From Streptomyces sp. NBC_01485 (lineage in GTDB: Bacteria; Actinomycetota; Actinomycetes; Streptomycetales; Streptomycetaceae): a stretch of 64,000 bases of DNA. The notes below the pieces were generated by a model, which saw only the letters and a list, made by a program, of their open reading frames with translations, ran no database searches and was not told the origin of the DNA. Below, piece by piece: positions 1 through 64,000 of the stretch. Within the stretch, counting starts at the first letter, position 1, and each line of letters starts with the position of its first letter. Position numbers and translations under genes: made by a program. The stretch is taken from positions 4,650,001-4,714,000 of the forward strand of contig NZ_CP109435.1 of assembly GCF_036227125.1 (NCBI RefSeq), written 5' to 3'.

Positions 1-1
1 T

Positions 2-1780
2 CAGGGTTCCTCCGAGGGCTCGGCGGGCGAGCACGGACGACACGACGCCGTCCCGCACGACCAGGCCGACGACCACACCCCGCCCCAGCCGCACCCCACG
101 AGCGCGCCCACGGGCCGTCGTCGACGGGCCGTCGCCCAACCCGCCGTGGCCCAGGCCGCCGTCCCGGCACAGGTTCAGCACCAGCACCAGCACCAGCCGC
201 AACCCCAGGCACAGGCGCAGCCCCAGGTACAGGCAGGGGAGGGCGTCGATCGGCCCGTCGCCGCCGGTCAAGGGCAGCCGCTCCCGGCCGAAGCCGCGCC
301 CGCCCCCGCGCAGGCCGTCCCGGTCGTCCCGGCCATGCCGACGCCCGGTGGAGGCACCCCGTTGCCGCCCGAAGCCGCCGTCGGACAGCCGCGGGCGGCG
401 CAGCCGTTGCCCGCCGAGGCCGCGGCGAGCCGGCCGATGGACGCCCACTCGACGCAGAGTCGGGCGATCAGCGTGCGGACGCTGGGGCAGGGCGTGCCCT
501 TCACCCGGCAGGCCGCGGAGGTGCAGCAGCCGCAGCCACAACCGCAGCAGGCACTGCCGCTGCATCAAGCACATCAAGCACAGCCAGCACATCAAGCGCA
601 TCAGGCACAGCAGGCGCAGCCGGGGCTGCCGTCGGCGCAGTCCTCCTCGGCCACCCCGGCCCCGCACGCCTCTGGCGGTTCCGGGCGGCGCCGCAAGCTG
701 GGGACCCCGCCCGACCCGGCCACGCGCCCGGAGCAGACGGCCCGCCCGCACCCGTCGGCCGAGCAGCCCGTCGTGGCGCAGGCACCACAGGTCCCGCAGG
801 CACCGGTGGCACCGCAGGCCGCCCCCTCGCCCACCCCGACCGCCACCCCCACGCCCACCTCCGCGCCCCTCCCGCACCCCTCCCTCGCCGGTCAGTCGCG
901 GCTCGTGCCGGGTGAGCCGGGGACCGAGGGGGCCGGGCGGTCGTACGCCATAGGGGCCCCGGACGAGAACGCCGCCGAGGGGCCCGAGCCGCTGGACGGG
1001 CCCGGCGGTGCCGTCGAGGTGGCGGATCCGCCGCGGCCGCAGCCGCTGGACGACGAGTTGCCGCCGGAGCCGCTGGACAACCCCCGTCGGCTGCTGGTGT
1101 GGCCGGCGCCGGACGTCAACACGCAGCAGGCGCTCAGCGACCGTGGCTACCGGCCGGTGATCGTGAACTCGCGCGAGGAGGTCGACGCGCAGATCGCCGC
1201 CTTCCCGGCCGCGCTGTTCGTGGACCCGCTGACCGGGCCGATCACCCGGACCGCGCTGCAGTCGCTGCGTACGGCCGCCGTCGCCGCGGAGGTGCCGGTG
1301 CTGGTCACTGCCGGGCTGGGTCAGGCGAGGCGCGAGGCGGCGTACGGCGCCGACCCCGCCGTCCTGCTGAAGGCGCTCGCGCCGCGTGACAGTGAGCAGC
1401 ATCCGCCACGGGTGCTGCTCGTCGAGGAGCACGCCGAGATCGCCCTCGCGCTGACCTCGACGCTGGAGCGGCGCGGGATGCAGGTGGCGCGGGCGGCGAG
1501 CGACGCGGACGCCGTCACGCTCGCCGGGCAGCTGCGGCCGAACCTGGTCGTGATGGACCTGATGCAGGTGGATCGCCGCCAGTCCGGGATCCTGGACTGG
1601 CTGCGGGCGAACGGCCAGCTCAACCGCACCCCGCTGGTCGTCTACACGGCCGCCGTCGACCAGGCGGACCTGCCGCGGCTGGCGTCGGGGGAGACGGTCC
1701 TGTTCCTCGCCGAGCGGTCCACCAGCCCCGACGTGCAGAGCAGGATCGTGGACCTGCTGGCCCGCATCGGCACCAACTGA
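2..1780 (+). CDS. C-terminal part of a large signalling protein with two receiver-like domains (5' end outside window)
   Basis: The reading frame is open to the window edge, so only the C-terminal part is present. The first ~380 residues are low-complexity Pro/Ala/Gln-rich (QHQHQHQ, HQAQQAQ runs) with short conserved islands (SRAISVRTLGQGVPF, GSGRRRKLG). Then come two CheY-like domains. The first (RRLLVWPAPD...) is degenerate. The second (RVLLVEEHAEIALAL ... LVVMDLMQ ... PLVVYTAA) keeps the acidic pocket and phospho-acceptor Asp. In Streptomyces such proline-rich tails followed by receiver domains occur at the end of large hybrid sensor histidine kinases; no kinase domain is visible here, so that identity is inferred. 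It converges on the acyl-CoA ligase downstream. Confidence 0.6.
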   Translation, partial: QGSSEGSAGEHGRHDAVPHDQADDHTPPQPHPTSAPTGRRRRAVAQPAVAQAAVPAQVQHQHQHQPQPQAQAQPQVQAGEGVDRPVAAGQGQPLPAEAAPAPAQAVPVVPAMPTPGGGTPLPPEAAVGQPRAAQPLPAEAAASRPMDAHSTQSRAISVRTLGQGVPFTRQAAEVQQPQPQPQQALPLHQAHQAQPAHQAHQAQQAQPGLPSAQSSSATPAPHASGGSGRRRKLGTPPDPATRPEQTARPHPSAEQPVVAQAPQVPQAPVAPQAAPSPTPTATPTPTSAPLPHPSLAGQSRLVPGEPGTEGAGRSYAIGAPDENAAEGPEPLDGPGGAVEVADPPRPQPLDDELPPEPLDNPRRLLVWPAPDVNTQQALSDRGYRPVIVNSREEVDAQIAAFPAALFVDPLTGPITRTALQSLRTAAVAAEVPVLVTAGLGQARREAAYGADPAVLLKALAPRDSEQHPPRVLLVEEHAEIALALTSTLERRGMQVARAASDADAVTLAGQLRPNLVVMDLMQVDRRQSGILDWLRANGQLNRTPLVVYTAAVDQADLPRLASGETVLFLAERSTSPDVQSRIVDLLARIGTN

Positions 1781-1862
1781 GGCCTCTCATCACTTCGAGG
1801 CCTCCGGTTTCGAGACCGGCATCGCCGGGCAGCGTGCCTCGCGTCTCCTGCCCGGCGTACAC

Positions 1863-1946
1863 ACGTGAACGGCCGCACGCGAACGGCCGGACGTGAACGA
1901 CCGCACATGGACGGCCGGACGTGAACAGCCGCACGTGAACGGCCGG
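1863..1946. repeat. Six tandem 14-bp repeats
   Basis: Six back-to-back copies of a unit close to ACGTGAACGGCCGS fill most of the gap between two convergent genes. The last base alternates C/G, giving a 28-bp higher-order unit. Copies differ at one to three positions. Confidence 0.9.
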
Positions 1947-1953
1947 AAGGGGA

Positions 1954-3609
<1,656 letters not shown>

Positions 3610-3670
3610 GGCGTCCTCCCAGGGCGGCGACATTGCCTACGCGGTGGTAACGGTTGTGCTGATTCTGCGC

Positions 3671-3688
3671 ACATACCGATTGGTATGT
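3671..3688. promoter_or_regulatory. Probable TetR-type operator upstream of acyl-CoA ligase
   Basis: Perfect inverted repeat ACATACC-gatt-GGTATGT (7-bp arms, 4-bp centre), about 62 bp upstream of the ligase start. Size and symmetry fit TetR/AcrR-family operators, which often control lipid-activation genes; no TetR gene is in the neighbourhood. Confidence 0.6.
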
Positions 3689-3851
3689 CACTAGGAAGCG
3701 GTGAACGATCGGGTCACGTCAAGCCGGAGTCAAAACCCCACGTCGACCCCCGTGTAACCCCCATGCAGCCCCCATGCAGCCCCCATTTATCCCCCACGCC
3801 TCCACCACGTCGCCCCTCACCTCACCCCACCTCACCCCACACATCACCCTG

Positions 3852-4400
3852 TTATCGAACAAGCACCAGCTCAGGGTCCTCGCGGAGCTTGCCGAGCGCC
3901 CGTGACACCGCCGACTTCACCGTGCCCACCGAGACGCCGAGCACCTCCGCCGTCTGGGCCTCGCTGAGGTCCTCGTAGTACCTGAGGACTACCATCGCCC
4001 GCTGCCGCGCGGGCAGCTTCGTGATCGCCCGCCACATGGCGTCGTGCAGGGCCTGGCGCTCGGCCGGGTCGTCCGTGACGGGGACCGGGTCCGGCTCCGG
4101 CAGCTCGTCGCACACGTACTCGTCGACCTTGCGCTTGCGCCACTGCGACGTACGGGTGTTCAGCAGGGCCCGGCGGACATAGCCGTCGAGCGCCCTGTGG
4201 TCCTCGATCCGCTCCCACGCGACGTACGTCTTGGTGAGCGCGGTCTGCAGCAGATCCTCCGCGTCGCTCGGGTTCGCGGTCAGCGACCGGGCGGTGCGCA
4301 GCAGCACCGGCTGACGGGCCCTGACGTACGACGCGAAGGACGGGTACGGAGAAGGCCGCGTCATGCCGTTCGAAGCGCTGGTGCAGACGGGTGTGGTCAT
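3852..4400 (-). CDS. SigE-family (ECF-like) RNA polymerase sigma factor
   Basis: 182 residues with a sigma-70 region 2 (SDAEDLLQTALTKTYVAW, ~residues 45-62; W-R-KR motif in ALLNTRTSQWRKRK) and a C-terminal region 4 helix-turn-helix (LPARQRAMVVLRYYEDLS ... AEVLGVSVGTVKSAVSRAL). Length and spacing match the SigE-family subgroup common in Streptomyces, which recruits RNA polymerase to alternative promoters. No anti-sigma gene is adjacent. ATG at 4400 is preceded by GGAG. The signal it answers is unknown. Confidence 0.88.
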   Translation of the reverse strand: MTTPVCTSASNGMTRPSPYPSFASYVRARQPVLLRTARSLTANPSDAEDLLQTALTKTYVAWERIEDHRALDGYVRRALLNTRTSQWRKRKVDEYVCDELPEPDPVPVTDDPAERQALHDAMWRAITKLPARQRAMVVLRYYEDLSEAQTAEVLGVSVGTVKSAVSRALGKLREDPELVLVR

Positions 4401-4588
4401 GACTCCACGCTAGGTTCGGTTGCCGCTCGGGCGGATCGGCCGCAGGTCCCGAAGCGGAGTCCCTCTCAGGTTGTAGGGGCGGTGCCTGCCCCACCTCCTG
4501 AAGGTGGACGAGCAGACGTCGACTACTACGGGATGACCCCTGGGTGACGCCCCCTACGTCCCCTACACCCCTCAGGGCCCCCGGAGTC

Positions 4589-5758
4589 TCATTCGTCCGC
4601 GGTCAGGACCAGGCCCGACGTCGGCACCCCGGTCCCCGCCGTCACCAGGGTCCGGCTCGCGCCCGGCAGCTGGTTCACGGACGTGCCGCGGAGCTGCCGT
4701 ACGGCCTCCGCGATGCCGTTCATCCCATGGAGGTAGGCCTCGCCGAGCTGGCCGCCGTGGGTGTTCAGCGGCAGCCGGTCCTCCGCCACGAAGGCCGCTG
4801 CCTCGCCGGGCGCGCAGAAGCCGAACTCCTCCAACTGCATCAGCACGAACGGCGTGAAGTGGTCGTACAGGATCCCTACGTCGATGTCGGCCGGCGCCAG
4901 CCCGGAGCTCCGCCACAGTTGACGGGCGACCACGGACATCTCCGGCAGGCCCGTCAGGTCGTCGCGGTAGAAGCTGGTCATCTGCTCCTGGGCCCGCCCG
5001 GCGCCCTGGGCCGCCGCGGCGACCACGGCGGGCGGCTGCGGCAGGTCGCGAGCCCGCTCCACCGACGTGACCACCAGCGCCTGACCGCCGTCCGTCTCCT
5101 GGCAGCAGTCCAGCAGCCGCAGCGGCTCGGCGATCCAGCGGGAGGCCGCGTGGTCGGCGAGGGTGATCGGCCGGTCGTGGAAGTACGCCGCCGGGTTCGT
5201 CGCCGCGTGCCTGCGGGCGGTGACGGCGACCGGCCCGAAGGCCTCCTCCGGGGTCATACCAAAGGTGTACAGGTACCGCTGCGCCGCCATCGCCACCCAG
5301 GAGGCGGGGGTGAGGAGCCCGAACGGCAGGCTCCAGCCGAGCGCCGTCCCCTCCGCCGAGGGCTCGCGGTGCCGCACCCCCGAGCCGAAGCGGCGCCCCG
5401 AGCGCTCGTTGAAGGCGCGGTAGCAGACGACGACCTCGGCGACGCCCGTCGCGACGGCGAGCGCCGCCTGCTGCACGGTCGCGCAGGCCGCCCCGCCCCC
5501 GTAGTGGACCCGGGAGAAGAACGACAGCTCACCCATGCCGCAGGCCTGCGCCACGGTGATCTCGGGGTTCGTGTCCATCGTGAACGTCACCAGACCGTCC
5601 ACGTCGGCGGGGGCGAGCCCCGCGTCGGCCAGCGCCGCCCGGACCGACTCCACCGCCAGCCGCAGTTCACTGCGCCCCGAGTCCTTGGAGAACTCCGTGG
5701 CCCCGACCCCGACGATCGCGGCCCGGCCCCCTAGGGAGTCCCGCGCCCGCACGCTCAC
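4589..5758 (-). CDS. Thiolase-like lipid-transfer protein (Ltp2-type)
   Basis: 389-residue thiolase-fold protein (GRAAIVGVGATEFSK at the N-terminus; DVDGLVTFTMD; GGGAACATVQQAALAVATG; DHFTPFVLMQLEEFGF; NTHGGQLGEAYLHGMNG). Such SCP-x thiolase-like proteins lack classical thiolase activity in several cases, and Ltp2 acts as a retro-aldolase on steroid side-chain CoA esters, partnering with a DUF35 protein. Here it is the third gene of an operon with a MaoC protein and a MaoC-DUF35 fusion. GTG at 5758 overlaps the upstream stop by GTGA. Substrate is inferred from context only. Confidence 0.82.
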   Translation of the reverse strand: MSVRARDSLGGRAAIVGVGATEFSKDSGRSELRLAVESVRAALADAGLAPADVDGLVTFTMDTNPEITVAQACGMGELSFFSRVHYGGGAACATVQQAALAVATGVAEVVVCYRAFNERSGRRFGSGVRHREPSAEGTALGWSLPFGLLTPASWVAMAAQRYLYTFGMTPEEAFGPVAVTARRHAATNPAAYFHDRPITLADHAASRWIAEPLRLLDCCQETDGGQALVVTSVERARDLPQPPAVVAAAAQGAGRAQEQMTSFYRDDLTGLPEMSVVARQLWRSSGLAPADIDVGILYDHFTPFVLMQLEEFGFCAPGEAAAFVAEDRLPLNTHGGQLGEAYLHGMNGIAEAVRQLRGTSVNQLPGASRTLVTAGTGVPTSGLVLTADE

Positions 5759-6210
5759 CCCGCACCGCCTTCCGGGAGGTCGACCGTCACAGTGCCGATG
5801 CCGTGCCGCGGGTTTCCCACGTCGCACCCCGGCACGGTGACCGTCACCGTCCCGCTGACGTGCCGTCCGATGCCGTTGTCGCCGATGACGCGCACCACGA
5901 CCGTGTCCTCGTCGCGGATGTCCTCGACCGTGGCCCACAACACCATCGTGTCGCCGGGGTAGTTGGGCGCCCCCAGCCGGATGGCCACCCTGCGGAGCAC
6001 GGCCGCAGGACCGAAGAGTTCGGTGATGTAGCGGCCCACCAGGCCGTTGGTGGTGAGGATGTTCATGAAGACGTCCGGGGAGCCTTTCGCGCGGGCGGCC
6101 TCGGGGTCGTGGTGCACGTCCTGGTAGTCCCGCGAGGCGAGCGCGCCCGCGACGATCAGGGTGCGGGTGACCTCGATCTCCAGCGGCGGCAGCACGTCAC
6201 CCACCTTCAC
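5755..6210 (-). CDS. MaoC-family hydratase subunit (ChsH1-like)
   Basis: 151-residue hot-dog-fold protein with the hydratase motif near residue 28 (DYQDVHHDPEAA), the Asp/His pair used to add water across enoyl-CoA double bonds. Length and gene order match the small subunit of two-subunit MaoC hydratases such as ChsH1, which pairs with a MaoC-DUF35 partner. GTG at 6210 overlaps the stop of the upstream gene (GTGA), and its own stop overlaps the thiolase start, implying translational coupling and a complex. Confidence 0.82.
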   Translation of the reverse strand: MKVGDVLPPLEIEVTRTLIVAGALASRDYQDVHHDPEAARAKGSPDVFMNILTTNGLVGRYITELFGPAAVLRRVAIRLGAPNYPGDTMVLWATVEDIRDEDTVVVRVIGDNGIGRHVSGTVTVTVPGCDVGNPRHGIGTVTVDLPEGGAG

Positions 6211-7181
6211 CCCGTCACCCCCTTGAACACGGGGAGCGTCAACTCGTCGTCGTAACAATGGAATTCGAGCCGCACCGGCATCCCGATCCGCACCTTGTCG
6301 TACGGCACCCCGACCATGTTGCTCACGATCCGCACCCCCTCGGCCAGCTCGACGAGACCGATCGCGTAGGGCGGGTCGAAGGCCGGGAAGGGCGGGTGAT
6401 GCATCACGACGTACGAGAACACCGTGCCCTCACCGCCCGCCTCGACGGTGTCCCACTCCGCCGAGCCGCAGGCGTTGCAGCCGGGGAGCCAGGGGAAGCG
6501 GAGGGTGTCGCAGGCGGTGCAGCGCTGGATGAGGAGGCGGTGGTGCCGGACCCCTTCCCAGAAACCGGCGTTGTCACGGTTGACGACGGGACGGGGCCGG
6601 AGCTCCTGCGGCTTCGGCTGCGCAGCACTCGGTTCCTGAGCTTTCTGTTCCTGAGGTTTCCGTTCCTGAAATGTCTGTTCCTGAGGTTTCCGTTTCCGCC
6701 CGGCCGGCGCGTACTTGAGGATGCGGAAGCGGTGGGTGCCGACGAGGGTCTCGCCCACGCGGACGTCCGTGCGGGTCGTGACGAAGTACCCGGTGCCGAG
6801 CTTGGTCGTCTTGCGCGGCGAGACCGACTCGATGACCGTGTCGAAGGCGACCTCGTCCCCCGGCCGCAGGGGGCGCAGGTACTCCTGCTCGCAGTCGGTC
6901 GCGACGACCGAGGTGCAGCCCGCCTCGTCGAGCAGGGCGAGCAGCTCGTCGTAGGCCTGCGCGCGCCCCTGGTGACCGCTCAGGCCGCCCATGATCCACG
7001 CCTGGAGCATGGTGGGCGGGGCGATCGCGCCAGGGCCGGTGTACGCCGGGTTCCGGTCGTCCATCGCCTCGCACCAGTGCCTGATCATGGGCGCGTTGAC
7101 GGGATCGCGGCCGGTGCCGGCGACGGCGGCGGGGCGGCCCACGTGGGCCTTCAGCCGTGCGTACAGCGGATCGTCGTCCAC
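6207..7181 (-). CDS. MaoC N-terminal domain fused to DUF35 zinc-ribbon/OB-fold (ChsH2-like)
   Basis: 324 residues: a MaoC-type hot-dog domain (1-~155), a repetitive charged linker (~158-200, KPQEQ-type repeats), then a DUF35 domain with a four-Cys zinc ribbon (CTACDTLRFPWLPGCNACG, ~218-236) and OB-fold (VFSYVVMHHPP...). In ChsH2 the DUF35 domain docks the Ltp2 aldolase. First gene of the operon; GTG start with GAAGGGAG 8 nt upstream. The promoter carries repeated TCTGAC/GTCAGA half-sites. The linker is unusually low-complexity. Confidence 0.85.
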   Translation of the reverse strand: MDDDPLYARLKAHVGRPAAVAGTGRDPVNAPMIRHWCEAMDDRNPAYTGPGAIAPPTMLQAWIMGGLSGHQGRAQAYDELLALLDEAGCTSVVATDCEQEYLRPLRPGDEVAFDTVIESVSPRKTTKLGTGYFVTTRTDVRVGETLVGTHRFRILKYAPAGRKRKPQEQTFQERKPQEQKAQEPSAAQPKPQELRPRPVVNRDNAGFWEGVRHHRLLIQRCTACDTLRFPWLPGCNACGSAEWDTVEAGGEGTVFSYVVMHHPPFPAFDPPYAIGLVELAEGVRIVSNMVGVPYDKVRIGMPVRLEFHCYDDELTLPVFKGVTG

Positions 7182-7218
7182 CGGTGCGCTCCCTTCAGGA
7201 CCCTTGCCGTAGCAGGTT

Positions 7219-7241
7219 TCTGACTGTCTGTCAGATCTGAC
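7219..7241. promoter_or_regulatory. Operator-like array of three TCTGAC half-sites
   Basis: TCTGAC-tgtct-GTCAGA-TCTGAC: two overlapping inverted repeats, including the perfect 12-bp palindrome GTCAGATCTGAC (7230-7241), 38-60 bp upstream of the ChsH2-like start. A further TGTCA lies at 7246-7250. Placement suggests a repressor site for the operon. Confidence 0.55.
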
Positions 7242-7449
7242 GACCTGTCAAGGAGAGTGGGAGCGTCCCGTCGAGGAAGCCGGAGCGACCCGTCAGGAAA
7301 GGCGGAGAAAGCGAAATACGGTCCGCTACCGGAAAGCGCGTCTGCGCGGCGACGCCGAAGCACCGCCGCGCAGACGCGCTACCACCCCACGAGCCACACC
7401 CGGTACGGAACTCCCCCGAGGACCGGCGCCGGACGCCGGCCCCCTCAGA

Positions 7450-7764
7450 TCACCACCACAGCGGGCTGAAGCCGACGGCCACGTTGCTGTTGCCCTGGTT
7501 GACCGCCGTGAACGCGGAACCGTTGACCTGCGCGGTATTGCTCTGGTTCGAGGCCCCCGATCCGACGGCGTTCTGCTGTGTGGTGGCCGAGTTGCCGCTG
7601 TTGTCGTGCCCGACACCGCTGCCGACGATGCTCGAGACACCCGCGTTCGATCCGTCGTCCGCGAAGCCACCGTTGTCCGCCGCCGCGACGCCGGTGAAGA
7701 GGGCGGCTGCCAGCGGGAGGGCGGAGACTGCGGCGATGACGCGGGCGGTACGGATGCTTGCCAT
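7450..7764 (-). CDS. Small secreted Asn/Gln/Ser-rich protein
   Basis: 104 residues with a Sec signal peptide (basic RTAR, hydrophobic core, AAADNGG cleavage region near residue 28). The mature part is Gly/Asn/Gln/Ser-rich without Cys and contains spaced N/Q motifs (NSATTQQNAV, NQSNTAQV, NQGNSNVAV). ATG at 7764 is chosen because GGAGG is 6 nt upstream. It is not a chaplin or rodlin by any motif I can see. Spacing of the N/Q-A-V units recalls curlin-type amyloid repeats; that is an inference. Confidence 0.75.
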   Translation of the reverse strand: MASIRTARVIAAVSALPLAAALFTGVAAADNGGFADDGSNAGVSSIVGSGVGHDNSGNSATTQQNAVGSGASNQSNTAQVNGSAFTAVNQGNSNVAVGFSPLWW

Positions 7765-8111
7765 GTTGTTCCTCCAGAACATTCAGAACATGAAGTACGG
7801 CTTCCACCAAGGCAGTTGGCCGACCGCCCTGACGTTTCGTGCTCGACGTCGCGAGATCAGAGTTGCCCACGAATCCCCGGCGAACCACCCCGGAAGCCAT
7901 GATTAGCACGCAAGCGTGATGACAAGTCGATAAACCCCTAGCACCACTTTTCCTGCCCGTGACCCCATAACCCCCGGCAACTCGGACACCCGCCCCTCAG
8001 GCCCCACAAGAGGCGAACCGTTCCGGCACTTTTCCCGCCGACCGACCACCTTCGGGCGCGTCGCAGCCCAACCCTCTTCCTTTTTTCGAACACACGTACG
8101 ACCATGGATGC
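7765..8111. other. Divergent intergenic region (347 bp)
   Basis: Separates the secreted-protein gene from the primase-polymerase gene and must hold both promoters. It contains GAACATtcaGAACAT direct repeats beside the secreted gene and a 12-bp inverted repeat CACGCAAGCGTG (7907-7918). No reading frame with codon bias was seen. Confidence 0.5.
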
Positions 8112-9110
8112 ATGGCCACCACCGACCCGTACCGGTACCGGCACCCCCGACAGGCCACCACGCTGGCCCTCGCCCACGCCCTGTCGACCGCCGAACGCGG
8201 CCTGGCCGTCATCCCCCTGTCCCGGACCAAACTCCCGGCCCTGCGCTCCCCTCACCGCGCCGCCCCGGAACAGGGGAGGCCGGCGGGGCTGGCGGGACCG
8301 ACAGGGCTGGCGGGACCGGTGGGATCGGTAGGGCCCATGGGATCGGTAGGGGCGATGGGGCCGCCCTGCCACGGCGAGTGCGGCCGTTTCGGCCACGGCG
8401 TGTACGACGCCTCCGCCGACCCGGCCCGCGTCCGCGAGCTGTTCGCCGCCGCGCCCTGGGCCACCGGCTACGGCATCGCCTGCGGCCTGCCCCCGCACCA
8501 CCTCATCGGCGTCGACCTGGACACGAAGTCGGACACGGACTCCACGGCCGCCCTGCGCGAAATCGCCCTGCGCCACCTCTTCACGATCCCGCCCACGATC
8601 GTCGTCCGCACCCCGTCCGGCGGCCGCCACCTCTGGCTCACCGGCCCACCGGACGTCGTCGTCCCCAACTCGGCCGGCCGCCTCGCCCCCGGCATCGACA
8701 TCCGGGGCGCCGGCGGCTACCTGGTCGGCCCCGGCTCCCACACCGCCCACGGCGCCTACACCACGGCCCCCGGCACCGCCCACCTCACCCCGGCCCCCTG
8801 CCCCCGCGCCCTCCTACGCCTCCTGCTCCCACCGCCCCGCCCCCACCCAGGACCGTACGGCGGCGGGAACAGGGCGGACGGTGCGCACGGCCGGGGCCTG
8901 CTCCAGTTCGTCCTGGGCGCCCACGAGGGCCAGCGCAACACCCGCCTGTTCTGGGCAGCCTGCCGGGCCTACGAGGACGGAATCGGCCCGGAACTCTCCG
9001 AGCACCTGATCGACGCGGCCGTACGAACCGGCCTGACGGCCCGAGAGGCCCGGGCGACAATCGCGTCGGCGGCCCGCATGACCCGGGACGGCACACCTGG
9101 GTCCACCTAG
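8112..9110 (+). CDS. Bifunctional DNA primase/polymerase (prim-pol domain)
   Basis: 332 residues with an archaeo-eukaryotic primase-type core: VDLDTK (metal-binding Asp pair, ~residues 134-139), the GRHLWL motif (~175) and GIDIRGAGGYLVGPGS (~195-210). A Gly-Pro-rich collagen-like stretch (~residues 55-84, GLAGPTGLAGPVG...) interrupts the N-terminal part. The C-terminus has a helical tail typical of prim-pol N-terminal-domain proteins without helicase. It lies just outside the left attachment site of the AICE, so it may be chromosomal or a relic of an earlier element. Confidence 0.8.
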   Translation: MATTDPYRYRHPRQATTLALAHALSTAERGLAVIPLSRTKLPALRSPHRAAPEQGRPAGLAGPTGLAGPVGSVGPMGSVGAMGPPCHGECGRFGHGVYDASADPARVRELFAAAPWATGYGIACGLPPHHLIGVDLDTKSDTDSTAALREIALRHLFTIPPTIVVRTPSGGRHLWLTGPPDVVVPNSAGRLAPGIDIRGAGGYLVGPGSHTAHGAYTTAPGTAHLTPAPCPRALLRLLLPPPRPHPGPYGGGNRADGAHGRGLLQFVLGAHEGQRNTRLFWAACRAYEDGIGPELSEHLIDAAVRTGLTAREARATIASAARMTRDGTPGST

Positions 9111-9405
9111 AGGCCGTGTCCGACGGTCGCTTGCCCGCTGGTGGTTCGGTTGCGGTCGCCGTGGTGCTGAGGGCGACGCCCCGCGCGTCAGCGGGAGCTC
9201 TGTGCTGCCCGTAGAGCCCCCTGCCAAGGACACATCACCGCAGCTCAAGGCTCAACGAAGGGGTGGTCGTGATGACCGTGAGGCCGGTCAAAAAACGGTC
9301 ATGGACACGCCGGGACGCCAATATGACCACCGCCCGACCGATCCCGCCGACCCGACCGATCCGACTCATCCGGCCGATCCACCCGGACCTGCGCGCACAC
9401 GACAA
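9111..9405. other. Non-coding stretch between primase-polymerase and tRNA terminator
   Basis: No gene with plausible codon use. The right half (9318-9390) is a simple run of GACCGATCC/CCGACC-type repeats. Confidence 0.5.
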
Positions 9406-9440
9406 CGGCCCCCGACCGATCCCTACCTGGTCAGGGGCCG
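9406..9440 (-). terminator. Orphaned tRNA-Ser terminator hairpin
   Basis: CGGCCCCCGACC and GGTCAGGGGCCG form a 12-bp stem with one mismatch and an 11-nt loop, 18 bp beyond the displaced tRNA 3' copy. Before integration it would have terminated the tRNA-Ser transcript (inference). Confidence 0.6.
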
Positions 9441-9457
9441 TTCGCACTGCTCACCAC

Positions 9458-9517
9458 GCGGTGGGTGTGGGATTTGAACCCACGGTGACATCGCTGCCAC
9501 GACGGTTTTCAAGACCG
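9458..9517. repeat. Left attachment site (60-bp copy of tRNA-Ser 3' part)
   Basis: Identical over 60 bp to 25723-25782; covers anticodon stem-loop to discriminator. It lacks the tRNA 5' half and the encoded CCA found at the right copy, so it is not a functional tRNA. Confidence 0.95.
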
Positions 9518-9813
9518 ACCGCTTTCACGCTACAAGAGGGGCCCTGACCAGCCGAGATAGCCCTTGCCATCCACCGACTAACTCCCGTTGGCCAGAAGAT
9601 GGCCGCCAGCTCCGTAGGCGACGTCGCCGCCTCCGTGCAGCAGCATCAAAGTCCCGCCCGGGGAGCCAACGAGCGATCGCACGCAGATGCAGGTCGCTGT
9701 CAGTGCCAGCGAGTATCGTTCAGAACCAAGACTGAGGTTTGGATCCTGACACCCAGCAAGGCCACCGGTTCATCCTGATGCAGAGATTACTGACATCGGA
9801 TACAGTACCGGCC
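9518..9813. other. Non-coding left end of the element
   Basis: No supported gene. It ends in a candidate promoter TACAGT (9801-9806) 7 nt before the next ATG. Confidence 0.5.
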
Positions 9814-10623
9814 ATGACCGAGCAGGATGAGGTCGTCAGCGACCTTGCGAAACCAGGCGTGCTTGCTGGCATCACCTGGGCGGTGGCCTCCGCCTATGCG
9901 GACACCATGCGGGGCTACGACGCACGCAGGGGCTACAAACCAGGCACCATCGGCTATGTAGCCCACGGACTCATTTGTGACCGCATGGATCGAGTCTTCT
10001 CATGCAGGGACTACCGCCTTCCCTCAGGCATGCCTGCCGGGGCCGGCATGGAGGCCGTCAGAGACGGCCTGCACCCTGACGACATTGACGCGATGCCTCG
10101 ACTCGGTCCCGACCTGGTCTCCTACGCGCCACTCAACAACTCGCCCGGCTGGCTGTTCGGCACACGGCGATGGCTCTTGCAGTCGTTCGAGTTCGGGACG
10201 GTGAAAAAGATCCCGTGGGCCCGAAAGAGCGAGACGAAACAACGTGTCGCCTCGCACCCGGACCCCGAGCCCGCATGGGACCTGTTCGCGGCGGGGGTCC
10301 TCATCATGGATGCACAGCCAGAGATCCCCCTGGTCATCGATCCCGCCGAGGATCAAGGCATCGACACATTCGTGGTTGCCCACAGCATCCACGAGGAACT
10401 CGGCGAGCGAGAGCTCTTCTTCGGCAGACCCAACCTGGTCCGGCACACGTCGTGGCACTGGAGGCTTGACCTGATGGCCAATCCCCCCGCGCCAGGAGGG
10501 GGTGTTCCTATCGGACGCGATCCGCAGCCCTACACTCCAAACCCGAACGAAGTCGTCTCCGATGCTCCCGTGCGCCTCCGCAAGACGCCAAACGAGCGCA
10601 ACCGTAACGAAACGAGTGGTTAA
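9814..10623 (+). CDS. Unknown protein paired with XRE-ImmA/IrrE gene (possible toxin or effector)
   Basis: 269 residues, no family I recognise. Mixed alpha/beta composition with aromatic-rich motifs (GWLFGTRRWLLQSFEFG, HTSWHWRLDL) and a polar Pro/Asn-rich tail. There is no signal peptide or membrane segment. It is followed after 2 bp by an HTH-ImmA/IrrE metallopeptidase gene, so the two are co-transcribed; such two-gene pairs are frequent toxin-antitoxin or defence modules. ATG at 9814 has no ribosome site, but TACAGT 7 nt upstream suggests a leaderless mRNA; a TTG at 9739 is an alternative. G+C is lower than in chromosomal neighbours. Confidence 0.7.
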   Translation: MTEQDEVVSDLAKPGVLAGITWAVASAYADTMRGYDARRGYKPGTIGYVAHGLICDRMDRVFSCRDYRLPSGMPAGAGMEAVRDGLHPDDIDAMPRLGPDLVSYAPLNNSPGWLFGTRRWLLQSFEFGTVKKIPWARKSETKQRVASHPDPEPAWDLFAAGVLIMDAQPEIPLVIDPAEDQGIDTFVVAHSIHEELGERELFFGRPNLVRHTSWHWRLDLMANPPAPGGGVPIGRDPQPYTPNPNEVVSDAPVRLRKTPNERNRNETSG

Positions 10624-10625
10624 GC

Positions 10626-11789
10626 ATGAATTATCGTCACCGGTCCCCGGTTCAGGTCGGTGATGTTGCACAACTCTTTGACGGGAAACGCTTGCGGTTG
10701 GCCCGCCATCTGGCAGGCCTCCGCAAGAATGGCCTAGCCGACAAAGTCGACAAAACGCCCACAGCGATTGCCTCATACGAAAAGAACACAAAAAGGCCAG
10801 CCCCAGCTACCGTCGCGCAGTTGAGTCTAGCTTTGGGTGTCGATCCGGCTTTCTTTCTGCCGGGACCAGTCGAACTGGAATTTTCGGACGTGGTAGCCCA
10901 CTTCCGCTCACTTAGATCCACCACACAGCTAGCGCGAGATCAGGCCCTGGCCTACGGACTGGCCACGGTAGAAGTGTCCGCAACCCTGGAACGGCACGTC
11001 GAATTTCCCGCCGCAAGCGTGCCAAACTTCGAAGTAAAAAGCGACGATGACTCGCCGGAGGAAGCTGCTAATTCTCTGCGATCGGCTTGGGAAATGCCGC
11101 TAGGGCCCATTTCTCATCTGGTGCGCAGCGCCGAAAACAGAGGCGTACTCGTCGTGTTTAGTCCACCAGCAAGCGCCAGCGTGGACGCCTACTCTTTCGA
11201 AGGAATGTCCCGACCCGTGGTGGTGCTAAATCCCACCAAGCGTGACTATTACCGGCAGAGATTTGACCTTGCACACGAACTGGGTCACCTAGTAATGCAC
11301 AGCGATGCAGAGCCAGGATCAGCGAAGATTGAAGCTCAGGCAGATCGTTTCGCGGCAGAATTTCTCATGCCGGGCGAGCAGATTTCTGAACTGCTACCGA
11401 GTAAGGCGGATTGGGGAAAGCTGCAACGCCTAAAGGAGTCTTGGGGTGTGAGTCTACAAGCTCTCCTATACCGCTCCCGCGCGCTGGGAGAAATGAGCGA
11501 AGTGACACACCGCAATGCGATGATGTTCTTGAGCTCTAAAGGTTGGCGTCGACAGGAGCCTGGCGTTATGCCTGTGCTTGAACAACCGTCACTACTCCCA
11601 GGGTCAGTTTCCCTCCTGGAAAGTTCAGGCGTCACTGCGTGGGAGCTTGCTGAAGAATCTCGCGTCCCACTAGATCTGTTTCAGAAGATCTGCTCTAGGT
11701 CTCCGCTATATGTCGCCGAAGAGGGAATCGAAGCAGAAAAAGAAGCTCTCCCGAATGGCGTCGTGTCGATTTTCAGCAATCGTCACTGA
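10626..11789 (+). CDS. XRE-type HTH fused to ImmA/IrrE zinc metallopeptidase
   Basis: 387 residues: helix-turn-helix of the XRE class (~residues 17-72, RLRLARHLAGLRK ... TPTAIASYEK) followed by a COG2856-type peptidase domain with the zinc motif HELGH (RFDLAHELGHLVMH, ~216-229) and a downstream Glu in EAQADRFAAEFLMP. ImmA/IrrE proteases cleave repressors or regulate toxin modules; fused forms usually repress their own operon. It starts 2 bp after the upstream gene. Base composition is markedly less GC-rich than the rest of the window, in line with recent acquisition. Confidence 0.88.
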   Translation: MNYRHRSPVQVGDVAQLFDGKRLRLARHLAGLRKNGLADKVDKTPTAIASYEKNTKRPAPATVAQLSLALGVDPAFFLPGPVELEFSDVVAHFRSLRSTTQLARDQALAYGLATVEVSATLERHVEFPAASVPNFEVKSDDDSPEEAANSLRSAWEMPLGPISHLVRSAENRGVLVVFSPPASASVDAYSFEGMSRPVVVLNPTKRDYYRQRFDLAHELGHLVMHSDAEPGSAKIEAQADRFAAEFLMPGEQISELLPSKADWGKLQRLKESWGVSLQALLYRSRALGEMSEVTHRNAMMFLSSKGWRRQEPGVMPVLEQPSLLPGSVSLLESSGVTAWELAEESRVPLDLFQKICSRSPLYVAEEGIEAEKEALPNGVVSIFSNRH

Positions 11790-11981
11790 TACGCGCACTT
11801 AGATCCTGAACCTGAAACTCGTCACCGATGGTATGCGATTCGCAATCCGCACTACTCGCACCCACACAGTGGCCTCGTGACGTGGCGGCCCGCTGCATTA
11901 TTATGATCATGCCCATAAATCAGGTGCAGACTGATTCGGACCCATCTAGAATGCGTCACAACAGAGGCCAAAGGGACCGAA

Positions 11982-13115
11982 ATGATCAGAAACCTCAAAC
12001 ACTCACGCAAGACCGGTGATGAAGATTACTTCACTCGCATAATCGAAGATGCCATTCTGGAAAAAGTTCGAAACGGCTTCGACCCGGATCGGGTCGACGA
12101 ACTTGTTTCCAAAGCGGTTCCTGAACTGATCAACGAGCTTGGACCAAAACTGGCCGCTTCGATGATGAAAGACAAGCGTTCGTTGCGAGCCTACAAGCGG
12201 GGAGAAAGAGGGTACGACAGAAGGCTCCAGAAAAGATGGGGTAAAGCACTCGATCTCTACGCAATTATGCATGTTTTGTGCCGTGAATTGGGTGAGAAGG
12301 CTGCCCATAAGGAATGGACGGACCTCACGACTAGCCAGGAATGCACCTTGGAAGCTCTTACCGGGCTCCACGTGACCGCCTGTCGCGTCGCAGGTGAGGT
12401 GCTCACTCTTATTTCGCATGGCCAGGCGAGGGGGGCCTTGGCGCGATGCCGAACACTCCACGAGACGGCTATTATTGCCTGCGTGATCGCTGACTCGGCG
12501 ACCGATCCGGATCATAGCGACCTGGCGGAGCGTTTCATTGATCACGAGATCATCCACTTGCGGAGAGACGCTCTTCAGTTCCAAAAGGATCACGAGACCC
12601 TCGGCGAGGAGCCGCTTGATCAGGGGTACCTTGACGAACTCGAAGGCAGATACAACGAAGTAATCGCAAAGTACGGCCCAGATTTCAGACGTGAATATGG
12701 ATGGGCGAAGAAGTTTTCTCCAGATGACAATCTGAGGAAGCTGGAGGAAAAGGCTTCCCTTAGTCACTTTCGACCTCATTACCAGTGGGCAAGTAGTGAA
12801 GTCCATTGCGGTGCTAGGGGCCTGGCTCACAATTTTCTGGAGTACCGTGGAATCATCGTACGGGATGCCGGAAAGACGAACGTAGGACTTATCGACCCGG
12901 CGAACATGGCAATTGGTTCGCTGTTGCAGGTGACATTCTCACTTGTAGTTGGAGGCTCTCCGAAAGGTGCAGATTTCGAAGCACTCCTTTGCATGAAAGC
13001 ATTGGAAGAAATGAGGACAACTTGCCTCGATGCTTTCATGGATACTCAACTTGGTATCGACCGAGACGAGGAAAAGATTCTGAAGCGCATACAAAGGAAG
13101 TCTCACAAAAGGTGA
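11982..13115 (+). CDS. DUF5677 domain-containing protein
   Basis: 377 residues, largely alpha-helical and charged. Conserved-looking features of DUF5677 are the Arg-x-Leu-x-Glu element (ARCRTLHETAII, ~residues 151-162) and YQWASSEVHCG (~265-275). Function is unknown; I infer a possible role in defence or host interaction because it sits in AICE cargo next to an HTH-ImmA/IrrE pair. ATG is preceded by AAAGGGA, and TAGAAT at 11947-11952 is a good -10 candidate, so it probably has its own promoter. The gene is lower in G+C than the element's transfer genes. Confidence 0.65.
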   Translation: MIRNLKHSRKTGDEDYFTRIIEDAILEKVRNGFDPDRVDELVSKAVPELINELGPKLAASMMKDKRSLRAYKRGERGYDRRLQKRWGKALDLYAIMHVLCRELGEKAAHKEWTDLTTSQECTLEALTGLHVTACRVAGEVLTLISHGQARGALARCRTLHETAIIACVIADSATDPDHSDLAERFIDHEIIHLRRDALQFQKDHETLGEEPLDQGYLDELEGRYNEVIAKYGPDFRREYGWAKKFSPDDNLRKLEEKASLSHFRPHYQWASSEVHCGARGLAHNFLEYRGIIVRDAGKTNVGLIDPANMAIGSLLQVTFSLVVGGSPKGADFEALLCMKALEEMRTTCLDAFMDTQLGIDRDEEKILKRIQRKSHKR

Positions 13116-13322
13116 GCGCGCTCTCGCGATCGCTTTCTCGCACTCAGCTCTGCCCACTGGCCGTTGGGCCAGATCAGTGTTGGGGCGGGTGCGAGCTGGA
13201 TCAGACGAGACCGGCCGGTTTCACACCGTCAGATGAGCCCTGACCTGCGAATTCAGCCTTCTGTGTCCGACCTTTTGGGACATGTTGTCCAGAGGATGGC
13301 CACAAGGGTGACGGCATGCGAG

Positions 13323-14003
13323 TCACGCGCCCGTATTGAGGGTGCCCCCGGCACGGGCGGGAACGAGACGACTCGTGAAGCCACGGGACACAAGTCGCTG
13401 GTGCGCTCGTGTCACATCGGCGGGCACGTCTTGCGAGATCATGAAGCCCTGCGCCGGGTAGATCAACAGACGTTGCAGCGACCCCACAACCATGTCGATC
13501 ACAAGGCGCGCGTCCTGAATCGAATCGACATATTCGGGGAGGGTCATCGGGGTGGAAGCGCTGACGAACTCCACCCCGGGCCACAGCTTCCGGGCGGTGG
13601 CGTACGACCGCCGTTCCTCGTACGGCTTGCTGATCAGCAGCACTGAGGACGTCTCGATCCCGCGCTCTTCGAGTAGCGAGCAGGAGAGCGTGATGTTCTG
13701 CCCGGTGTTGCGTGCGTGAGGCTCCACGAGGATGGCGTCCCCCGGGACTCCCAGTTCGATCGCGCGGTCCCGGTAGTGCTCGGCTTCGCCACGCGGCATG
13801 CGTTCCCGCGTGGTCCTGCTGGTCGCTCCCGTGAACACGATGAGCGGCATCATCCCACGCAGGAACAGGTCCGCCGTCGTGTCAGCTACTCCCAGATCAT
13901 GGCTGCCCAGACCGATACCGACGGAGCATGGGCGCGGTTCGTGGTGCATCCGCTGGTAGTCCCAGAGAAGTTGGGTGTCTTCCCAGTCTCGTACGGAGAT
14001 CAC
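13323..14003 (-). CDS. YdcF-family (DUF218) protein
   Basis: 226 residues with the DUF218 layout: GIGLGSHDLGVADTTADL near the N-terminus, IVFTGATS, EAEHYRDRAIELGVP, EPHARNTGQNI and VLLISKPYEERRSYATA. The family resembles SAM- or nucleotide-binding Rossmann-like proteins (YdcF, SanA/ElyC); its reaction is unknown. GTG at 14003 overlaps the stop of the GntR gene (GTGA), so it is translated with the element's repressor. In pSAM2 the korSA neighbour is an immunity factor (Pif, a Nudix protein); this could be a functional counterpart, which is inference. Confidence 0.8.
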   Translation of the reverse strand: MISVRDWEDTQLLWDYQRMHHEPRPCSVGIGLGSHDLGVADTTADLFLRGMMPLIVFTGATSRTTRERMPRGEAEHYRDRAIELGVPGDAILVEPHARNTGQNITLSCSLLEERGIETSSVLLISKPYEERRSYATARKLWPGVEFVSASTPMTLPEYVDSIQDARLVIDMVVGSLQRLLIYPAQGFMISQDVPADVTRAHQRLVSRGFTSRLVPARAGGTLNTGA

Positions 14004-14806
14004 GTCAAGCCTCTCTCGCCGTTGACCTGTTGGCTGGCGGAATCAGGAACGTCGAATTCGTACTCCCACGCGAAGCGGGAGGCGGCATGAACGCCGACCG
14101 CGAACTCAACCACAGTGCCGTCCGCCGTGTATGTCGTCCGGTGCAGTTCGACTACAGGTTCACCGACGGGAAGCTGTAGGAGCTTCACCTCATCGCCCGT
14201 TGGCACGCGGGCGAACAGCGCCTCTTTCATGTGGTCGATCTCGTAACCGGCGTCATAGAGGACGCGGTAACCGCCACCCCGGCCGGCGGGCCCCGGCGTG
14301 GGATCGACGATGCGGGTTCCCTCTACGTGCTCGGGACGGTAGTAGCTGGTCAGGGTATGGGTCGGCTGCGTCCCTTCCTTCACCAGCCGGGCCCGTGCGT
14401 ACACGCCGGACCCAACCGGTACGCCAAGCCCTTCGGCTACGAGGGCGGTCGCTTCGGCGCGGGTCACCGTCTGCGTCTGCTCGTCCCTCTTGTACGCCCG
14501 CCCCGACGCCACACGGTCAGCGATGAACGCGACCTCATCACCGTCGCGCCACTTCGCCTTGTCGTAGCGGGCGATTCCGAGCCGCTTGAGGGGGGTACGC
14601 GCGCGCACGACCGTGCCGTGCCCGCGTGACGACGTCACGAGTCCTTCGGCCTCAAGTGCCTTGTAGGCCTGATGGACCGTGGACTTCGAGCCTTCCCCTG
14701 CCTCCACAAGCTCTCTGATCTGAGGCAACTGGGTCCCGGGCTTGCGCTCGCCACTCTTGATCTCCTGCGCGATCCGATCCGCCAGTTCGCGCCACTTGGG
14801 TGCCAC
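14000..14806 (-). CDS. GntR-family repressor with UTRA domain (KorSA-like)
   Basis: 268 residues: N-terminal winged helix (KWRELADRIAQEIKSG ... LPQIRELVEAGEGSKSTVHQ, residues 4-70) and C-terminal UTRA ligand domain (VYARARLVKEG ... LLQLPVGEPVVELHRTTY). In pSAM2-type elements KorSA represses replication/transfer activation and itself. Two adjoining 16-bp palindromes and a third copy lie upstream of its GTG start, which has GGGAG about 9 nt upstream. Likely regulator of AICE excision and transfer; the ligand is unknown. Confidence 0.9.
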   Translation of the reverse strand: MAPKWRELADRIAQEIKSGERKPGTQLPQIRELVEAGEGSKSTVHQAYKALEAEGLVTSSRGHGTVVRARTPLKRLGIARYDKAKWRDGDEVAFIADRVASGRAYKRDEQTQTVTRAEATALVAEGLGVPVGSGVYARARLVKEGTQPTHTLTSYYRPEHVEGTRIVDPTPGPAGRGGGYRVLYDAGYEIDHMKEALFARVPTGDEVKLLQLPVGEPVVELHRTTYTADGTVVEFAVGVHAASRFAWEYEFDVPDSASQQVNGERGLT

Positions 14807-14839
14807 AGCCGAACTCCCTTCGATGCGATCCAGTGAAAC

Positions 14840-14873
14840 ACAGTCCCAGGACTGTTGACAGTCCTGGGACTGT
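14840..14873. promoter_or_regulatory. Double operator of the GntR repressor
   Basis: Site 1 ACAGTCCCAGGACTGT (14840-14855) and site 2 ACAGTCCTGGGACTGT (14858-14873) are separated by 2 bp. Each has 7-bp arms, and the pair is also one large inverted repeat. Position in front of the repressor gene indicates autoregulation. Confidence 0.8.
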
Positions 14874-14898
14874 ACGCCATTGTCTTCATCAGCAGCTC

Positions 14899-14914
14899 GC
14901 AGTCCTAGGACAGC
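14899..14914. promoter_or_regulatory. Third, weaker repressor operator
   Basis: GCAGTCCTAGGACAGC has the same GTCC-NN-GGAC core as the double operator and faces the rightward transfer operon. Confidence 0.65.
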
Positions 14915-15301
14915 GAGTACGGAGGCTCCTCTTTGGGGTGCTCCGACAACTCAACAGCGTGATCCACCGCAGATACGACGGCCGTGACCGCACCGGCTGA
15001 GGCGAGTGGAGACCAGTCGGTCATCTCCCGTCAGGGACACGAGCCGACTCAAAAGAACGGATCTGCCCAAGGGCACGGACGCCGCGCGAAGAGACCGAGA
15101 TGCGATTCCTCGGAGGAGCGGGACTGAGGCACAGATCCATATCGCGCAGTACGGGCCGTCACCTCCCGCAAAGGGTGTCCAGCGCGGCTCAAGCTCGCGC
15201 ATATCTGACCTTCGCCGCATCCGTGCGGCGGCCGGTTGCCTCCGCTGCTCGTCTCGTACGAGCAGCGCTGAGGGGAGCCGGATTTCCGACTTCAACGGCG
15301 C
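14915..15301. other. Leader region of the spread/transfer operon
   Basis: 387 bp without a supported gene. A 20-codon GTG-started frame ends at 15000 but has no convincing ribosome site. Confidence 0.4.
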
Positions 15302-15333
15302 GCACCCACCGGAGGGCCAACTCCGGTGGGTGC
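15302..15333 (+). terminator. Strong hairpin before the spread operon
   Basis: GCACCCACCGGAG-ggccaa-CTCCGGTGGGTGC: perfect 13-bp stem, 6-nt loop, no U-tract, 38 bp before the first gene. It could be a terminator/attenuator in the leader or an RNA-stability element. Confidence 0.6.
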
Positions 15334-15371
15334 TGTTCGGGCCGTTCGCCCTGTGAGAGGAACACGACCCT

Positions 15372-15641
15372 ATGAACCCCATCGTGACTGTTCAGGACGC
15401 TGTTACGGCGTTCGCCGACTGGATTGAGCCGACCAGCGCTGAGCTGGACGCGATCGAGCTGGAGTCCCCCGTCACCTTGGCGGAGGTCGACCTGCTGGAC
15501 GCGCAGATCATCACGCTGGACCGCATCCCGAACGAGCTGGACGCCCGCCGCATCCGCCGGGCCCGGAACCGGGTGCTGGCGGCCCGTCGGGACCTGGCCA
15601 ACGGCCCGGCCGCCGCGATGCTGCCCGGTGGTGCCGCATGA
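15372..15641 (+). CDS. DUF6284 family protein
   Basis: 89 residues, acidic N-terminal half and Arg-rich second half (DARRIRRARNRVLAARRDLA). The pattern matches DUF6284, a small family found in Streptomyces AICEs and plasmids; its role is unknown. First gene of a tightly overlapping operon (ATGA with the next gene) leading to the transfer ATPase. GAGAGGAA precedes the ATG. Confidence 0.75.
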   Translation: MNPIVTVQDAVTAFADWIEPTSAELDAIELESPVTLAEVDLLDAQIITLDRIPNELDARRIRRARNRVLAARRDLANGPAAAMLPGGAA

Positions 15642-16087
15642 GCGCCCCGACGCAGAAGCTGACGGCCGCGCACGCCGAGGTGAAGGCGGAGATCGCGCGG
15701 ACGGACAGCAAGACGGGCCTGTTGCTGGCGTTCGTCGGCGCGGTATTCGCCGGCGCGTGGACCGTCGCCCGCACCCTCCCCCTGAACGTCCCGGCCTGCA
15801 TCGCGGGCGGTCTGGGCGTGGGGCTGTTGGTCGGGGCGGCGGGTCTGCTGCTGCGGTCGGTGCGTCCGAACCTGCGCGGCCGGCACGGCTTCCCGCTGTG
15901 GGCCACCCTCACCCCCGAGGAGATCACCACCACCGTCAACGGCGGTGACCTCGCCGCCGACGTCGCCGGACTGTCCCGGCTGGCGGTCGCCAAGTTCACC
16001 AGCCTGCGCCACGCGGTCGACCTCACCTACGCGGGCGGCGCACTGCTCATCCTCGCCGCCCTCCTCACGGCAGGGGGTACGACATGA
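15638..16087 (+). CDS. Pycsar-effector-like (DUF5706/PycTM) membrane protein
   Basis: 149 residues: an N-terminal amphipathic stretch (LTAAHAEVKAEIARTDSKTG), two adjacent transmembrane helices (~residues 26-45 and 52-71), a Pro-containing cytosolic region and a final helix (~130-146). This is the DUF5706 layout used for the pore-forming effector of Pycsar defence, but no uridylate or cytidylate cyclase gene is next to it. It lies in an ATGA-coupled operon with spread genes, so a Spd-type role in intramycelial transfer is as likely as defence. Confidence 0.7.
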   Translation: MSAPTQKLTAAHAEVKAEIARTDSKTGLLLAFVGAVFAGAWTVARTLPLNVPACIAGGLGVGLLVGAAGLLLRSVRPNLRGRHGFPLWATLTPEEITTTVNGGDLAADVAGLSRLAVAKFTSLRHAVDLTYAGGALLILAALLTAGGTT

Positions 16088-16368
16088 ACGCGATCCCGCA
16101 CACGGCGGTCCTGTCCGTGTCACCCGCGACCGGCACGTGGCGGGTGTTCGTGACGGTGCCGAAGACCAGCGGTCCGTGGCCCGAGCACGTGTTCGCCACC
16201 CCGCAGATCCCGACGCCCGAAGACAGGACGGCCGCTCTCTCCCTGCTCGGTTACGAGGGCGTCGCGGGTGCCGAGTGGCAGTGGGCCGAAGACACCACCG
16301 ACCCCGCCGGGCCGGTTCGTCTGCTCGCCGGCCTCGCGGTGCGGGAGCGGGCGGGGGGTGCGGCATGA
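16084..16368 (+). CDS. DUF6303 family protein
   Basis: 94 residues, soluble, with WRVFVTVPKTSGPWPEHVFA and several Trp. It resembles DUF6303, another AICE-associated family without known function. It overlaps both neighbours by ATGA, indicating coupled translation. Confidence 0.65.
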   Translation: MNAIPHTAVLSVSPATGTWRVFVTVPKTSGPWPEHVFATPQIPTPEDRTAALSLLGYEGVAGAEWQWAEDTTDPAGPVRLLAGLAVRERAGGAA

Positions 16369-17234
16369 GCGCCAAGACCGCACTCCCGGCCGTCGCGATG
16401 ACGGCTGTGTCCATGGTGCTGACCCTGGCCGTGGTCGTGATGTGGCTCGGGGACTCGATGCCCAAGGGCGTCGCCCTGGTCGTCGGCCTCGGTCTGGACG
16501 GCGGCTGGCTGGCCACCCTCGCATACGAACGCCGTCTGGCCGCGCAGGGCGACCACAACTGGTGGGTGACCGGGGTCGGCTGGGGCTTCGGTGCTGCCGC
16601 GACCGGCGTCCTGGTCGCCCACGCGGTCGGGGAGGACTCCCCCGGCGCATGGCTGGCCGTCTCCTGGCTGCCGATCGCGGCCAAGGCCCTGTGGCTCGTA
16701 CACGGGCTGTGGGAGCGCACCGCACTCACCCCGTCCGCCCTCGGAGCGATCCGGGGCATCCAGCAGGAAGCCCGCGACGAAGCCGCCGTCGCCCGCGCCC
16801 GACTGCGGGCCGAAGCGGCGACCGAGGAGACGCGGCTGACGGCCGTGACGGGGGCCGGGGCACGCGTCGCACGCGTCCAGGCCAAGACCGCCGAAACCCT
16901 GTCCCGGGCGTGGTCGACGCTTGAGGCGGCGCGGCAGGGTGAGGACACGGGCAGGGCGCTGACCAGCGTGACGACCCGCGTCACACCCGACGTCACACCG
17001 GGCGTCACACCCTGCTGGGAACTCCCCGTCTGGGGCCCCGTAGAGGCGGTCCCGGCCCTCGCCCTCGTGCCGCCACCCGCGCTCACCGACAGCGAGTTGG
17101 ATGCGCTGGTCGACGAGATCCGGCACAGCGAGACGCCCGCCCTGTCCTACCGCGAGATGGCCGCCCGCTTCCGCGCCGCCGGCCACTCCGCATCCGAGGG
17201 CCGCCTGCGCGACGCGTGGAAGCGCGTCGCGTGA
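16365..17234 (+). CDS. SpdB/DUF2637 plasmid-spread membrane protein
   Basis: 289 residues. Four hydrophobic segments in the first ~120 residues (VAMTAVSMVLTLAVVVMW; VALVVGLGLDGGWLATLAY; WWVTGVGWGFGAAATGVLVA; WLAVSWLPIAAKALWLVHG) form the DUF2637 domain. An Ala/Arg-rich coiled coil (~125-180) follows, with a C-terminal HTH-like region (SYREMAARFRAAGHSASEGRLRDAW) that could bind DNA. Spd proteins assist spreading of conjugated DNA through the mycelium. ATG at 16365 overlaps the previous stop. A TRVTPDVTPGVTP repeat lies in the linker. Confidence 0.82.
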   Translation: MSAKTALPAVAMTAVSMVLTLAVVVMWLGDSMPKGVALVVGLGLDGGWLATLAYERRLAAQGDHNWWVTGVGWGFGAAATGVLVAHAVGEDSPGAWLAVSWLPIAAKALWLVHGLWERTALTPSALGAIRGIQQEARDEAAVARARLRAEAATEETRLTAVTGAGARVARVQAKTAETLSRAWSTLEAARQGEDTGRALTSVTTRVTPDVTPGVTPCWELPVWGPVEAVPALALVPPPALTDSELDALVDEIRHSETPALSYREMAARFRAAGHSASEGRLRDAWKRVA

Positions 17235-17290
17235 CACGGGTTCCCCGCTACTCCCCCGACCGCTCCGCAATCCCTGAGGAGTGCCTGACC

Positions 17291-17608
17291 ATGGGCAAGC
17301 CCGACACTCGCCGCCTGGACCGTGAGATTCAGCAGACGACCCGCAAGCTCGAAGCGGTCCGCAACCAGGAGATGTGGCCGCTGACCGGTGCCGAACGGCG
17401 TGCCGTGATCGGTGCGATGGCTGGCGGCTCCTACCGGGTCATGCGGGGCAAGAGCCCCGGCCGCGCCGAACGGAAGCTGGACACGATGTGGGAGTCGGTC
17501 CAGACCCGGCTGATCGCCGAGATCACCGCGTTGCAGATGGAGCGGCAGCGGATCGTGAACGAGGCCGCCGCCGCCAAGGCCGCCAAGAAGTCGTCGGGGT
17601 GGTGGTGA
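17291..17608 (+). CDS. Small conserved AICE protein, function unknown
   Basis: 105 residues, highly charged and probably helical (RRLDREIQQTTRKLEAVRNQ at the start, a long helix EITALQMERQRIVNEAAAAK near the end). No known domain. ATG at 17291 with GAGGAG upstream; the stop overlaps the next start (GTGA). It lies between the spread gene and the transfer ATPase. Confidence 0.7.
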   Translation: MGKPDTRRLDREIQQTTRKLEAVRNQEMWPLTGAERRAVIGAMAGGSYRVMRGKSPGRAERKLDTMWESVQTRLIAEITALQMERQRIVNEAAAAKAAKKSSGWW

Positions 17609-17802
17609 CCGTGTTCCGTGCCGGGGACAGGGTCACGGTCGTGGCCTGCGCGGACGACCCCCGCGCGGTGGGCCGGATCGGCCGGATCGTCGACGAGGTC
17701 CCGCCCGGCCCCCTCACCAACGGCCGCTGGTCGGTTCACGGCGTCGGCCTGCTGGTCGGCCCCGTCCTGTGCCACGGCCACGAGATCACGAAGACCGGCT
17801 GA
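17605..17802 (+). CDS. Small protein, possible KOW-like beta fold
   Basis: 65 residues (FRAGDRVTVVACADDPRAVG..., GRIGRIVDEVPPG). The pattern of Gly-Asp-Val and GRIGRIV resembles KOW/SH3-like barrels, but this is only a composition-level suggestion. GTG start overlaps the previous stop. Too short for most gene finders; kept because of the overlap and codon bias. Confidence 0.55.
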   Translation: MTVFRAGDRVTVVACADDPRAVGRIGRIVDEVPPGPLTNGRWSVHGVGLLVGPVLCHGHEITKTG

Positions 17803-17900
17803 CACACGGCCCCGCCGGGACGGCCGCCCCGCCGTCCCGGCCCCCTCTTCCTTCCTGCCTTTCCTGCCCCCGCCCGTAGGGGCGTTGAGGAGACTTCCGC

Positions 17901-20054
17901 ATGTCCGAGAACGTCGTTCACCTGCACAAAGACACCACCCCCGCCCAACCGGTCATCCTGACCGTGGTCCCCGACCCGGAACCGGCCGTTCCCGCCGAGT
18001 CGTCGGTCGTGGCCGGTCCGGCTGTTGAGGCCGTCGACCTGCCCGGCAACCCGCTGGCCGACTGGCTCACCGCCCCCGAGTCGCCCGTGCTGCCCGTGTG
18101 GGCCCGCTCGCGTGCGTCCGTGATCGCCAACGTCCGCGCGTTCGGCCGACTCACCTGGTGGCACACCCGCTACCACGGCTTCCGCACCCCGAAGTACCTG
18201 GTCAAGACGGCGCTGCTGGCCGCGCGTGGCTTCTTCCGGGCCGCCGCCGGACTGTGGCCGACCCTGTCCGCGCAGGACCACAGCGCGACCGTCAAGGCCC
18301 TGCGCGCGCAGGTCAAGGCCCGCCCGGAGGACGTCGACCTGGCCGTGCGGCTGCAAGTCGCGCACTACACCCGCACACAGGCCCGCCGTTGGCGGTTCGG
18401 TGCCGCCGCCGCTGCGGTCGCCGCCGCCGCACTCGGTGTCGCGCTGGCACCCCCGCTGCTGCAAGCCGGCATGGGGGCCGCCGTCATCACCCCCCTCGCC
18501 TACCTGGGACGCGGCAAAGAGACACGTCTCCTCGACCAGGCGGCCCCGCCGCTGAAGGTGGACATGTCCGCGCAGCAGCTCAACGAAGCCCTGCGGGCCG
18601 CCGGCCTCCTCAAAAGCGGCAGCGGCAAGGACGAAAAAGACCTTCCGAAGGTGCTCTGCACGATGGGCCCGGTCCGCGACGGCCGTGGCTGGGCCGTGAT
18701 CTTCGACCTGCCGCGCGGTGGCGGCAAGACCGCCTCCGACGTCCTGGCCAAACGGGAGGTCATCGCGCAGGAACTCGGGGTCGACGAGATCCAGGTCATC
18801 ATGTCCCGCGTCCGCGCGGCCAAAGGCGGCAACGCCGGCCGCGTCTCGATGTGGGTCGCCGACGACGACCCCTACCTGGGCCCGCTCAACCCCTCCCCGC
18901 TCCAGAAGGCCGAGAAGTTCTCGATCTGGGACGCGGTCCCGTTCGGGCAGGACGCCCGCGGCAACCGTGTGGCCGTGCCGGTCATGTGGCAGTCGATGTT
19001 CTTCGGTGGTCTGCCCCGCCGGGGCAAGACGTTCTCACAGCGGCTGCTCACCGCCGCCGGTCTGCTGGACGCCTACGTGCGCCACTACGTCGCGGACGGC
19101 AAGGGCGGAGCCGACTGGATGCCCATGAAGGCCGTCGCCCACCGCCTCGTCATGGGCGCGGAGGACGACGCGATCGAAGCGCTGAAGGCCATGCTGCAAG
19201 AGCTGCTGGCGGAGATGGAACGCAGGTTCGCGCTGCTGCGGGACCTGCCGACGTCCGTGTGCCCGGAGGGCAAGCTCACCCCCGACATCATGGTCAAGTA
19301 CAACCTGCCCGTCACCTTCGTGACCATCGACGAACTGCAGGAGTACTTCACCGCGATGGAGCGCGAAGACCGCGAGCAGGTCATCAACGACCTATGCCGG
19401 ATCGCCCGCCGGGGCCCGGCAGCCGGGTTCATCTCCAACTTCGCCTCCCAGCGCCCCGACGCCGAATCCGTGCCCGCGAAACTGCGGGAGATCATCACCA
19501 TCCGCTACTCCACCCAGGTCGTCGACCGCACCAGTTCCGACATGGTCCTCGGCAAGGGCAAAGCCGCCCAGGGCGCAGACGCCTCCGTCCTGTCCGAGGA
19601 CCACAAGGGCGTCGGTGTCCTGGTCACCGGCCCCGCCTCGTTCGTGACCGTGCGCGCCGACTACCTCGACGGAACCGGGTTCGCCGCGCTGTGCCGCAAG
19701 GGCCGCGCCCTGCGCGAGGCCGCCGGACAGCTCACCGGCGACGCGGCCGGCGACGTCACCGCCGCCGCCGACGCGGCCGGACTCACCGTGCCCGCCATCG
19801 TCTCCGACGCACTGGAAGTCATGCGGCACTCACCGCGCATGTTCACCACCGACCTCCTCGCCGGACTCGTCAACCTCGACGAAGACGTCTACGGCGACCT
19901 CAACGCCGAACGCCTCGCCTCCGAACTCGAGACGGCCGGCGTCAAGCGCACCAGCAAGCAAGTCAAGATCAGCGGCGCGAACGGTGCCGGCTACCAGCGG
20001 CGCGACATCGAAGCCGCCGTGCCCGCCGAGATCCTCCTCAGCACCGGCAGGTAA
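17901..20054 (+). CDS. tra: FtsK/SpoIIIE-type conjugal transfer ATPase (TraSA/TraB-like)
   Basis: 717 residues. It moves double-stranded element DNA between hyphae as a membrane-anchored hexameric motor. Visible parts: cytosolic N-terminus, a hydrophobic segment (~residues 178-205, RRWRFGAAAAAVAAAALG onward), Walker A GGLPRRGKTFS (~370), Walker B VTFVTIDELQEY (~470), the FtsK-like IARRGPAAGFISNFASQRP stretch, and a C-terminal winged-helix-like region for clt binding. ATG with GAGGAG upstream. Candidate clt repeats follow directly downstream. Confidence 0.93.
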   Translation: MSENVVHLHKDTTPAQPVILTVVPDPEPAVPAESSVVAGPAVEAVDLPGNPLADWLTAPESPVLPVWARSRASVIANVRAFGRLTWWHTRYHGFRTPKYLVKTALLAARGFFRAAAGLWPTLSAQDHSATVKALRAQVKARPEDVDLAVRLQVAHYTRTQARRWRFGAAAAAVAAAALGVALAPPLLQAGMGAAVITPLAYLGRGKETRLLDQAAPPLKVDMSAQQLNEALRAAGLLKSGSGKDEKDLPKVLCTMGPVRDGRGWAVIFDLPRGGGKTASDVLAKREVIAQELGVDEIQVIMSRVRAAKGGNAGRVSMWVADDDPYLGPLNPSPLQKAEKFSIWDAVPFGQDARGNRVAVPVMWQSMFFGGLPRRGKTFSQRLLTAAGLLDAYVRHYVADGKGGADWMPMKAVAHRLVMGAEDDAIEALKAMLQELLAEMERRFALLRDLPTSVCPEGKLTPDIMVKYNLPVTFVTIDELQEYFTAMEREDREQVINDLCRIARRGPAAGFISNFASQRPDAESVPAKLREIITIRYSTQVVDRTSSDMVLGKGKAAQGADASVLSEDHKGVGVLVTGPASFVTVRADYLDGTGFAALCRKGRALREAAGQLTGDAAGDVTAAADAAGLTVPAIVSDALEVMRHSPRMFTTDLLAGLVNLDEDVYGDLNAERLASELETAGVKRTSKQVKISGANGAGYQRRDIEAAVPAEILLSTGR

Positions 20055-20060
20055 AGCCCT

Positions 20061-20206
20061 CCCCCCTCTACCCACACCGCGCTGGACCCCCCTCTGCCCG
20101 GCCGCGCGCCCCCTTCCGCGACCGCCCCGGAGTAGAGGGGGCTCTTTACCCCGGTAGAGGGGGAGGTAGAGGCCCCTGACCTGCAAGGTAAGGCCGGTAA
20201 AGGGGG
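20061..20206. repeat. GTAGAGGG repeat cluster (candidate clt / Tra-recognition locus)
   Basis: GTAGAGGGGG at 20132-20141 and 20154-20163, GTAGAGGCCC at 20166-20175, the reverse form CCCCCCTCTACCC at 20061-20073, and related GGTAAAGGGGGG at 20196-20207. It lies immediately 3' of the transfer ATPase gene, where cis-acting transfer loci made of 8-bp direct repeats are known in Streptomyces plasmids. Confidence 0.5.
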
Positions 20207-20324
20207 GCATGCAGCCCCCCGCCCAACCCCCGGAAGGGGGTGGTTCCACCTCCCTGGCCTGCTGCCGGGAGGGAATCCCCACACGTCCCGCACCCACCCC
20301 TCGCGCGCCCTCGAAGGAGGACTC

Positions 20325-20633
20325 ATGCGCCGCTCCGACCCGCCCGGAATCATCGCTCCGCACATCCCCGCCGACGCCTACCACCGCGCCCAGACCACCG
20401 GCCAGCCCATCGTGATCGTCGTCCACACCACCGACCACCACGGCCGCCCCCTCAGCCACTTCCTCTACCCCCTCGCCGTCGCCACGGCCGGCGCGATCGG
20501 CGTGTTCGCCACCGTCGCCGCGCTCCTCGCCCTCCTCGACTTCGCCGTCCACACCGCCCTCGCCATCGCCGCCGCCACCGGCCCCCTCAGCGTGGGCGGG
20601 ATCACCTTCAAGCTCTTCGACTCCAAGCGCTGA
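20325..20633 (+). CDS. Small membrane protein (spread-type)
   Basis: 102 residues; soluble N-terminus (~50), then two hydrophobic helices (FLYPLAVATAGAIGVFATVA and LLALLDFAVHTALAIAAATG). ATG preceded by AAGGAGG. The position after tra and the topology suggest a Spd-like accessory protein; no named family recognised. Confidence 0.65.
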   Translation: MRRSDPPGIIAPHIPADAYHRAQTTGQPIVIVVHTTDHHGRPLSHFLYPLAVATAGAIGVFATVAALLALLDFAVHTALAIAAATGPLSVGGITFKLFDSKR

Positions 20634-20644
20634 AAGGAAACCCC

Positions 20645-21082
20645 GTGTTCGAGATCCGGATCATCTGCGACTACTCCGACGTCGACCGCCTGACCAACAC
20701 CCTGAGCGGCGTATTCATCACCGGGCGGGCCGTCGTCCACCCTGCCCGCGACAGCAAGCGCGCCCGCGTCTACCTCGACGCCGAACAGCGCGAGATCTGG
20801 CCCGACCCCGAGCAGGCCTACACCGGTGCGCCGAAGGTGCGCAGTGAGCTGACGTGGCTGTCCGAGCGTGAGCCGCACGAGCGGGACCGCGTGTGGTGGC
20901 TGCGCCGCGCCGCCGCCACCGACCGCATGGCCTGCGGACTGACCTCCGACGGCATCGCCACCGAGGAACAGGCCCTCAACGTGGCATGCCGCCTGATGAA
21001 CCTCGACCGCGCGGCCCTCGTCTGCGACCCCCGCGCCTACACCCGCCAGCAGTACGCCCACTGGATCGCCGACAACCAGTAG
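20645..21082 (+). CDS. Conserved AICE protein, function unknown
   Basis: 145 residues, acidic, Trp-rich in the middle (TWLSEREPHERDRVWWLRR), no membrane segment. It begins FEIRIICDYSDVDRLTNTL, which looks like a beta-alpha unit. GTG at 20645 with AAAGGA upstream, 11 bp after the previous gene, so same operon. No family assigned. Confidence 0.65.
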   Translation: MFEIRIICDYSDVDRLTNTLSGVFITGRAVVHPARDSKRARVYLDAEQREIWPDPEQAYTGAPKVRSELTWLSEREPHERDRVWWLRRAAATDRMACGLTSDGIATEEQALNVACRLMNLDRAALVCDPRAYTRQQYAHWIADNQ

Positions 21083-21169
21083 CTACGCCAAGGGCGACCC
21101 CCCTCTCGCCAAAGAAACGGGGCCGCCCTTGTCCACCTGCCATCAACTGACATGTGGAGGTCATCCAGC

Positions 21170-22066
21170 ATGACGCAACCGACCAACATCCGGCGAGCCC
21201 TCGCCCTGCGCCTCGCCGCCCACGGTGTCCCGGCCCTGCCCCTGCGCGTGGGGAAGGTGCCGTTCGGCAACTGCCCGGCCTGCGCCAAGAACGCCTGCGG
21301 CAAGACCATCTGCGGCGGCCGGCCGAACATGAAGAACCCCGGCCCCTGCCACTGCCCCGACGTCTGCCACGCATGGGCCGCAGCCACCACCAACCCCCAC
21401 ATCCTCACCTCCCCGCCGTGGGAGGCGGCATGGCGACGGGCCGAAGCCGTCGCCTACCACCCCGGCGGGGCCGGGGTGACCGTGGTCGACCTCGACACCC
21501 CCGCCGCCGTCGCATGGGCCAGGGAGAGCCTGCCCGCGACCCGGACCGTGCCGACGACGCGCGGCGAGCACTGGCTCTACCGGGGCGTGATGCGGTCGGC
21601 GAACGCCGTGCGGCCCGGGGTCGACGTCAAGTCGCTCATGCAGTACGCCCGCTGGCTCGGCCCCGGCACCGGCCGCATGACCATGCTGCCGCTGGCCGTG
21701 CGCGCCCTGGTCGTGAAGGAAGACACCACCCCCGCCCCGGCAGGCTTGGCCTCTTCCGTCCCCGCCCGCGCCCCGTGGAGCCGCAGCGTGGCCACCGGAT
21801 GCCGCCACACCGAACGCTACGTCCGTACCGGACTCGAACGCGGCCTCGCCCTCGTATCCGCCCGCACCGAATCCGGCGCAGGATCACAGGCCTTCGGTGT
21901 CGCCCGCTTCCTCGCCGCCCAGCACACCCACTGCCCTGGCCCCTGCGCACTGGACGCCATCGGCGAGGAGATCGTGGCCGCCGCCGTCGCCGTGGGCGTC
22001 CCGGAGGACTACGCCCGCCGCGCGGTCACCAACGGCCTCCAGACGCCCTCAGGGCGTGCGGCATGA
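21170..22066 (+). CDS. Prim-pol (primase-polymerase) replication protein of the AICE
   Basis: 298 residues. An N-terminal Cys-rich zinc-binding region (CPACAKNACGKTICGG ... CHCPDVCHAW, ~residues 26-67) precedes a prim-pol core with VVDLDTP (~105-111) and EHWLYRG (~130). Prim-pol proteins are one of the recognised replication-initiator types of AICEs (RepPP). The gene is coupled by ATGA to a small zinc-finger-like gene and then to a helicase, so the three likely form the replication module. ATG chosen with TGGAGG upstream. Confidence 0.85.
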   Translation: MTQPTNIRRALALRLAAHGVPALPLRVGKVPFGNCPACAKNACGKTICGGRPNMKNPGPCHCPDVCHAWAAATTNPHILTSPPWEAAWRRAEAVAYHPGGAGVTVVDLDTPAAVAWARESLPATRTVPTTRGEHWLYRGVMRSANAVRPGVDVKSLMQYARWLGPGTGRMTMLPLAVRALVVKEDTTPAPAGLASSVPARAPWSRSVATGCRHTERYVRTGLERGLALVSARTESGAGSQAFGVARFLAAQHTHCPGPCALDAIGEEIVAAAVAVGVPEDYARRAVTNGLQTPSGRAA

Positions 22067-22404
22067 CCAAACCATCGTGTAACACCGCAAACGACCCTCA
22101 GGATGCCGTACAGGGCGCGCAGGGCGTGAGCGTGGGCGTGCTGAAGGTCGCCGCCCGCAAGGGCGTCCCCATTGCCCTTCGCTCCAACCCGCCGCAGGGC
22201 GACGGCCGTTACCCCGTCGCATGGCTGCACATCAGCGCCCCGCGCAGGTGCGGAGGCACGCCCACCGCAACCTCGAAGTGCCTGTGTGGCTGGGACCGAA
22301 GCGCCGTCGGCCACACCCGCGTACTCGCCCTGATCGAGGCACACACCGCCCACCGAGACGCCTGCCCGCTGCGCCACCCTCAGGAAGGCAGGGCCGCCGC
22401 GTGA
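22063..22404 (+). CDS. Small Cys/His-rich protein in replication operon
   Basis: 113 residues; the C-terminal half has CGGTPTATSKCLCGW ... HTRVLALIEAHTAHRDACPL, a pattern compatible with a zinc finger. It overlaps the prim-pol stop (ATGA) and the helicase start. Function unknown; a DNA-binding or primase accessory role is inferred. Confidence 0.7.
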   Translation: MTKPSCNTANDPQDAVQGAQGVSVGVLKVAARKGVPIALRSNPPQGDGRYPVAWLHISAPRRCGGTPTATSKCLCGWDRSAVGHTRVLALIEAHTAHRDACPLRHPQEGRAAA

Positions 22405-23822
22405 TGGACACCCGCACCACCGACGCCGAGGAACTGCCCGCGCCGTCCAACCCGTTGGCCGTCGCCCGCCGTCTCCTGCCGGACTGGCAGACCGAGGACG
22501 GACAGCTCGTGTGCCGACGCTGGCGCGCGTCCTGGATGCGCTGGACCGGGACCTGTTGGCGCGAGCTGGACGAAGCCCAGATCCGCGCCGCCATGTACAC
22601 GCGCCTTGAGCACACCGTGTACAGCACCCCCGGCAAGGACGGGCAACCGGAACAGCGGGAGTGGGCACCGACGAAGCAGAAGATCAGCAACCTGCTCGAC
22701 GCGCTCGGGGCCATCACCCTGCTGCCCACCGACACCGACGCCCCCACCTGGCTCGACACCGACGGCCAGGCCGGGGACGACGGAGGGCCGATCGTGGCGT
22801 GCGAGAACGGCCTGCTGAGGATTCGGGACCGCGCGCTTCTCCCGCATGGGCCGGGGTTCTTCAACCTCGTGTCCGTCCCCTTCGCCTACGACCCCACCGC
22901 CACCGCACCCACGTGGGAAAGCTTCCTGGCGCAGATCTGGCCCGACGACCCCGACAGCATCCAGGCACTTCAGGAGTGGTTCGGCTACGTGCTGTCCGGC
23001 CGGACCGACCAACAGAAGATCCTGCTCATCGTCGGACCGTCCCGCTCGGGCAAGGGCACCATCGCCCGCGTCCTCAAAGAGCTGGTCGGCAAGGAGAATC
23101 TCGCCGGCCCCACCCTTGCCGGACTCGGCACCAACTTCGGCCTTGCCACCCTGGTCGGCAAGCCGCTCGCGGTCATCTCCGACGCCCGTCTGTCCGGCAA
23201 CGACAGCAGCCAAGTCGTCGAACGGCTCCTGACCATCTCCGGCGAGGACACCATCGACGTCGACCGCAAGTACCGCGAACAGTGGACCGGCAGACTGCCC
23301 ACCCGGCTGATGCTGCTGTCCAACGAACTCCCGCACTTCGGCGACTCTTCCGGGGTCATCGCCAAACGGTTCGTGCTGCTCAACATGCGGGTGTCGTGGT
23401 TGGGCAAGGAAGACACCTCCCTCACCGACCGCCTCGCGGCCGAGATGCCCGGCATCCTCAACTGGGCCCTCGACGGACTCGCCCGCCTCCAGCGCACCGG
23501 CCGGATCACGGAACCGAAATCCAGCCGCGAAGCGGTCACCACCATGCAGGACACCGCCTCACCCACCAGCGCATTCGTCCGCGAACGCTGCACCACCGGA
23601 CCCACGTGCAGCGTGCCCGTGGACACGCTGTGGAACGTCTGGCGGGAGTGGGCCGAGGACAACGGCGTCCGCCCCGGCACCAAACAGGTCTTCGGCCGCA
23701 ACCTCCTCTCCGTCGTCCCCCCGCTCAACCGCACCCGCCCCCGCGACGCCTACAACCGGCAGGTGGCCACCTACACCGGAATCACGGTGAACGCGTCCGA
23801 ACCACATTTGCCTGAGTCGTGA
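22404..23822 (+). CDS. P4/D5-type phage-plasmid primase-helicase
   Basis: 472 residues. A D5_N-like region (~100-195) precedes an SF3 helicase domain: Walker A GPSRSGKGTI (~residues 211-220), Walker B AVISDAR (~270-276), sensor region LMLLSNELP. A C-terminal winged-helix-like segment (VPVDTLWNVWREWAEDNG) follows. Unwinds DNA at the element's origin, probably with the prim-pol next door. TGATG stop-start overlap with the upstream gene fixes the start at 22404; GTG at 22401 is possible. The stop lies inside a large inverted repeat. Confidence 0.9.
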   Translation: MDTRTTDAEELPAPSNPLAVARRLLPDWQTEDGQLVCRRWRASWMRWTGTCWRELDEAQIRAAMYTRLEHTVYSTPGKDGQPEQREWAPTKQKISNLLDALGAITLLPTDTDAPTWLDTDGQAGDDGGPIVACENGLLRIRDRALLPHGPGFFNLVSVPFAYDPTATAPTWESFLAQIWPDDPDSIQALQEWFGYVLSGRTDQQKILLIVGPSRSGKGTIARVLKELVGKENLAGPTLAGLGTNFGLATLVGKPLAVISDARLSGNDSSQVVERLLTISGEDTIDVDRKYREQWTGRLPTRLMLLSNELPHFGDSSGVIAKRFVLLNMRVSWLGKEDTSLTDRLAAEMPGILNWALDGLARLQRTGRITEPKSSREAVTTMQDTASPTSAFVRERCTTGPTCSVPVDTLWNVWREWAEDNGVRPGTKQVFGRNLLSVVPPLNRTRPRDAYNRQVATYTGITVNASEPHLPES

Positions 23823-23880
23823 CTCATCGCGGCTCAAGCCCCCACCAACCCGCTCTGAGTCGCGATGAGTCACGACTCAG
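23812..23880. repeat. 25-bp inverted repeat between helicase and xis
   Basis: Left arm 23812-23836 and right arm 23856-23880 match with one mismatch across a 19-nt spacer. Each arm contains its own palindrome, TGAGTCGTGACTCA (23813-23826) and TGAGTCACGACTCA (23866-23879). It could be a replication origin, an Xis/regulator site or a terminator. Confidence 0.75.
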
Positions 23881-23932
23881 AGCAATGTGTTCAGAACCCC
23901 ATCACCGCGCTACCCCCGCGCTGAGGAGTGCC

Positions 23933-24118
23933 ATGTCTCGCCCCAAGCTGCTGAAACTCCCCGAGGTTCTCGAAGAGATCGACATGAGCCGTGCCGCCTT
24001 CTACCGCATGCGGGCACGCGGGAAGGCACCGAAGCTCATCAAGTTGCCCAACGGGCAGATCCGTTGCCGCCGTCACGACCTGGACACCTGGCTGAACGGC
24101 TGCCAGGACGCGGCCTGA
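23933..24118 (+). CDS. xis: Excisionase (Xis), HTH/MerR-like
   Basis: 61 residues with a winged-helix excisionase fold: LPEVLEEIDMSRAAFYRMRARG, then KLPNGQIRCRRHDLDTWL. Directionality factor that helps the integrase excise the element. ATG with GAGGAG upstream, 64 bp before int, the usual AICE arrangement. Confidence 0.9.
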   Translation: MSRPKLLKLPEVLEEIDMSRAAFYRMRARGKAPKLIKLPNGQIRCRRHDLDTWLNGCQDAA

Positions 24119-24136
24119 TCCCACCCCGCACATGAC

Positions 24137-24168
24137 CCGAGGGGCCCGCCGTCCGGTGGGCCCCTCGG
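24137..24168 (+). terminator. Hairpin between xis and int
   Basis: CCGAGGGGCCC-(10 nt)-GGGCCCCTCGG, a perfect 11-bp stem. It may lower read-through from xis into int or shape int translation. Confidence 0.6.
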
Positions 24169-24182
24169 TATGAGGAGAGCAC

Positions 24183-25580
24183 TTGAAGACCTACAACGTG
24201 CGGATCTGGGGCATCCGGAAGCGCGCCAGCAAGTCGGCCCCCTTCCAACTCCGTTGGCTGGTCAACGGAGAGGAGTTCCAGGAACCGTTCACGACTCGGA
24301 CGCTCGCCGACGCGCGACGGGCCGAACTGCTCACCGCGACCAAGAACGGCGAGCCGTTCGACGTGGCCACCGGGGTACCGATCTCGGAGATGCGCGAGGC
24401 ATCCTCGCCTACCTGGTACGAGCACGCGTGCGCGTACGCCGTGATGAAGTGGCCCGGGGCGGCGGGTAAGCACCGCGCGAGCGTGGCCGAGACGTTGTCG
24501 GCGGTGACGGCGCACCTGGTCTCGACTCAGCGAGGCGTACCTGACCGTGCTGTACTTCGGCGCGCGCTCCAGACGTACGCCTTCCAGTGCCGGATCGATC
24601 CGGAGAGCGGCGAGCCGGTCGCCCGCAAGGACAGTGAGGAACTGCCGCGAGAGGTCGAGACCGCACTCGACTGGGTGGCGTCGCACTCATTGAAGATGGT
24701 CGACGTAGCGGAGTCCGATGTACTGCGCGGTGTCCTGCGCGTCCTGTCCAAGAGGCTGAACGGCCGCCCGGCCGCCGACAACACGGTGCGGCGCAAGCAC
24801 TCGGTGCTGAGCAACTCGTTCAAGTACGCCATCGAGCGCGACCTTCTGACAGTCAACCCGCTGAAGCGAATCGACTGGACCCCGCCGGCCACCTCTGACG
24901 AGGTGGACTTCCAGTTCGTCCCCGGCCCCGCCCAGGTCGTCGAGCTGCTTGAGGCCGTACAAGAGACGGGGACCCGAGGGGGCCACCTCCACGGGTTCTT
25001 CGCGTGTATGTACTACGCCGCGATGCGCCCCTCGGAGGTCGCCAACCTGAAGCGGTCCGCCTGCAAGTTGCCTGATCAGGGGTGGGGCGAGCTGGTGTTG
25101 TCCAAGAGCCGCCCCGAGGTCGGGACCGGATGGACCGACGACGGCAAGCCCTACGAGGAACGGGGCCTGAAGAGGCGGGCCCGCAATGCGACGCGCCCCG
25201 TCCCGATCCCCCCGGCGCTGGTCAGTCTGCTGCGGGCGCACCTGGACACGTACGGGACGGCACCGGACGGACGGCTTTTCCGGGGTATCCGGGGTGGACG
25301 GGTGCCGTCGACCGAGTACGCCGAAGTATGGAAGGCGGCGCGCGAGCTGGCACTCGACGCCGAGGATCTGGAGACGCCCTATGCCCATGTGCCGTACTCA
25401 CTGCGGCACGCGGGGGTCTCGCTGTGGATCAAAGCCGGGGTCGATCCGGTGGAGGTGGCCCGCCGCGCCGGGCACAGTCCAGCCGTCCTGTGGAAGTTCT
25501 ACGCGAAGATCCTGCGCGGCCACCAAGACGCATCCAACAGCATGATCGACGCCGCCTTGGCCGACGAGACGGACGCCTGA
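24183..25580 (+). CDS. int: Tyrosine site-specific integrase
   Basis: 465 residues. N-terminal SAM-like core-binding region and C-terminal catalytic domain with Arg in AAMRPSEVANL (~residue 284), the YSLRHAGVS box (Tyr replaces the usual first His, as in other actinomycete integrases), AGHS, and nucleophile Tyr in WKFYAKIL. Integrates and, with Xis, excises the element at the tRNA-Ser 3' end that starts 140 bp downstream. TTG start with GAGGAG 6 nt upstream. Confidence 0.95.
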   Translation: MKTYNVRIWGIRKRASKSAPFQLRWLVNGEEFQEPFTTRTLADARRAELLTATKNGEPFDVATGVPISEMREASSPTWYEHACAYAVMKWPGAAGKHRASVAETLSAVTAHLVSTQRGVPDRAVLRRALQTYAFQCRIDPESGEPVARKDSEELPREVETALDWVASHSLKMVDVAESDVLRGVLRVLSKRLNGRPAADNTVRRKHSVLSNSFKYAIERDLLTVNPLKRIDWTPPATSDEVDFQFVPGPAQVVELLEAVQETGTRGGHLHGFFACMYYAAMRPSEVANLKRSACKLPDQGWGELVLSKSRPEVGTGWTDDGKPYEERGLKRRARNATRPVPIPPALVSLLRAHLDTYGTAPDGRLFRGIRGGRVPSTEYAEVWKAARELALDAEDLETPYAHVPYSLRHAGVSLWIKAGVDPVEVARRAGHSPAVLWKFYAKILRGHQDASNSMIDAALADETDA

Positions 25581-25666
25581 GCGGCGCGGCCAGCTGGCCG
25601 CAGGTTGGCCACACGCGCTGATCAACGCCGGGATACCGGCGAGTCAGGGTGAGACAAGGTGAACGA

Positions 25667-25700
25667 AGAAGGGGTGCCTCCCATCGGAGACACCCCTTCT
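25667..25700. terminator. Bidirectional terminator between int and tRNA-Ser
   Basis: AGAAGGGGTG-(14 nt)-CACCCCTTCT, a perfect 10-bp stem. It serves int (rightward) and, on the other strand, the tRNA-Ser transcript carried on the element side. Confidence 0.7.
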
Positions 25701-25720
25701 GACCAGTGCATACGCTGATC

Positions 25721-25810
25721 TGGCGGTGGGTGTGGGATTTGAACCCACGGTGACATCGCTGCCACGACGGTTTTCAAGACCGTTCCCTTAGGCCGCTCGG
25801 GCAACCCACC
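25721..25810 (-). tRNA. tRNA-Ser (anticodon UGA)
   Basis: 90 nt on the minus strand: acceptor arms GGTGGGT/ACCCACC, anticodon loop CTTGAAA with anticodon TGA at 25774-25776, long class-II variable arm, T-arm GTGGG-TTCAAAT-CCCAC, discriminator G and encoded CCA. The 3' two-thirds (25723-25782) is the AICE attachment repeat, so the element rebuilds a complete tRNA after insertion. Confidence 0.97.
25723..25782. repeat. Right attachment site (60 bp, inside tRNA-Ser)
   Basis: Perfect copy of 9458-9517; crossover lies within this stretch. The match stops one base before the last two bases of the CCA tail. Confidence 0.95.
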
Positions 25811-25837
25811 CCGCGCCGCTGGTGATCGGCGGCGCGG
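25811..25837 (-). terminator. Hairpin between htrA-like gene and tRNA-Ser
   Basis: CCGCGCCGC-(9 nt)-GCGGCGCGG abuts the tRNA 5' end; probable terminator of the protease gene. Confidence 0.55.
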
Positions 25838-25894
25838 GGACAAGAGTAACGGGTGGGCACGCGCGCGTGGGTGTCGGTTGGCGTTGAAGCGAGA

Positions 25895-27460
25895 TCAGCT
25901 GTCGCCCTTGCGAGAGGCGAGGGTGAGGTCGACGGTGTGGGACTTGCCGCCGCGCTCGTAGGTGATCGTGACCTTGTCGCCGGGCTTGTGGGTCCAGATC
26001 TCGCCGATGAGGGTCCGGCCGCTGTCGATCACCATGTCGTCGAGCTTGGTGATGACGTCGCCGGGCTTGAGGCCGGCCTGGTCGGCGGGGCCGCCCGACT
26101 CGATCGGGGAGGCGCTGCCCGAGACCGGCTCGGTGATCTTCGCGCCGCCCGTCGTGTCCTCCAGCGAGACGGACGCGCCGATCTTCGCGTACACCGGCTG
26201 ACCGGTCTTGATCAGTTGCTGGGCGACGTACTTGGCCTGGTTGATCGGGATGGCGAAGCCGAGGCCGATCGAGCCGGACTGGGTGGTGCCGCCCAGGCCT
26301 CCGCCGCCGGTGGACTGGATCGCGGAGTTGATGCCGATGACGTTGCCCGAGGCGTCCAGCAGCGGGCCGCCGGAGTTGCCCGGGTTGATCGAGGCGTCCG
26401 TCTGCAGGGCGCTCATGTAGGAGGAGGTGCTGCTCGTACCGTCGGAGGAGGCCACCGGACGGTTCTTGGCGCTGATGATGCCCGTCGTCACCGTGTTGGA
26501 CAGGCCGAAGGGCGCGCCGATCGCGATCGTCGAGTCGCCGACCGCGACCTTGTCGGAGTCGCCGAGGGTGAGGGGCTTCAGGTCCGAGGGGGCGTTCTTG
26601 AGCTTGATGACGGCGACGTCGTAGCCCTGGGCGTGGCCGACGACCTCGGCGTCGTACTTCTTGCCGTCCGGGAAGGTGGCCGTCACCTTGCCTCCGTCGA
26701 CCGCGTCCGCGACCACGTGGTTGTTGGTGACGATGTGGCCCTGGGTGTCGAAGACGAAGCCGGTGCCGGTGCCGCCCTCGCCGTTGCTGGACTCGGCCTC
26801 GATGGTGACCGTGCTGGGCAGCGCCTTTGCGGCGACCCCGGCGACCGTGCCCGGGTCGCGCTTGACGGCGCCGCCGCTGGTGGAGGCGGAGACGGTCGTC
26901 GAGCCGTTGTTGTCGTCGTTCTTGGCGAGGGTGTAGCCGAGGCCACCGCCCAGACCGCCCGCGACCAGCGCGGCGATCAGGATCGCGGCGACCATGCCGC
27001 CGCGGCCACGGCCGGACTTGGGCGCGGGCTGCTGGTAGGCGGCGCCCCAGACGGTCCCACTCCCGTCGGACCCGCCTGCCTCACCCACTCCACCCGCTGC
27101 GACGTCCGCGAAGCCGGCGGTGCCGTACGCGTGCGTGCCTGCGCCCGGGTCGGCGTACAGCGGTGTGGCCGGGGGCTGGGTCGGCCAGTCGTCCACGGGG
27201 GCGGCCGGGGAGCCCTGCGGCGGCGAGGAGGGCGGCTGCGCGGCGGTCGGCGGCGGCCAGTCGCCGTCGACCGGGGCCGCCGGTGCTCCCTGGGGCACGG
27301 TGGGCGGCGGCCAGCCGCTCTCGGGCGCGCCCGCCGCGGAGGCCTGGGCGGCTTCCGGCGCCTGCGGGGAGGCAGAGGGAGACTCCACCGGCACGGGGGG
27401 TGCGGACGGGGCCGGGGGTACCTGGGTGCCCTCGCTCTTGCCCTCGTTCTCGGTGCTCAC
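25895..27460 (-). CDS. HtrA/DegP-type membrane-anchored serine protease with PDZ domain
   Basis: 521 residues. Cytosolic Pro-rich region (1-~150, with three WPPP-like repeats), one transmembrane helix (~155-178), then an extracellular trypsin-like domain with the full triad: His248 (TNNHVV), Asp281 (DVAVIKL), Ser363 (GNSGGPL). A C-terminal PDZ domain follows (~430-515, GGPADQAGLKPGDVITKLDD). Envelope protein quality control/stress protease. GTG at 27460 with GAGGAG upstream. A repetitive leader (27493-27600) precedes it. Confidence 0.93.
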   Translation of the reverse strand: MSTENEGKSEGTQVPPAPSAPPVPVESPSASPQAPEAAQASAAGAPESGWPPPTVPQGAPAAPVDGDWPPPTAAQPPSSPPQGSPAAPVDDWPTQPPATPLYADPGAGTHAYGTAGFADVAAGGVGEAGGSDGSGTVWGAAYQQPAPKSGRGRGGMVAAILIAALVAGGLGGGLGYTLAKNDDNNGSTTVSASTSGGAVKRDPGTVAGVAAKALPSTVTIEAESSNGEGGTGTGFVFDTQGHIVTNNHVVADAVDGGKVTATFPDGKKYDAEVVGHAQGYDVAVIKLKNAPSDLKPLTLGDSDKVAVGDSTIAIGAPFGLSNTVTTGIISAKNRPVASSDGTSSTSSYMSALQTDASINPGNSGGPLLDASGNVIGINSAIQSTGGGGLGGTTQSGSIGLGFAIPINQAKYVAQQLIKTGQPVYAKIGASVSLEDTTGGAKITEPVSGSASPIESGGPADQAGLKPGDVITKLDDMVIDSGRTLIGEIWTHKPGDKVTITYERGGKSHTVDLTLASRKGDS

Positions 27461-27812
27461 AGCTCTTCTCCTCGATCCACGGCTGTCGTCGTCGGTCGCA
27501 CTAGGTCGCACTGGGTCACGCTGGTAAGCACTCGTAAGTACCTCGTAAGCGCTGGTGAGCACTCGTAAGGCTCGTCGCGCTTTGTCGCACGCTTTGTCGT
27601 CTTGTCGGCGACCCGGCGCGCTGAAGCTGTGCAGGGGTGCAGGTGCTTTTTTTGTACGTCTCAGCTTTTCCCACAGGCCGTCAGAGCACCATAAGCGGTG
27701 GCTGTGGGTCCATGGCCATTCCTTATATGGGTCATTACGCACAATAAGTGCGCATCCTCGAAACATCTCAGAGGGTTCTCAGACGACCGGGCGCCGATGA
27801 CACGATGACGCG
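27461..27812. promoter_or_regulatory. Repetitive leader/promoter region of the HtrA-like gene
   Basis: Divergent gap. Five near-tandem 10-11-bp units starting GTAAG/GTGAG occupy 27524-27574, flanked by repeated GGTCGCACT and TTTGTCGCACG-type words. The right part (27640-27800) is AT-richer and should hold the promoters of both divergent genes. Confidence 0.5.
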
Positions 27813-28703
27813 GTGACCCACGCACGGCAGCACCACATTCAAGTCGTCGCTCACCGCGGGGCCTCCGAGGAGGCCCCCGAGCACACCCTGGCCGCGTACA
27901 AGAAGGCGATCGAGGACGGTGCGGACGCCCTCGAGTGCGATGTGCGGCTGACCGCCGACGGCCACCTCGTCTGCGTACACGACCGTCGCGTCAACCGTAC
28001 GTCCAACGGCCGCGGCGCCGTCTCCGCCCTGGAACTCGCCGATCTCGCGACGTTGGACTTCGGCTCCTGGAAGACGCGGGAGGCGCGCGAGGCCTGGCAC
28101 GCGCGCGTGGAGGATCCCGACTGGGAGGTCCGGCCCGAGGACCACGAGGAGACCTCCGTGCTGACCCTGGAGCGGCTGCTGGAGCTCGTCTCCGACGCGG
28201 GGCGCCGGGTGGAGCTGGCGATCGAGACCAAGCATCCGACGCGCTGGGCCGGACAGGTGGAGGAGCGGCTGCTGGTGCTGCTGAAGCGGTTCGGGCTGGA
28301 CGCGCCCGCCTCTGCGGCCGAGTCCCCGGTGCGGATCATGAGCTTCTCGGCCCGCTCGCTGCATCGCGTGCGTGCCGCCGCGCCCACGATGCCGACGGTC
28401 TACCTGATGCAGTTCGTCTCGCCCCGGCTGCGCGACGGACGGCTGCCCGCGGGGGTGGGCATCGCCGGCCCGTCGATCCGGATCGTGCGCAACCACCCGG
28501 CGTACATCGAGCGCCTGAAGGGGGCCGGTCACCGGGTGCACGTGTGGACCGTGAACGAACCGGAGGACGTCGACCTCTGTGTCGAGCTGGGCGTCGACGC
28601 CATCATCACCAACCGCCCGCGCGCGGTGCTGCGACAACTGGGCCGGCCCGGCCGGCCTGGACGACCGGGCCAACCGGGCCAACCGGGCCGACCCGGCCGC
28701 TGA
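27813..28703 (+). CDS. Glycerophosphodiester phosphodiesterase family protein
   Basis: 296 residues, TIM-barrel GDPD family: VVAHRGASEEAPEHTLAAY (catalytic His/Arg/Glu, residues 11-29), ALECDVRLTADGHLVCVHD (metal-binding Glu/Asp and His), ELAIETK, and C-terminal VHVWTVNEPEDV. Hydrolyses glycerophosphodiesters to glycerol-3-phosphate and an alcohol. No signal peptide, so cytosolic. The last ~20 residues are a collagen-like GRPGRPGQPGQ tail not part of the fold. GTG start. Confidence 0.92.
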   Translation: MTHARQHHIQVVAHRGASEEAPEHTLAAYKKAIEDGADALECDVRLTADGHLVCVHDRRVNRTSNGRGAVSALELADLATLDFGSWKTREAREAWHARVEDPDWEVRPEDHEETSVLTLERLLELVSDAGRRVELAIETKHPTRWAGQVEERLLVLLKRFGLDAPASAAESPVRIMSFSARSLHRVRAAAPTMPTVYLMQFVSPRLRDGRLPAGVGIAGPSIRIVRNHPAYIERLKGAGHRVHVWTVNEPEDVDLCVELGVDAIITNRPRAVLRQLGRPGRPGRPGQPGQPGRPGR

Positions 28704-28982
28704 GCCCTCCCCCTCCGGGCCAGTCCCCTCTGGAGCCAGTCCCAACAACACCTCAAGTCTCATCCGTACCTCTTGACCCCACAGCGCGGCCACAGCATCC
28801 TCCAATCTCGGCCACATCATTCAGATCAAGCCACTCGCTGACAGGCCCCTCACAGGGAGTGCACCGGCGCGTTCGGTCCGTGTTCGACCATTCCGAATGC
28901 GTCACGGCACCTGCGTTGGCCGGTTTCCGGTACAGGCCAATGGGGCATCCACACCGTGGTTGGGGCGAAGGAGGTCTCGGGG

Positions 28983-29534
28983 GTGGCGTTGGTGGTGGCA
29001 CAGGAGGTGCCCGCGTCGTCGAGCATGGCCGTATCTCATGGCCCTGCGGGCGTAGGAAACGCGAGACACCGCATGCGTGATCAGTTGCGCAGCGGCGGGG
29101 TGTCGGAATCGGTCATCGACGACGCTGTACTGATCCTTTCCGAACTTTTGAGCAATGCGTGCAAGCACGGCAGACCACTGGGCGACGCTCTGGTCGGGGA
29201 CGGCGACGTCCGGGCCGCGTGGCGCGTCGATCCGGGCGGCCGGCTGGTGGTCGAGGTGACCGACGGCGGCGGCCCGACCCGTCCGGCGCCGGCCACTCCC
29301 TCCGTCACCGCGCACGGCGGCCGCGGGCTCAACATCATCACGGCGCTTGCCGACGACTGGGGCGTCCGGGACGACGCCCGCGGCGAGGTCACGGTGTGGG
29401 TCGTCGTCCACGCGGACGTGTACGACCCCGACGCCGGATGTCGCCGCGACGACTTCGCGTCCCGGGTCGCGGCCCCGTCGGTGGCGTCGATGCCCGGCCT
29501 GGACTTCGCGGACGCGTTCGACGACCTGGACTAG
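28983..29534 (+). CDS. RsbW-like ATP-binding protein (anti-sigma/HATPase_c)
   Basis: 183 residues with a GHKL ATPase fold: N box ELLSNACKHG (~residues 53-62), G1 VTDGGG, G2 GGRGLNIITALADDWGV. Streptomyces has many such single-domain kinases that phosphorylate anti-anti-sigma factors. The partner is not encoded next door. GTG at 28983 is chosen with GGAGGT 7 nt upstream; an earlier in-frame GTG exists at 28956. The C-terminal ~45 residues are an acidic extension. Confidence 0.82.
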   Translation: MALVVAQEVPASSSMAVSHGPAGVGNARHRMRDQLRSGGVSESVIDDAVLILSELLSNACKHGRPLGDALVGDGDVRAAWRVDPGGRLVVEVTDGGGPTRPAPATPSVTAHGGRGLNIITALADDWGVRDDARGEVTVWVVVHADVYDPDAGCRRDDFASRVAAPSVASMPGLDFADAFDDLD

Positions 29535-29620
29535 ACCGATGCGGTGCCTTACCAAAGGCTTGCGAAGAGCCTTGTGAACGGCCCCATGGCCAACCCTGCG
29601 AACGGCCCTGTGGGCACCCT

Positions 29621-29667
29621 TGTGGACGACGCAGGGCCCGTTGTCCACAGACCCCGGGTTGTCCACA
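29621..29667. promoter_or_regulatory. DnaA-box group 1
   Basis: Two perfect TTGTCCACA boxes (29641-29649, 29659-29667) 18 bp apart plus one reverse box with a mismatch (29621-29629). Confidence 0.7.
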
Positions 29668-29741
29668 GGTTCCGGTGACGGAGCGTGCGAGCGGCTAGGC
29701 TCCCGCCCGTACCAGACGAGCCGTACCCGGGAGACAGCCAG

Positions 29742-30707
29742 ATGGCCAAGAAGCGACCCCAGACGAAGGCCGGACGGCCGCAGCTCACCGATGGCGAGGT
29801 CCCGGTCGTCGGCGCGCGGGAGCCCTGCCCGTGCGGCAGCGGCCGCCGCTACAAGGCCTGTCACGGCCGGGCCGCCTCGCATGCCGCGACCGAGCTGGTG
29901 CAGCGCCCCTTCGAGGGCCTGCCGGGCGAGGGCGACTGGGTGGCGCTGCGCGAACTGGTGCCGGCCGCCACGGTCGAGCTGGCCCTGAAGGCGGGTCTGC
30001 CCGAGGGCGTCCCGTCGGTCACGCTCGCCACGGTGCTGCCGATGGCCTGGCCCGCCCTGCGCCGCGACGACGGCTCGGTGCTGCTCGGCCTGCAGAACGA
30101 CACGCCGTCCGGCGACATCAGCCGCGACCTGGCGGACACCCTGCGGCGGGCCCTGGAGGCGGACCCCGGCACCCCGGTGCAGGCCCGCCGCGCCCCGGCC
30201 GACGGTCCTCGGATGCAGGATCTGCTCGACCCCGAAGGCGCGTTCGAGCCAGTCGTCCACAGCGGTTTCGAGTTCTGGGTGCCGGACCCGCAGAACGCCG
30301 CGCCGGAGGTGGCCGCCTCCCTGGAGCGGGCCAACGCCGCCGCGATCCCGACCGTGAAGCTGACCGGTGTGGACGCCGCGTACTGGTGTGAGACGCCGGA
30401 CAAGAACCACCTGCGCTGGGTCATGCCGTACCCGGAGGAGCAGCTTCTGGACGCCCTCGCGCGGCTGCACGCGGCGGGCGGTTCGAGCCTCGGCGAGGGC
30501 ACGCGCCTGGTGGGTTCCTTCCGGGCGCACGGTCTGACGGTGCCCGTCTGGGACCTGCCGAGCGCGCTCACCGCGGACGACGTGGAGAAGCCGGCAGCCG
30601 AGTTCGCCGAGCGCCTCGCCACCGCCCTGGCCTCGGGCGAAGCGCTCACGGCCGACGAGCGGCGCGCGCGTGGCGGCCTGACCAACCGACAGGTCACGCT
30701 GAGCTGA
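29742..30707 (+). CDS. DUF5926 family protein with SEC-C zinc motif
   Basis: 321 residues. The N-terminus carries a SEC-C-type zinc site (PCPCGSGRRYKACHG, residues 28-42) like that of SecA C-termini; the rest is the DUF5926 region conserved in actinobacteria (FEFWVPDP, AYWCETPDKNHLRWVMPYPEEQ). Role unknown; SEC-C domains bind ribosomes, SecB or nucleic acid. ATG with GGGAGA upstream. Confidence 0.85.
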   Translation: MAKKRPQTKAGRPQLTDGEVPVVGAREPCPCGSGRRYKACHGRAASHAATELVQRPFEGLPGEGDWVALRELVPAATVELALKAGLPEGVPSVTLATVLPMAWPALRRDDGSVLLGLQNDTPSGDISRDLADTLRRALEADPGTPVQARRAPADGPRMQDLLDPEGAFEPVVHSGFEFWVPDPQNAAPEVAASLERANAAAIPTVKLTGVDAAYWCETPDKNHLRWVMPYPEEQLLDALARLHAAGGSSLGEGTRLVGSFRAHGLTVPVWDLPSALTADDVEKPAAEFAERLATALASGEALTADERRARGGLTNRQVTLS

Positions 30708-30731
30708 CGCACAGGGACCGGACCCGGCCGC

Positions 30732-30749
30732 ACTGACCGACCGGTCAGT
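30732..30749. promoter_or_regulatory. TetR-type palindrome upstream of candidate RNA
   Basis: ACTGACC-gacc-GGTCAGT has the same 7-4-7 geometry as the site at 3671-3688, but lies between convergent protein genes, upstream of a hairpin-rich stretch. Confidence 0.5.
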
Positions 30750-30802
30750 ATCCCGGGCGCCGGCGGCCTGCGTGACTCCGCTCACAACTGCCGCCCGCGC
30801 AA

Positions 30803-30950
30803 GGCGAGTCGACGCCAGAAGCGTCGATTCGCCGGTGTCCGGAAAGCCGATGGAAACAGGAGATCGAATTTGCGTAGCGCCGATCTCTTGTTACCGTTCG
30901 AGTAGCCCGGTTGCTGGTGCATCCCCCGTCGCCAGCAACCGGGCCTCTCT
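30803..30950 (+). ncRNA. Candidate structured small RNA or leader with own terminator
   Basis: Three consecutive hairpins: 30803-30833 (13-bp stem with one G-U pair, loop cagaa), 30860-30887 (GAGATCG/CGATCTC), and 30905-30944 (perfect 13-bp stem GCCCGGTTGCTGG/CCAGCAACCGGGC) followed by CTCTCT. An AGGAGA precedes a tiny TTG frame (11 codons, one TTA) at 30870-30905. It lies between convergent genes with an upstream palindrome. It could equally be the 3' UTR of the DUF5926 gene. Not matched to a known RNA family. Confidence 0.4.
30905..30944 (+). terminator. Strong terminator hairpin
   Basis: 13-bp perfect stem, 14-nt loop, pyrimidine-rich CTCTCTGT tail. Confidence 0.75.
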
Positions 30951-30984
30951 GTGCGCGGCTCCGTTTACACGATGCCAGGGCACG

Positions 30985-31644
30985 TCAACTGCCCGTGTCC
31001 GCCCGGGAGTTGCTCCCTGAGCGCAGCAGCAGCGGCCCGTCGTCGGTCGCTCGGGCAAACTCCGCGACCGCCGTGTACGCCGCCAGCTGACCCCGGGTCC
31101 GCTCATGGGGCGTCTCGCAGGATTCCGGCTCGTCCTCGGCGCCCACCACGCAGCTCGTCCGCACCGTGCGCCCCGCGGGCCCCATGAGGCTCAGGAAGGC
31201 GTCCAGGGCGCGTCCGGTGGCGTTGCGGTAGTAGGTGCGCGCCCAGGTGTCCTCACCCTGGGACAGCACGCAGGTCTGCGCCTCCACGCCGTCGGGGGAG
31301 GTGAGCTCGGGGCCGCAGCGGGCGGCGGTGGCCAGACCCAGGCCGAGCAGCAGCGGGGAACGTGAGGGGGCGACGGGGGGCGCCTTGGGATCCGTACCGC
31401 CGTCGGCGCGCGCGTCGGCCGCGACATCGCCGCCTGGCGCGGCCGCATCGTCGGAGCGTGGCGCGGCCGCGTCGTCGGAGCGCGCGTCGGTGTAGGGGGA
31501 AGCATGCGAGGAAGCGCGTGGACCGGCGGCCGCTCGGGTCGCCGCGCGCCCTTCGTCGCCGGCCGGCCCCGCGGACGCCATGGCCAGAGGCAGTGCGATC
31601 GCGCCTGCCACGGCGCCACCGAGGGCGAGGAGACGAAGGTTCAT
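30985..31644 (-). CDS. Secreted protein of unknown function
   Basis: 219 residues. Signal peptide (NLRLLALGGAVAGAIALPLA...) with likely cleavage near residue 27, a disordered Asp/Ala-rich segment (SDDAAAP repeats, ~45-90), then a compact C-terminal domain (~95-219) with four Cys (RCGPEL, TCVLS, SCVVG, SCETP), enough for two disulfides. No family recognised. ATG at 31644 has no ribosome site, but TATCTT lies 7 nt upstream, so a leaderless transcript is likely. Confidence 0.75.
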   Translation of the reverse strand: MNLRLLALGGAVAGAIALPLAMASAGPAGDEGRAATRAAAGPRASSHASPYTDARSDDAAAPRSDDAAAPGGDVAADARADGGTDPKAPPVAPSRSPLLLGLGLATAARCGPELTSPDGVEAQTCVLSQGEDTWARTYYRNATGRALDAFLSLMGPAGRTVRTSCVVGAEDEPESCETPHERTRGQLAAYTAVAEFARATDDGPLLLRSGSNSRADTGS

Positions 31645-31700
31645 GTAGCGGAAGATAGAGGGCGAACCCGGGCGTCCTGCCCGGCGCGCACCCGACACCC

Positions 31701-32366
31701 CTACAACTCGGGGGCGCTCACACCCGTACGAGTGAGGGCGTCGACGACGGCGTCCACCACGGCCTCGACGTCGGGCACCCAGGGCGAGGCCGAGCCGGGC
31801 AGCGGTGCGCGCTCCCACCAGATGTCGCCGCGGCCGGTCTCGGACGGGGGCAGCGTGATGTAGCCGCCCTCGCCGTGGAAGCGCAGGGAGCCGGGCACGA
31901 AGTCCTTGGCGTAGAGCAGCTCACCCAACTGCTCCATCGTGTACGGCCGGACGAGGAGGAACCAGCGGGTGGGCGAGGCCACGACCGGGCCGAGGCGCAT
32001 GCCCTGACGGTCGAGCGCCACGAGCGCGCGCGAGGCCGCGAGGGCGGGGAGGCTGACCGCGCAGGGGGCCGGGCCCCCGGTGGCCAGGACGATCGGCGCG
32101 GCCGGCCGGTTGCTCCACCACCAGCGCACCATGCGCCCGTCGGTGGTGGCCGCGAGGAGGCCGGGGTCGAAGGGGTGAGCACCGGGGACCGTGCACTCCG
32201 GGTCGGGGCAGCTGCAGCGGGACGTGCTCCGCTGGTCGGCCATCACACCCGGGAGGACGGGCCACTGCCATTCCGTCGCGAAGGTCAGGGCCGAGTCCAT
32301 CAACTCGGCCCGTCCGTCGCCGCGCCGGGACAGGAGCCTGCGTCGCTTTCCGAGGATCTCGCGCAT
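31701..32366 (-). CDS. Primase/polymerase-like domain protein
   Basis: 221 residues resembling the N-terminal prim-pol domain proteins of Streptomyces (FATEWQWPVLPGVMAD; zinc-like CSCPDPECTVPGAHPFD; GGYITLPPSE). The catalytic Asp pair seen in the two other prim-pol genes of this window is not obvious, so it may be inactive or regulatory. ATG with AAAGGA upstream. It is 56 bp from the secreted-protein gene on the same strand, so possibly co-transcribed. Confidence 0.65.
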   Translation of the reverse strand: MREILGKRRRLLSRRGDGRAELMDSALTFATEWQWPVLPGVMADQRSTSRCSCPDPECTVPGAHPFDPGLLAATTDGRMVRWWWSNRPAAPIVLATGGPAPCAVSLPALAASRALVALDRQGMRLGPVVASPTRWFLLVRPYTMEQLGELLYAKDFVPGSLRFHGEGGYITLPPSETGRGDIWWERAPLPGSASPWVPDVEAVVDAVVDALTRTGVSAPEL

Positions 32367-32894
32367 GAGCGCTCGTTCCTTTCCGTTGCACCGCTGGCAA
32401 CACCGTGGGCCACATCACACCATGTGTCGATCACTTCACTGTGCGTACCTTTTGGCGCATCACACCCCTGTCAGAGACCAGGGGAACCCCTCAGGGTCGA
32501 GCGGTGACTGCTTCCGCGGTCACTCCGTCCGACTTGCGTCCATCTCACACATGCTTTGGGCGTGGCGTGGGGTGGCGAAGTCTGGCGTTTGACGTCGCGC
32601 GTATTTCTCTCCGCCTCCGCCACGGGAGGATGGGGCACGGTCGTCGATGACTATGACGCCCGGGCCGGTCACCAGGTTCCGGGATGCTCCGCTGAGCTCC
32701 CAACGACCCCTGGCCCTTACCGAGTACGTACCCATCACGACCGCTGTGACGCTCCGTGGAGCAAGGCCAGTCGACCGCAATCAACCGTTACCCGAGGCAG
32801 TTTTAAGCCAACTTTGCAATTTCGCAAGGGAGCCGGAAGAAGCGTGCGCGATTCCCCCGAAGACCCCACGGACACCAGTAATCCCAGCAGGACA
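32367..32894. other. Divergent intergenic region (528 bp)
   Basis: No supported gene. It contains a CCCCTG/CAGGGG hairpin near 32465-32485 and an AT-richer stretch (32795-32830) that may hold the phosphatase promoter. Confidence 0.4.
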
Positions 32895-34466
32895 ATGCTG
32901 GACATCCCCTCACGAGTGCGTGTACATGTGGAGACACCGCTAGCGGCGCAGAATGACATGGGGGTTTGCGATGCTTTTGAGCAATACGCTCCGGTCCGAG
33001 AGCCGGACGCCATGAACGCCCCTCACCCTCCGAAAGTGGCTGGAATCGATTCAACGGTTCCCTCGCCCGCACACACTGTCGCGCCCGCGCCCGCCACCCC
33101 GGGCACCCCGACGGTCCCCGCGGCCTCACCAGGCCCCTCCGATTCTTCCGGTACCTCCGGTTCGGCCGGCGCCTCCGGGGCCGCCGTGCCGGGAGCCCTT
33201 CTGACGGACCGGCTCGCCGGCTGGGTCTCGGACCTCACGACCCTCCACGAACTCACCGAACGCCTCGCCCGCACGGACGCGCTGACGGACGCCCTGACGG
33301 AGCTGTTGCGGGCCGGAGCCGCCCTGGTGGGCGCCCGGCGCGGTCTCGTCGTCCTCGAACCCGCCGACCGGCTCGGGCCGGACACCACCATCGGCCTGGG
33401 CCTCGGCCGCGCCGACCTCGGCCACATCGAGACCGTCCCGCGCAGCGCCCTGGCCTTCGGCCGGATCCTCGACGGGCTGCCCGGCGGCGAGGGGGAGATC
33501 GCCGAGCCCGACCTGCTGGCCGAGGACGGCCTCGACCCCCGTCACCGCGAGGTGGCCGCCCGCCTCGGCTACGCCGCCAGCTACGCGCTCCCCCTGGAGA
33601 CGGACGGCGCGTCGGGCCGTCTGGGCGCCGCCGTGTGGCTCTACGACGAGCCCGCCGAGCCGGGCGAGCGCCAGCGCCACCTGGTCGGCCTGTACGTCCG
33701 GTACGCCGCCGAGCACCTGGCCAGGCTCCTGGAGATCGAGCGCACGCGCGCGTGCATGAAGACGATGGCCGAGGAGCTGCTGCCCTCCCGGCTGCCGCGC
33801 GTGCCCGGCGTCCAGCTCGCCGCCCGGCACCGCACCGGCCCGCGCGGGGGCGGCGACTGGTACGACGCGCTGCCGCTGCCGGACGCCGCGCTGGGCCTCG
33901 CCGTCGGGTCCGTCACCGGGTCCGGGCCGAGCGCCGTCGCCGCGATGGGCCGGCTGCGCGCCTCCCTGCGGGCGTACGCCGTCATGGAGGGCGAGGACCC
34001 GGTCGCCGTCCTGTCCGACCTGGAGCTGCTGCTGCGCCTCACCGAGCCCGCCCGCTCCGCGACGGCCCTGTTCGCCTACTGCGAACCCGCCCTGCGCAAG
34101 ATCACCCTGGCCGGTGCCGGGCACTGCCCGCCGCTGCTGGTCGGCGAGCGGCGCACGGAGTTCGTCGAGACCTCCGTGTCCGCGCCGCTGGGCATGCTGG
34201 CCTGCTGGGAGGCGCCGAGCGTGGAGCTGGAGGCCGAGCCCGGCGAGACGGTTCTGCTCTACACCGACGGCCTGCTGCACCGCACCGGCGACACCGTCGA
34301 CCGCGCCTTCGCGCGGCTGCACGCGGCGGCCGCCGGGGTGCCGAAGCCGCTGCGGCAGGACCCCGGCGCGATCGCCGACCACGTGCTGCGCACGGTGCTG
34401 CCGGACGGGCTGGCCGAGCAGGACAGCGACGAGGACGTGGTGCTGCTGGCGGCCCGCTTCGAGTGA
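32895..34466 (+). CDS. SpoIIE-type PP2C phosphatase with GAF-like domain
   Basis: 523 residues. Disordered Pro/Ser-rich N-terminus (~40-105), a GAF-like sensor domain (~115-290) and a SpoIIE PP2C domain (~300-520: GGDWYDALPLP, VGSVTGSGPSAVAAMG, AGAGHCPPLL, LLYTDGLL, DEDVVLLAARF). Dephosphorylates anti-anti-sigma proteins in partner-switching cascades. In the usual GDVxGHG metal motif the Asp and Gly-His are replaced here (GSVTGSG), so activity may be altered. ATG at 32895 (AGGA upstream) is preferred; ATG 33012 is an alternative. Confidence 0.85.
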   Translation: MLDIPSRVRVHVETPLAAQNDMGVCDAFEQYAPVREPDAMNAPHPPKVAGIDSTVPSPAHTVAPAPATPGTPTVPAASPGPSDSSGTSGSAGASGAAVPGALLTDRLAGWVSDLTTLHELTERLARTDALTDALTELLRAGAALVGARRGLVVLEPADRLGPDTTIGLGLGRADLGHIETVPRSALAFGRILDGLPGGEGEIAEPDLLAEDGLDPRHREVAARLGYAASYALPLETDGASGRLGAAVWLYDEPAEPGERQRHLVGLYVRYAAEHLARLLEIERTRACMKTMAEELLPSRLPRVPGVQLAARHRTGPRGGGDWYDALPLPDAALGLAVGSVTGSGPSAVAAMGRLRASLRAYAVMEGEDPVAVLSDLELLLRLTEPARSATALFAYCEPALRKITLAGAGHCPPLLVGERRTEFVETSVSAPLGMLACWEAPSVELEAEPGETVLLYTDGLLHRTGDTVDRAFARLHAAAAGVPKPLRQDPGAIADHVLRTVLPDGLAEQDSDEDVVLLAARFE

Positions 34467-34566
34467 GCGGCGACGGCAGCGGCCGTAACAGGTCATTCGC
34501 CCCTGGACCCCCTTACGTACGACCGTACGATGGATGGGGTCCAGTGCCGTATCTAGGAGGATGACC

Positions 34567-36054
34567 GTGGCCGACGAGCTCACCCCGGCTGTGCCGGATG
34601 ATGCTGCTACCGCAGCGGGCCCGGAGACTGAGTCTGAAGAGCCCATCAAGAAGCGGAAGAACGGCCTGTACCCGGGCGTCTCCGACGAGCTGGCCGAGAG
34701 CATGAAGTCCGGCTGGGCCGACACGGAGCTGCACGACCTGCGGCCGATCGCCCAGGCCGCCGAGACCGCCGCCCGCCGCGCCGCGCTCTCCGCGCGCTTC
34801 CCGGGCGAGCGTCTGGTGATCCCCGCGGGCAACCTGAAGACCCGCTCGAACGACACGGAGTACCCCTTCCGGGCGTCGGTCGAGTACGCGTACCTCACCG
34901 GCAACCAGACCGAGGACGGCGTGCTCGTCCTGGAGCCCGTCGCGGACGGCCACCGGGCGACGATCTACCTGCTGCCGCGCTCCGACCGCGAGAACGGCGA
35001 GTTCTGGCTGTCCGGGCAGGGCGAGCTGTGGGTCGGCCGCCGGCACTCGCTCGCCGAGGCGGAGCAACTGCACGGCATCCCGGCCTCCGACGTCCGCGAG
35101 CTGGCGGACAGGCTGCGCGAGGCCACCGGTTCGGTGCGGGTCGTGCGCGGCTACGACGCGGGCATCGAGGCGGCCCTGACCGACAAGGTCACCGCCGAAC
35201 GCGACGACGAGCTGCGCGTCTTCCTCTCCGAGGCCCGCCTCGTCAAGGACGAGTTCGAGATCGGCGAGCTGCAGAAGGCCGTCGACTCCACGGTCCGCGG
35301 CTTCGAGGACGTCGTCCGCGTGCTCGACAAGGCGCAGGCCACCTCCGAGCGCTACATCGAGGGCACGTTCTTCCTCCGCGCGCGGGTGGAGGGCAACGAC
35401 GTCGGCTACGGCACCATCGCCGCCGCCGGCCCGCACGCCTGCACGCTGCACTGGGTGCGCAACGACGGCCCGGTCCGCTCCGGCGACCTGCTGCTGCTCG
35501 ACGCGGGCGTCGAGACGCACACGTACTACACCGCCGACGTCACGCGCACGCTGCCGGTCGACGGCCGCTTCACCGAGATCCAGAAGAAGATCTACGACGC
35601 CGTGTACGACGCCCAGGAGGCCGGTATCGCGGCCGTCACGCCGGGCGGCAAGTACCGCGACTTCCATGACGCCGCGCAGCGCGTGCTGGCCGAGCGGATC
35701 GTCGAGTGGGGCCTCGTCGAGGGTCCGGTCGAGCGCGTTCTGGAGCTCGGCCTGCAGCGCCGCTGGACGCTGCACGGCACCGGTCACATGCTCGGCATGG
35801 ACGTCCACGACTGCGCCGCCGCGCGCGTGGAGTCGTACGTCGACGGCACGCTGGAGCCGGGCATGGTGCTGACCGTCGAGCCCGGGCTGTACTTCCAGGC
35901 CGACGACCTGACGGTGCCGGAGGAGTACCGGGGGATCGGCGTCCGCATCGAGGACGACATCCTCGTCACGGAGGACGGCAACCGGAACCTGTCGGACGGG
36001 CTGCCGCGCCGCTCCGACGAGGTGGAGTCCTGGATGGCTTCACTGAAGAGCTGA
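34567..36054 (+). CDS. pepP: Xaa-Pro aminopeptidase (aminopeptidase P)
   Basis: 495 residues, M24B pita-bread metallopeptidase with all five dinuclear-metal ligands: Asp in LLLLDAGVETH, Asp in YTADVTRT, His in HGTGHMLGMDVHD, Glu in TVEPGLYF and Glu in GVRIEDD. Removes N-terminal residues before proline. GTG at 34567 is chosen because AGGAGG ends 6 nt upstream; the ATG at 34561 touches that site and is unlikely. Cytosolic. Confidence 0.95.
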   Translation: MADELTPAVPDDAATAAGPETESEEPIKKRKNGLYPGVSDELAESMKSGWADTELHDLRPIAQAAETAARRAALSARFPGERLVIPAGNLKTRSNDTEYPFRASVEYAYLTGNQTEDGVLVLEPVADGHRATIYLLPRSDRENGEFWLSGQGELWVGRRHSLAEAEQLHGIPASDVRELADRLREATGSVRVVRGYDAGIEAALTDKVTAERDDELRVFLSEARLVKDEFEIGELQKAVDSTVRGFEDVVRVLDKAQATSERYIEGTFFLRARVEGNDVGYGTIAAAGPHACTLHWVRNDGPVRSGDLLLLDAGVETHTYYTADVTRTLPVDGRFTEIQKKIYDAVYDAQEAGIAAVTPGGKYRDFHDAAQRVLAERIVEWGLVEGPVERVLELGLQRRWTLHGTGHMLGMDVHDCAAARVESYVDGTLEPGMVLTVEPGLYFQADDLTVPEEYRGIGVRIEDDILVTEDGNRNLSDGLPRRSDEVESWMASLKS

Positions 36055-36102
36055 CGAGCTGACGGCGGGCCGAGGCGACCGGGCGGGCGGCATCGGTGAG
36101 TT

Positions 36103-36136
36103 GACGGGCGCCGGTCGGGCTGGACCGGCGCCCGTC
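36103..36136. terminator. Bidirectional terminator between convergent genes
   Basis: GACGGGCGCCGGTC-gggctg-GACCGGCGCCCGTC: perfect 14-bp stem between pepP and the CitG-like gene. Confidence 0.8.
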
Positions 36137-36229
36137 CCGGGCGTGCCGCGACCGCGTGCGATGACCGCCGTTCGCCGGACGGTCGTCCGAGTCGTGCTCG
36201 CCGTATCGCCTCGATGGACACCGTCCGCG

Positions 36230-37063
36230 TCAGGCGGCTCTGGTCGGTGTGGTGGTCGGTAGGGCGTCCACGAACAGGGCGCCTGCCAGGAGGCCCGCGC
36301 TGCCGCGGGGGCTCCACGCGCGCGCGTGGAGGTCGGTGTCGAGGTCGGAGAGGGCCTTGCGGCCCGCCGGGGTCGCCGTGCCGCCCGCCTCCAGGACGGT
36401 GCGGGCGCCGGCCTGGACGTGGCGCAGGCCCAGGGGGCCGGCGGTGTGCAGGAGTTCGGTGTCCTGGAGGGTGGACATCACGGTGAGCAGGGCGTCGAGC
36501 CGGGCGTCGGGCTCGTCCGCGCCGGCCGAGCGGGCCGCGCCCAGCGCGCCCAGGGCCCGCCGTACGTGCGGGAATCCGGCGCGGGCCTCGCCGCGGGCGC
36601 CGGCCGCGCCGTACTTGGCCGAGACCGTCGCGCCCCGCGAGGGCCGCCGTGGGGCGGCCCGGTCGGGGTGTGCGGCGATCCGCTTGGCGGTCGCGGCGAC
36701 GTCGACGCCCCGCGCGCGGGGTTCGAGGGCGGCCGCCGCGACGAGCAGGCCGAGCGTCCACAGCGCGCCCCGGTGCCCGCCGCCGGCGAGGCCCACCGAG
36801 TGCTCGGTGCACCTCCCGATCGCGCCCAGTTCCGCGCGGAGCCGGGGCGTGGGTTCGCCGGTGCGGCGGGCGGCCGCGGCCATCGCCGCGAGGCCGGGCG
36901 CGAGCGCCTTGGCCGACCAGCGCAGCCCGCAGTGGTCCCTGCGGGTGACGCGGGCGGCCAGGTCACGGGGGTCGGGCAGGCCCGGCTTGGGAGCCAGGGC
37001 CAGTTGACCGGTCAGCGCGGCCACCGCGGCCTGCGCGAGCTCCTCGTCCACACGGCTTGTCAT
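36230..37063 (-). CDS. Triphosphoribosyl-dephospho-CoA synthase family protein (CitG/MdcB-like)
   Basis: 277 residues with the family's signature pieces: KPGLPDPRD (residues ~28-36), GGHRGALWTLGLL, GARGEARAGFPHV and a C-terminal SPRGSAGLLAG. The enzyme makes the prosthetic-group precursor of citrate lyase or malonate decarboxylase. Two usual motif residues are changed (N to G before HRGA; D to G in SPxGSAxLL), and no lyase or decarboxylase genes are near, so its present role is uncertain. It starts 10 bp after the dioxygenase stop: same operon. Confidence 0.75.
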   Translation of the reverse strand: MTSRVDEELAQAAVAALTGQLALAPKPGLPDPRDLAARVTRRDHCGLRWSAKALAPGLAAMAAAARRTGEPTPRLRAELGAIGRCTEHSVGLAGGGHRGALWTLGLLVAAAALEPRARGVDVAATAKRIAAHPDRAAPRRPSRGATVSAKYGAAGARGEARAGFPHVRRALGALGAARSAGADEPDARLDALLTVMSTLQDTELLHTAGPLGLRHVQAGARTVLEAGGTATPAGRKALSDLDTDLHARAWSPRGSAGLLAGALFVDALPTTTPTRAA

Positions 37064-37073
37064 GACCGCGACC

Positions 37074-38015
37074 CTACGAGGACGCGGAGGCCGACGGGGC
37101 GCCGCTGGGCGCACCGCTCGGCGCACCGCTCGGAGGCGTGCCGCCACCGCCACCGCCGCTGCCCGCGCCGGTGCTCTCGGCGTCGGGGTCTACGCCCAGG
37201 GTGATGGACCCCTTGTAGCCCTTGGACGGGTCGGCCTTGTGCACGGCCTTCAGCGTCAGCAGCCCGCTGGACGTGCCGCCGCCGTCGTACACCATGTCGT
37301 TGTCGAGGGTGGTGTAGCTGCCGGAGTGCTGGGAATAGGGATCCAGCGTGAAGATCTCCTCGGCGACGTCGTCGGCGAAGAACAACTGGCCCGTGTAGTT
37401 GACCTTGCCGCCCTCGTAGGTGCCGTCCTCCTTCTGGCCGCCGGTGTGCACCTTGAGGTGGATGTGGCAGGTGCGCGGCGTGTACCAGCCGGGGAAGATC
37501 GTCTCGAACTTGACGACCCCGTTGGCGTTGGCGATCTGGTAACCGCGCAGATAGGTGCCGTCGTTGGCGGTGGAGCCGTCCTCGCTCTCCGCCGGGGCCG
37601 AACCGCCGGGGTTGGCCGTGGTGTAGCCGGAGTAGTAGCCCCAGGCGTCGCAGTGCCAGATCTCGACGGCGGCACCGGAGACCGGCGTACAGCCGTCGGT
37701 GGCGTCGACGACGGTCAGACGCAGGGTCAGCGGCACACCGCTCTTGCCCTCGGTGATGTCCTTGCGCACCAAGGCACCATCGAGGTAGTACGGCCCTTCC
37801 GTGACGCTCGTCATCAGCGTCATGCACTCGCTGCTGGTCGAACTGACGGAGGCGGCGGACGTCGCCGCGCTCGCCTCGGCGTCCGTGGCAGTGCCCGTGT
37901 CGGCGAAGGCCGACTGGTAGCCGGCGACGGCGAGTCCGCCGGCCGCGACCGTGCCGCCGGTCACCACGAGGGCGCGCCGCCGGGTGATGCTGGTGTCCTG
38001 GTGATTTCCCGTCAT
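37074..38015 (-). CDS. Tat-exported intradiol ring-cleavage dioxygenase
   Basis: 313 residues. Twin-arginine signal (TRRRALVVTGGTVAAGG, ~residues 11-27). The catalytic domain (~65-245) has the Fe(III) ligands of the protocatechuate/catechol dioxygenase fold: Tyr in EGPYYLDG, Tyr in FPGWYTPRTCHIHLKVH and the two His of CHIH. Cleaves catechol-type rings outside the cell, plausibly lignin fragments. The tail is Gly then SGAPSGAPSGAP-type repeats. ATG at 38015 lies 7 nt after TACCTT, pointing to a leaderless mRNA. Confidence 0.9.
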   Translation of the reverse strand: MTGNHQDTSITRRRALVVTGGTVAAGGLAVAGYQSAFADTGTATDAEASAATSAASVSSTSSECMTLMTSVTEGPYYLDGALVRKDITEGKSGVPLTLRLTVVDATDGCTPVSGAAVEIWHCDAWGYYSGYTTANPGGSAPAESEDGSTANDGTYLRGYQIANANGVVKFETIFPGWYTPRTCHIHLKVHTGGQKEDGTYEGGKVNYTGQLFFADDVAEEIFTLDPYSQHSGSYTTLDNDMVYDGGGTSSGLLTLKAVHKADPSKGYKGSITLGVDPDAESTGAGSGGGGGGTPPSGAPSGAPSGAPSASASS

Positions 38016-38113
38016 GAGCATGAAGGTAGGAACGCCACCAGTGCGCTGCATGGGGGAACGCTGAGAGGAACCTGTGAGTGCCGGGAGGCGCCCTCAGGCG
38101 CTCTTACAGACCC

Positions 38114-38569
38114 TCAGACGGCCATCAGCGGCGCGTCCTTCTGCCACTTGAGCATCTTGTCGAAGCTCACCACCGCGCCGCTGAACCCCGGCCTGTTGCC
38201 GATGTGGACGTGGTCGGCGAGTTCCTGGATGAGGTAGAGGCCGCGGCCGTGCTCGGCGTCGGTGCCCGTGCGGACCGGGGCGGGGGCGGGGCGTTCACCC
38301 GTGAACCCCGGGCCCGAGTCGGCGACCTCGATGCGGCACTTCTCGCCGTCGAGGTACGCGGTGACGCGGTACGCCTCCGAACAGCCGCCGTGCGCGGTGT
38401 CCCCGCCATGCTCCACGGCGTTGGCGCAGGCCTCGCTCAGGGCGACGGAGAGGTCGTAACTGACGTCGGGATCGACGCCCGCCGTCTCCATGGTGCCGAG
38501 CAGCAGGCGCCGGGCGAGCGGAACGCTCGCGGCTTCGCGCCGGAGATGGAGTGACCACCAGATGCTCAT
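38114..38569 (-). CDS. RsbW-like ATP-binding regulator
   Basis: 151 residues, GHKL fold with N box LSEACANAVEHGG (~residues 44-56), G1 VADSGPGF, G2 HGRGLYLIQELADHV. Serine kinase/anti-sigma type, a large Streptomyces family. ATG at 38569 is chosen for conserved start SIWWSLHLRREAAS and GGAG just upstream; the frame stays open for 47 further codons. Confidence 0.82.
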   Translation of the reverse strand: MSIWWSLHLRREAASVPLARRLLLGTMETAGVDPDVSYDLSVALSEACANAVEHGGDTAHGGCSEAYRVTAYLDGEKCRIEVADSGPGFTGERPAPAPVRTGTDAEHGRGLYLIQELADHVHIGNRPGFSGAVVSFDKMLKWQKDAPLMAV

Positions 38570-38831
38570 GCTCCAGCCTCCTGGCCGCGGCTCGACATAC
38601 CGATACGTATTGCCGCCCATGGCCGTGCGTAAGCACGAACTCCGCGTGATGCCGCCCATATGGGGGATGCACGCGGGCTCGGAATCGGTGTATGTGGGAC
38701 CCAGGAGCACCAGTTCGTACCAGTCCTACCAGGCCTAACCGTCGGACACAGAAGGTGATCTTCCGCATCACAGGGAACCTTGTGGACCTGCCGTATGGAC
38801 GCGGTAAGGCCAGTGCGATGATGAGCCCGCC

Positions 38832-39758
38832 ATGACTGCCCCCCAGGGTGAGCGCTCCGGACGCGATCTACGGCTGCTGCGGGCCACGATGTTCGCCGCG
38901 GTCTGCGTCGTGCTGGCCGCCGCCGGGCACACCATGGCCTCCTGCGCCACGGTCCCGCTGTGGACGCTGGCCGCGGGATTCCTGGGCGCCCTCGCGGTCG
39001 TGGTGCCGCTCGCCGGACGCGCGCGCTCCCTGCCGGGCATCGCGGCGCTCCTCGCGCTCGGACAGACCGTGCTGCACACGCTGTTCGGACTCGGCCAGCA
39101 CACCGCCTCGGCCGCCGTCTCCGCCGCGTCCACCACGTCGGCCTCTGCCACTGCCTCCGCATCCGTCTCCGCATCCGTCTCCGACGTCACGCTCGTCGAA
39201 CGGGCGGCGCGGCTGGTGTGCGGGGCGTCGGCGGCGGTGATCAGCCCCGCCCAGGCCCAGAAGATGCTCGTCGAGGCGCGGCTCTACCCCCAGGGCACCG
39301 GCGGCGGCGCCGACAGCGGCGTCGGCACGGACATGAGCGGTATGGGCGGTATGAACGCCATGAGCGGGATGGGCGGGTTCGGCTCGCACCATCCGGCGGA
39401 CGCCCTGTCCTCCGCCGGTTCGTCGATGTCCCTGCTGCCGTCCCTGCCCATGCTGCTCGGTCACGTCCTCGCCGCCCTCACCGCCGGATGGCTGCTGCGG
39501 CGCGGCGACACGGCCCTGCTGCGGCTGCTCGCCCTGTCGGCGCACGGCGTCGCCGAGGGGGCGCTCGTACGGTCCCTGCGCGGGGCGCTCGCGCTGGTGC
39601 GTGCCCTGCTCGCGGGGCTGCCCGCCGCGCCCGGTGCGGGACCGCGCGTCCCGCACCCCGCTCTGCACGCACCCGCTCCGCCCCGCACCACCGCACTTCA
39701 GCACTCGGTGATCAGACGAGGCCCACCGGCCGTATCCGTTCTCGTCCTCGCTGCCTGA
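38832..39758 (+). CDS. Integral membrane protein with Met/His-rich loop, copper locus
   Basis: 308 residues. At least four transmembrane helices (~15-35, 40-62, 68-85, 195-215), a Ser/Ala linker and a Met-rich loop (MSGMGGMNAMSGMGGFGSHH, ~residues 172-191) suited to Cu(I) binding. It is the first gene of a rightward group with ycnI, sco, ecuC, copCD and dtpA, so a role in copper handling is inferred. Confidence 0.7.
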   Translation: MTAPQGERSGRDLRLLRATMFAAVCVVLAAAGHTMASCATVPLWTLAAGFLGALAVVVPLAGRARSLPGIAALLALGQTVLHTLFGLGQHTASAAVSAASTTSASATASASVSASVSDVTLVERAARLVCGASAAVISPAQAQKMLVEARLYPQGTGGGADSGVGTDMSGMGGMNAMSGMGGFGSHHPADALSSAGSSMSLLPSLPMLLGHVLAALTAGWLLRRGDTALLRLLALSAHGVAEGALVRSLRGALALVRALLAGLPAAPGAGPRVPHPALHAPAPPRTTALQHSVIRRGPPAVSVLVLAA

Positions 39759-39921
39759 CGCGACACGACCAGCACTCCACCACACCGGGGAGCTGCCGCC
39801 GTCGTGCGGCACGCGCGCGTGCGCACCCCACACGGTGCACACGCCTCTCCTCACCCGCAGAACTCACTGCATCGCTGGCTCACCGATTCGCTGAATCACT
39901 GAGAGTGGAGTGCTCGCCGTT

Positions 39922-40680
39922 ATGAAGACCTCTCGTATCGCCTCCCGCGTCGCCGCCACCGCCGCCGTCGCCGGTTGCGCCGTCCTCGTCCTGTCCTCGC
40001 CCGCCCTCGCGCACGTCAGCGTCGCCGCCGAGGGCAGCGCCGCCAAGGGCGGCTACGCGGTCGTCGACTTCAAGGTCCCCAACGAGCGGGACGACGCCTC
40101 GACCACCAAGCTCGAGGTCGCCTTCCCGACCGACCACCCGCTGGCCTCCGCGATGCCGGAGCCGATCAACGGCTGGAAGATCGACGTCACCAAGGCGAAG
40201 CTCGCCAAGCCCATCACGATGCACGGCAAGCAGATCTCCGAGGCCGTCTCCAAGATCACCTGGACCGCCACCGGCAAGGGCATCGAGACCGGCTACTTCC
40301 AGAAGTTCCCGGTCTCCGTCGGCGCGCTGCCCGAGGATGCCGACGAACTCGTCTTCAAGGCGATCCAGACGTACTCCAACAAGGAGGTCGTGCGCTGGAT
40401 CGAGGTCCAGGAGGACGGCGCGGAGGAGCCGGAGAACCCGGCCCCGGTGCTGACCCTGGCCGCCGCCTCCGAGGACGGCCACCACGGCACGAGCGCCGAG
40501 GAAGCCTCCGACAAGTCCGACGACGCCAAGGCCACCGCCACGACGACCGAGGCCGCCTCCGACTCCGGTAGCAGCGACACCACCGCCCGGGTCCTCGGCG
40601 TGGTCGGCATCGCCGTCGGCGCCGCCGGTGTGGCGTACGGCGTGCTCGCCGGCCGCCGTCGGACGACGACCGACGCCTGA
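39922..40680 (+). CDS. ycnI: YcnI-type copper-binding membrane protein (DUF1775)
   Basis: 252 residues. Signal peptide cleaved after ALA to expose an N-terminal His (AHVSVAAEG), the residue that with a conserved Trp (NGWKIDV) binds Cu in YcnI. DUF1775 domain to ~residue 170, acidic Ser/Thr linker, C-terminal membrane anchor (VLGVVGIAVGAAGVAYGVL) and RRR tail. Acts at the outer face of the membrane. GGAG lies 11 nt before the ATG. Confidence 0.9.
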   Translation: MKTSRIASRVAATAAVAGCAVLVLSSPALAHVSVAAEGSAAKGGYAVVDFKVPNERDDASTTKLEVAFPTDHPLASAMPEPINGWKIDVTKAKLAKPITMHGKQISEAVSKITWTATGKGIETGYFQKFPVSVGALPEDADELVFKAIQTYSNKEVVRWIEVQEDGAEEPENPAPVLTLAAASEDGHHGTSAEEASDKSDDAKATATTTEAASDSGSSDTTARVLGVVGIAVGAAGVAYGVLAGRRRTTTDA

Positions 40681-40708
40681 TCCCGCACTCTGTACCTGCT
40701 CGACCGCC

Positions 40709-40808
40709 GCGCGCACCGGGGCCCGACCCGTACGGTTCCCTTCGCACCTCGGGGTCCACGGGTCCCTCCGGGCCGTAGGACCCCGGGCCATAGGACCCCG
40801 GTGCGCGC
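40709..40808. repeat. 13-bp inverted repeat with internal direct repeats upstream of sco
   Basis: GCGCGCACCGGGG (40709-40721) pairs with CCCCGGTGCGCGC (40796-40808). Inside are two copies of TAGGACCCCGG (40776-40786, 40791-40801). It fills the ycnI-sco gap; could be a terminator or a regulated leader. Confidence 0.65.
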
Positions 40809-40837
40809 CGGATTTCATACATCTGGGACATTTCTCT

Positions 40838-41491
40838 ATGCGCAAGAAGACGTTCGCCGTGGCCGCGCTGCTCGCCGCCGCCACCCTCACCCTCTCCGCC
40901 TGCGGCAGCGGGGGCAGTGACAGCGGCAGCCCCGTCGCCGTCGTCTCCGCAGACACCTCGCAGCAGGCCGCGACCGTGCTCGACCAGCCCTTCACCAAGC
41001 CCGACCTGGTCCTCACCGACACCCAGGGCAAGCCGTACGACCTCCGCAAGGAGACCGCCGGCCACCCCACGCTGATCTACTTCGGCTACACCAACTGCCC
41101 GGACGTCTGCCCGCTGACGATGAGCAACATCGCCGTCGCCAAGAAGCAGTTGCCCAAGGCCGAGCAGGACGAGCTGCGCATCGTGTTCGTCACCACCGAC
41201 CCGGACCGTGACACCCCGGTCGCGCTCGGCAAGTGGCTCAAGGGCATCGACCCCCAGGTCGTCGGCCTGTCGGGGAAGTTCGCCACCATCCAGGCCGCCG
41301 CCCGCACCGTCGGCATCTCCGTCGAGGCGCCGCACAAGGACAAGAACGGCAAGATCGTCTCCACCCACGGCACCCAGGTCGTCGCCTTCTCCCCGAAGAC
41401 GAACGGGGGATACCTCCTGTACGGCGAGGAGGCCACGGTCGACGACTACACCAAGGACCTCCCCAAGATCATCAAGGGCGAGAACCCGTGA
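40838..41491 (+). CDS. sco: Sco copper chaperone lipoprotein (SCO1/SenC family)
   Basis: 217 residues. Lipobox LSAC (Cys22), thioredoxin fold with copper/redox motif CPDVC (~residues 87-91) and distal His in THGTQVV (~172). Delivers copper to extracellular or membrane cuproproteins; in S. lividans Sco supplies copper for cytochrome oxidase/GlxA maturation. The stop overlaps the ecuC start (GTGA). Confidence 0.93.
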   Translation: MRKKTFAVAALLAAATLTLSACGSGGSDSGSPVAVVSADTSQQAATVLDQPFTKPDLVLTDTQGKPYDLRKETAGHPTLIYFGYTNCPDVCPLTMSNIAVAKKQLPKAEQDELRIVFVTTDPDRDTPVALGKWLKGIDPQVVGLSGKFATIQAAARTVGISVEAPHKDKNGKIVSTHGTQVVAFSPKTNGGYLLYGEEATVDDYTKDLPKIIKGENP

Positions 41492-41976
41492 GGCACCCGC
41501 TGGGGACCACAGCCCGTACCACCGCCGTGACCAGCGCCGCGATCGCCGGCTCCCTGCTCCTGGCCGGCTGTGGTTCGGGCTCCGACGGCACGTCCGACGG
41601 CACGGCGGAACTGTCCGTCGAGTCCGCCTACATACCGCAGCCCGTCTCCGACACCATGGCCGCCGGTTTCCTCACCATCGTCAACAAGGGCGCTGCGAAG
41701 GACGAGCTGACCTCCGTCACCAGTACCGCGGCGGGCAGCGTCACCCTCCACGAGACCGTCGGGTCGTCGATGGAGGAGGTCACGGCCCTCGATGTGCCCG
41801 CACACGGTCAACTCGTGTTCAAGAGCGGCGAGAACCATCTGATGTTCGAGAAGCTGAAGAGCAAGCCGGTGCAGGGCGAGACGGTGACCGTCGAACTGCA
41901 CTTCGCCGCATCCGACCCCGTCAAGGTCGAGATTCCGGTGGAGTCCGCCACGTACAACCCGAAGACCGGCCACTGA
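41488..41976 (+). CDS. ecuC: PCuAC-type copper chaperone lipoprotein (ECuC)
   Basis: 162 residues with lipobox LLAGC and the PCuAC Cu(I) site: His in VTLHETVGSSMEEV with its Met, and HLM in GENHLMFEKL. Extracellular lipoprotein that passes Cu(I) to Sco. GTG start overlaps sco. Confidence 0.92.
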   Translation: MRHPLGTTARTTAVTSAAIAGSLLLAGCGSGSDGTSDGTAELSVESAYIPQPVSDTMAAGFLTIVNKGAAKDELTSVTSTAAGSVTLHETVGSSMEEVTALDVPAHGQLVFKSGENHLMFEKLKSKPVQGETVTVELHFAASDPVKVEIPVESATYNPKTGH

Positions 41977-41989
41977 GGGAGGGACCACC

Positions 41990-44137
41990 TTGACGCAGAC
42001 CATCGCCCCCCGCGTCCGAACGCTCGTGCTGCTGTTCCTGGCGGTCACCGGCGCGCTTCTCGCCGGCGCCGGACCCGCCTCCGCGCACGCCGCGCTGACC
42101 GGCAGCGACCCCACGCAGGGGGTGGTGGTCGACAAGGCACCCACCCAGGTGACGCTGACCTTCTCCGAGACCGTCTCGCTGAACGACGACTCGCTGCGCG
42201 TCCTCGACCCCAAGGGCACCCGCGTCGACAGCGGCAAGCCCGCGGGCACGAGCGGCACGTCGTACGCGGTGCAGTTGCATTCGGGGCTGCCCGACGGCAC
42301 GTACACGGTGACCTACCAGGTGGTGTCCGCCGACAGCCACCCCGTCGCCGGCGCCTACACCTTCTCCATCGGCTCCCCCTCCAAGACCAGCGTCTCGGTG
42401 TCCGACCAGGAGGCCGGCGGCGGAGTCGTCGGCTGGCTCTACGGCTTCGGGCGGTACGTGTCGTACGCCGGGTTCATGGTGATGGTCGGCGGGGCCGCCT
42501 TCGTACTGGCCTGCTGGCAGCGCGGCTCCGGGGTGCGGGCGGTACAGCGGCTCGTCGTCTCCGGCTGGCTCGCGATGACCGCGGCCACCCTGTTCCTGCT
42601 GCTCCTGCGCGGCTCCTACACCAGCTCGGGCAAGGTCGGCGACGTCTTCGACCTCGACCTCCTCGGGCAGGTCCTCCAGACCAAGACCGGCGCGGCCATG
42701 GTCTCCCGGCTGCTGCTGCTCGCCGCGGCCGCGCTGTTCATCGCCGTGCTCTTCGGCGCTTACGCCCGCCCGTCTCCCACCACCACCCTGAACGACGGCG
42801 CTACGCGCCGCCCCCTTGATTCAAGGGAAGCCGAGGAGAAGCGGGACCTGACCTTCGGGCTCGCCATCGGCGGCACCGTCGTCGCCGCCGGGCTCGCGGC
42901 GAGCTGGGCCATGGCCGAGCACGCCTCGACCGGCCTGCAGCCCGGCATCGCGATGCCCGTCGACGTACTGCACCTGCTGGCGGTCGCGACCTGGCTCGGC
43001 GGGCTCACCGCGCTCCTCGTCGCGCTGTACCGGGCGCCCGCCGACCGGGCCGTCGAGGGCTCGGCCGTCCGCCGCTTCTCCCAGGTCGCCTTCGGCAGCG
43101 TCCTCGCCGTGATCGCCACCGGGGTCTACCAGTCCTGGCGTCAGCTCGGCTCCTGGTCCGCCTTCACCGACACCCGCTACGGACAACTGCTGCTCATCAA
43201 GATCGGCCTCGTGGCGCTGCTCGTCGGCATCGCGTGGATCTCCCGACGCTGGACGGCCCAACTGGCGGATACGACCGCCAGGACGGCGGCGCTGACCTCC
43301 GCATCCGAGGGCCCCGCACCCGAGACAGTGTCTGGGAGCGCGTCCGAGACGGCGTCCGAGCCAGGGTCTGAGGCGGTGTCCGAGGCGGTGTCCGAGTCCG
43401 CGCCCGAGAAGGAGCGCGTCACGGCAGCGGCGGCGACCGGGACCGGCGACTCCGTCGCGGCAGCCTCCGGCGACACGCAGAGCGGCTCCAGCGCCGCCGA
43501 CTCCGGCTCCTCCGAGGGCATGAAGTCCGGCTCCGAGGGCACGAAGCGGGCCGCGCAGCTCGCCCGGCAGCAGGCCGCCGTCGACGCCACCCGGCAGAAG
43601 CGGCTGCGGGACTCCGACCCTGCCCGCTTCGGCCTGCGCCGCTCGGTGCTCGCCGAGGCAGGCGTCGCGGTCGTGCTGCTCGCCGTCACCACCGTCCTGA
43701 CGTCGACCGAACCCGGCCGTACGGAGCAGGACGCCGCCAAGGCCAACAAGTCCTCCGCGTCCTCTTCTTCGTCCTCCTCGGCGGACTCCACCTCGGGCGC
43801 CCTGACGCTGGACATGTCGTTCGACACCGGCGGCACCGACGGCAAGGGCGTGGTCAGCGTCGACCTCGACCCCGCGCGCGCCGGTGCCAACGAGATGCAC
43901 GTCTACGTGACCCGGCCCAACGGCCGCGCCTTCGACGTACCCGAGGTCAAGGTCGCCTTCACCCTCGAAGCCAAGGGCATCGGGCCGCTGCCCGTCAGCC
44001 CCGACCGCATCACCACCGGCCACTGGGCGGCGACCGGAGTGCAGATCCCCCTGGCCGGCGAATGGAAGATCGCCGTGACCGTGCGGACCTCCGACATCGA
44101 CCAGGTGACCGTCTCCAAGAACGCGCAGATCGGCTGA
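41990..44137 (+). CDS. CopC-CopD fusion copper transport protein with C-terminal FixH/YtkA-like domain
   Basis: 715 residues. Signal peptide, then a CopC domain beginning at the copper-ligand His (SAHAALTGSDP), DSHPVAGAYTF near its end. Eight or so CopD transmembrane helices follow (~145-430), interrupted after ~430 by a long low-complexity loop of ETVS/SEAVSE/EGxKSG repeats (~435-540), then another helix and a C-terminal beta domain (~600-715). Imports or handles copper at the membrane. TTG at 41990 with GGGAGGGA upstream, 13 bp after ecuC. Confidence 0.9.
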   Translation: MTQTIAPRVRTLVLLFLAVTGALLAGAGPASAHAALTGSDPTQGVVVDKAPTQVTLTFSETVSLNDDSLRVLDPKGTRVDSGKPAGTSGTSYAVQLHSGLPDGTYTVTYQVVSADSHPVAGAYTFSIGSPSKTSVSVSDQEAGGGVVGWLYGFGRYVSYAGFMVMVGGAAFVLACWQRGSGVRAVQRLVVSGWLAMTAATLFLLLLRGSYTSSGKVGDVFDLDLLGQVLQTKTGAAMVSRLLLLAAAALFIAVLFGAYARPSPTTTLNDGATRRPLDSREAEEKRDLTFGLAIGGTVVAAGLAASWAMAEHASTGLQPGIAMPVDVLHLLAVATWLGGLTALLVALYRAPADRAVEGSAVRRFSQVAFGSVLAVIATGVYQSWRQLGSWSAFTDTRYGQLLLIKIGLVALLVGIAWISRRWTAQLADTTARTAALTSASEGPAPETVSGSASETASEPGSEAVSEAVSESAPEKERVTAAAATGTGDSVAAASGDTQSGSSAADSGSSEGMKSGSEGTKRAAQLARQQAAVDATRQKRLRDSDPARFGLRRSVLAEAGVAVVLLAVTTVLTSTEPGRTEQDAAKANKSSASSSSSSSADSTSGALTLDMSFDTGGTDGKGVVSVDLDPARAGANEMHVYVTRPNGRAFDVPEVKVAFTLEAKGIGPLPVSPDRITTGHWAATGVQIPLAGEWKIAVTVRTSDIDQVTVSKNAQIG

Positions 44138-44145
44138 ACCGCACC

Positions 44146-45450
44146 ATGCCCGACCAGTCCATTCCGCAGACCCGCACCCCCGTGGACGACGAGGGCGCCC
44201 CCTCGGGAACCTCCTCGGAGACCCCCTCCCCCAAGGGCCTGACGCGGCGCCGGCTGCTCGGCACCGCCGGCACCACCGGGCTCGTGCTCGGCGCGGCCGG
44301 CGGCGCCGTGGGCTATGCGGCCGCACCCTCGCAGGCGACGCCACTGTCCTCGATCGGGGCCGAGGAGGTGATGTTTCACGTGAAACACCAGCCCGGCATC
44401 ACCCAGGGCCTCCAGGCGCGCGGTCACCTGATCGCCTTCGACCTCGCGGCCGGCGCGGGCCGCAAGGAGGCCGCCGCGCTGCTGCGCCGCTGGTCGGAGA
44501 CGGCCCGGCGGCTGATGGCGGGCGAGGCCGCGAAGGACGGCGACACAGACGTGGCGCGGGACGCCGGCCCCTCCTCGCTGACGGTCACCTTCGGCTTCGG
44601 CAACAGCTTCTTCGCCCGCACCGGTCTGGAGAAGCAGCTCCCGGTCGCGCTGGACCCGCTCCCCGACTTCTCCTCCGACCACCTCGACAAGGCCCGCAGC
44701 AACGGCGACCTGTGGGTGCAGATCGGCGCGAACGACGCTCTGGTGGCCTTCCACGCCCTGCGCGCGATCCAGAAGGACGCGGGCAGCGCGGCGAAGGTCC
44801 GCTGGCAGATGAACGGCTTCAACCGGACGCCGGGCGCGACCGCCCACCCCATGACGGCCCGCAACCTGATGGGCCAGTTGGACGGCACCCGCAATCCCAA
44901 GCCGGCCGAGTCCGACTTCGACGAACGCCTCTTCGTCCCGGCGGCCGGCACCAAGGACCCGGCGTGGATGGCGAACGGCTCCTACGCCGTCGTACGCCGT
45001 ATCCGCATGCTCCTCGACGACTGGGAGAAGCTGTCGCTCACGGCGCAGGAGCAGGTCATCGGGCGTAAGAAGTCCGACGGGGCGCCGCTGTCGGGCGGCG
45101 GCGAGACGACTGCGATGGACCTGGAGAAGACCGACGCGAACGGCGATCTGGTCGTCCCGATCAACGCGCACGCCCGCATCACCCGCCCCGACGAGAACGG
45201 CGGCGCGGCCATGCTGCGGCGGCCCTTCTCCTACCACGACGGCATCGACGCGGACGGCACGCCGGACGCGGGCCTGCTCTTCGTCTGCTGGCAGGCGGAC
45301 CCGCTGCGCGGCTTCGTCACCGTGCAGCGAAAGCTGGACCGCGGCGACGCCCTGTCGAAGTACATCCGCCACGAGTCGAGCGGCCTGTTCGCGGTGCCGG
45401 GCGGCGCGGCCGAGGGGGAGTACGTGGGCCAGCGACTGCTGGAAGCGTGA
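44146..45450 (+). CDS. dtpA: Tat-exported DyP-type heme peroxidase (DtpA)
   Basis: 434 residues. Twin-arginine signal LTRRRLLGTAGTTG (~residues 26-39), DyP catalytic Asp motif GQLDGTRNP (~244-252), proximal heme His in FSYHDGIDADG and a distal Arg in FVTVQRKL. In S. lividans DtpA is a Tat substrate of the sco/ecuC locus required for GlxA maturation and development. A perfect parS site lies in the coding sequence (MFHVKH, near residue 76). Confidence 0.93.
   Translation: MPDQSIPQTRTPVDDEGAPSGTSSETPSPKGLTRRRLLGTAGTTGLVLGAAGGAVGYAAAPSQATPLSSIGAEEVMFHVKHQPGITQGLQARGHLIAFDLAAGAGRKEAAALLRRWSETARRLMAGEAAKDGDTDVARDAGPSSLTVTFGFGNSFFARTGLEKQLPVALDPLPDFSSDHLDKARSNGDLWVQIGANDALVAFHALRAIQKDAGSAAKVRWQMNGFNRTPGATAHPMTARNLMGQLDGTRNPKPAESDFDERLFVPAAGTKDPAWMANGSYAVVRRIRMLLDDWEKLSLTAQEQVIGRKKSDGAPLSGGGETTAMDLEKTDANGDLVVPINAHARITRPDENGGAAMLRRPFSYHDGIDADGTPDAGLLFVCWQADPLRGFVTVQRKLDRGDALSKYIRHESSGLFAVPGGAAEGEYVGQRLLEA
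44372..44387. promoter_or_regulatory. parS: parS (ParB-binding) site inside dtpA
   Basis: TGTTTCACGTGAAACA, a perfect 16-bp palindrome identical to the Streptomyces parS core GTTTCACGTGAAAC. Confidence 0.92.
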
Positions 45451-45596
45451 GATGACGGCTGGGGTGACGGGTGGAGGGTGAAGTGACGGGTGAGGTGAAG
45501 CGCGAGGTTACGCCCCGTCGCGCGGATTCATTCCTGCGAGGGGCTGTCATACAGATACGTCGGCCCCGGCTCGGCAAGGGCCATTAGGGTGAGGTC

Positions 45597-46529
45597 ATGC
45601 CAGCCAGCTATGCCTATCTCGGCCCCGAGGGCACCTTCACGGAGGTCGCCCTGCGCACGCTTCCGGAGGCGGCCACCCGGCAGCTGATCCCGTACGTGTC
45701 GGTGCAGTCCGCGCTCGACGCGGTGCGCACCGGCGAGGCCGAGGCCGCGTTCGTGCCCATCGAGAACTCCGTCGAGGGCGGGATCACCACGACCCTGGAC
45801 GAGCTGGTCGCGGGCGCGCCGCTGACGATCTACCGCGAGGTGCTGCTGTCGATCACCTTCGCGCTGCTGGTCCGGCCCGGCACGAAGATGACGGACATCA
45901 AGACGGTGTCCGCGCATCCGGCCGCGCAGCCGCAGGTGCGCAACTGGCTGAAGGCGAACCTCCCGGACGCCCTCTGGGAGTCGGCCGCCTCGAACGCGGA
46001 CGCCGCCCGCCTGGTCCAGGAAGGCCGTTACGACGCCGCGTTCGCTGGCGAGTTCGCGGCCGCCCGCTATGGCCTCACGGCCCTGGAGACCGGGATCCAC
46101 GACGCCGAGAACGCGCAGACCCGGTTCGTGCTGGTGGGCCGGCCCGCCCGGCCCGCGGCGCCGACCGGCGCGGACAAGACATCCGTCGTGCTGTGGCCGC
46201 GCGACGACCATCCCGGCGGCCTGCGCGACCTGCTGGGCGAGTTCGCCACCCGGGGCGTCAACCTGATGCTGCTGCAGTCCCGGCCGACGGGCGCCGGCAT
46301 CGGCAACTACTGCTTCTGCGTCGACGCCGAGGGGCATATCTCGGACCGCCGGATGGCCGAGGCGCTCATGGGGCTGAAGCGGATCTGCAGCGAGGTGCGC
46401 TTCCTGGGCTCGTATCCGCGTGCGGAGGTGAGCCCGGCGGACCTGCCGGCTCCGCTGCCCGGGACCTCGGACGGGGAGTTCATGGCGGCGTCGGACTGGG
46501 TGGCGCGCTGCCAGGACGGCCGCTTCTAG
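45597..46529 (+). CDS. pheA: Prephenate dehydratase
   Basis: 310 residues. Catalytic PDT domain (YAYLGPEGTFTEVAL at 5-19; VPIENSVEGGITTTLDEL; TRF motif in NAQTRFVLVG) and C-terminal ACT domain for Phe feedback (DDHPGGLRDLLGEFATRGVNL; ESRP replaced by QSRPTGAGIGNYCF). Converts prephenate to phenylpyruvate. No fused chorismate mutase. GTGAGG upstream of the ATG. Confidence 0.96.
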   Translation: MPASYAYLGPEGTFTEVALRTLPEAATRQLIPYVSVQSALDAVRTGEAEAAFVPIENSVEGGITTTLDELVAGAPLTIYREVLLSITFALLVRPGTKMTDIKTVSAHPAAQPQVRNWLKANLPDALWESAASNADAARLVQEGRYDAAFAGEFAAARYGLTALETGIHDAENAQTRFVLVGRPARPAAPTGADKTSVVLWPRDDHPGGLRDLLGEFATRGVNLMLLQSRPTGAGIGNYCFCVDAEGHISDRRMAEALMGLKRICSEVRFLGSYPRAEVSPADLPAPLPGTSDGEFMAASDWVARCQDGRF

Positions 46530-47080
46530 CCGGTCCTACCTGCATATCTTCGTTATCCACAGAAGTTATCCACAGGGCGGCTTCTCGACCTGGGGACAAG
46601 TCGACAACAAAGCACCGTTCGGTCGACAAATCGGCCTGGACCCTCTCGGGGCGACTCGCAACCCGCGCGTCACCCTTCGTCCACCTGTTTCCTTCGATCA
46701 ATCCCTTAGGGCGACCTATTTCCACCCGAAAGTGGTCGCGGGCCGGGTTCGGGCAAGGAATTCATGGCAGGCAATCGAGCCTCCGAATGATCAATTCCCG
46801 TGTCCACAGATCTTTCGCACACCCTGTGGATAACTATTCCGAGCGCGTGGACGCCTGTGGACAACGCCACCTTCAAGTCCCCTCCCGCACAAGGAAATCG
46901 AGTCAACGAGACGCCCGCCACATGCCCCGTCCCAGGGAGTGAGACGCTTTTCATTGACACGCACGGCAATTACCCCATAGCGGAACGTAAGCCATGAATC
47001 GGAACCCCGGCCCGCCATTCGGAATGGCGATCGGAATGGTGAGTCGTGAGCCGCAACCCCGCACGGGTAGCCTTGGCCGC
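46530..47080. other. pheA-serS intergenic region (551 bp) with DnaA-box group
   Basis: No supported gene. DnaA boxes TTATCCACA at 46553-46561 and 46566-46574 (+), reverse TGTGGATAA at 46825-46833 and TGTGGACAA at 46856-46864, plus a one-mismatch box at 46800-46808. The base composition is lower in G+C than in the flanking genes. Confidence 0.8.
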
Positions 47081-48358
47081 GTGATTGACCTTCGCCTGCT
47101 CCGTGAGGACCCCGACCGTGTGCGCGCGTCCCAGCGCGCCCGTGGAGAGGACGTCGCGCTCGTCGACGCTCTCCTGTCCGCCGACGAGCGGCGCAGGTCG
47201 TCCGGCGTCCGCTTCGACGAGCTGCGCGCCGAGCAGAAGTCGCTCGGCAAGCTCATCCCCAAGGCCTCCGCGGACGAGAAGGCCGAGCTGCTGAAGCAGG
47301 CGAGCCAGCTCGCCGCCGACGTCAAGGTGGCCGACGCCGAGCGCGACGCCGCCGACACCGAGACCCAGGAACTCCTGCAGAAGCTCGGCAACCTCGTGCA
47401 CCCCGACGTGCCCGTGGGCGGCGAGGAGGACTTCGTCACCCTCGAGACGCACGGCGAGATCCGCGACTTCGGCGCCGAGGGCTTCGAGCCCAAGGACCAC
47501 CTGGAGCTCGGCCAGATCCTCGGCGCGATCGACGTCGAGCGCGGCGCGAAGGTCTCCGGCTCCCGCTTCTACTTCCTCACCGGCGTCGGCGCCCTGCTGG
47601 AGCTGGCCCTCGTCAACGCGGCGATCGCGCAGGCCACGGCCGCCGGCTTCACGCCGATGCTCACCCCGGCCCTGGTCCGCCCGCAGTCCATGGCGGGCAC
47701 CGGCTTCCTCGGCCAGGCCGCCCAGGACGTCTACCACCTCGACAAGGACGACCTCTACCTCGTCGGCACCTCCGAGGTCCCCCTCGCCGCGTACCACATG
47801 GACGAGATCATCGACGCGGACAAGCTCCCGCTGCGCTACGCGGGCTTCTCGCCCTGCTTCCGCCGCGAGGCCGGCTCGCACGGCAAGGACACCAAGGGCA
47901 TCTTCCGCGTCCACCAGTTCGACAAGGTCGAGATGTTCTCGTACGTCACGCCCGAGGACTCCCAGGCCGAGCACCAGCGCCTGCTGGCGTGGGAGAAGCA
48001 GTGGCTGACCTCCCTGGAGCTGCCGTTCCGCGTGATCGACGTCGCCTCCGGTGACCTCGGCTCCTCGGCCGCCCGCAAGTACGACTGCGAGGCGTGGATC
48101 CCCACCCAGGGCAAGTACCGCGAGCTGACCTCGACCTCGGACTGCACCGAGTACCAGTCCCGCCGCCTGTCGATCCGCGTCCGCGAGGGCAAGCAGGTCC
48201 GCCCGCTGGCCACGCTGAACGGCACGCTGTGCGCCGTCCCGCGCACGATCGTCGCCATCCTGGAGAACCACCAGCAGGCCGACGGTTCCGTGTACGTGCC
48301 CGAGGTGCTGCGCCCGTACCTCGGCGGCCGGGAGGTCCTGGAGCCGGTGGCCAGGTGA
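47081..48358 (+). CDS. serS: Seryl-tRNA synthetase
   Basis: 425 residues, class II synthetase. N-terminal coiled-coil arm (~25-100), motif 2 [18 protein letters not shown] (~263-280) and motif 3 [18 protein letters not shown] (~378-395). Charges tRNA-Ser and tRNA-Sec types. GTG at 47081 starts [10 protein letters not shown] as in all SerRS. GTGA overlap with the next gene. Confidence 0.97.
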
Positions 48359-49158
48359 CCGCCGGCTTCCCCTACCGCCTGATCGCGACCGACCTCGACG
48401 GGACGCTGCTGCGCTCCGACGGGTCGGTCTCGCGGCGCACCCGTGACGCCCTCGCCGCGGCCACCGCGGCGGGCGCCGCGCACATCGTGGTCACGGGTCG
48501 CTCGGTCCCCTGGACCAAGTACATCCTCGAGGACCTCGGCTACCGGGGCCTCGCGGTCTGCGGCCAGGGCGCCCAGGTCTACGACGCCGGCGAGCACCGC
48601 CTGCTGACGTCGGTGACCCTGGACCGGCAACTGGCCGGCCTGGCGCTGGCCAAGATCGAGGCGGAGGTCGGCCCGCTGTACCTGGCGGCGAGCCGTGACG
48701 GCCTGGACGGAGACGTGCTGGTCGGCCCCGGTTACGCGGTCACCGGCACCCTTCCGGCGACACCGTTCACGGACGCGTCCGACCTCTGGTCCGCCCCGCT
48801 GAACAAGATCTACATACAGCATCCGACGCTGTCGGACGACGCGCTGGCCGAGGCGGCCCAGGAGGCCGCGGGCGGCTTCGTCGGTGTCGCGATGGCCGGC
48901 GAGGGCATCGTGGAGCTACTCCCCCTCGGCCTCTCCAAGGCCACGGGCCTCTCCCTGGCCGCCCGCCGCCTGGGCCTGAAGCCCGCCGACACGATCGCCT
49001 TCGGCGACATGCCCAACGACATCCCCATGTTCGCCTGGTCCGCCCACAGCGTAGCCATGGCCAACGCCCACCCCCAACTGAAGGCCGTAGCAAACGAACT
49101 GACGTCCTCGAACGAGGCCGACGGCGTCGCGGTGACAGTAGAACGGCTTCTGAGCTAG
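48355..49158 (+). CDS. HAD-superfamily (Cof-type) phosphatase
   Basis: 267 residues with HAD motifs I (ATDLDGTLL, ~11-19), II (VVTGRS), III (Lys in GLSKATGL) and IV ([11 protein letters not shown]). C2B cap as in Cof/YidA sugar-phosphate phosphatases. Translationally coupled to serS. A paralogue lies at 62644-63513. Substrate unknown. Confidence 0.92.
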
Positions 49159-49624
49159 CGCCTGCTGGGACGGGCGCATGCTGGGGGGCGGGTGCCGGCT
49201 GGGGCGGGTGCCGACGGTCCCCGATCGCCGGAGGCGATCAGGGGCGCGGGGAACTGCGCGACCAGCCACGATGCACCCGCACCCACCCACACACCTACCC
49301 GGCCCAGTCCCATCGGCCCGGCCAATCCTCCGGGTGGGCGGCCCACGCGAGAGCGACTTCGCGTGCTCGAAGCGGCCGCCCCGGGCAGCTCCCCTGTGTG
49401 GGGCGGGTCGACGGAGGAGTAACTACTCCGGAGCCCGCCCCCGGCTGCCCTGAAGGGAGCTGGACGTACTGCCCGTGCATGGGCATCGTCCCGCTCCTCT
49501 CCCGGTCGGTGGCGCCGGATTTCTTCCGGCGCTGGGGGTACAACCACTGTGCCCGGCAGGCGAGTTGGACGCCAACGAATAAACCGGCCGTACGAGCCGT
49601 ACGACGAGCGGGCCCGAGCGGTGA
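49159..49624. other. Intergenic region (466 bp) with dispersed-repeat-like sequence
   Basis: It contains hairpin GATCGCC-gga-GGCGATC (49223-49239, likely terminator of the serS operon), followed by GGGGCGCGGGGAACTGCGCG-ACCAGCC (49241-49267), a word I recognise as recurring between Streptomyces genes, and hairpin GCGCCGGA/TCCGGCGC near 49511-49531. No gene supported. Confidence 0.5.
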
Positions 49625-49867
49625 CTACCGGCGGCGCCACCAGCGTCGACGCGCCTTGCTGAAGAACCAGCCCGCGGGCGGATCGTCGGAACGCCACGGC
49701 TGCGGCTCGGGCTTCTCCGCGCGCCAGCGCGCTGCCAGCATCCGGGCCCGGGCGGACGGCTCGGACGTCTCGGCGGCCCGTATGAAGTCCTCGTCCAGGA
49801 CGAGGTCGTCCCAGACCTCGCTCTCGGACCGCCCGCGACCGCCGCTCACCGGATTGTCGTCCGCCAT
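49625..49867 (-). CDS. Small conserved hypothetical protein
   Basis: 80 residues; acidic N-terminal part (SESEVWDDLVLDEDFIRAAE), then basic and Trp-rich C-terminus (PPAGWFFSKARRRWWRRR). Soluble, no known domain. ATG with AGGAGG upstream. The RRRWWRRR tail could bind membrane or nucleic acid (inference). Confidence 0.7.
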   Translation of the reverse strand: MADDNPVSGGRGRSESEVWDDLVLDEDFIRAAETSEPSARARMLAARWRAEKPEPQPWRSDDPPAGWFFSKARRRWWRRR

Positions 49868-49973
49868 CCCCGTCCTCCTGGCCGTATCCGCTCCGCATCA
49901 GTGTGCCGGGACCGGGTGAAGCCGCCGTCAAGACCGAACGCCCCACCCGGCAGGACCCGTCACTCCTGGCTCG

Positions 49974-50693
49974 TCACTCCTCGCCCGCCAGCTTCAGCGT
50001 CCGCAGCTTCTGTCCCGCGTACCAGGTGGCCAGCACGGTCACCACGACCAGCAGCACCGTCGCCGTCGTCAGTCCGACGTCCGAGGTGACGAGGTCCCCG
50101 CCGGCCACCTTGTGGGCGACGGCCAGCGACCACTGCTGGACGCTGAGCGTGCGCGCACCCGGCACCAGGGACCCGAACAGGGCCTCCCAGACGAGGGCGT
50201 AGACGAGGCCGAAGACCACCGCGTGCCGCGACACCGTGCCCAGCAGCAGGAAGACGGCCGCGTAGGCGATGGAGGAGACCAGCGCGGCCACCGTGTAGGC
50301 GACGGCGATCTGCTGGCCGTTGCCGTTGAGGATGAATCCGGCGATGAGCGTGGGCAGCGCCGAGAACACCATCGTCACCGCGATCGCCACGATGAGCTTG
50401 GTGAAGATGATCGTCGGCCGCTTCAGCGGCTTGGACAGCAGGTACACCACGGAGCCGTCGTCGATCTCCGGGCCGATCGCGCCCGTGCCGGCGATGACGC
50501 CGATGATCGGCACCATCGTGGCCAGCGCGAGCCCGCCGAGCAGGTCGGACGCGGTCTGGTCGTCGGCTCCGGCGAGGCCGCGCACGACCACGGAGATCGC
50601 GATCAGCAGCAGGGGCAGAGCGCTGAGGATGAGGGCCCGGCGACGGCCGAGCAGGGCCCGGTAGGTGAGCCGGGCGACTGTGGGGTCGTACAT
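49974..50693 (-). CDS. ABC-2 type transporter permease
   Basis: 239 residues with six predicted helices (e.g. ALILSALPLLLIAISVVV, LALATMVPIIGVIAGTGAIG, FVLVYALVWEALF region) and the EIDDGSVVYLLSKPLKRP loop typical of ABC-2 exporters. Last gene of a four-gene operon of two ATPases and two permeases. ATG start, 10 bp after the preceding ATPase stop. Confidence 0.88.
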   Translation of the reverse strand: MYDPTVARLTYRALLGRRRALILSALPLLLIAISVVVRGLAGADDQTASDLLGGLALATMVPIIGVIAGTGAIGPEIDDGSVVYLLSKPLKRPTIIFTKLIVAIAVTMVFSALPTLIAGFILNGNGQQIAVAYTVAALVSSIAYAAVFLLLGTVSRHAVVFGLVYALVWEALFGSLVPGARTLSVQQWSLAVAHKVAGGDLVTSDVGLTTATVLLVVVTVLATWYAGQKLRTLKLAGEE

Positions 50694-50703
50694 CTTGGGC
50701 CTC

Positions 50704-51615
50704 CTACGCCGCGACGAGATACGAGAAGACGGACTCGAGGGACTCGTCGGACGGCGAGACCGTGAGCAGCCGGATGCCGTGGTCGCGGGCGACCCTCGGC
50801 AGCAGGGCCGTGAAGCGGCCGAAGTCGACGGCCTGGACGCGCAACGCGCCCTCGGCGACGTCGACTTCGATGCCGGCCGTCGACGGGTCGGCGATCAGCG
50901 CGGCCGCGAGTGCCCGGTCGTCGCTGGAACGCACCAGGTAGCGGTGCGGGCGGTCGGTCATCAGACGGCGGATCTTGCGGAAGTCGCCGCTCGCCGCGTG
51001 CCGGCCCGCGACGACGACCTCGATGTGCCGGGCGAGCTGCTCGACCTCTTCGAGGATGTGCGACGAGAACAGCACCGTGCGGCCCTCGTCGCCCATGCGT
51101 CGCAGCAGGTCCATGAGCTGCATGCGCTGGCGCGGGTCCATGCCGTTGAAGGGCTCGTCGAGCAGGAGCAGCGAGGGCTCGTGGACCAGCGCCGAAGCCA
51201 TCTTCACGCGCTGGCGCATGCCCTTGGAGTACGTGGAGATCTTGCGGTCCTGCGCGTACTCCATCTCGACCGTGGCCAGCGCCTTCTGGGCGGCCTTCGT
51301 GCCGAGTCCGTGCAACTCGGCGTTGGCGACGACGAATTCGCGGCCGGTGAGGAAGTCGTACATCGCCTCGCGCTCGGGGACGATGCCGATGTGCCGGTAG
51401 ATCTCCTCGTTGCGCCAGACCGGCTGCCCGTCGAGGGTGACCGTGCCGGTGGAAGGGGCCAGGAAGCCGCCCATCATGTTGATGAGGGTGGACTTTCCGG
51501 CGCCGTTGGGGCCGAGCAGGCCGGTGACGCCGGGGCCGACGGTCATGGTGATGTCGTTGACGGCGACCACGTTGCCGAACCAGCGGGAGACGTGGTCGAT
51601 GCTGAGCGTGGTCAC
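50704..51615 (-). CDS. ABC transporter ATP-binding protein
   Basis: 303 residues: Walker A GPNGAGKST (~38-46), signature YSKGMRQRVK (~133-142), Walker B LLLLDEP (~153-159), H-loop SSHILEEVE. The C-terminal ~80 residues are a regulatory extension common in drug/lipid exporters. GTG start overlaps the upstream permease stop (GTGA). Confidence 0.93.
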   Translation of the reverse strand: MTTLSIDHVSRWFGNVVAVNDITMTVGPGVTGLLGPNGAGKSTLINMMGGFLAPSTGTVTLDGQPVWRNEEIYRHIGIVPEREAMYDFLTGREFVVANAELHGLGTKAAQKALATVEMEYAQDRKISTYSKGMRQRVKMASALVHEPSLLLLDEPFNGMDPRQRMQLMDLLRRMGDEGRTVLFSSHILEEVEQLARHIEVVVAGRHAASGDFRKIRRLMTDRPHRYLVRSSDDRALAAALIADPSTAGIEVDVAEGALRVQAVDFGRFTALLPRVARDHGIRLLTVSPSDESLESVFSYLVAA

Positions 51616-52517
51616 AGGCCCACCTTCTGGTAGCGGCGGATCAGGAGGCCATAGCTCGCGGCGATCAGGCCGAGGACGACGAGGACGTAGACCACGCCCT
51701 CTCCGTCGGTCGGGCCGACTCCGCCCGGGAAGGCGGAGGCCGCGCCCAGGAAGGCCGACTGCACCCCGTCGATGAGCGTGACCGGCGAGAACAGGCCGAT
51801 CCAGGGGATGGAGCCGGTGCTGCTCTGCGCGTCGGCGATGGCCTGGAGCGTGGAGACGGCGCCGTAGGAGATGGTCAGGACGGCGATGACGGCGGCGATG
51901 CCGAAGCCGCGCCGCGGGGTCGCCGAGGCGATGACCAGGCCGATGCCGGCGAAGAGGAGCGAGAGCAGTGCCACGGAGACGAGTCCTTGACCGAATCCCT
52001 TGGTCTGGTCGGCGAAGTCGAGCTTGGCCAGCAGCGCGCCCACGTACAGCACCAGCAGCGGGGCCGCGGTGAGGACGAAGATCGCCGAGGCCAGGGCGGC
52101 GAACTTCGCGCGCACGTAGTCCGCGGTCTCGATGGGCCGCGAGAAGTACAGCGGCACGGTCTTGAAGCGCAGGTCGCGCGAGACGGACTGGGGCGCCTGC
52201 GAGGCGACGTACAGGCTGATGACGGCCTGCAGGATGATCGCGTAGCGCGTGTAGTCGACGGGCAGTTCCTTGGCCTTCGTGGCGACCGCGACGGCGACCA
52301 TGATGGCCGCGGGCACGCACATCACCACGAAGAGCAGCATCGGCAGCACCTTGGACTTCACCGAGCGGCCGAAGCCGTAGGCGCCGCGCAGGGACTGCGA
52401 GTAGAGGGACCGGCGGGCGTAGGCGCGGCCCAGGCGGGGGCCGTCGTAGCTGCGGTAGCCGATGTTGTGGATGCGGGTCTGGTCGCCCGAGGGGGCGACC
52501 GGGTGCTCAACTGCCAT
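51612..52517 (-). CDS. ABC transporter permease
   Basis: 301 residues with a cytosolic N-terminus (HNIGYRSYDGPRLGRAYARR) and about six helices; FKTVPLYFSRPIETADYVRAK resembles ABC-2 permease loops. ATG overlaps the end of the first ATPase gene by 11 bp. Confidence 0.9.
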   Translation of the reverse strand: MAVEHPVAPSGDQTRIHNIGYRSYDGPRLGRAYARRSLYSQSLRGAYGFGRSVKSKVLPMLLFVVMCVPAAIMVAVAVATKAKELPVDYTRYAIILQAVISLYVASQAPQSVSRDLRFKTVPLYFSRPIETADYVRAKFAALASAIFVLTAAPLLVLYVGALLAKLDFADQTKGFGQGLVSVALLSLLFAGIGLVIASATPRRGFGIAAVIAVLTISYGAVSTLQAIADAQSSTGSIPWIGLFSPVTLIDGVQSAFLGAASAFPGGVGPTDGEGVVYVLVVLGLIAASYGLLIRRYQKVGL

Positions 52518-53490
52518 GGCCGACGGCCTCCTTCCGCTGCTGGTCGTTGATGGCGTCGCCGTCCGTGAAGACCTCGGAGATGTGGTGCCTGCGCTGTTCC
52601 ATGCGCACCAGGCCGAGGCCGAGGTCGGCGACCACGTCCCGGACGACGTCGTAGGTGTCCTCGCCCTGTGCGGTCAGCAGCAGGACGTGGCCGGCGCCCG
52701 GCAGGCCGATGTTGCCGTCCAGGACGTCCACCCCGCGCGCGTGGAGCGCCTCGCGGACCGCGCGGGTGCCGTCCGGGTGGTCGTCGGTGTCGGTGACCTC
52801 GATCGCGAGGGTGGTCGTGGTCTGGGTGAAGTCGGTGGTGGAGCTGGAGCGCAGGAGCTTGCCGCCGTCGACGACCACGACGTGGTCGCAGGTGCGCTCC
52901 AGTTCGCCCAGCAGGTGGGAGGTGACCAGGACCGAGATGCCGAAGTCGGTGTGGATGCGGCGGATCAGGCCCAGCATCTCGTCCCGCCCGACCGGGTCGA
53001 GGCCGTTGGTCGGCTCGTCCAGGAAGACCAGTTGCGGGTCGTGGACGAGGGCCTGGGCGAGCTTCACACGCTGCTTCATGCCGGTGGAGTAGCCGCCTAT
53101 GGGGCGGTAGCGCTCCTCGTACAGTCCGACATGGCGCAGGGTGTCCGCGGTGCGCTCACGCGCGGCGGTGGGCGGCAGGCCGGACATGCGGGCCATGTGC
53201 ACGACGAACTCGGTGGCCGAGACGTCGGGCGGCAGGCAGTCGTGCTCCGGCATGTAGCCGACCCGCTCCCGGATGGCGGCTCCCTTGGTGGCCACGTCGA
53301 GGCCGAGCACCTCGGCTCGGCCCTCCGTGGCGGGCGAGAGACCCAGCAGGATCTTGATGAGCGTGGACTTGCCGGCGCCGTTGGCACCGACGAGTCCGGT
53401 CACACCGGGTCCGATGTCCATGGACAGCCGGTCGAGCGCGGTCACCCGGGGGTACCGCTTGCTCAGGCTTTCGGTCGCGATCACAGTCAC
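52507..53490 (-). CDS. ABC transporter ATP-binding protein
   Basis: 327 residues: Walker A GANGAGKST, signature YSTGMKQRVKLAQAL, Walker B LVFLDEPTNGLDP, H-loop TSHLLGELE. First gene of the exporter operon. GTG at 53490 is placed because TACATT (53498-53503, minus strand) sits exactly 7 nt upstream with no ribosome site, indicating a leaderless mRNA; GTG 53484 is the alternative. Substrate unknown. Confidence 0.9.
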   Translation of the reverse strand: MTVIATESLSKRYPRVTALDRLSMDIGPGVTGLVGANGAGKSTLIKILLGLSPATEGRAEVLGLDVATKGAAIRERVGYMPEHDCLPPDVSATEFVVHMARMSGLPPTAARERTADTLRHVGLYEERYRPIGGYSTGMKQRVKLAQALVHDPQLVFLDEPTNGLDPVGRDEMLGLIRRIHTDFGISVLVTSHLLGELERTCDHVVVVDGGKLLRSSSTTDFTQTTTTLAIEVTDTDDHPDGTRAVREALHARGVDVLDGNIGLPGAGHVLLLTAQGEDTYDVVRDVVADLGLGLVRMEQRRHHISEVFTDGDAINDQQRKEAVGHGS

Positions 53491-53523
53491 AGCAACGAAT
53501 GTAGTGACGCACGCCATGGAAAT

Positions 53524-53561
53524 CGTCAGACCTCAGAGCCGTTTTCGCGTCAGACCTCAGA
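53524..53561. promoter_or_regulatory. 14-bp direct repeats upstream of ABC operon
   Basis: CGTCAGACCTCAGA at 53524-53537 and 53548-53561 (24-bp spacing), about 34-71 bp upstream of the proposed operon start. Likely regulator-binding sites. Confidence 0.55.
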
Positions 53562-53655
53562 TGTACGGGTCCATAGGGGTTCCCCCTGCCTGAGAGCTAC
53601 GGGGGCTGGCTCTCCGGGGTCCTCAAGGGTTCTCAGGGCTTCCCGCCCCGCCCTA

Positions 53656-53684
53656 TTGACGATTTATCTAACGAGTGTCAGATT
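53656..53684 (+). promoter_or_regulatory. Promoter of hydrolase-SDR fusion gene
   Basis: TTGACG -35, 17-bp spacer, CAGATT -10, then 7 nt to the ATG at 53692: a leaderless promoter layout. Confidence 0.65.
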
Positions 53685-53691
53685 CGGCTGC

Positions 53692-55458
53692 ATGGCGACG
53701 GCAGCGACGTTGGAAGGCGCGCGTGAGCGCTGGGTGCGCACGGGCGGGATCGAGCTGTGCGTGGCCGAGCTGGGGGACCCCGGGCGGCCGACGGTCGTCC
53801 TGGTGCACGGCTACCCGGACAGCAAGGAGGTGTGGTCCGAGCTCGCCGCCCGTCTGGCCGGCCGTTTCCACGTGGTGCTGTACGACGTCCGGGGCCACGG
53901 CCGCTCCAGCGCGCCGAAGCCGCTGCGGGGCGGGTTCACCCTGGAGAAGCTGACGGACGACTTCCTGGCGGTCGTGGACGCGGTCAGCCCGGACCGGCCG
54001 GTGCACCTGGTGGGGCACGACTGGGGCTCGGTGCAGTCCTGGGAGTTCGTGACCGTGCCGCGCACCGAGGGCAGGATCGCGTCCTTCACGTCGATGTCGG
54101 GACCGTCCCTGGACCACCTGGGCCACTGGATCGGCAAGCGTCTGACCAGGCCCACTCCGCGGCGGGTCGGCCAGCTCCTCGGCCAGGGCGCCAAGTCCTG
54201 GTACGTGTACGTGCTGCACACCCCCGCCCTGCCCGAACTCGCCTGGCGCGGGCCCCTCGGCAAGGCGTGGCCCGGGCTGCTGCGGCGGATCGAGAAGCTG
54301 CCCGGCACCGGCTATCCGACGGCGTCGCTGCCGTCGGACGCGGCCAACGGCGCCTGGCTGTACCGGGACAACGTACGGACCCGGCTGCGCCGCCCGCGCG
54401 CGGACGCGCACGCCCACGCGCCCGTGCAGCTCATCACGCCCCTGGGGGACAGGTTCCTGTCGGAGCGGCTGTACGACGAGCTGGAGCAGTGGGTTCCGCG
54501 GTTGACCCGGCGCACGCTGCCGGCCCGGCACTGGGTCCCGCGCACCCGCCCCGACCAGCTCGCCTCCTGGATCACGGAGTTCGTCACGTCGGTCGAGGAC
54601 GGACGGCCGGAGCGGCGGGCCACCGGCCGGCACGCCGAACGCTTCGGCGGGCAGCTCGTGCTGGTCACCGGGGCGGGCAGCGGTATCGGGCGGGCCACGG
54701 CGGTGGCGTTCGCCAAGGCGGGCGCGCGCGTGATCGCCGTCGACAGGAACGCGGAGGGCGCGGGCCGGACCGCCGAGATGTCCCGTCTGATCGGCGCGCC
54801 CGAAGCGTGGGCGGAGGCGGTGGACGTCTCCGACGAGCAGGCGATGGAGAAGCTCGCGGCGAAGGTGCACGCGGACCACGGCGTGGTGGACGTGCTGGTG
54901 AACAACGCGGGCATCGGTCTGTCGGGCTCCTTCTTCGACACGACGCCCGAGGACTGGCGCAGGGTCCTGGACGTCAACCTGTGGGGCGTGATCCACGGGT
55001 GCCGTCTCTTCGGCCGGCGGATGGCCGAGCGCGGGCAGGGCGGCCACATCGTCAACACCGCCTCGGCGGCCGCCTATCAACCCTCCAAGGTGCTGCCCGC
55101 CTACAGCACCTCCAAGGCGGCGGTCCTGATGCTGAGCGAGTGCCTGCGCGCCGAACTGGCCGGCCAGGGCATCGGCGTCACGGCGGTCTGCCCCGGCCTG
55201 GTGAACACCGGCATCACCGCGACGGCGACCTTCGTGGGAGTGGACGCGGAGGAGGAGCGACGCCGTCAGAAGCGCGCCACGCGCGCGTACGGGCTGCGCA
55301 ACTACCCGCCGGAGAAGGTGGCGGACGCGATCCTGCGGGCGGTCGCGCTCAACAAGGCGGTGGTTCAGGTCACTCCGGAGGCGAAGGCCTCGTATGCCCT
55401 GTCGCGGTTCCTGCCAAGGGCGTTGAGGGCGCTGGCGCGGGTGGGACCATCTCTGTGA
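53692..55458 (+). CDS. Alpha/beta hydrolase fused to short-chain dehydrogenase/reductase
   Basis: 588 residues. N-terminal alpha/beta hydrolase (~1-300) with oxyanion motif HGYPDS and nucleophile elbow GHDWGS, in which Asp takes the nucleophile position as in epoxide hydrolases and haloalkane dehalogenases. C-terminal SDR (~315-560) with TGAGSGIG cofactor motif, NNAG, catalytic Ser (NTASAAA) and YSTSK. Two-step processing of a lipophilic substrate is plausible. No ribosome site; leaderless promoter upstream. Confidence 0.9.
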   Translation: MATAATLEGARERWVRTGGIELCVAELGDPGRPTVVLVHGYPDSKEVWSELAARLAGRFHVVLYDVRGHGRSSAPKPLRGGFTLEKLTDDFLAVVDAVSPDRPVHLVGHDWGSVQSWEFVTVPRTEGRIASFTSMSGPSLDHLGHWIGKRLTRPTPRRVGQLLGQGAKSWYVYVLHTPALPELAWRGPLGKAWPGLLRRIEKLPGTGYPTASLPSDAANGAWLYRDNVRTRLRRPRADAHAHAPVQLITPLGDRFLSERLYDELEQWVPRLTRRTLPARHWVPRTRPDQLASWITEFVTSVEDGRPERRATGRHAERFGGQLVLVTGAGSGIGRATAVAFAKAGARVIAVDRNAEGAGRTAEMSRLIGAPEAWAEAVDVSDEQAMEKLAAKVHADHGVVDVLVNNAGIGLSGSFFDTTPEDWRRVLDVNLWGVIHGCRLFGRRMAERGQGGHIVNTASAAAYQPSKVLPAYSTSKAAVLMLSECLRAELAGQGIGVTAVCPGLVNTGITATATFVGVDAEEERRRQKRATRAYGLRNYPPEKVADAILRAVALNKAVVQVTPEAKASYALSRFLPRALRALARVGPSL

Positions 55459-55511
55459 GCCGCCATGGCCCGTCACGTGATCTTGGTGAAAGCTCCTGAA
55501 ACGGCGGGTAG

Positions 55512-55565
55512 TTGTCCACAGAATCTCCAATTAGCCTGTGGATAACTACAGTTGGTTGTGGATCA
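55512..55565. promoter_or_regulatory. DnaA-box group 3
   Basis: TTGTCCACA (55512-55520, +), TGTGGATAA (55537-55545, reverse) and one-mismatch TGTGGATCA (55557-55565, reverse). Confidence 0.7.
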
Positions 55566-55620
55566 AACCTCCGGCACAAAATAAATGCGTGATCCACGTC
55601 TCTCCCGTCATGCTGAGCGG

Positions 55621-56193
55621 ATGAACGAAAAGGACAGAGAGAACAGCGACGAGAGACGCACCGTGAAGGTGTCGAAGTACCTCTCGAAGCATCTGCGGCA
55701 CCAGCCCGAGCGCATCGGCCTCACCCTTGACGAGGCAGGCTGGGTGGAGATCGACGAGCTCATCGCCGCGTGCGCCGCGCACCACTTCCACTTCACCCGG
55801 GACGAGTTGGACCACGTCGTCGCCGCCAACGACAAGAAGCGCTTCGCGATCGACGGCACCCGAATCCGCGCCAGCCAGGGCCACAGCGTCGAGGTCGACC
55901 TCGGACTGCCCCCGGCGACCCCGCCGGCGTACCTCTACCACGGGACCGTGGCCCGCTCACTGGATGCGATCCGGGCCGAGGGGCTGCAACCCATGAACCG
56001 GCACGACGTGCATCTCTCTTCCGACCGGGAGACCGCGACCCGGGTCGGCGCCCGCCGAGGCCGTCCCGTGGTCCTCTCCGTCGACGCGGGGGCCATGCAC
56101 CGCGACGGCCACGTCTTCCACGTCAGCGCGAACGGGGTGTGGCTGACGAAGGCCGTACCGCCGCGGTACCTGCGGTTTCCCGAGCACCACTGA
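55621..56193 (+). CDS. kptA: RNA 2'-phosphotransferase (Tpt1/KptA family)
   Basis: 190 residues. Transfers a 2'-phosphate from RNA to NAD+. Conserved elements: SKYLSKHLRHQPERIGL (catalytic Arg/His, ~15-31), GHSVEVDLG, YHGTVARSLDAIRAEGL, VHLSSDRETATRVG and VFHVSANGVWLT. ATG at 55621 with a weak GAGCGG upstream. Confidence 0.93.
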   Translation: MNEKDRENSDERRTVKVSKYLSKHLRHQPERIGLTLDEAGWVEIDELIAACAAHHFHFTRDELDHVVAANDKKRFAIDGTRIRASQGHSVEVDLGLPPATPPAYLYHGTVARSLDAIRAEGLQPMNRHDVHLSSDRETATRVGARRGRPVVLSVDAGAMHRDGHVFHVSANGVWLTKAVPPRYLRFPEHH

Positions 56194-56278
56194 TCCCTGG
56201 CCGATCACAGGTACGGCTCGCTGCCGTACGTGGTCCACATCGCGCTCAGCCCGTGGCTGCCCCGCCGCGCACGGTGAC

Positions 56279-56294
56279 TGTTTCACGTGAAACA
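56279..56294. promoter_or_regulatory. parS: parS (ParB-binding) site
   Basis: TGTTTCACGTGAAACA, identical to the site in dtpA. It overlaps the -35 position of the promoter reading into the truncated LLM gene. Confidence 0.92.
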
Positions 56295-56319
56295 CGGTCC
56301 GCCGCATACGCTCGATGAC

Positions 56320-56574
56320 ATGAGTCTGCGCCTGAGCACCGTGGTCCTTCCGTGCCTCCGCTGGAACGAGGGCGGCCGTTCCGCGTGGACACGGGCCGAG
56401 CAGCTCGGCTTCCACACGGCGTACACCTACGACCACCTGTCCTGGCGCAGTTTCCGCGACGGCCCGTGGTTCGGCGCGATTCCGACGCTGACCGCCGCCG
56501 CGACCGCCACCGAACGCCTGCGGCTGGGCACGCTGGTGACCTCGGTCAAGGCTTTCTCACCTATCGCGGCGTGA
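56320..56574 (+). pseudogene. 5' remnant of LLM-family F420-dependent oxidoreductase
   Basis: 84 codons. Residues 1-75 align with the N-terminus of the full gene at 61661 ([14 protein letters not shown] and FRDGPWFGA are shared), then the frame runs into nine unrelated codons and stops. The FMN/F420 barrel is therefore missing beyond the first ~75 of ~300 residues. It keeps its own leaderless promoter (TACGCT 7 nt before ATG). Left half of a gene split by the 5.3-kb insertion. Confidence 0.85.
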
Positions 56575-56615
56575 CCTGCGAGGATTTCCATCGGTCAGCT
56601 ATCGCAGCTGTCCCC

Positions 56616-57017
56616 TCAGATGCCGATGAGCCGGACACGGTCGCCACACAACCGGGCCATGTCGTCGACATCGGAGGTCAGCATGACCACTGGGCCCGGC
56701 TGACGCAGAGCCACCTCGGCCACGGTCGCGTCAATCGCGTACTTGTGGCCGTGCAGACCCGCGGCTTTGAGCAGTTCCGCGGACGCCTTCGCCGCGTCCT
56801 CGGTCACCAGCTCGACCTTGACGCGGGAGAGCGCCCACCGCAGCCGAGGCATGTTCACCCGCCCGTGGCTGACTTCCACGATGGTGTTGGCTCCGATGAC
56901 GAAATCGGCACCCACGGCATGGAACATCTGGAACATCGCGAGGATCTTGCGGTCCTGGGCGATCCAGGCAGAAAGCCCCTGGGAGTCCAGGACGACCGTC
57001 TCGACGTGCTCGTTCAC
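56616..57017 (-). CDS. PIN-domain toxin (VapC-like ribonuclease)
   Basis: 133 residues with the PIN acidic residues: Asp in VVLDSQGLS (~10), Glu in TIVEVSH (~44), Asp in YAIDATVAEVAL (~95) and Asp in LTSDVDDM (~114). Mg-dependent RNase that blocks growth unless bound by the antitoxin. GTG at 57017 overlaps the antitoxin stop (GTGA). Confidence 0.87.
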   Translation of the reverse strand: MNEHVETVVLDSQGLSAWIAQDRKILAMFQMFHAVGADFVIGANTIVEVSHGRVNMPRLRWALSRVKVELVTEDAAKASAELLKAAGLHGHKYAIDATVAEVALRQPGPVVMLTSDVDDMARLCGDRVRLIGI

Positions 57018-57262
57018 GCCGCGCTCGCCGAACCGCCCGTATCCGTCGTCCCGAAGATCCTGGAGCGCGCCTCCGCCAACTCCTCCTCGGTGAAGGCCCC
57101 GTACTCCTCCTGGTGACGCTGCAGGTCGGCACCGAGCAGTTGGTGCCGCAGCTGACGCGCCACCGCCTCGGCGACATAGCCGGAGACGTTGTCGGTGAGC
57201 TTCCTCAGCTCGGCGACCTGCTCGCTCGGCAGCGTCACCGTGATTCGTGTCGTGTCCGCCAT
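57014..57262 (-). CDS. Ribbon-helix-helix antitoxin (VapB-like)
   Basis: 82 residues: N-terminal RHH DNA-binding segment (TTRITVTLPSEQVAELRKL) and an acidic C-terminus (EEYGAFTEEELAEARSRIFG) for toxin binding. An inverted repeat at 57270-57285 abuts its start and fits autoregulation. TATGCT lies 6 nt before the ATG (leaderless). Confidence 0.87.
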   Translation of the reverse strand: MADTTRITVTLPSEQVAELRKLTDNVSGYVAEAVARQLRHQLLGADLQRHQEEYGAFTEEELAEARSRIFGTTDTGGSASAA

Positions 57263-57269
57263 GACCCGA

Positions 57270-57285
57270 GCATACTGCGATATGC
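57270..57285. promoter_or_regulatory. Putative vapBC operator
   Basis: GCATA-ctgcga-TATGC inverted repeat overlapping the antitoxin promoter. Confidence 0.55.
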
Positions 57286-57480
57286 GCCCCATGGCCGTAT
57301 CGCTCGGCACACGTCCGCACGCGGGCGCACCATACACACTGCCAACGACACCGGGGCCATGCTTGCCGAAAGGGAACAGCCGCCGGCATCCGGGTTTGAG
57401 GAAGGCGGCGCCGACCCTCCATGATGGGCCTGCCTGGTGAGCGGGACGCGGTGAGGGCCGCCTGGAACACGATGGGGCGA

Positions 57481-60360
57481 ATGAGCGTGGCACGGGTCGT
57501 CGTACGAGAACCACGCACCAGCACGAGGATCACGCCACCGCTCGCCACACCGGAGGCAACCGCCTTCGCGGTCGCCCTGCTCGACGGCGGCTGGGCGGCG
57601 GTGTTCCTGCCCGGCGAACCCGCCCGCCTCGGACGGCTGCTGCTCTGGAAGCCCACCGGGGCAGCGACTGCAGACGGCACAGCGCCCGAGGGCATCGAAT
57701 CCGAGTCGGTGGAACTGGTGCTGCCGCACGGCCGGTCGGTCCGACGCCGCAGAGTCGAGGGCTACGCGCTGCCCGCCGCCGTCGCTGTCGCCGCCCTGGC
57801 CGACGCCCGGCCGGCGCATCCGTCCGCCGCGGCCTGGCAGGCCGCCTCCCGCTTCGCACTGCGGCTCCTCGCCGACGGCCGTCTCCATCCGACCCTCACC
57901 GACGCCGGCTACGACACGTGGCAGGCGGGTCCCCTCACCGCCGTACAGCGGCAGACGCTGGACGCCCTCGGCGCCGCCTTCCCACCCCACGCCCACTGCC
58001 TGCCCGAGCCCGGACCGGCTCCACTGCGCATCGCGGAACCGGTCGCGCTGGTACGCCAGTTCTGTGACGCGGTCGCCGACGACATGGTCCGTACTCCGGC
58101 CGCTCCGCTCGCCATGGGAGCGCTGCCGTACGCCTGGCGCGAGACGCGTGCCGTGCCCGCGCTGCGGGAGTGGGCCGAGGAGACCGCCGCCGCGTTCACC
58201 GCCGACGTCGGCGTCTCGCTGCGGGTCGACGTACCCGAGGGTCGGCGTCGGCAGTTCCGGGCCGTTCTGCAGTTGCACACCGCGGCGGATCCGGCGCTCG
58301 TCGTAGAGGCCGCACGGCTGTGGAACGAGCCGTCCGAGACCGAGCGCCTCCTCGGCCCTCGCGCCGAGACCGAGACGCTGCTCGCACTGCGCCGCGGCGC
58401 CCGCGCCTGGCCTCCGCTCGACCGGCTGCTGAAGGACGCCGCTCCGGACCAGCTGCGGCTGACCGACGACGAAGCCTTCGACCTGCTGGGCGACGCCACC
58501 GACACGCTGCGCGCCGCCGGTATCGACGTGCACTGGCCTCGCGAGCTGGTCAAAGCGCTCAGCGCGACTGCCGAGATCGGGCAGCGCACCGCGCCCGGCT
58601 CCAGTGCCGGTGGTCTGCTCGACGCCGACGCCCTCCTCGACTTTCGCTGGCAGCTCTCGCTCGGCGGTGAGCCGCTCACCGAGGCCGAGATGGACGCCCT
58701 CGCCGAGGCACGCCGCCCCCTCGTCAGACTGCGCGACCAATGGGTGGTCGCCGACCCGAAGCTGGTGGCCCGCGCCAGACGCCGCCGAATGGAACCGCTC
58801 ACTCCCATGGAGGCCCTGGGCGCCGCGCTGACCGGCGAGGTGGAGCGGGACGGGGAGACGATCACCTGCGCTGCGGTCGGGGCGCTCGGCGACCTCGTCG
58901 CCCGTATCCGCGACCCCGAATCCCGCACGCCCACCGGCCAGCCCGCCGCTCTGAAGGCCACACTGCGCGACTACCAGAAGCGGGGCCTGGCCTGGCTGGC
59001 CGAGATGTGCGAGCTCGGTCTCGGCGGCTGTCTCGCCGACGACATGGGCCTGGGCAAGACCATCACCCTGCTCTCCCTGCACCTGCATCGCCAGACCGAC
59101 CCCTCCACCGCGGGCCCCACCCTCGTCGTCTGCCCCACCTCCCTGCTCGGCAACTGGCAGCGCGAGGCCGCCAGGTTCGCGCCGGCCACCCCCGTGCGCC
59201 GCTACCACGGCGGCGACCGCCACCTGAAGGACCTGGCCGTGGACGAGATCGTCCTGGTCACCTACGGAGTGCTGCGCCGCGATCGCGATGCCCTCGCCGA
59301 GAACGCCTGGTCACTGATCGCCGCCGACGAGGCACAGCACGTCAAGAACCCCTACGCCGTCACCGCCCGCGAACTGCGCGCCCTCCCCGCCCGCGCCCGC
59401 GTCGCCCTCACCGGTACCCCCGTGGAGAACAACCTCTCCGAACTGTGGGCTCTCCTCGACTGGACCACCCCCGGACTCCTCGGCCCCCTCGCCGCCTTCC
59501 GCGACCGCCACGCCCGCGCGATCGAGTCGGGCGAGGACCCGCGGGCCGCCGAACGGCTGTCCCGTCTCGTCCGCCCCTTCCTGCTGCGCCGCAGGAAGTC
59601 CGACCCGGGCATCGCGCCCGAACTGCCCGCCAAAACCGAGACCGACCGCGTCGTCCCGCTGACCACCGAGCAGGCGAGCCTGTACGAGGCAGTGGTCCGC
59701 GAGACCATGGCGAAGATCGCCGAAGCCGACGGCATCGCCCGCCGGGGACTGATCCTCAAGCTCCTCACCGCGCTGAAGCAGATCTGCAACCACCCCGCCC
59801 AGTACTTGCGCCAGTCCACACCCCTGCACGGCCGCTCGGGCAAACTCGACCTCCTCGACGAACTCGTCGACACCATCACCGCCGAGGGCGAGTCGGTACT
59901 GGTCTTCACCCAGTACAAGCAGATGGCCACCCTCCTGGAGAAACATCTCGCGGAACGAGGCATCCCCACCCTCTTCCTGCACGGCGGCACGCCCGTCACC
60001 GCACGCGAGGAGATGGTGGAACGCTTCCAGCGAGGCGAAGTGCCGGTATTCCTGTTGTCGTTGAAGGCGGCCGGCACCGGCCTCAACCTCACCCGCGCCA
60101 CCCATGTCGTGCACTACGACCGCTGGTGGAACCCCGCTGTCGAGGACCAGGCCACCGACCGCGCCTACCGCATCGGCCAGGACAAGCCCGTCCAGGTCCA
60201 CAAGCTCATCGCCGAGGGCACCGTGGAGGACAGGGTGGCGAAGCTACTGGAATCCAAGCGGGCGCTCGCCGACGCCGTCGTCGGCTCAGGCGAGGCCACT
60301 CTGACCGAACTGTCCGACGCCGACCTCGCCGAACTCGTCGCCCTGGGGAGGCAGTCATGA
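57481..60360 (+). CDS. SNF2/SWI2-family DEAD-box helicase
   Basis: About 959 residues. N-terminal SNF2-associated region (~1-460), then helicase lobe 1 with DMGLGKTIT (Walker A, ~530), motif II ADEAQHVKN (~622), motif III LTGTPVENN, and lobe 2 with VFTQYKQM, AGTGLNLT and motif VI QATDRAYRIGQ (~900). A DNA translocase that remodels nucleoprotein complexes. ATG at 57481 is used; ATG at 57421 is possible, neither has a strong ribosome site. ATGA overlap with the SWIM gene. Confidence 0.9.
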   Translation: MSVARVVVREPRTSTRITPPLATPEATAFAVALLDGGWAAVFLPGEPARLGRLLLWKPTGAATADGTAPEGIESESVELVLPHGRSVRRRRVEGYALPAAVAVAALADARPAHPSAAAWQAASRFALRLLADGRLHPTLTDAGYDTWQAGPLTAVQRQTLDALGAAFPPHAHCLPEPGPAPLRIAEPVALVRQFCDAVADDMVRTPAAPLAMGALPYAWRETRAVPALREWAEETAAAFTADVGVSLRVDVPEGRRRQFRAVLQLHTAADPALVVEAARLWNEPSETERLLGPRAETETLLALRRGARAWPPLDRLLKDAAPDQLRLTDDEAFDLLGDATDTLRAAGIDVHWPRELVKALSATAEIGQRTAPGSSAGGLLDADALLDFRWQLSLGGEPLTEAEMDALAEARRPLVRLRDQWVVADPKLVARARRRRMEPLTPMEALGAALTGEVERDGETITCAAVGALGDLVARIRDPESRTPTGQPAALKATLRDYQKRGLAWLAEMCELGLGGCLADDMGLGKTITLLSLHLHRQTDPSTAGPTLVVCPTSLLGNWQREAARFAPATPVRRYHGGDRHLKDLAVDEIVLVTYGVLRRDRDALAENAWSLIAADEAQHVKNPYAVTARELRALPARARVALTGTPVENNLSELWALLDWTTPGLLGPLAAFRDRHARAIESGEDPRAAERLSRLVRPFLLRRRKSDPGIAPELPAKTETDRVVPLTTEQASLYEAVVRETMAKIAEADGIARRGLILKLLTALKQICNHPAQYLRQSTPLHGRSGKLDLLDELVDTITAEGESVLVFTQYKQMATLLEKHLAERGIPTLFLHGGTPVTAREEMVERFQRGEVPVFLLSLKAAGTGLNLTRATHVVHYDRWWNPAVEDQATDRAYRIGQDKPVQVHKLIAEGTVEDRVAKLLESKRALADAVVGSGEATLTELSDADLAELVALGRQS

Positions 60361-61610
60361 GCCCGTCCGTCCCCGGACCCCGCCGTGCACCCGGCCGCGG
60401 CAGGCGGGCCTTCGCGGCGACGTGGTGGGGTCAGGCGTGGGTGACTGCCCTGGAGGGCTCCACCCTGGATTCGGGGCGTCTGTCCCGCGGACGCACCTAC
60501 GCCCGCCAGGGCATGGTCGGCGCGGTCACCATCGCCCCGGGCCAGGTCAAGGCCGCCGTCCAGGGCAGCCGTCCGCGCCCGTACCGCTCCGCCGTCCACC
60601 TGCCTGTCCTCACCAACGCCCAGTGGGACACCCTCCTCGACACCATCGCGGCCCGAGCCGGGCATCTCGCCGCACTCCTCGACGGTGAGATGCCCGCAGA
60701 GCTCATCGACGACGCCCGCCACGCCGACGTCCCCCTCCTCCCGCAACCCACCGAGCTCGACCCCGAGTGCTCCTGCCCCGACTGGGGCCACCCCTGCAAA
60801 CACGCCGCCGCGCTCTGCTACGCCATCGCCGCCACCATCGACAACGACCCGTTCGTGCTGTTCGCGCTGCGAGGCCGCGGACGGGACGACGTCCTCACGG
60901 AGCTGCGCGCACGCCGCACTGCGGGCCGGACCGTCGACGCCCCGCCCGCTCCAGCCGGTATCCACGCGGCCGGCGCCTACGCCGCGTGGACCGCCATGGC
61001 CGAACACGATCCGGGGTGGCCCGGCCTGCCCGACCTGCCCGAACCGTCCGACCACGCCGCCGCACTGCCGGTCCCCCCGCCGGTCGGCAGCGGTCTCGCC
61101 AGCGCGGACCTGGAGCGTCTGATGACCGATGTCTCAGCACGCGCGGCACGGCTGCTGTCAGGCGACACCACCACCCTGCACCTGACCCAGCACCAGGACG
61201 CCGTACGCATCGCCGCGAGCAGCCCCGGCCCCGAGTGGTTCCACCACCTGGTCCAGAACACCGGCGCCAACCCCACCGCCTTCGCCCGTCTCACCCGCGC
61301 CTGGCGCCACGGCGGCCCCACCGGCATCACCGTCGCCGAACAGCCCCACAGCCCGGAACCGTCGGCGATGACAGCAGCCCGTACCGCCCTGACCACGGCC
61401 CTCGCAGAGATGACCGACACCCCCGTCCGCCTCAGGGCCTGGCGCAACCGCCTCACCCTCCCCGACCACAGCATCCAGCTGCGCCTGGGACCCGACGCCC
61501 GCTGGTACCCCTACCTCCAGGAGAACGACGGCGAATGGTGGCCGTCGGCGCCGGCCGACACCGACCCCGTTACCGCGCTCACCGCGATCTGGCAGCGCAC
61601 CGGGACGTAG
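60357..61610 (+). CDS. SWIM zinc-finger protein
   Basis: 417 residues. SWIM motif CSCPDWGHPCKHAAAL (~residues 137-152) between an N-terminal WWGQAWVTALEG region (~21-32) and a long Pro/Ala-rich C-terminal half. SWIM proteins bind DNA or protein and often pair with SNF2 helicases. Overlap with the helicase gene implies a complex. Confidence 0.88.
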   Translation: MSPSVPGPRRAPGRGRRAFAATWWGQAWVTALEGSTLDSGRLSRGRTYARQGMVGAVTIAPGQVKAAVQGSRPRPYRSAVHLPVLTNAQWDTLLDTIAARAGHLAALLDGEMPAELIDDARHADVPLLPQPTELDPECSCPDWGHPCKHAAALCYAIAATIDNDPFVLFALRGRGRDDVLTELRARRTAGRTVDAPPAPAGIHAAGAYAAWTAMAEHDPGWPGLPDLPEPSDHAAALPVPPPVGSGLASADLERLMTDVSARAARLLSGDTTTLHLTQHQDAVRIAASSPGPEWFHHLVQNTGANPTAFARLTRAWRHGGPTGITVAEQPHSPEPSAMTAARTALTTALAEMTDTPVRLRAWRNRLTLPDHSIQLRLGPDARWYPYLQENDGEWWPSAPADTDPVTALTAIWQRTGT

Positions 61611-61660
61611 TACAAATCCCTCAGCATTGCTCGCAGTCACCGGAGCATAGGGTCGTAGGC

Positions 61661-62554
61661 ATGCGACTGAGCACCGTAATCCTTCCCATCCACAGGTGGG
61701 GCGAGGGACAGAAGGTCTGGCAGCGCGCCGAAGACCTCGGCTTTCACACCGCCTACACCTACGACCACCTCTCCTGGCGCACCTTCCGGGACGGCCCGTG
61801 GTTCGGGGCGGTACCCACGTTGACCGCAGCAGCTACGGCTACACAGAGTATGCGGTTGGGTACTCTCGTAACCTCGCCGAACTTCCGGCACCCGGTCACC
61901 CTCGCCAAGGAGCTGATCTCCCTGGACGACATCTCCCGCGGCCGGGTGATCCTGGGGATCGGCGCGGGCGGCACCGGTTTCGACGCCACCGCCCTCGGCC
62001 AGGAACCGTGGACCCCGCGCGAGCGCGCCGACCGGCTCGCCGAGTTCGTGCCGCTGCTGGACCGGCTGCTCACCGAGGACTCCGTGTCCTACGAGGGCGA
62101 CCACTACTCGGCGCACGAGGCACGCAACATCCCCGGCTGCGTCCAGCGCCCCCGGCTGCCCTTCGCGGTCGCCGCGACCGGACCGCGCGGGCTGCGGCTC
62201 GCGGCGCGGTACGGGCAGGCGTGGGTGACGACGGGCGACCCCAAGCTGTACGAGAACGGCACCCCCGAGCAGTCGGTTCAAGCCATTCGCGGCCAGGCCG
62301 AGAAGCTGGCCGACGCCTGTGCCGAGCGCGGGCGGGACGTGCAGGAGCTGGACAAGATCCTGCTCACCGGGTTCACCCCGGACCGCGGCCGCCCGCTGGA
62401 GTCCCTGGACGCCTTCGTCGATTTCGCCGGACGGCACCAGGAGCTCGGCTTCACGGAGATCGTGGTCCACTGGCCCATCCCGGACTCCGACTTCGCCGCT
62501 GACGAGAAGATCTTCGAGCAGATCGCCATGGGGGCCGCGGCGCAGCTGCGCTGA
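61661..62554 (+). CDS. LLM-class F420-dependent oxidoreductase
   Basis: 297 residues, luciferase-like barrel: [62 protein letters not shown] and [19 protein letters not shown]. Transfers hydride between F420 and an unknown substrate. Codons for residues ~52-72 (61815-61876) are noticeably AT-richer than the rest of the gene. TAGGGT lies 7 nt before the ATG (leaderless). Full-length counterpart of the remnant at 56320. Confidence 0.9.
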
Positions 62555-62606
62555 CCTCGCCATCAGGTCATCCGTGCCCCGCCCGTGCCTCATGTGTGCG
62601 GGCTCT

Positions 62607-62620
62607 CGCACGATCGTGCG
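62607..62620. promoter_or_regulatory. 14-bp palindrome upstream of HAD gene
   Basis: CGCACGATCGTGCG, perfect, 24 bp before the GTG start; candidate repressor site. Confidence 0.5.
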
Positions 62621-62643
62621 GGCATATGCGCGAGAATGGCCCG

Positions 62644-63513
62644 GTGACCTCAGCGACTCGACAGCCCGAGACCCCGGCCGCCGCCCTCCCGCCCCGGCTG
62701 ATCGCCACCGATCTCGACGGCACTCTGCTGCGCGACGACAAGTCGGTGTCCCCGCGCACGGTCGCCGCCCTCGCCGCCGCCGAGGAGGCGGGCATCGAGG
62801 TCTTCTTCGTCACCGGCCGCCCGGCCCGCTGGATGGACGTCGTCAGCGACCACGTCCACGGGCACGGCCTGGCGATCTGCGGCAACGGCGCCGCCGTGGT
62901 CGACCTGCACGGCGGCCCCGGCGCCCACCGGTTCGTGAAAGTGCGCGAGCTGGCACGGGAGAACGCGCTGGACTCCGTACGGCTGCTGCGCGACGCGGCA
63001 CCCGGGACCATGTACGCCATCGAGCAGACGTACGGCTTCTACCAGGAGCCGGAGTATCCGAAGATGCACATGGAGATCCCCGACTCTCTCGCGCCGGCCG
63101 AGCAACTGCTCGCGCCGGACGCGCCCGGGGCTGGCGAGCCGGTGCTGAAGATCCTCGCCTTCCACCCCACGATCGACCCCGACGCCTTCCTCACCCTCGC
63201 CCGCCTGGCCATCGGCGACCGCGCCGACGTCACCCGCTCCAGCCCCAGCGCCCTGCTGGAGATCAGCGGCCCCGGCGTCTCCAAGGCCAGCACGCTCGCC
63301 CTGTGCTGCGCGGAACGCGGCATCTCGCACGAGGAGGTCGTCGCGTTCGGGGACATGCCGAACGACGTCGAGATGCTCACCTGGGCCGGCCGGTCCTACG
63401 CGATGGGCAACGCGCACCCGGACGTGCTCAAGGCGGCCTCCGGACAGACGGTCGCCAACAACGAGGACGGGGTCGCCGTCGTCATCGAGCGACTGATCTC
63501 CGAACGGGTGTGA
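62644..63513 (+). CDS. HAD-superfamily (Cof-type) phosphatase
   Basis: 289 residues. HAD motifs ATDLDGTLL (~19-27), FVTGRP, Lys in GVSKASTL and [11 protein letters not shown]. Paralogue of the serS-linked phosphatase, with a longer cap domain. GTG at 62644; an upstream ATG at 62626 is in frame. Confidence 0.9.
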
Positions 63514-63546
63514 TCCCGGGACACTCTCCCCAGGAGTGGTCCGGCC

Positions 63547-64000
63547 CTATCCGACGGGCACCCCTCGTGCCGCCAGCCACGGCACCGGGTCCACCGCCGA
63601 GCCCGGCTCGGGCGTCACCCGCACCTCGAAGGGCAGATGCGGGCCGGTCGAGTTGCCGGACGTGCCCGACTGTCCGGATCCACTGCCCGGGGCCCACGCT
63701 GTCGCCCTGGTCGACGGTGACGGCGGCGAGATGGGCGTACTGCGTGAAGTAGCCGTCGGCGTGCGGCACCACGATCTCGATCCCGAACGCGCCCCCGCAC
63801 GCCACCCGCACCACACGGCCCGCCCCGACTGCCCGCACCGGGGTGCCGATCGGCACCGCGAAGTCCTGACCGGTGTGCCGGTTCGCTCAGCGCGCACCGC
63901 CGCTGCCGAAGCCCGCGGACAGGCGGTACGTCTCGACCGGCGCAACCCCGTCACCATGCCGTTGCCAGCAGCTCCGCGGCCTCCTCCCGCTCGGCCATCC
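63547..64000 (-). pseudogene. Decayed M23 (LytM-type) peptidase, 5' end outside window
   Basis: Minus-strand remains of a secreted murein endopeptidase: YRLSAGFGSGGAR, NRHTGQDFAVPIGTPVRAVG, YAHLAAVTV, then SGNSTGPHLPFEVR in the next frame. A TGA at 63887-63889 replaces the expected Trp before ANRHTGQDF, and one extra base near 63676 shifts the frame before the final HLPFE zinc motif (usually HLHFE). Two independent lesions argue for a pseudogene rather than one sequencing error. Confidence 0.8.

Follow-up and report, generated by a model that had tools for sequence, protein, structure and literature searches.

A very short conserved hairpin with a promoter-like element between convergent Streptomyces genes, probably a small regulatory RNA of Actinomycetes

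CRP-activated small RNAs (sRNAs) of the CyaR type are enterobacterial and Hfq-dependent, and Actinobacteria are not known to have Hfq. 6C RNA (RF01066), an actinobacterial sRNA, is defined by a pair of stem-loops that contain at least six C residues each (PMC8388888). In Streptomyces, the sets scr5583/sar2652/svr5279 and scr1434/sar6912/svr1031 have been described as conserved and highly expressed sRNAs with C-rich loops (Moody et al. 2013, PMC3765725). Also, a conserved intergenic sequence of 96 nt in S. coelicolor (4375750..4375846), whose flanking genes are convergent, has been predicted as sRNA ID#341 (Panek et al. 2008, PMC2422843), and a signal was obtained for it in microarrays and RT-PCR ('++'; PMC2422843, Table 1).

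Here, a window of 64,000 nt from Streptomyces sp. NBC_01485 (contig NZ_CP109435.1, positions 4,650,001 to 4,714,000 of the forward strand) was analysed around an intergenic stretch (30732-30950) which a first-pass annotation had flagged as a candidate regulatory RNA with three stems, a TetR-like palindrome and a TTA-containing mini-frame. The stretch lies inside a gap of 277 bases between a gene for a SEC-C/DUF5926 protein (29742..30707, plus strand; Pfam PF19348 with E 2e-127, and PF02810) and a convergent gene (30985..31644, minus strand), whose product by reading has a signal-peptide-like start and had no Pfam match. A check of the sequence found the three inverted repeats, the palindrome at 30732-30749 and a TTG...TTA...TAG frame in place as described, and the stretch 30732-30970 folds with -133.7 kcal/mol (z = -8.99 against 200 shuffles). 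Elsewhere in the window, at about 10600-25810, FtsK/SpoIIIE-like, DUF5906/D5_N primase-like and HTH/IrrE-like genes adjoin a tRNA-Ser, and judged by these genes the region looks like an integrated actinomycete element.

The hairpin family has no match in Rfam 15, neither at the hairpin nor at its relatives. At the gathering score, the whole window and 20 loci gave only a tRNA away from the hairpin; in relaxed searches, five loci gave none at E<=1, and the region 30700-31000 gave six chance-level matches at E<=10, none of them near the cut-off. Searches for 6C RNA gave nothing in the window (gathering score) or in 30700-31000 (E<=10), and the genome of the strain had none at E<=0.001 in a search that is insensitive (one of 14 control genomes matched, none over the cut-off). 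The letters of the hairpin and the names scr3971-scr3976 were not found in the papers searched; later S. coelicolor sRNA surveys may list the RNA in their supplements. From sequence comparison, the locus probably belongs to a well-conserved family of very short, regulatory hairpin RNAs with a promoter-like element.

Structure and distribution of the hairpin

The predicted sRNA (30904..30950, plus strand; about 45-47 nt, both ends inferred) consists of two hairpin arms of 15 bp (30905-30919 and 30930-30944), the apical loop CAUCCCCCGU = CATCCCCCGT (30920..30929) and a pyrimidine-rich tail (30945-30950). The hairpin matches the covariance model with 66.4 bits, and 30904-30950, i.e. this last hairpin with its flanks, folds with -31.8 kcal/mol (z = -7.18). 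A DNA search matched 120 of 121 Streptomyces genomes, in most of them with the part at about 30860-30950; the sole genome without a match (1/121) is an assembly of 82% completeness. Across 30 aligned and 40 further listed loci, the hairpin is unchanging and the upstream block nearly so in the main copy, with the palindrome farther off.

For covariation analysis, two alignments were used. Alignment A1 contains 50 distinct hairpins from Streptomycetaceae plus one Catenulispora record among them; its rows were collected by a near-exact loop pattern, so that the selection itself makes loop and upper stem constant, and 6 of the 15 pairs changed on both sides while 99.3% of the cells pair. Alignment A2 contains 49 rows including 38 distinct distant members, which were picked among the better-scoring class-wide model matches, and shows compensatory changes at 13 of 15 pairs. 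Its covariation score was 0.618 (shuffled mean 0.258, none of 500 shuffles as high; slid structures at most 0.172). The loop together with the next base, C30930, contains TCCCCCGTC, which is constant in all 49 rows; columns T21-C29 are invariant, and UCCCCCGUC (loop plus closing C) shows no variation while the letters at most stem pairs change. Because near-exact loop letters served to gather the main loci, and model score to choose the distant ones, both this loop constancy and the covariation counts lean towards the model. In three weaker relatives with a HATPase neighbour (L390-L392), the loop reads GCCCCCGTC (GCCCCCGUC).

Among the three flagged stems, conserved RNA structure with compensatory changes, the mark of an independent sRNA gene, is confined to the third hairpin (30905-30944), in the Streptomycetaceae-dominated as well as in the class-wide alignment. 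The RNA part is thus about one fifth of the flagged stretch, and of the three-stem RNA proposed at first only stem 3 is retained. Stem 1 (30803-30833) was rejected as an RNA structure; it is a local insertion, present only in the close relatives L001-L005 among the first 30 aligned loci. For stem 2 (30855-30892), 121 of the 143 loci supplied 96 distinct rows. Of its five outer pairs, four form in 25-45 of the 96 rows and the fifth in 84, whereas the seven inner pairs form in 69-91 rows. With 4 compensatory cells in total over 12 pairs x 96 rows, the covariation check was almost negative here, and stem 2, which overlaps the promoter-like element, was likewise rejected as an RNA structure.

A covariance model R1 was built from A1, and a second model R2 after adding the distant members (A2). 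With R1, the hairpin was detected in all 297 Streptomycetaceae genomes (17 of 17 sampled genera) and class-wide in 141 of 394 genomes at E<=0.1. At E<=0.01, R2 matched 148 of the 394 class genomes, representing 59 of 137 genera, with Streptomyces accounting for 40 of the 148; 23 families, Streptomycetaceae included, had a best E<=1e-6 in this class sample. In a sample of the phylum, 14 of 198 genomes matched, eight of them Streptomyces and the other six weakly; the one weak match inspected from outside the class (L393) has no window-gene homologue in its vicinity. Three pattern matches in viral contigs had no stem, and neither phage records (E<=0.1) nor plasmid records (E<=0.001) gave a match.

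Neighbourhoods are largely kept. DUF5926 lies upstream in 139 of the 143 main loci, the remaining four having the downstream Prim-Pol gene of the window, and homologues of DUF5926, HATPase or GDPD are nearby in 35 of 40 selected distant loci. In seven of these 40 loci, and also at L395 and L396, DUF5926 is encoded on the opposite strand and convergent with the hairpin, which makes independent transcription likely. Together with the conserved promoter-like element described below, this arrangement renders a plain 3' UTR unlikely; of the three readings offered by the first-pass annotation (sRNA, leader-peptide device, long 3' UTR), the sRNA is the one that holds, in the reduced form of a single hairpin of about 45 nt, and the leader-peptide device is poorly supported.

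A second match was found in 41 of the 121 Streptomyces genomes by DNA search. In the genome of the strain this paralogue lies at G000:C1:5218966-5219015 after a gene for a WD40 protein (Pfam), and in all eight paralogue loci inspected the upstream gene encodes a similar C-terminus (LPRLSYEPPC-like). The same genome contains a weak third model match of 36.9 bits at G000:C1:3810884-3810929 (L389), which has TCCCCCGTC in the loop and is without a recognisable -10 element.

Promoter-like element and Crp-type palindrome

Directly upstream of the hairpin, a predicted -10 element TACCGT (30892..30897, plus strand) of the form TANNNT is preceded, at a distance of 16 nt, by a predicted -35 element TTGCGT (30870..30875, plus strand). 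At 8-22 nt upstream of the model start, TANNNT is present in every main locus (142 of 142) and every paralogue (46 of 46), as well as in 39 of the 40 distant loci; shuffling gave expectations of 15.9, 3.0 and 4.8, respectively. By reading, all 50 main loci inspected have TTGC at a fixed distance of 22 nt upstream of TANNNT; TTG[CA] at -35 spacing was present in none of 20 paralogues inspected, and 20 of the 39 distant loci have TTG at 16-19 nt before TANNNT (2.0 in shuffles). In S. coelicolor, TANNNT is the -10 motif of 80.4% of the start sites (PMC4895711). From TANNNT and the -35 spacing, we predict that the sRNA gene has its own promoter. Since the -10 element ends at 30897, the start is expected near 30904, at the foot of the stem, and not near 30750-30800 as suggested at first; this would give an RNA of about 45 nt. 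The transcript probably begins at the stem base and is hardly longer than its own terminator. A scan of 30700-31000 for sigma-70 promoters with an E. coli-type consensus gave none, and a scan of the same region for U-run terminators gave no site either: the terminator tail that had been annotated is visible as a pyrimidine-rich run, but it is weak and short. The empty standard scans call for caution, above all about termination.

An inner inverted repeat of 7 bp (GAGATCG/CGATCTC, 30860-30866/30881-30887) within stem 2 encloses the -35 element and extends into the spacer, with almost no compensation. Another regulator might use it as a DNA operator.

The Crp consensus of S. coelicolor is GTGN6GNCAC, and class I CRP sites of E. 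coli lie near -61, -71, -82 and -92. A Crp-type palindrome, GTGACTCCGCTCAC (30772..30785, plus strand), lies upstream of the promoter-like element. Of the 142 main loci, 108 have a perfect GTGA-N6-TCAC (0.30 expected from shuffling), and so do 39 of the 46 paralogues (0.05 expected). For 71 of these 108 main loci, its centre stands 89 nt from the model start, and in the paralogues the distance is 67-70 nt; the two preferences are about two helical turns apart and, with the inferred start, amount to approximately -91 and -70. In the main copy of the strain, the stem-1 insertion shifts the centre to 123 nt before the model start (about -125), i.e. 34 nt beyond the preferred 89 nt. A Crp-type palindrome at a preferred upstream place, as expected for a member of the Streptomyces Crp regulon, is thus seen in most Streptomyces copies, and the hairpin RNA is probably under Crp control in Streptomyces. 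As the site is found in no more than 4 of the 40 distant loci, such control would not be class-wide.

Action of the loop and alternative explanations

The explanation we favour, and consider fairly probable, is a stand-alone sRNA gene with a vegetative-type promoter and a self-terminating hairpin, linked to Crp in Streptomyces and acting in trans by its loop. The promoter (TTGCGT, 16 nt, TACCGT) would initiate at about 30904, and the hairpin of 15 bp would serve both as RNA body and as terminator, the product being a stable RNA some 45 nt long. The activator site upstream would probably tie its production to cAMP-Crp in Streptomyces. The exposed loop (C)AUCCCCCGU(C) would most likely pair with G-rich mRNA stretches near ribosome-binding sites, without Hfq, and lower or alter translation; alternatively, a conserved RNA-binding protein might recognise the loop.

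Pairing with G-rich mRNA sites is our leading guess for the mode of action. For candidate partners, GACGGGGGA located 3-9 nt before RTG was searched in four genomes, with the backward pattern as control, and 32, 43, 45 and 31 places were found versus 6, 6, 7 and 7. Ordinary ribosome-binding sequence alone could account for this excess. For comparison, 30 listed places per genome (of the 32, 43, 45 and 31) were used, a few of them being one site counted twice; among these, no gene with a GACGGGGGA site was common to all four genomes. Shared genes were found between pairs of genomes, and one ABC-permease-like gene was shared by three, the site in that case lying in the coding end of the preceding gene. 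In two genomes (L328, L378), GACGGGGGA stands 3-4 nt ahead of the start of a gene whose translation resembles a Crp/Fnr-type regulator; this gene, not shared by all four genomes, is a possible target of the sRNA. In two Streptomyces genomes (L284, L321), a stretch around GACGTCGAAGCG(T/C)TTCGACGGGGGAAGGTATG, 77% identical over 169 bases, contains the complement of the loop. Ribosomal RNA was rejected as a fixed partner: 16S rRNA contains the complementary GACGGGGG, but the best complement is 8 nt and was equalled by many permuted loops (21 of 252 for the 16S part, 54 of 252 for 16S plus 23S).

The same data bear on a second reading, which we regard as possible though clearly the less probable one, namely that the RNA serves an RNA-binding protein as decoy or ligand, like CsrB-type and 6S-type RNAs, with the loop as protein site instead of pairing seed. 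A loop that stays constant while the stem letters vary freely would suit a protein site, and so would the lack of an mRNA site common to all four genomes among the places compared; as a rule, however, C-rich loops pair with G-rich RNA, as in RNAIII and 6C.

The hairpin might also be a mere transcription terminator of the DUF5926 or the convergent gene, with the short RNA as by-product, a reading suggested by its location between convergent genes and by the G+C-rich stem with pyrimidine tail. We consider this improbable. A terminator does not need a sequence of 9 nt around the loop that is unchanging class-wide, nor a promoter-like element at nearly fixed spacing directly upstream, and paralogues stand after a WD40 gene. 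Moreover, the DUF5926 gene appears to have a hairpin of its own. The palindrome ACTGACCGACCGGTCAGT (30732..30749, plus strand) lies just past the DUF5926 stop, and in 44 of 125 relatives this stop is followed directly by a perfect inverted repeat whose arms measure 8 bp or more (shuffle expectation 2.4). These separate repeats have arms of up to 25 bp, and they resemble terminator hairpins, because their outer arms often differ between species and yet remain complementary. The palindrome, first read as a TetR-like operator, is therefore more likely a 3' hairpin of the DUF5926 gene, probably the U-less terminator stem-loop of its mRNA and outside the sRNA. Many of the repeats share a recurring core like CTGACCGACCGGTCAG.

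That the element acts at the DNA level, as operator or recombination site, we hold to be very unlikely: it is an inverted repeat with a conserved centre which recurs at paralogous places, but the conserved loop itself is asymmetric, and at 227 of the 228 loci TANNNT keeps to one and the same side of the loop. A leader-peptide or TTA-codon (bldA-type) device can practically be dismissed, for the TTA present in all 96 rows and the stop after 10-11 codons in 76 of 96, in a stretch whose letters scarcely vary, stand against a ribosome-site-like sequence in only 7 of 96 rows, a frame running for at least 30 codons in 20 of 96, and a next gene on the other strand with none following on the strand of the frame within the gap. 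By its letters, moreover, the mini-frame is the promoter-like element itself, with the TTG start codon in the -35 and the TTA over the -10.

Comparison with described small RNAs

Returning to the sRNA gene, the hairpin looks like a separately made regulatory RNA shared by many Actinomycetes. Tentatively, we propose that this promoter-linked terminator hairpin of 45 nt could be an ancient, class-wide regulator of Actinomycetes, in which UCCCCCGUC would be fixed by many mRNAs or by one essential protein, and whose two copies in Streptomyces would be under cAMP-Crp. If true, it would link carbon or growth state to translation in bacteria without Hfq. The gene also opens the question whether cAMP-Crp works through an RNA in Streptomyces. 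Partner finding by actinobacterial sRNAs is poorly known; a tiny RNA that combines a fixed loop with a simple gene and a paralogue is an easy subject for study. The hairpin would form a new Rfam family, for which alignment and model are ready.

Regarding previous descriptions, from SCO3972, the Prim-Pol (PMC6767563), and SCO3976, the glycerophosphodiester phosphodiesterase (PMC5539140), the S. coelicolor copy can be assigned to the gap between SCO3973 and SCO3974. By gene neighbours and coordinate order, this copy is probably ID#341, predicted in 2008: a 5' C-rich stretch in descending coordinates (4375909..4375880) fits the strand of SCO3974, as in the window. The parts of that study covered here give neither promoter, 45-nt RNA, paralogue, family nor function. 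The scr5583 and scr1434 sets are set apart from the main copy by their names alone, which imply adjoining genes other than SCO3973/SCO3974, and the WD40-linked paralogue might be linked to one of them.

The likeness to CRP-activated sRNAs such as CyaR lies in an sRNA gene preceded by a CRP-type site. Nearest in style is 6C, an actinobacterial sRNA with C-rich loops that presumably pair with G-rich mRNA sites; whereas 6C has two stem-loops with at least six C each, the RNA described here has one hairpin, in which CCCCC is followed by GUC.
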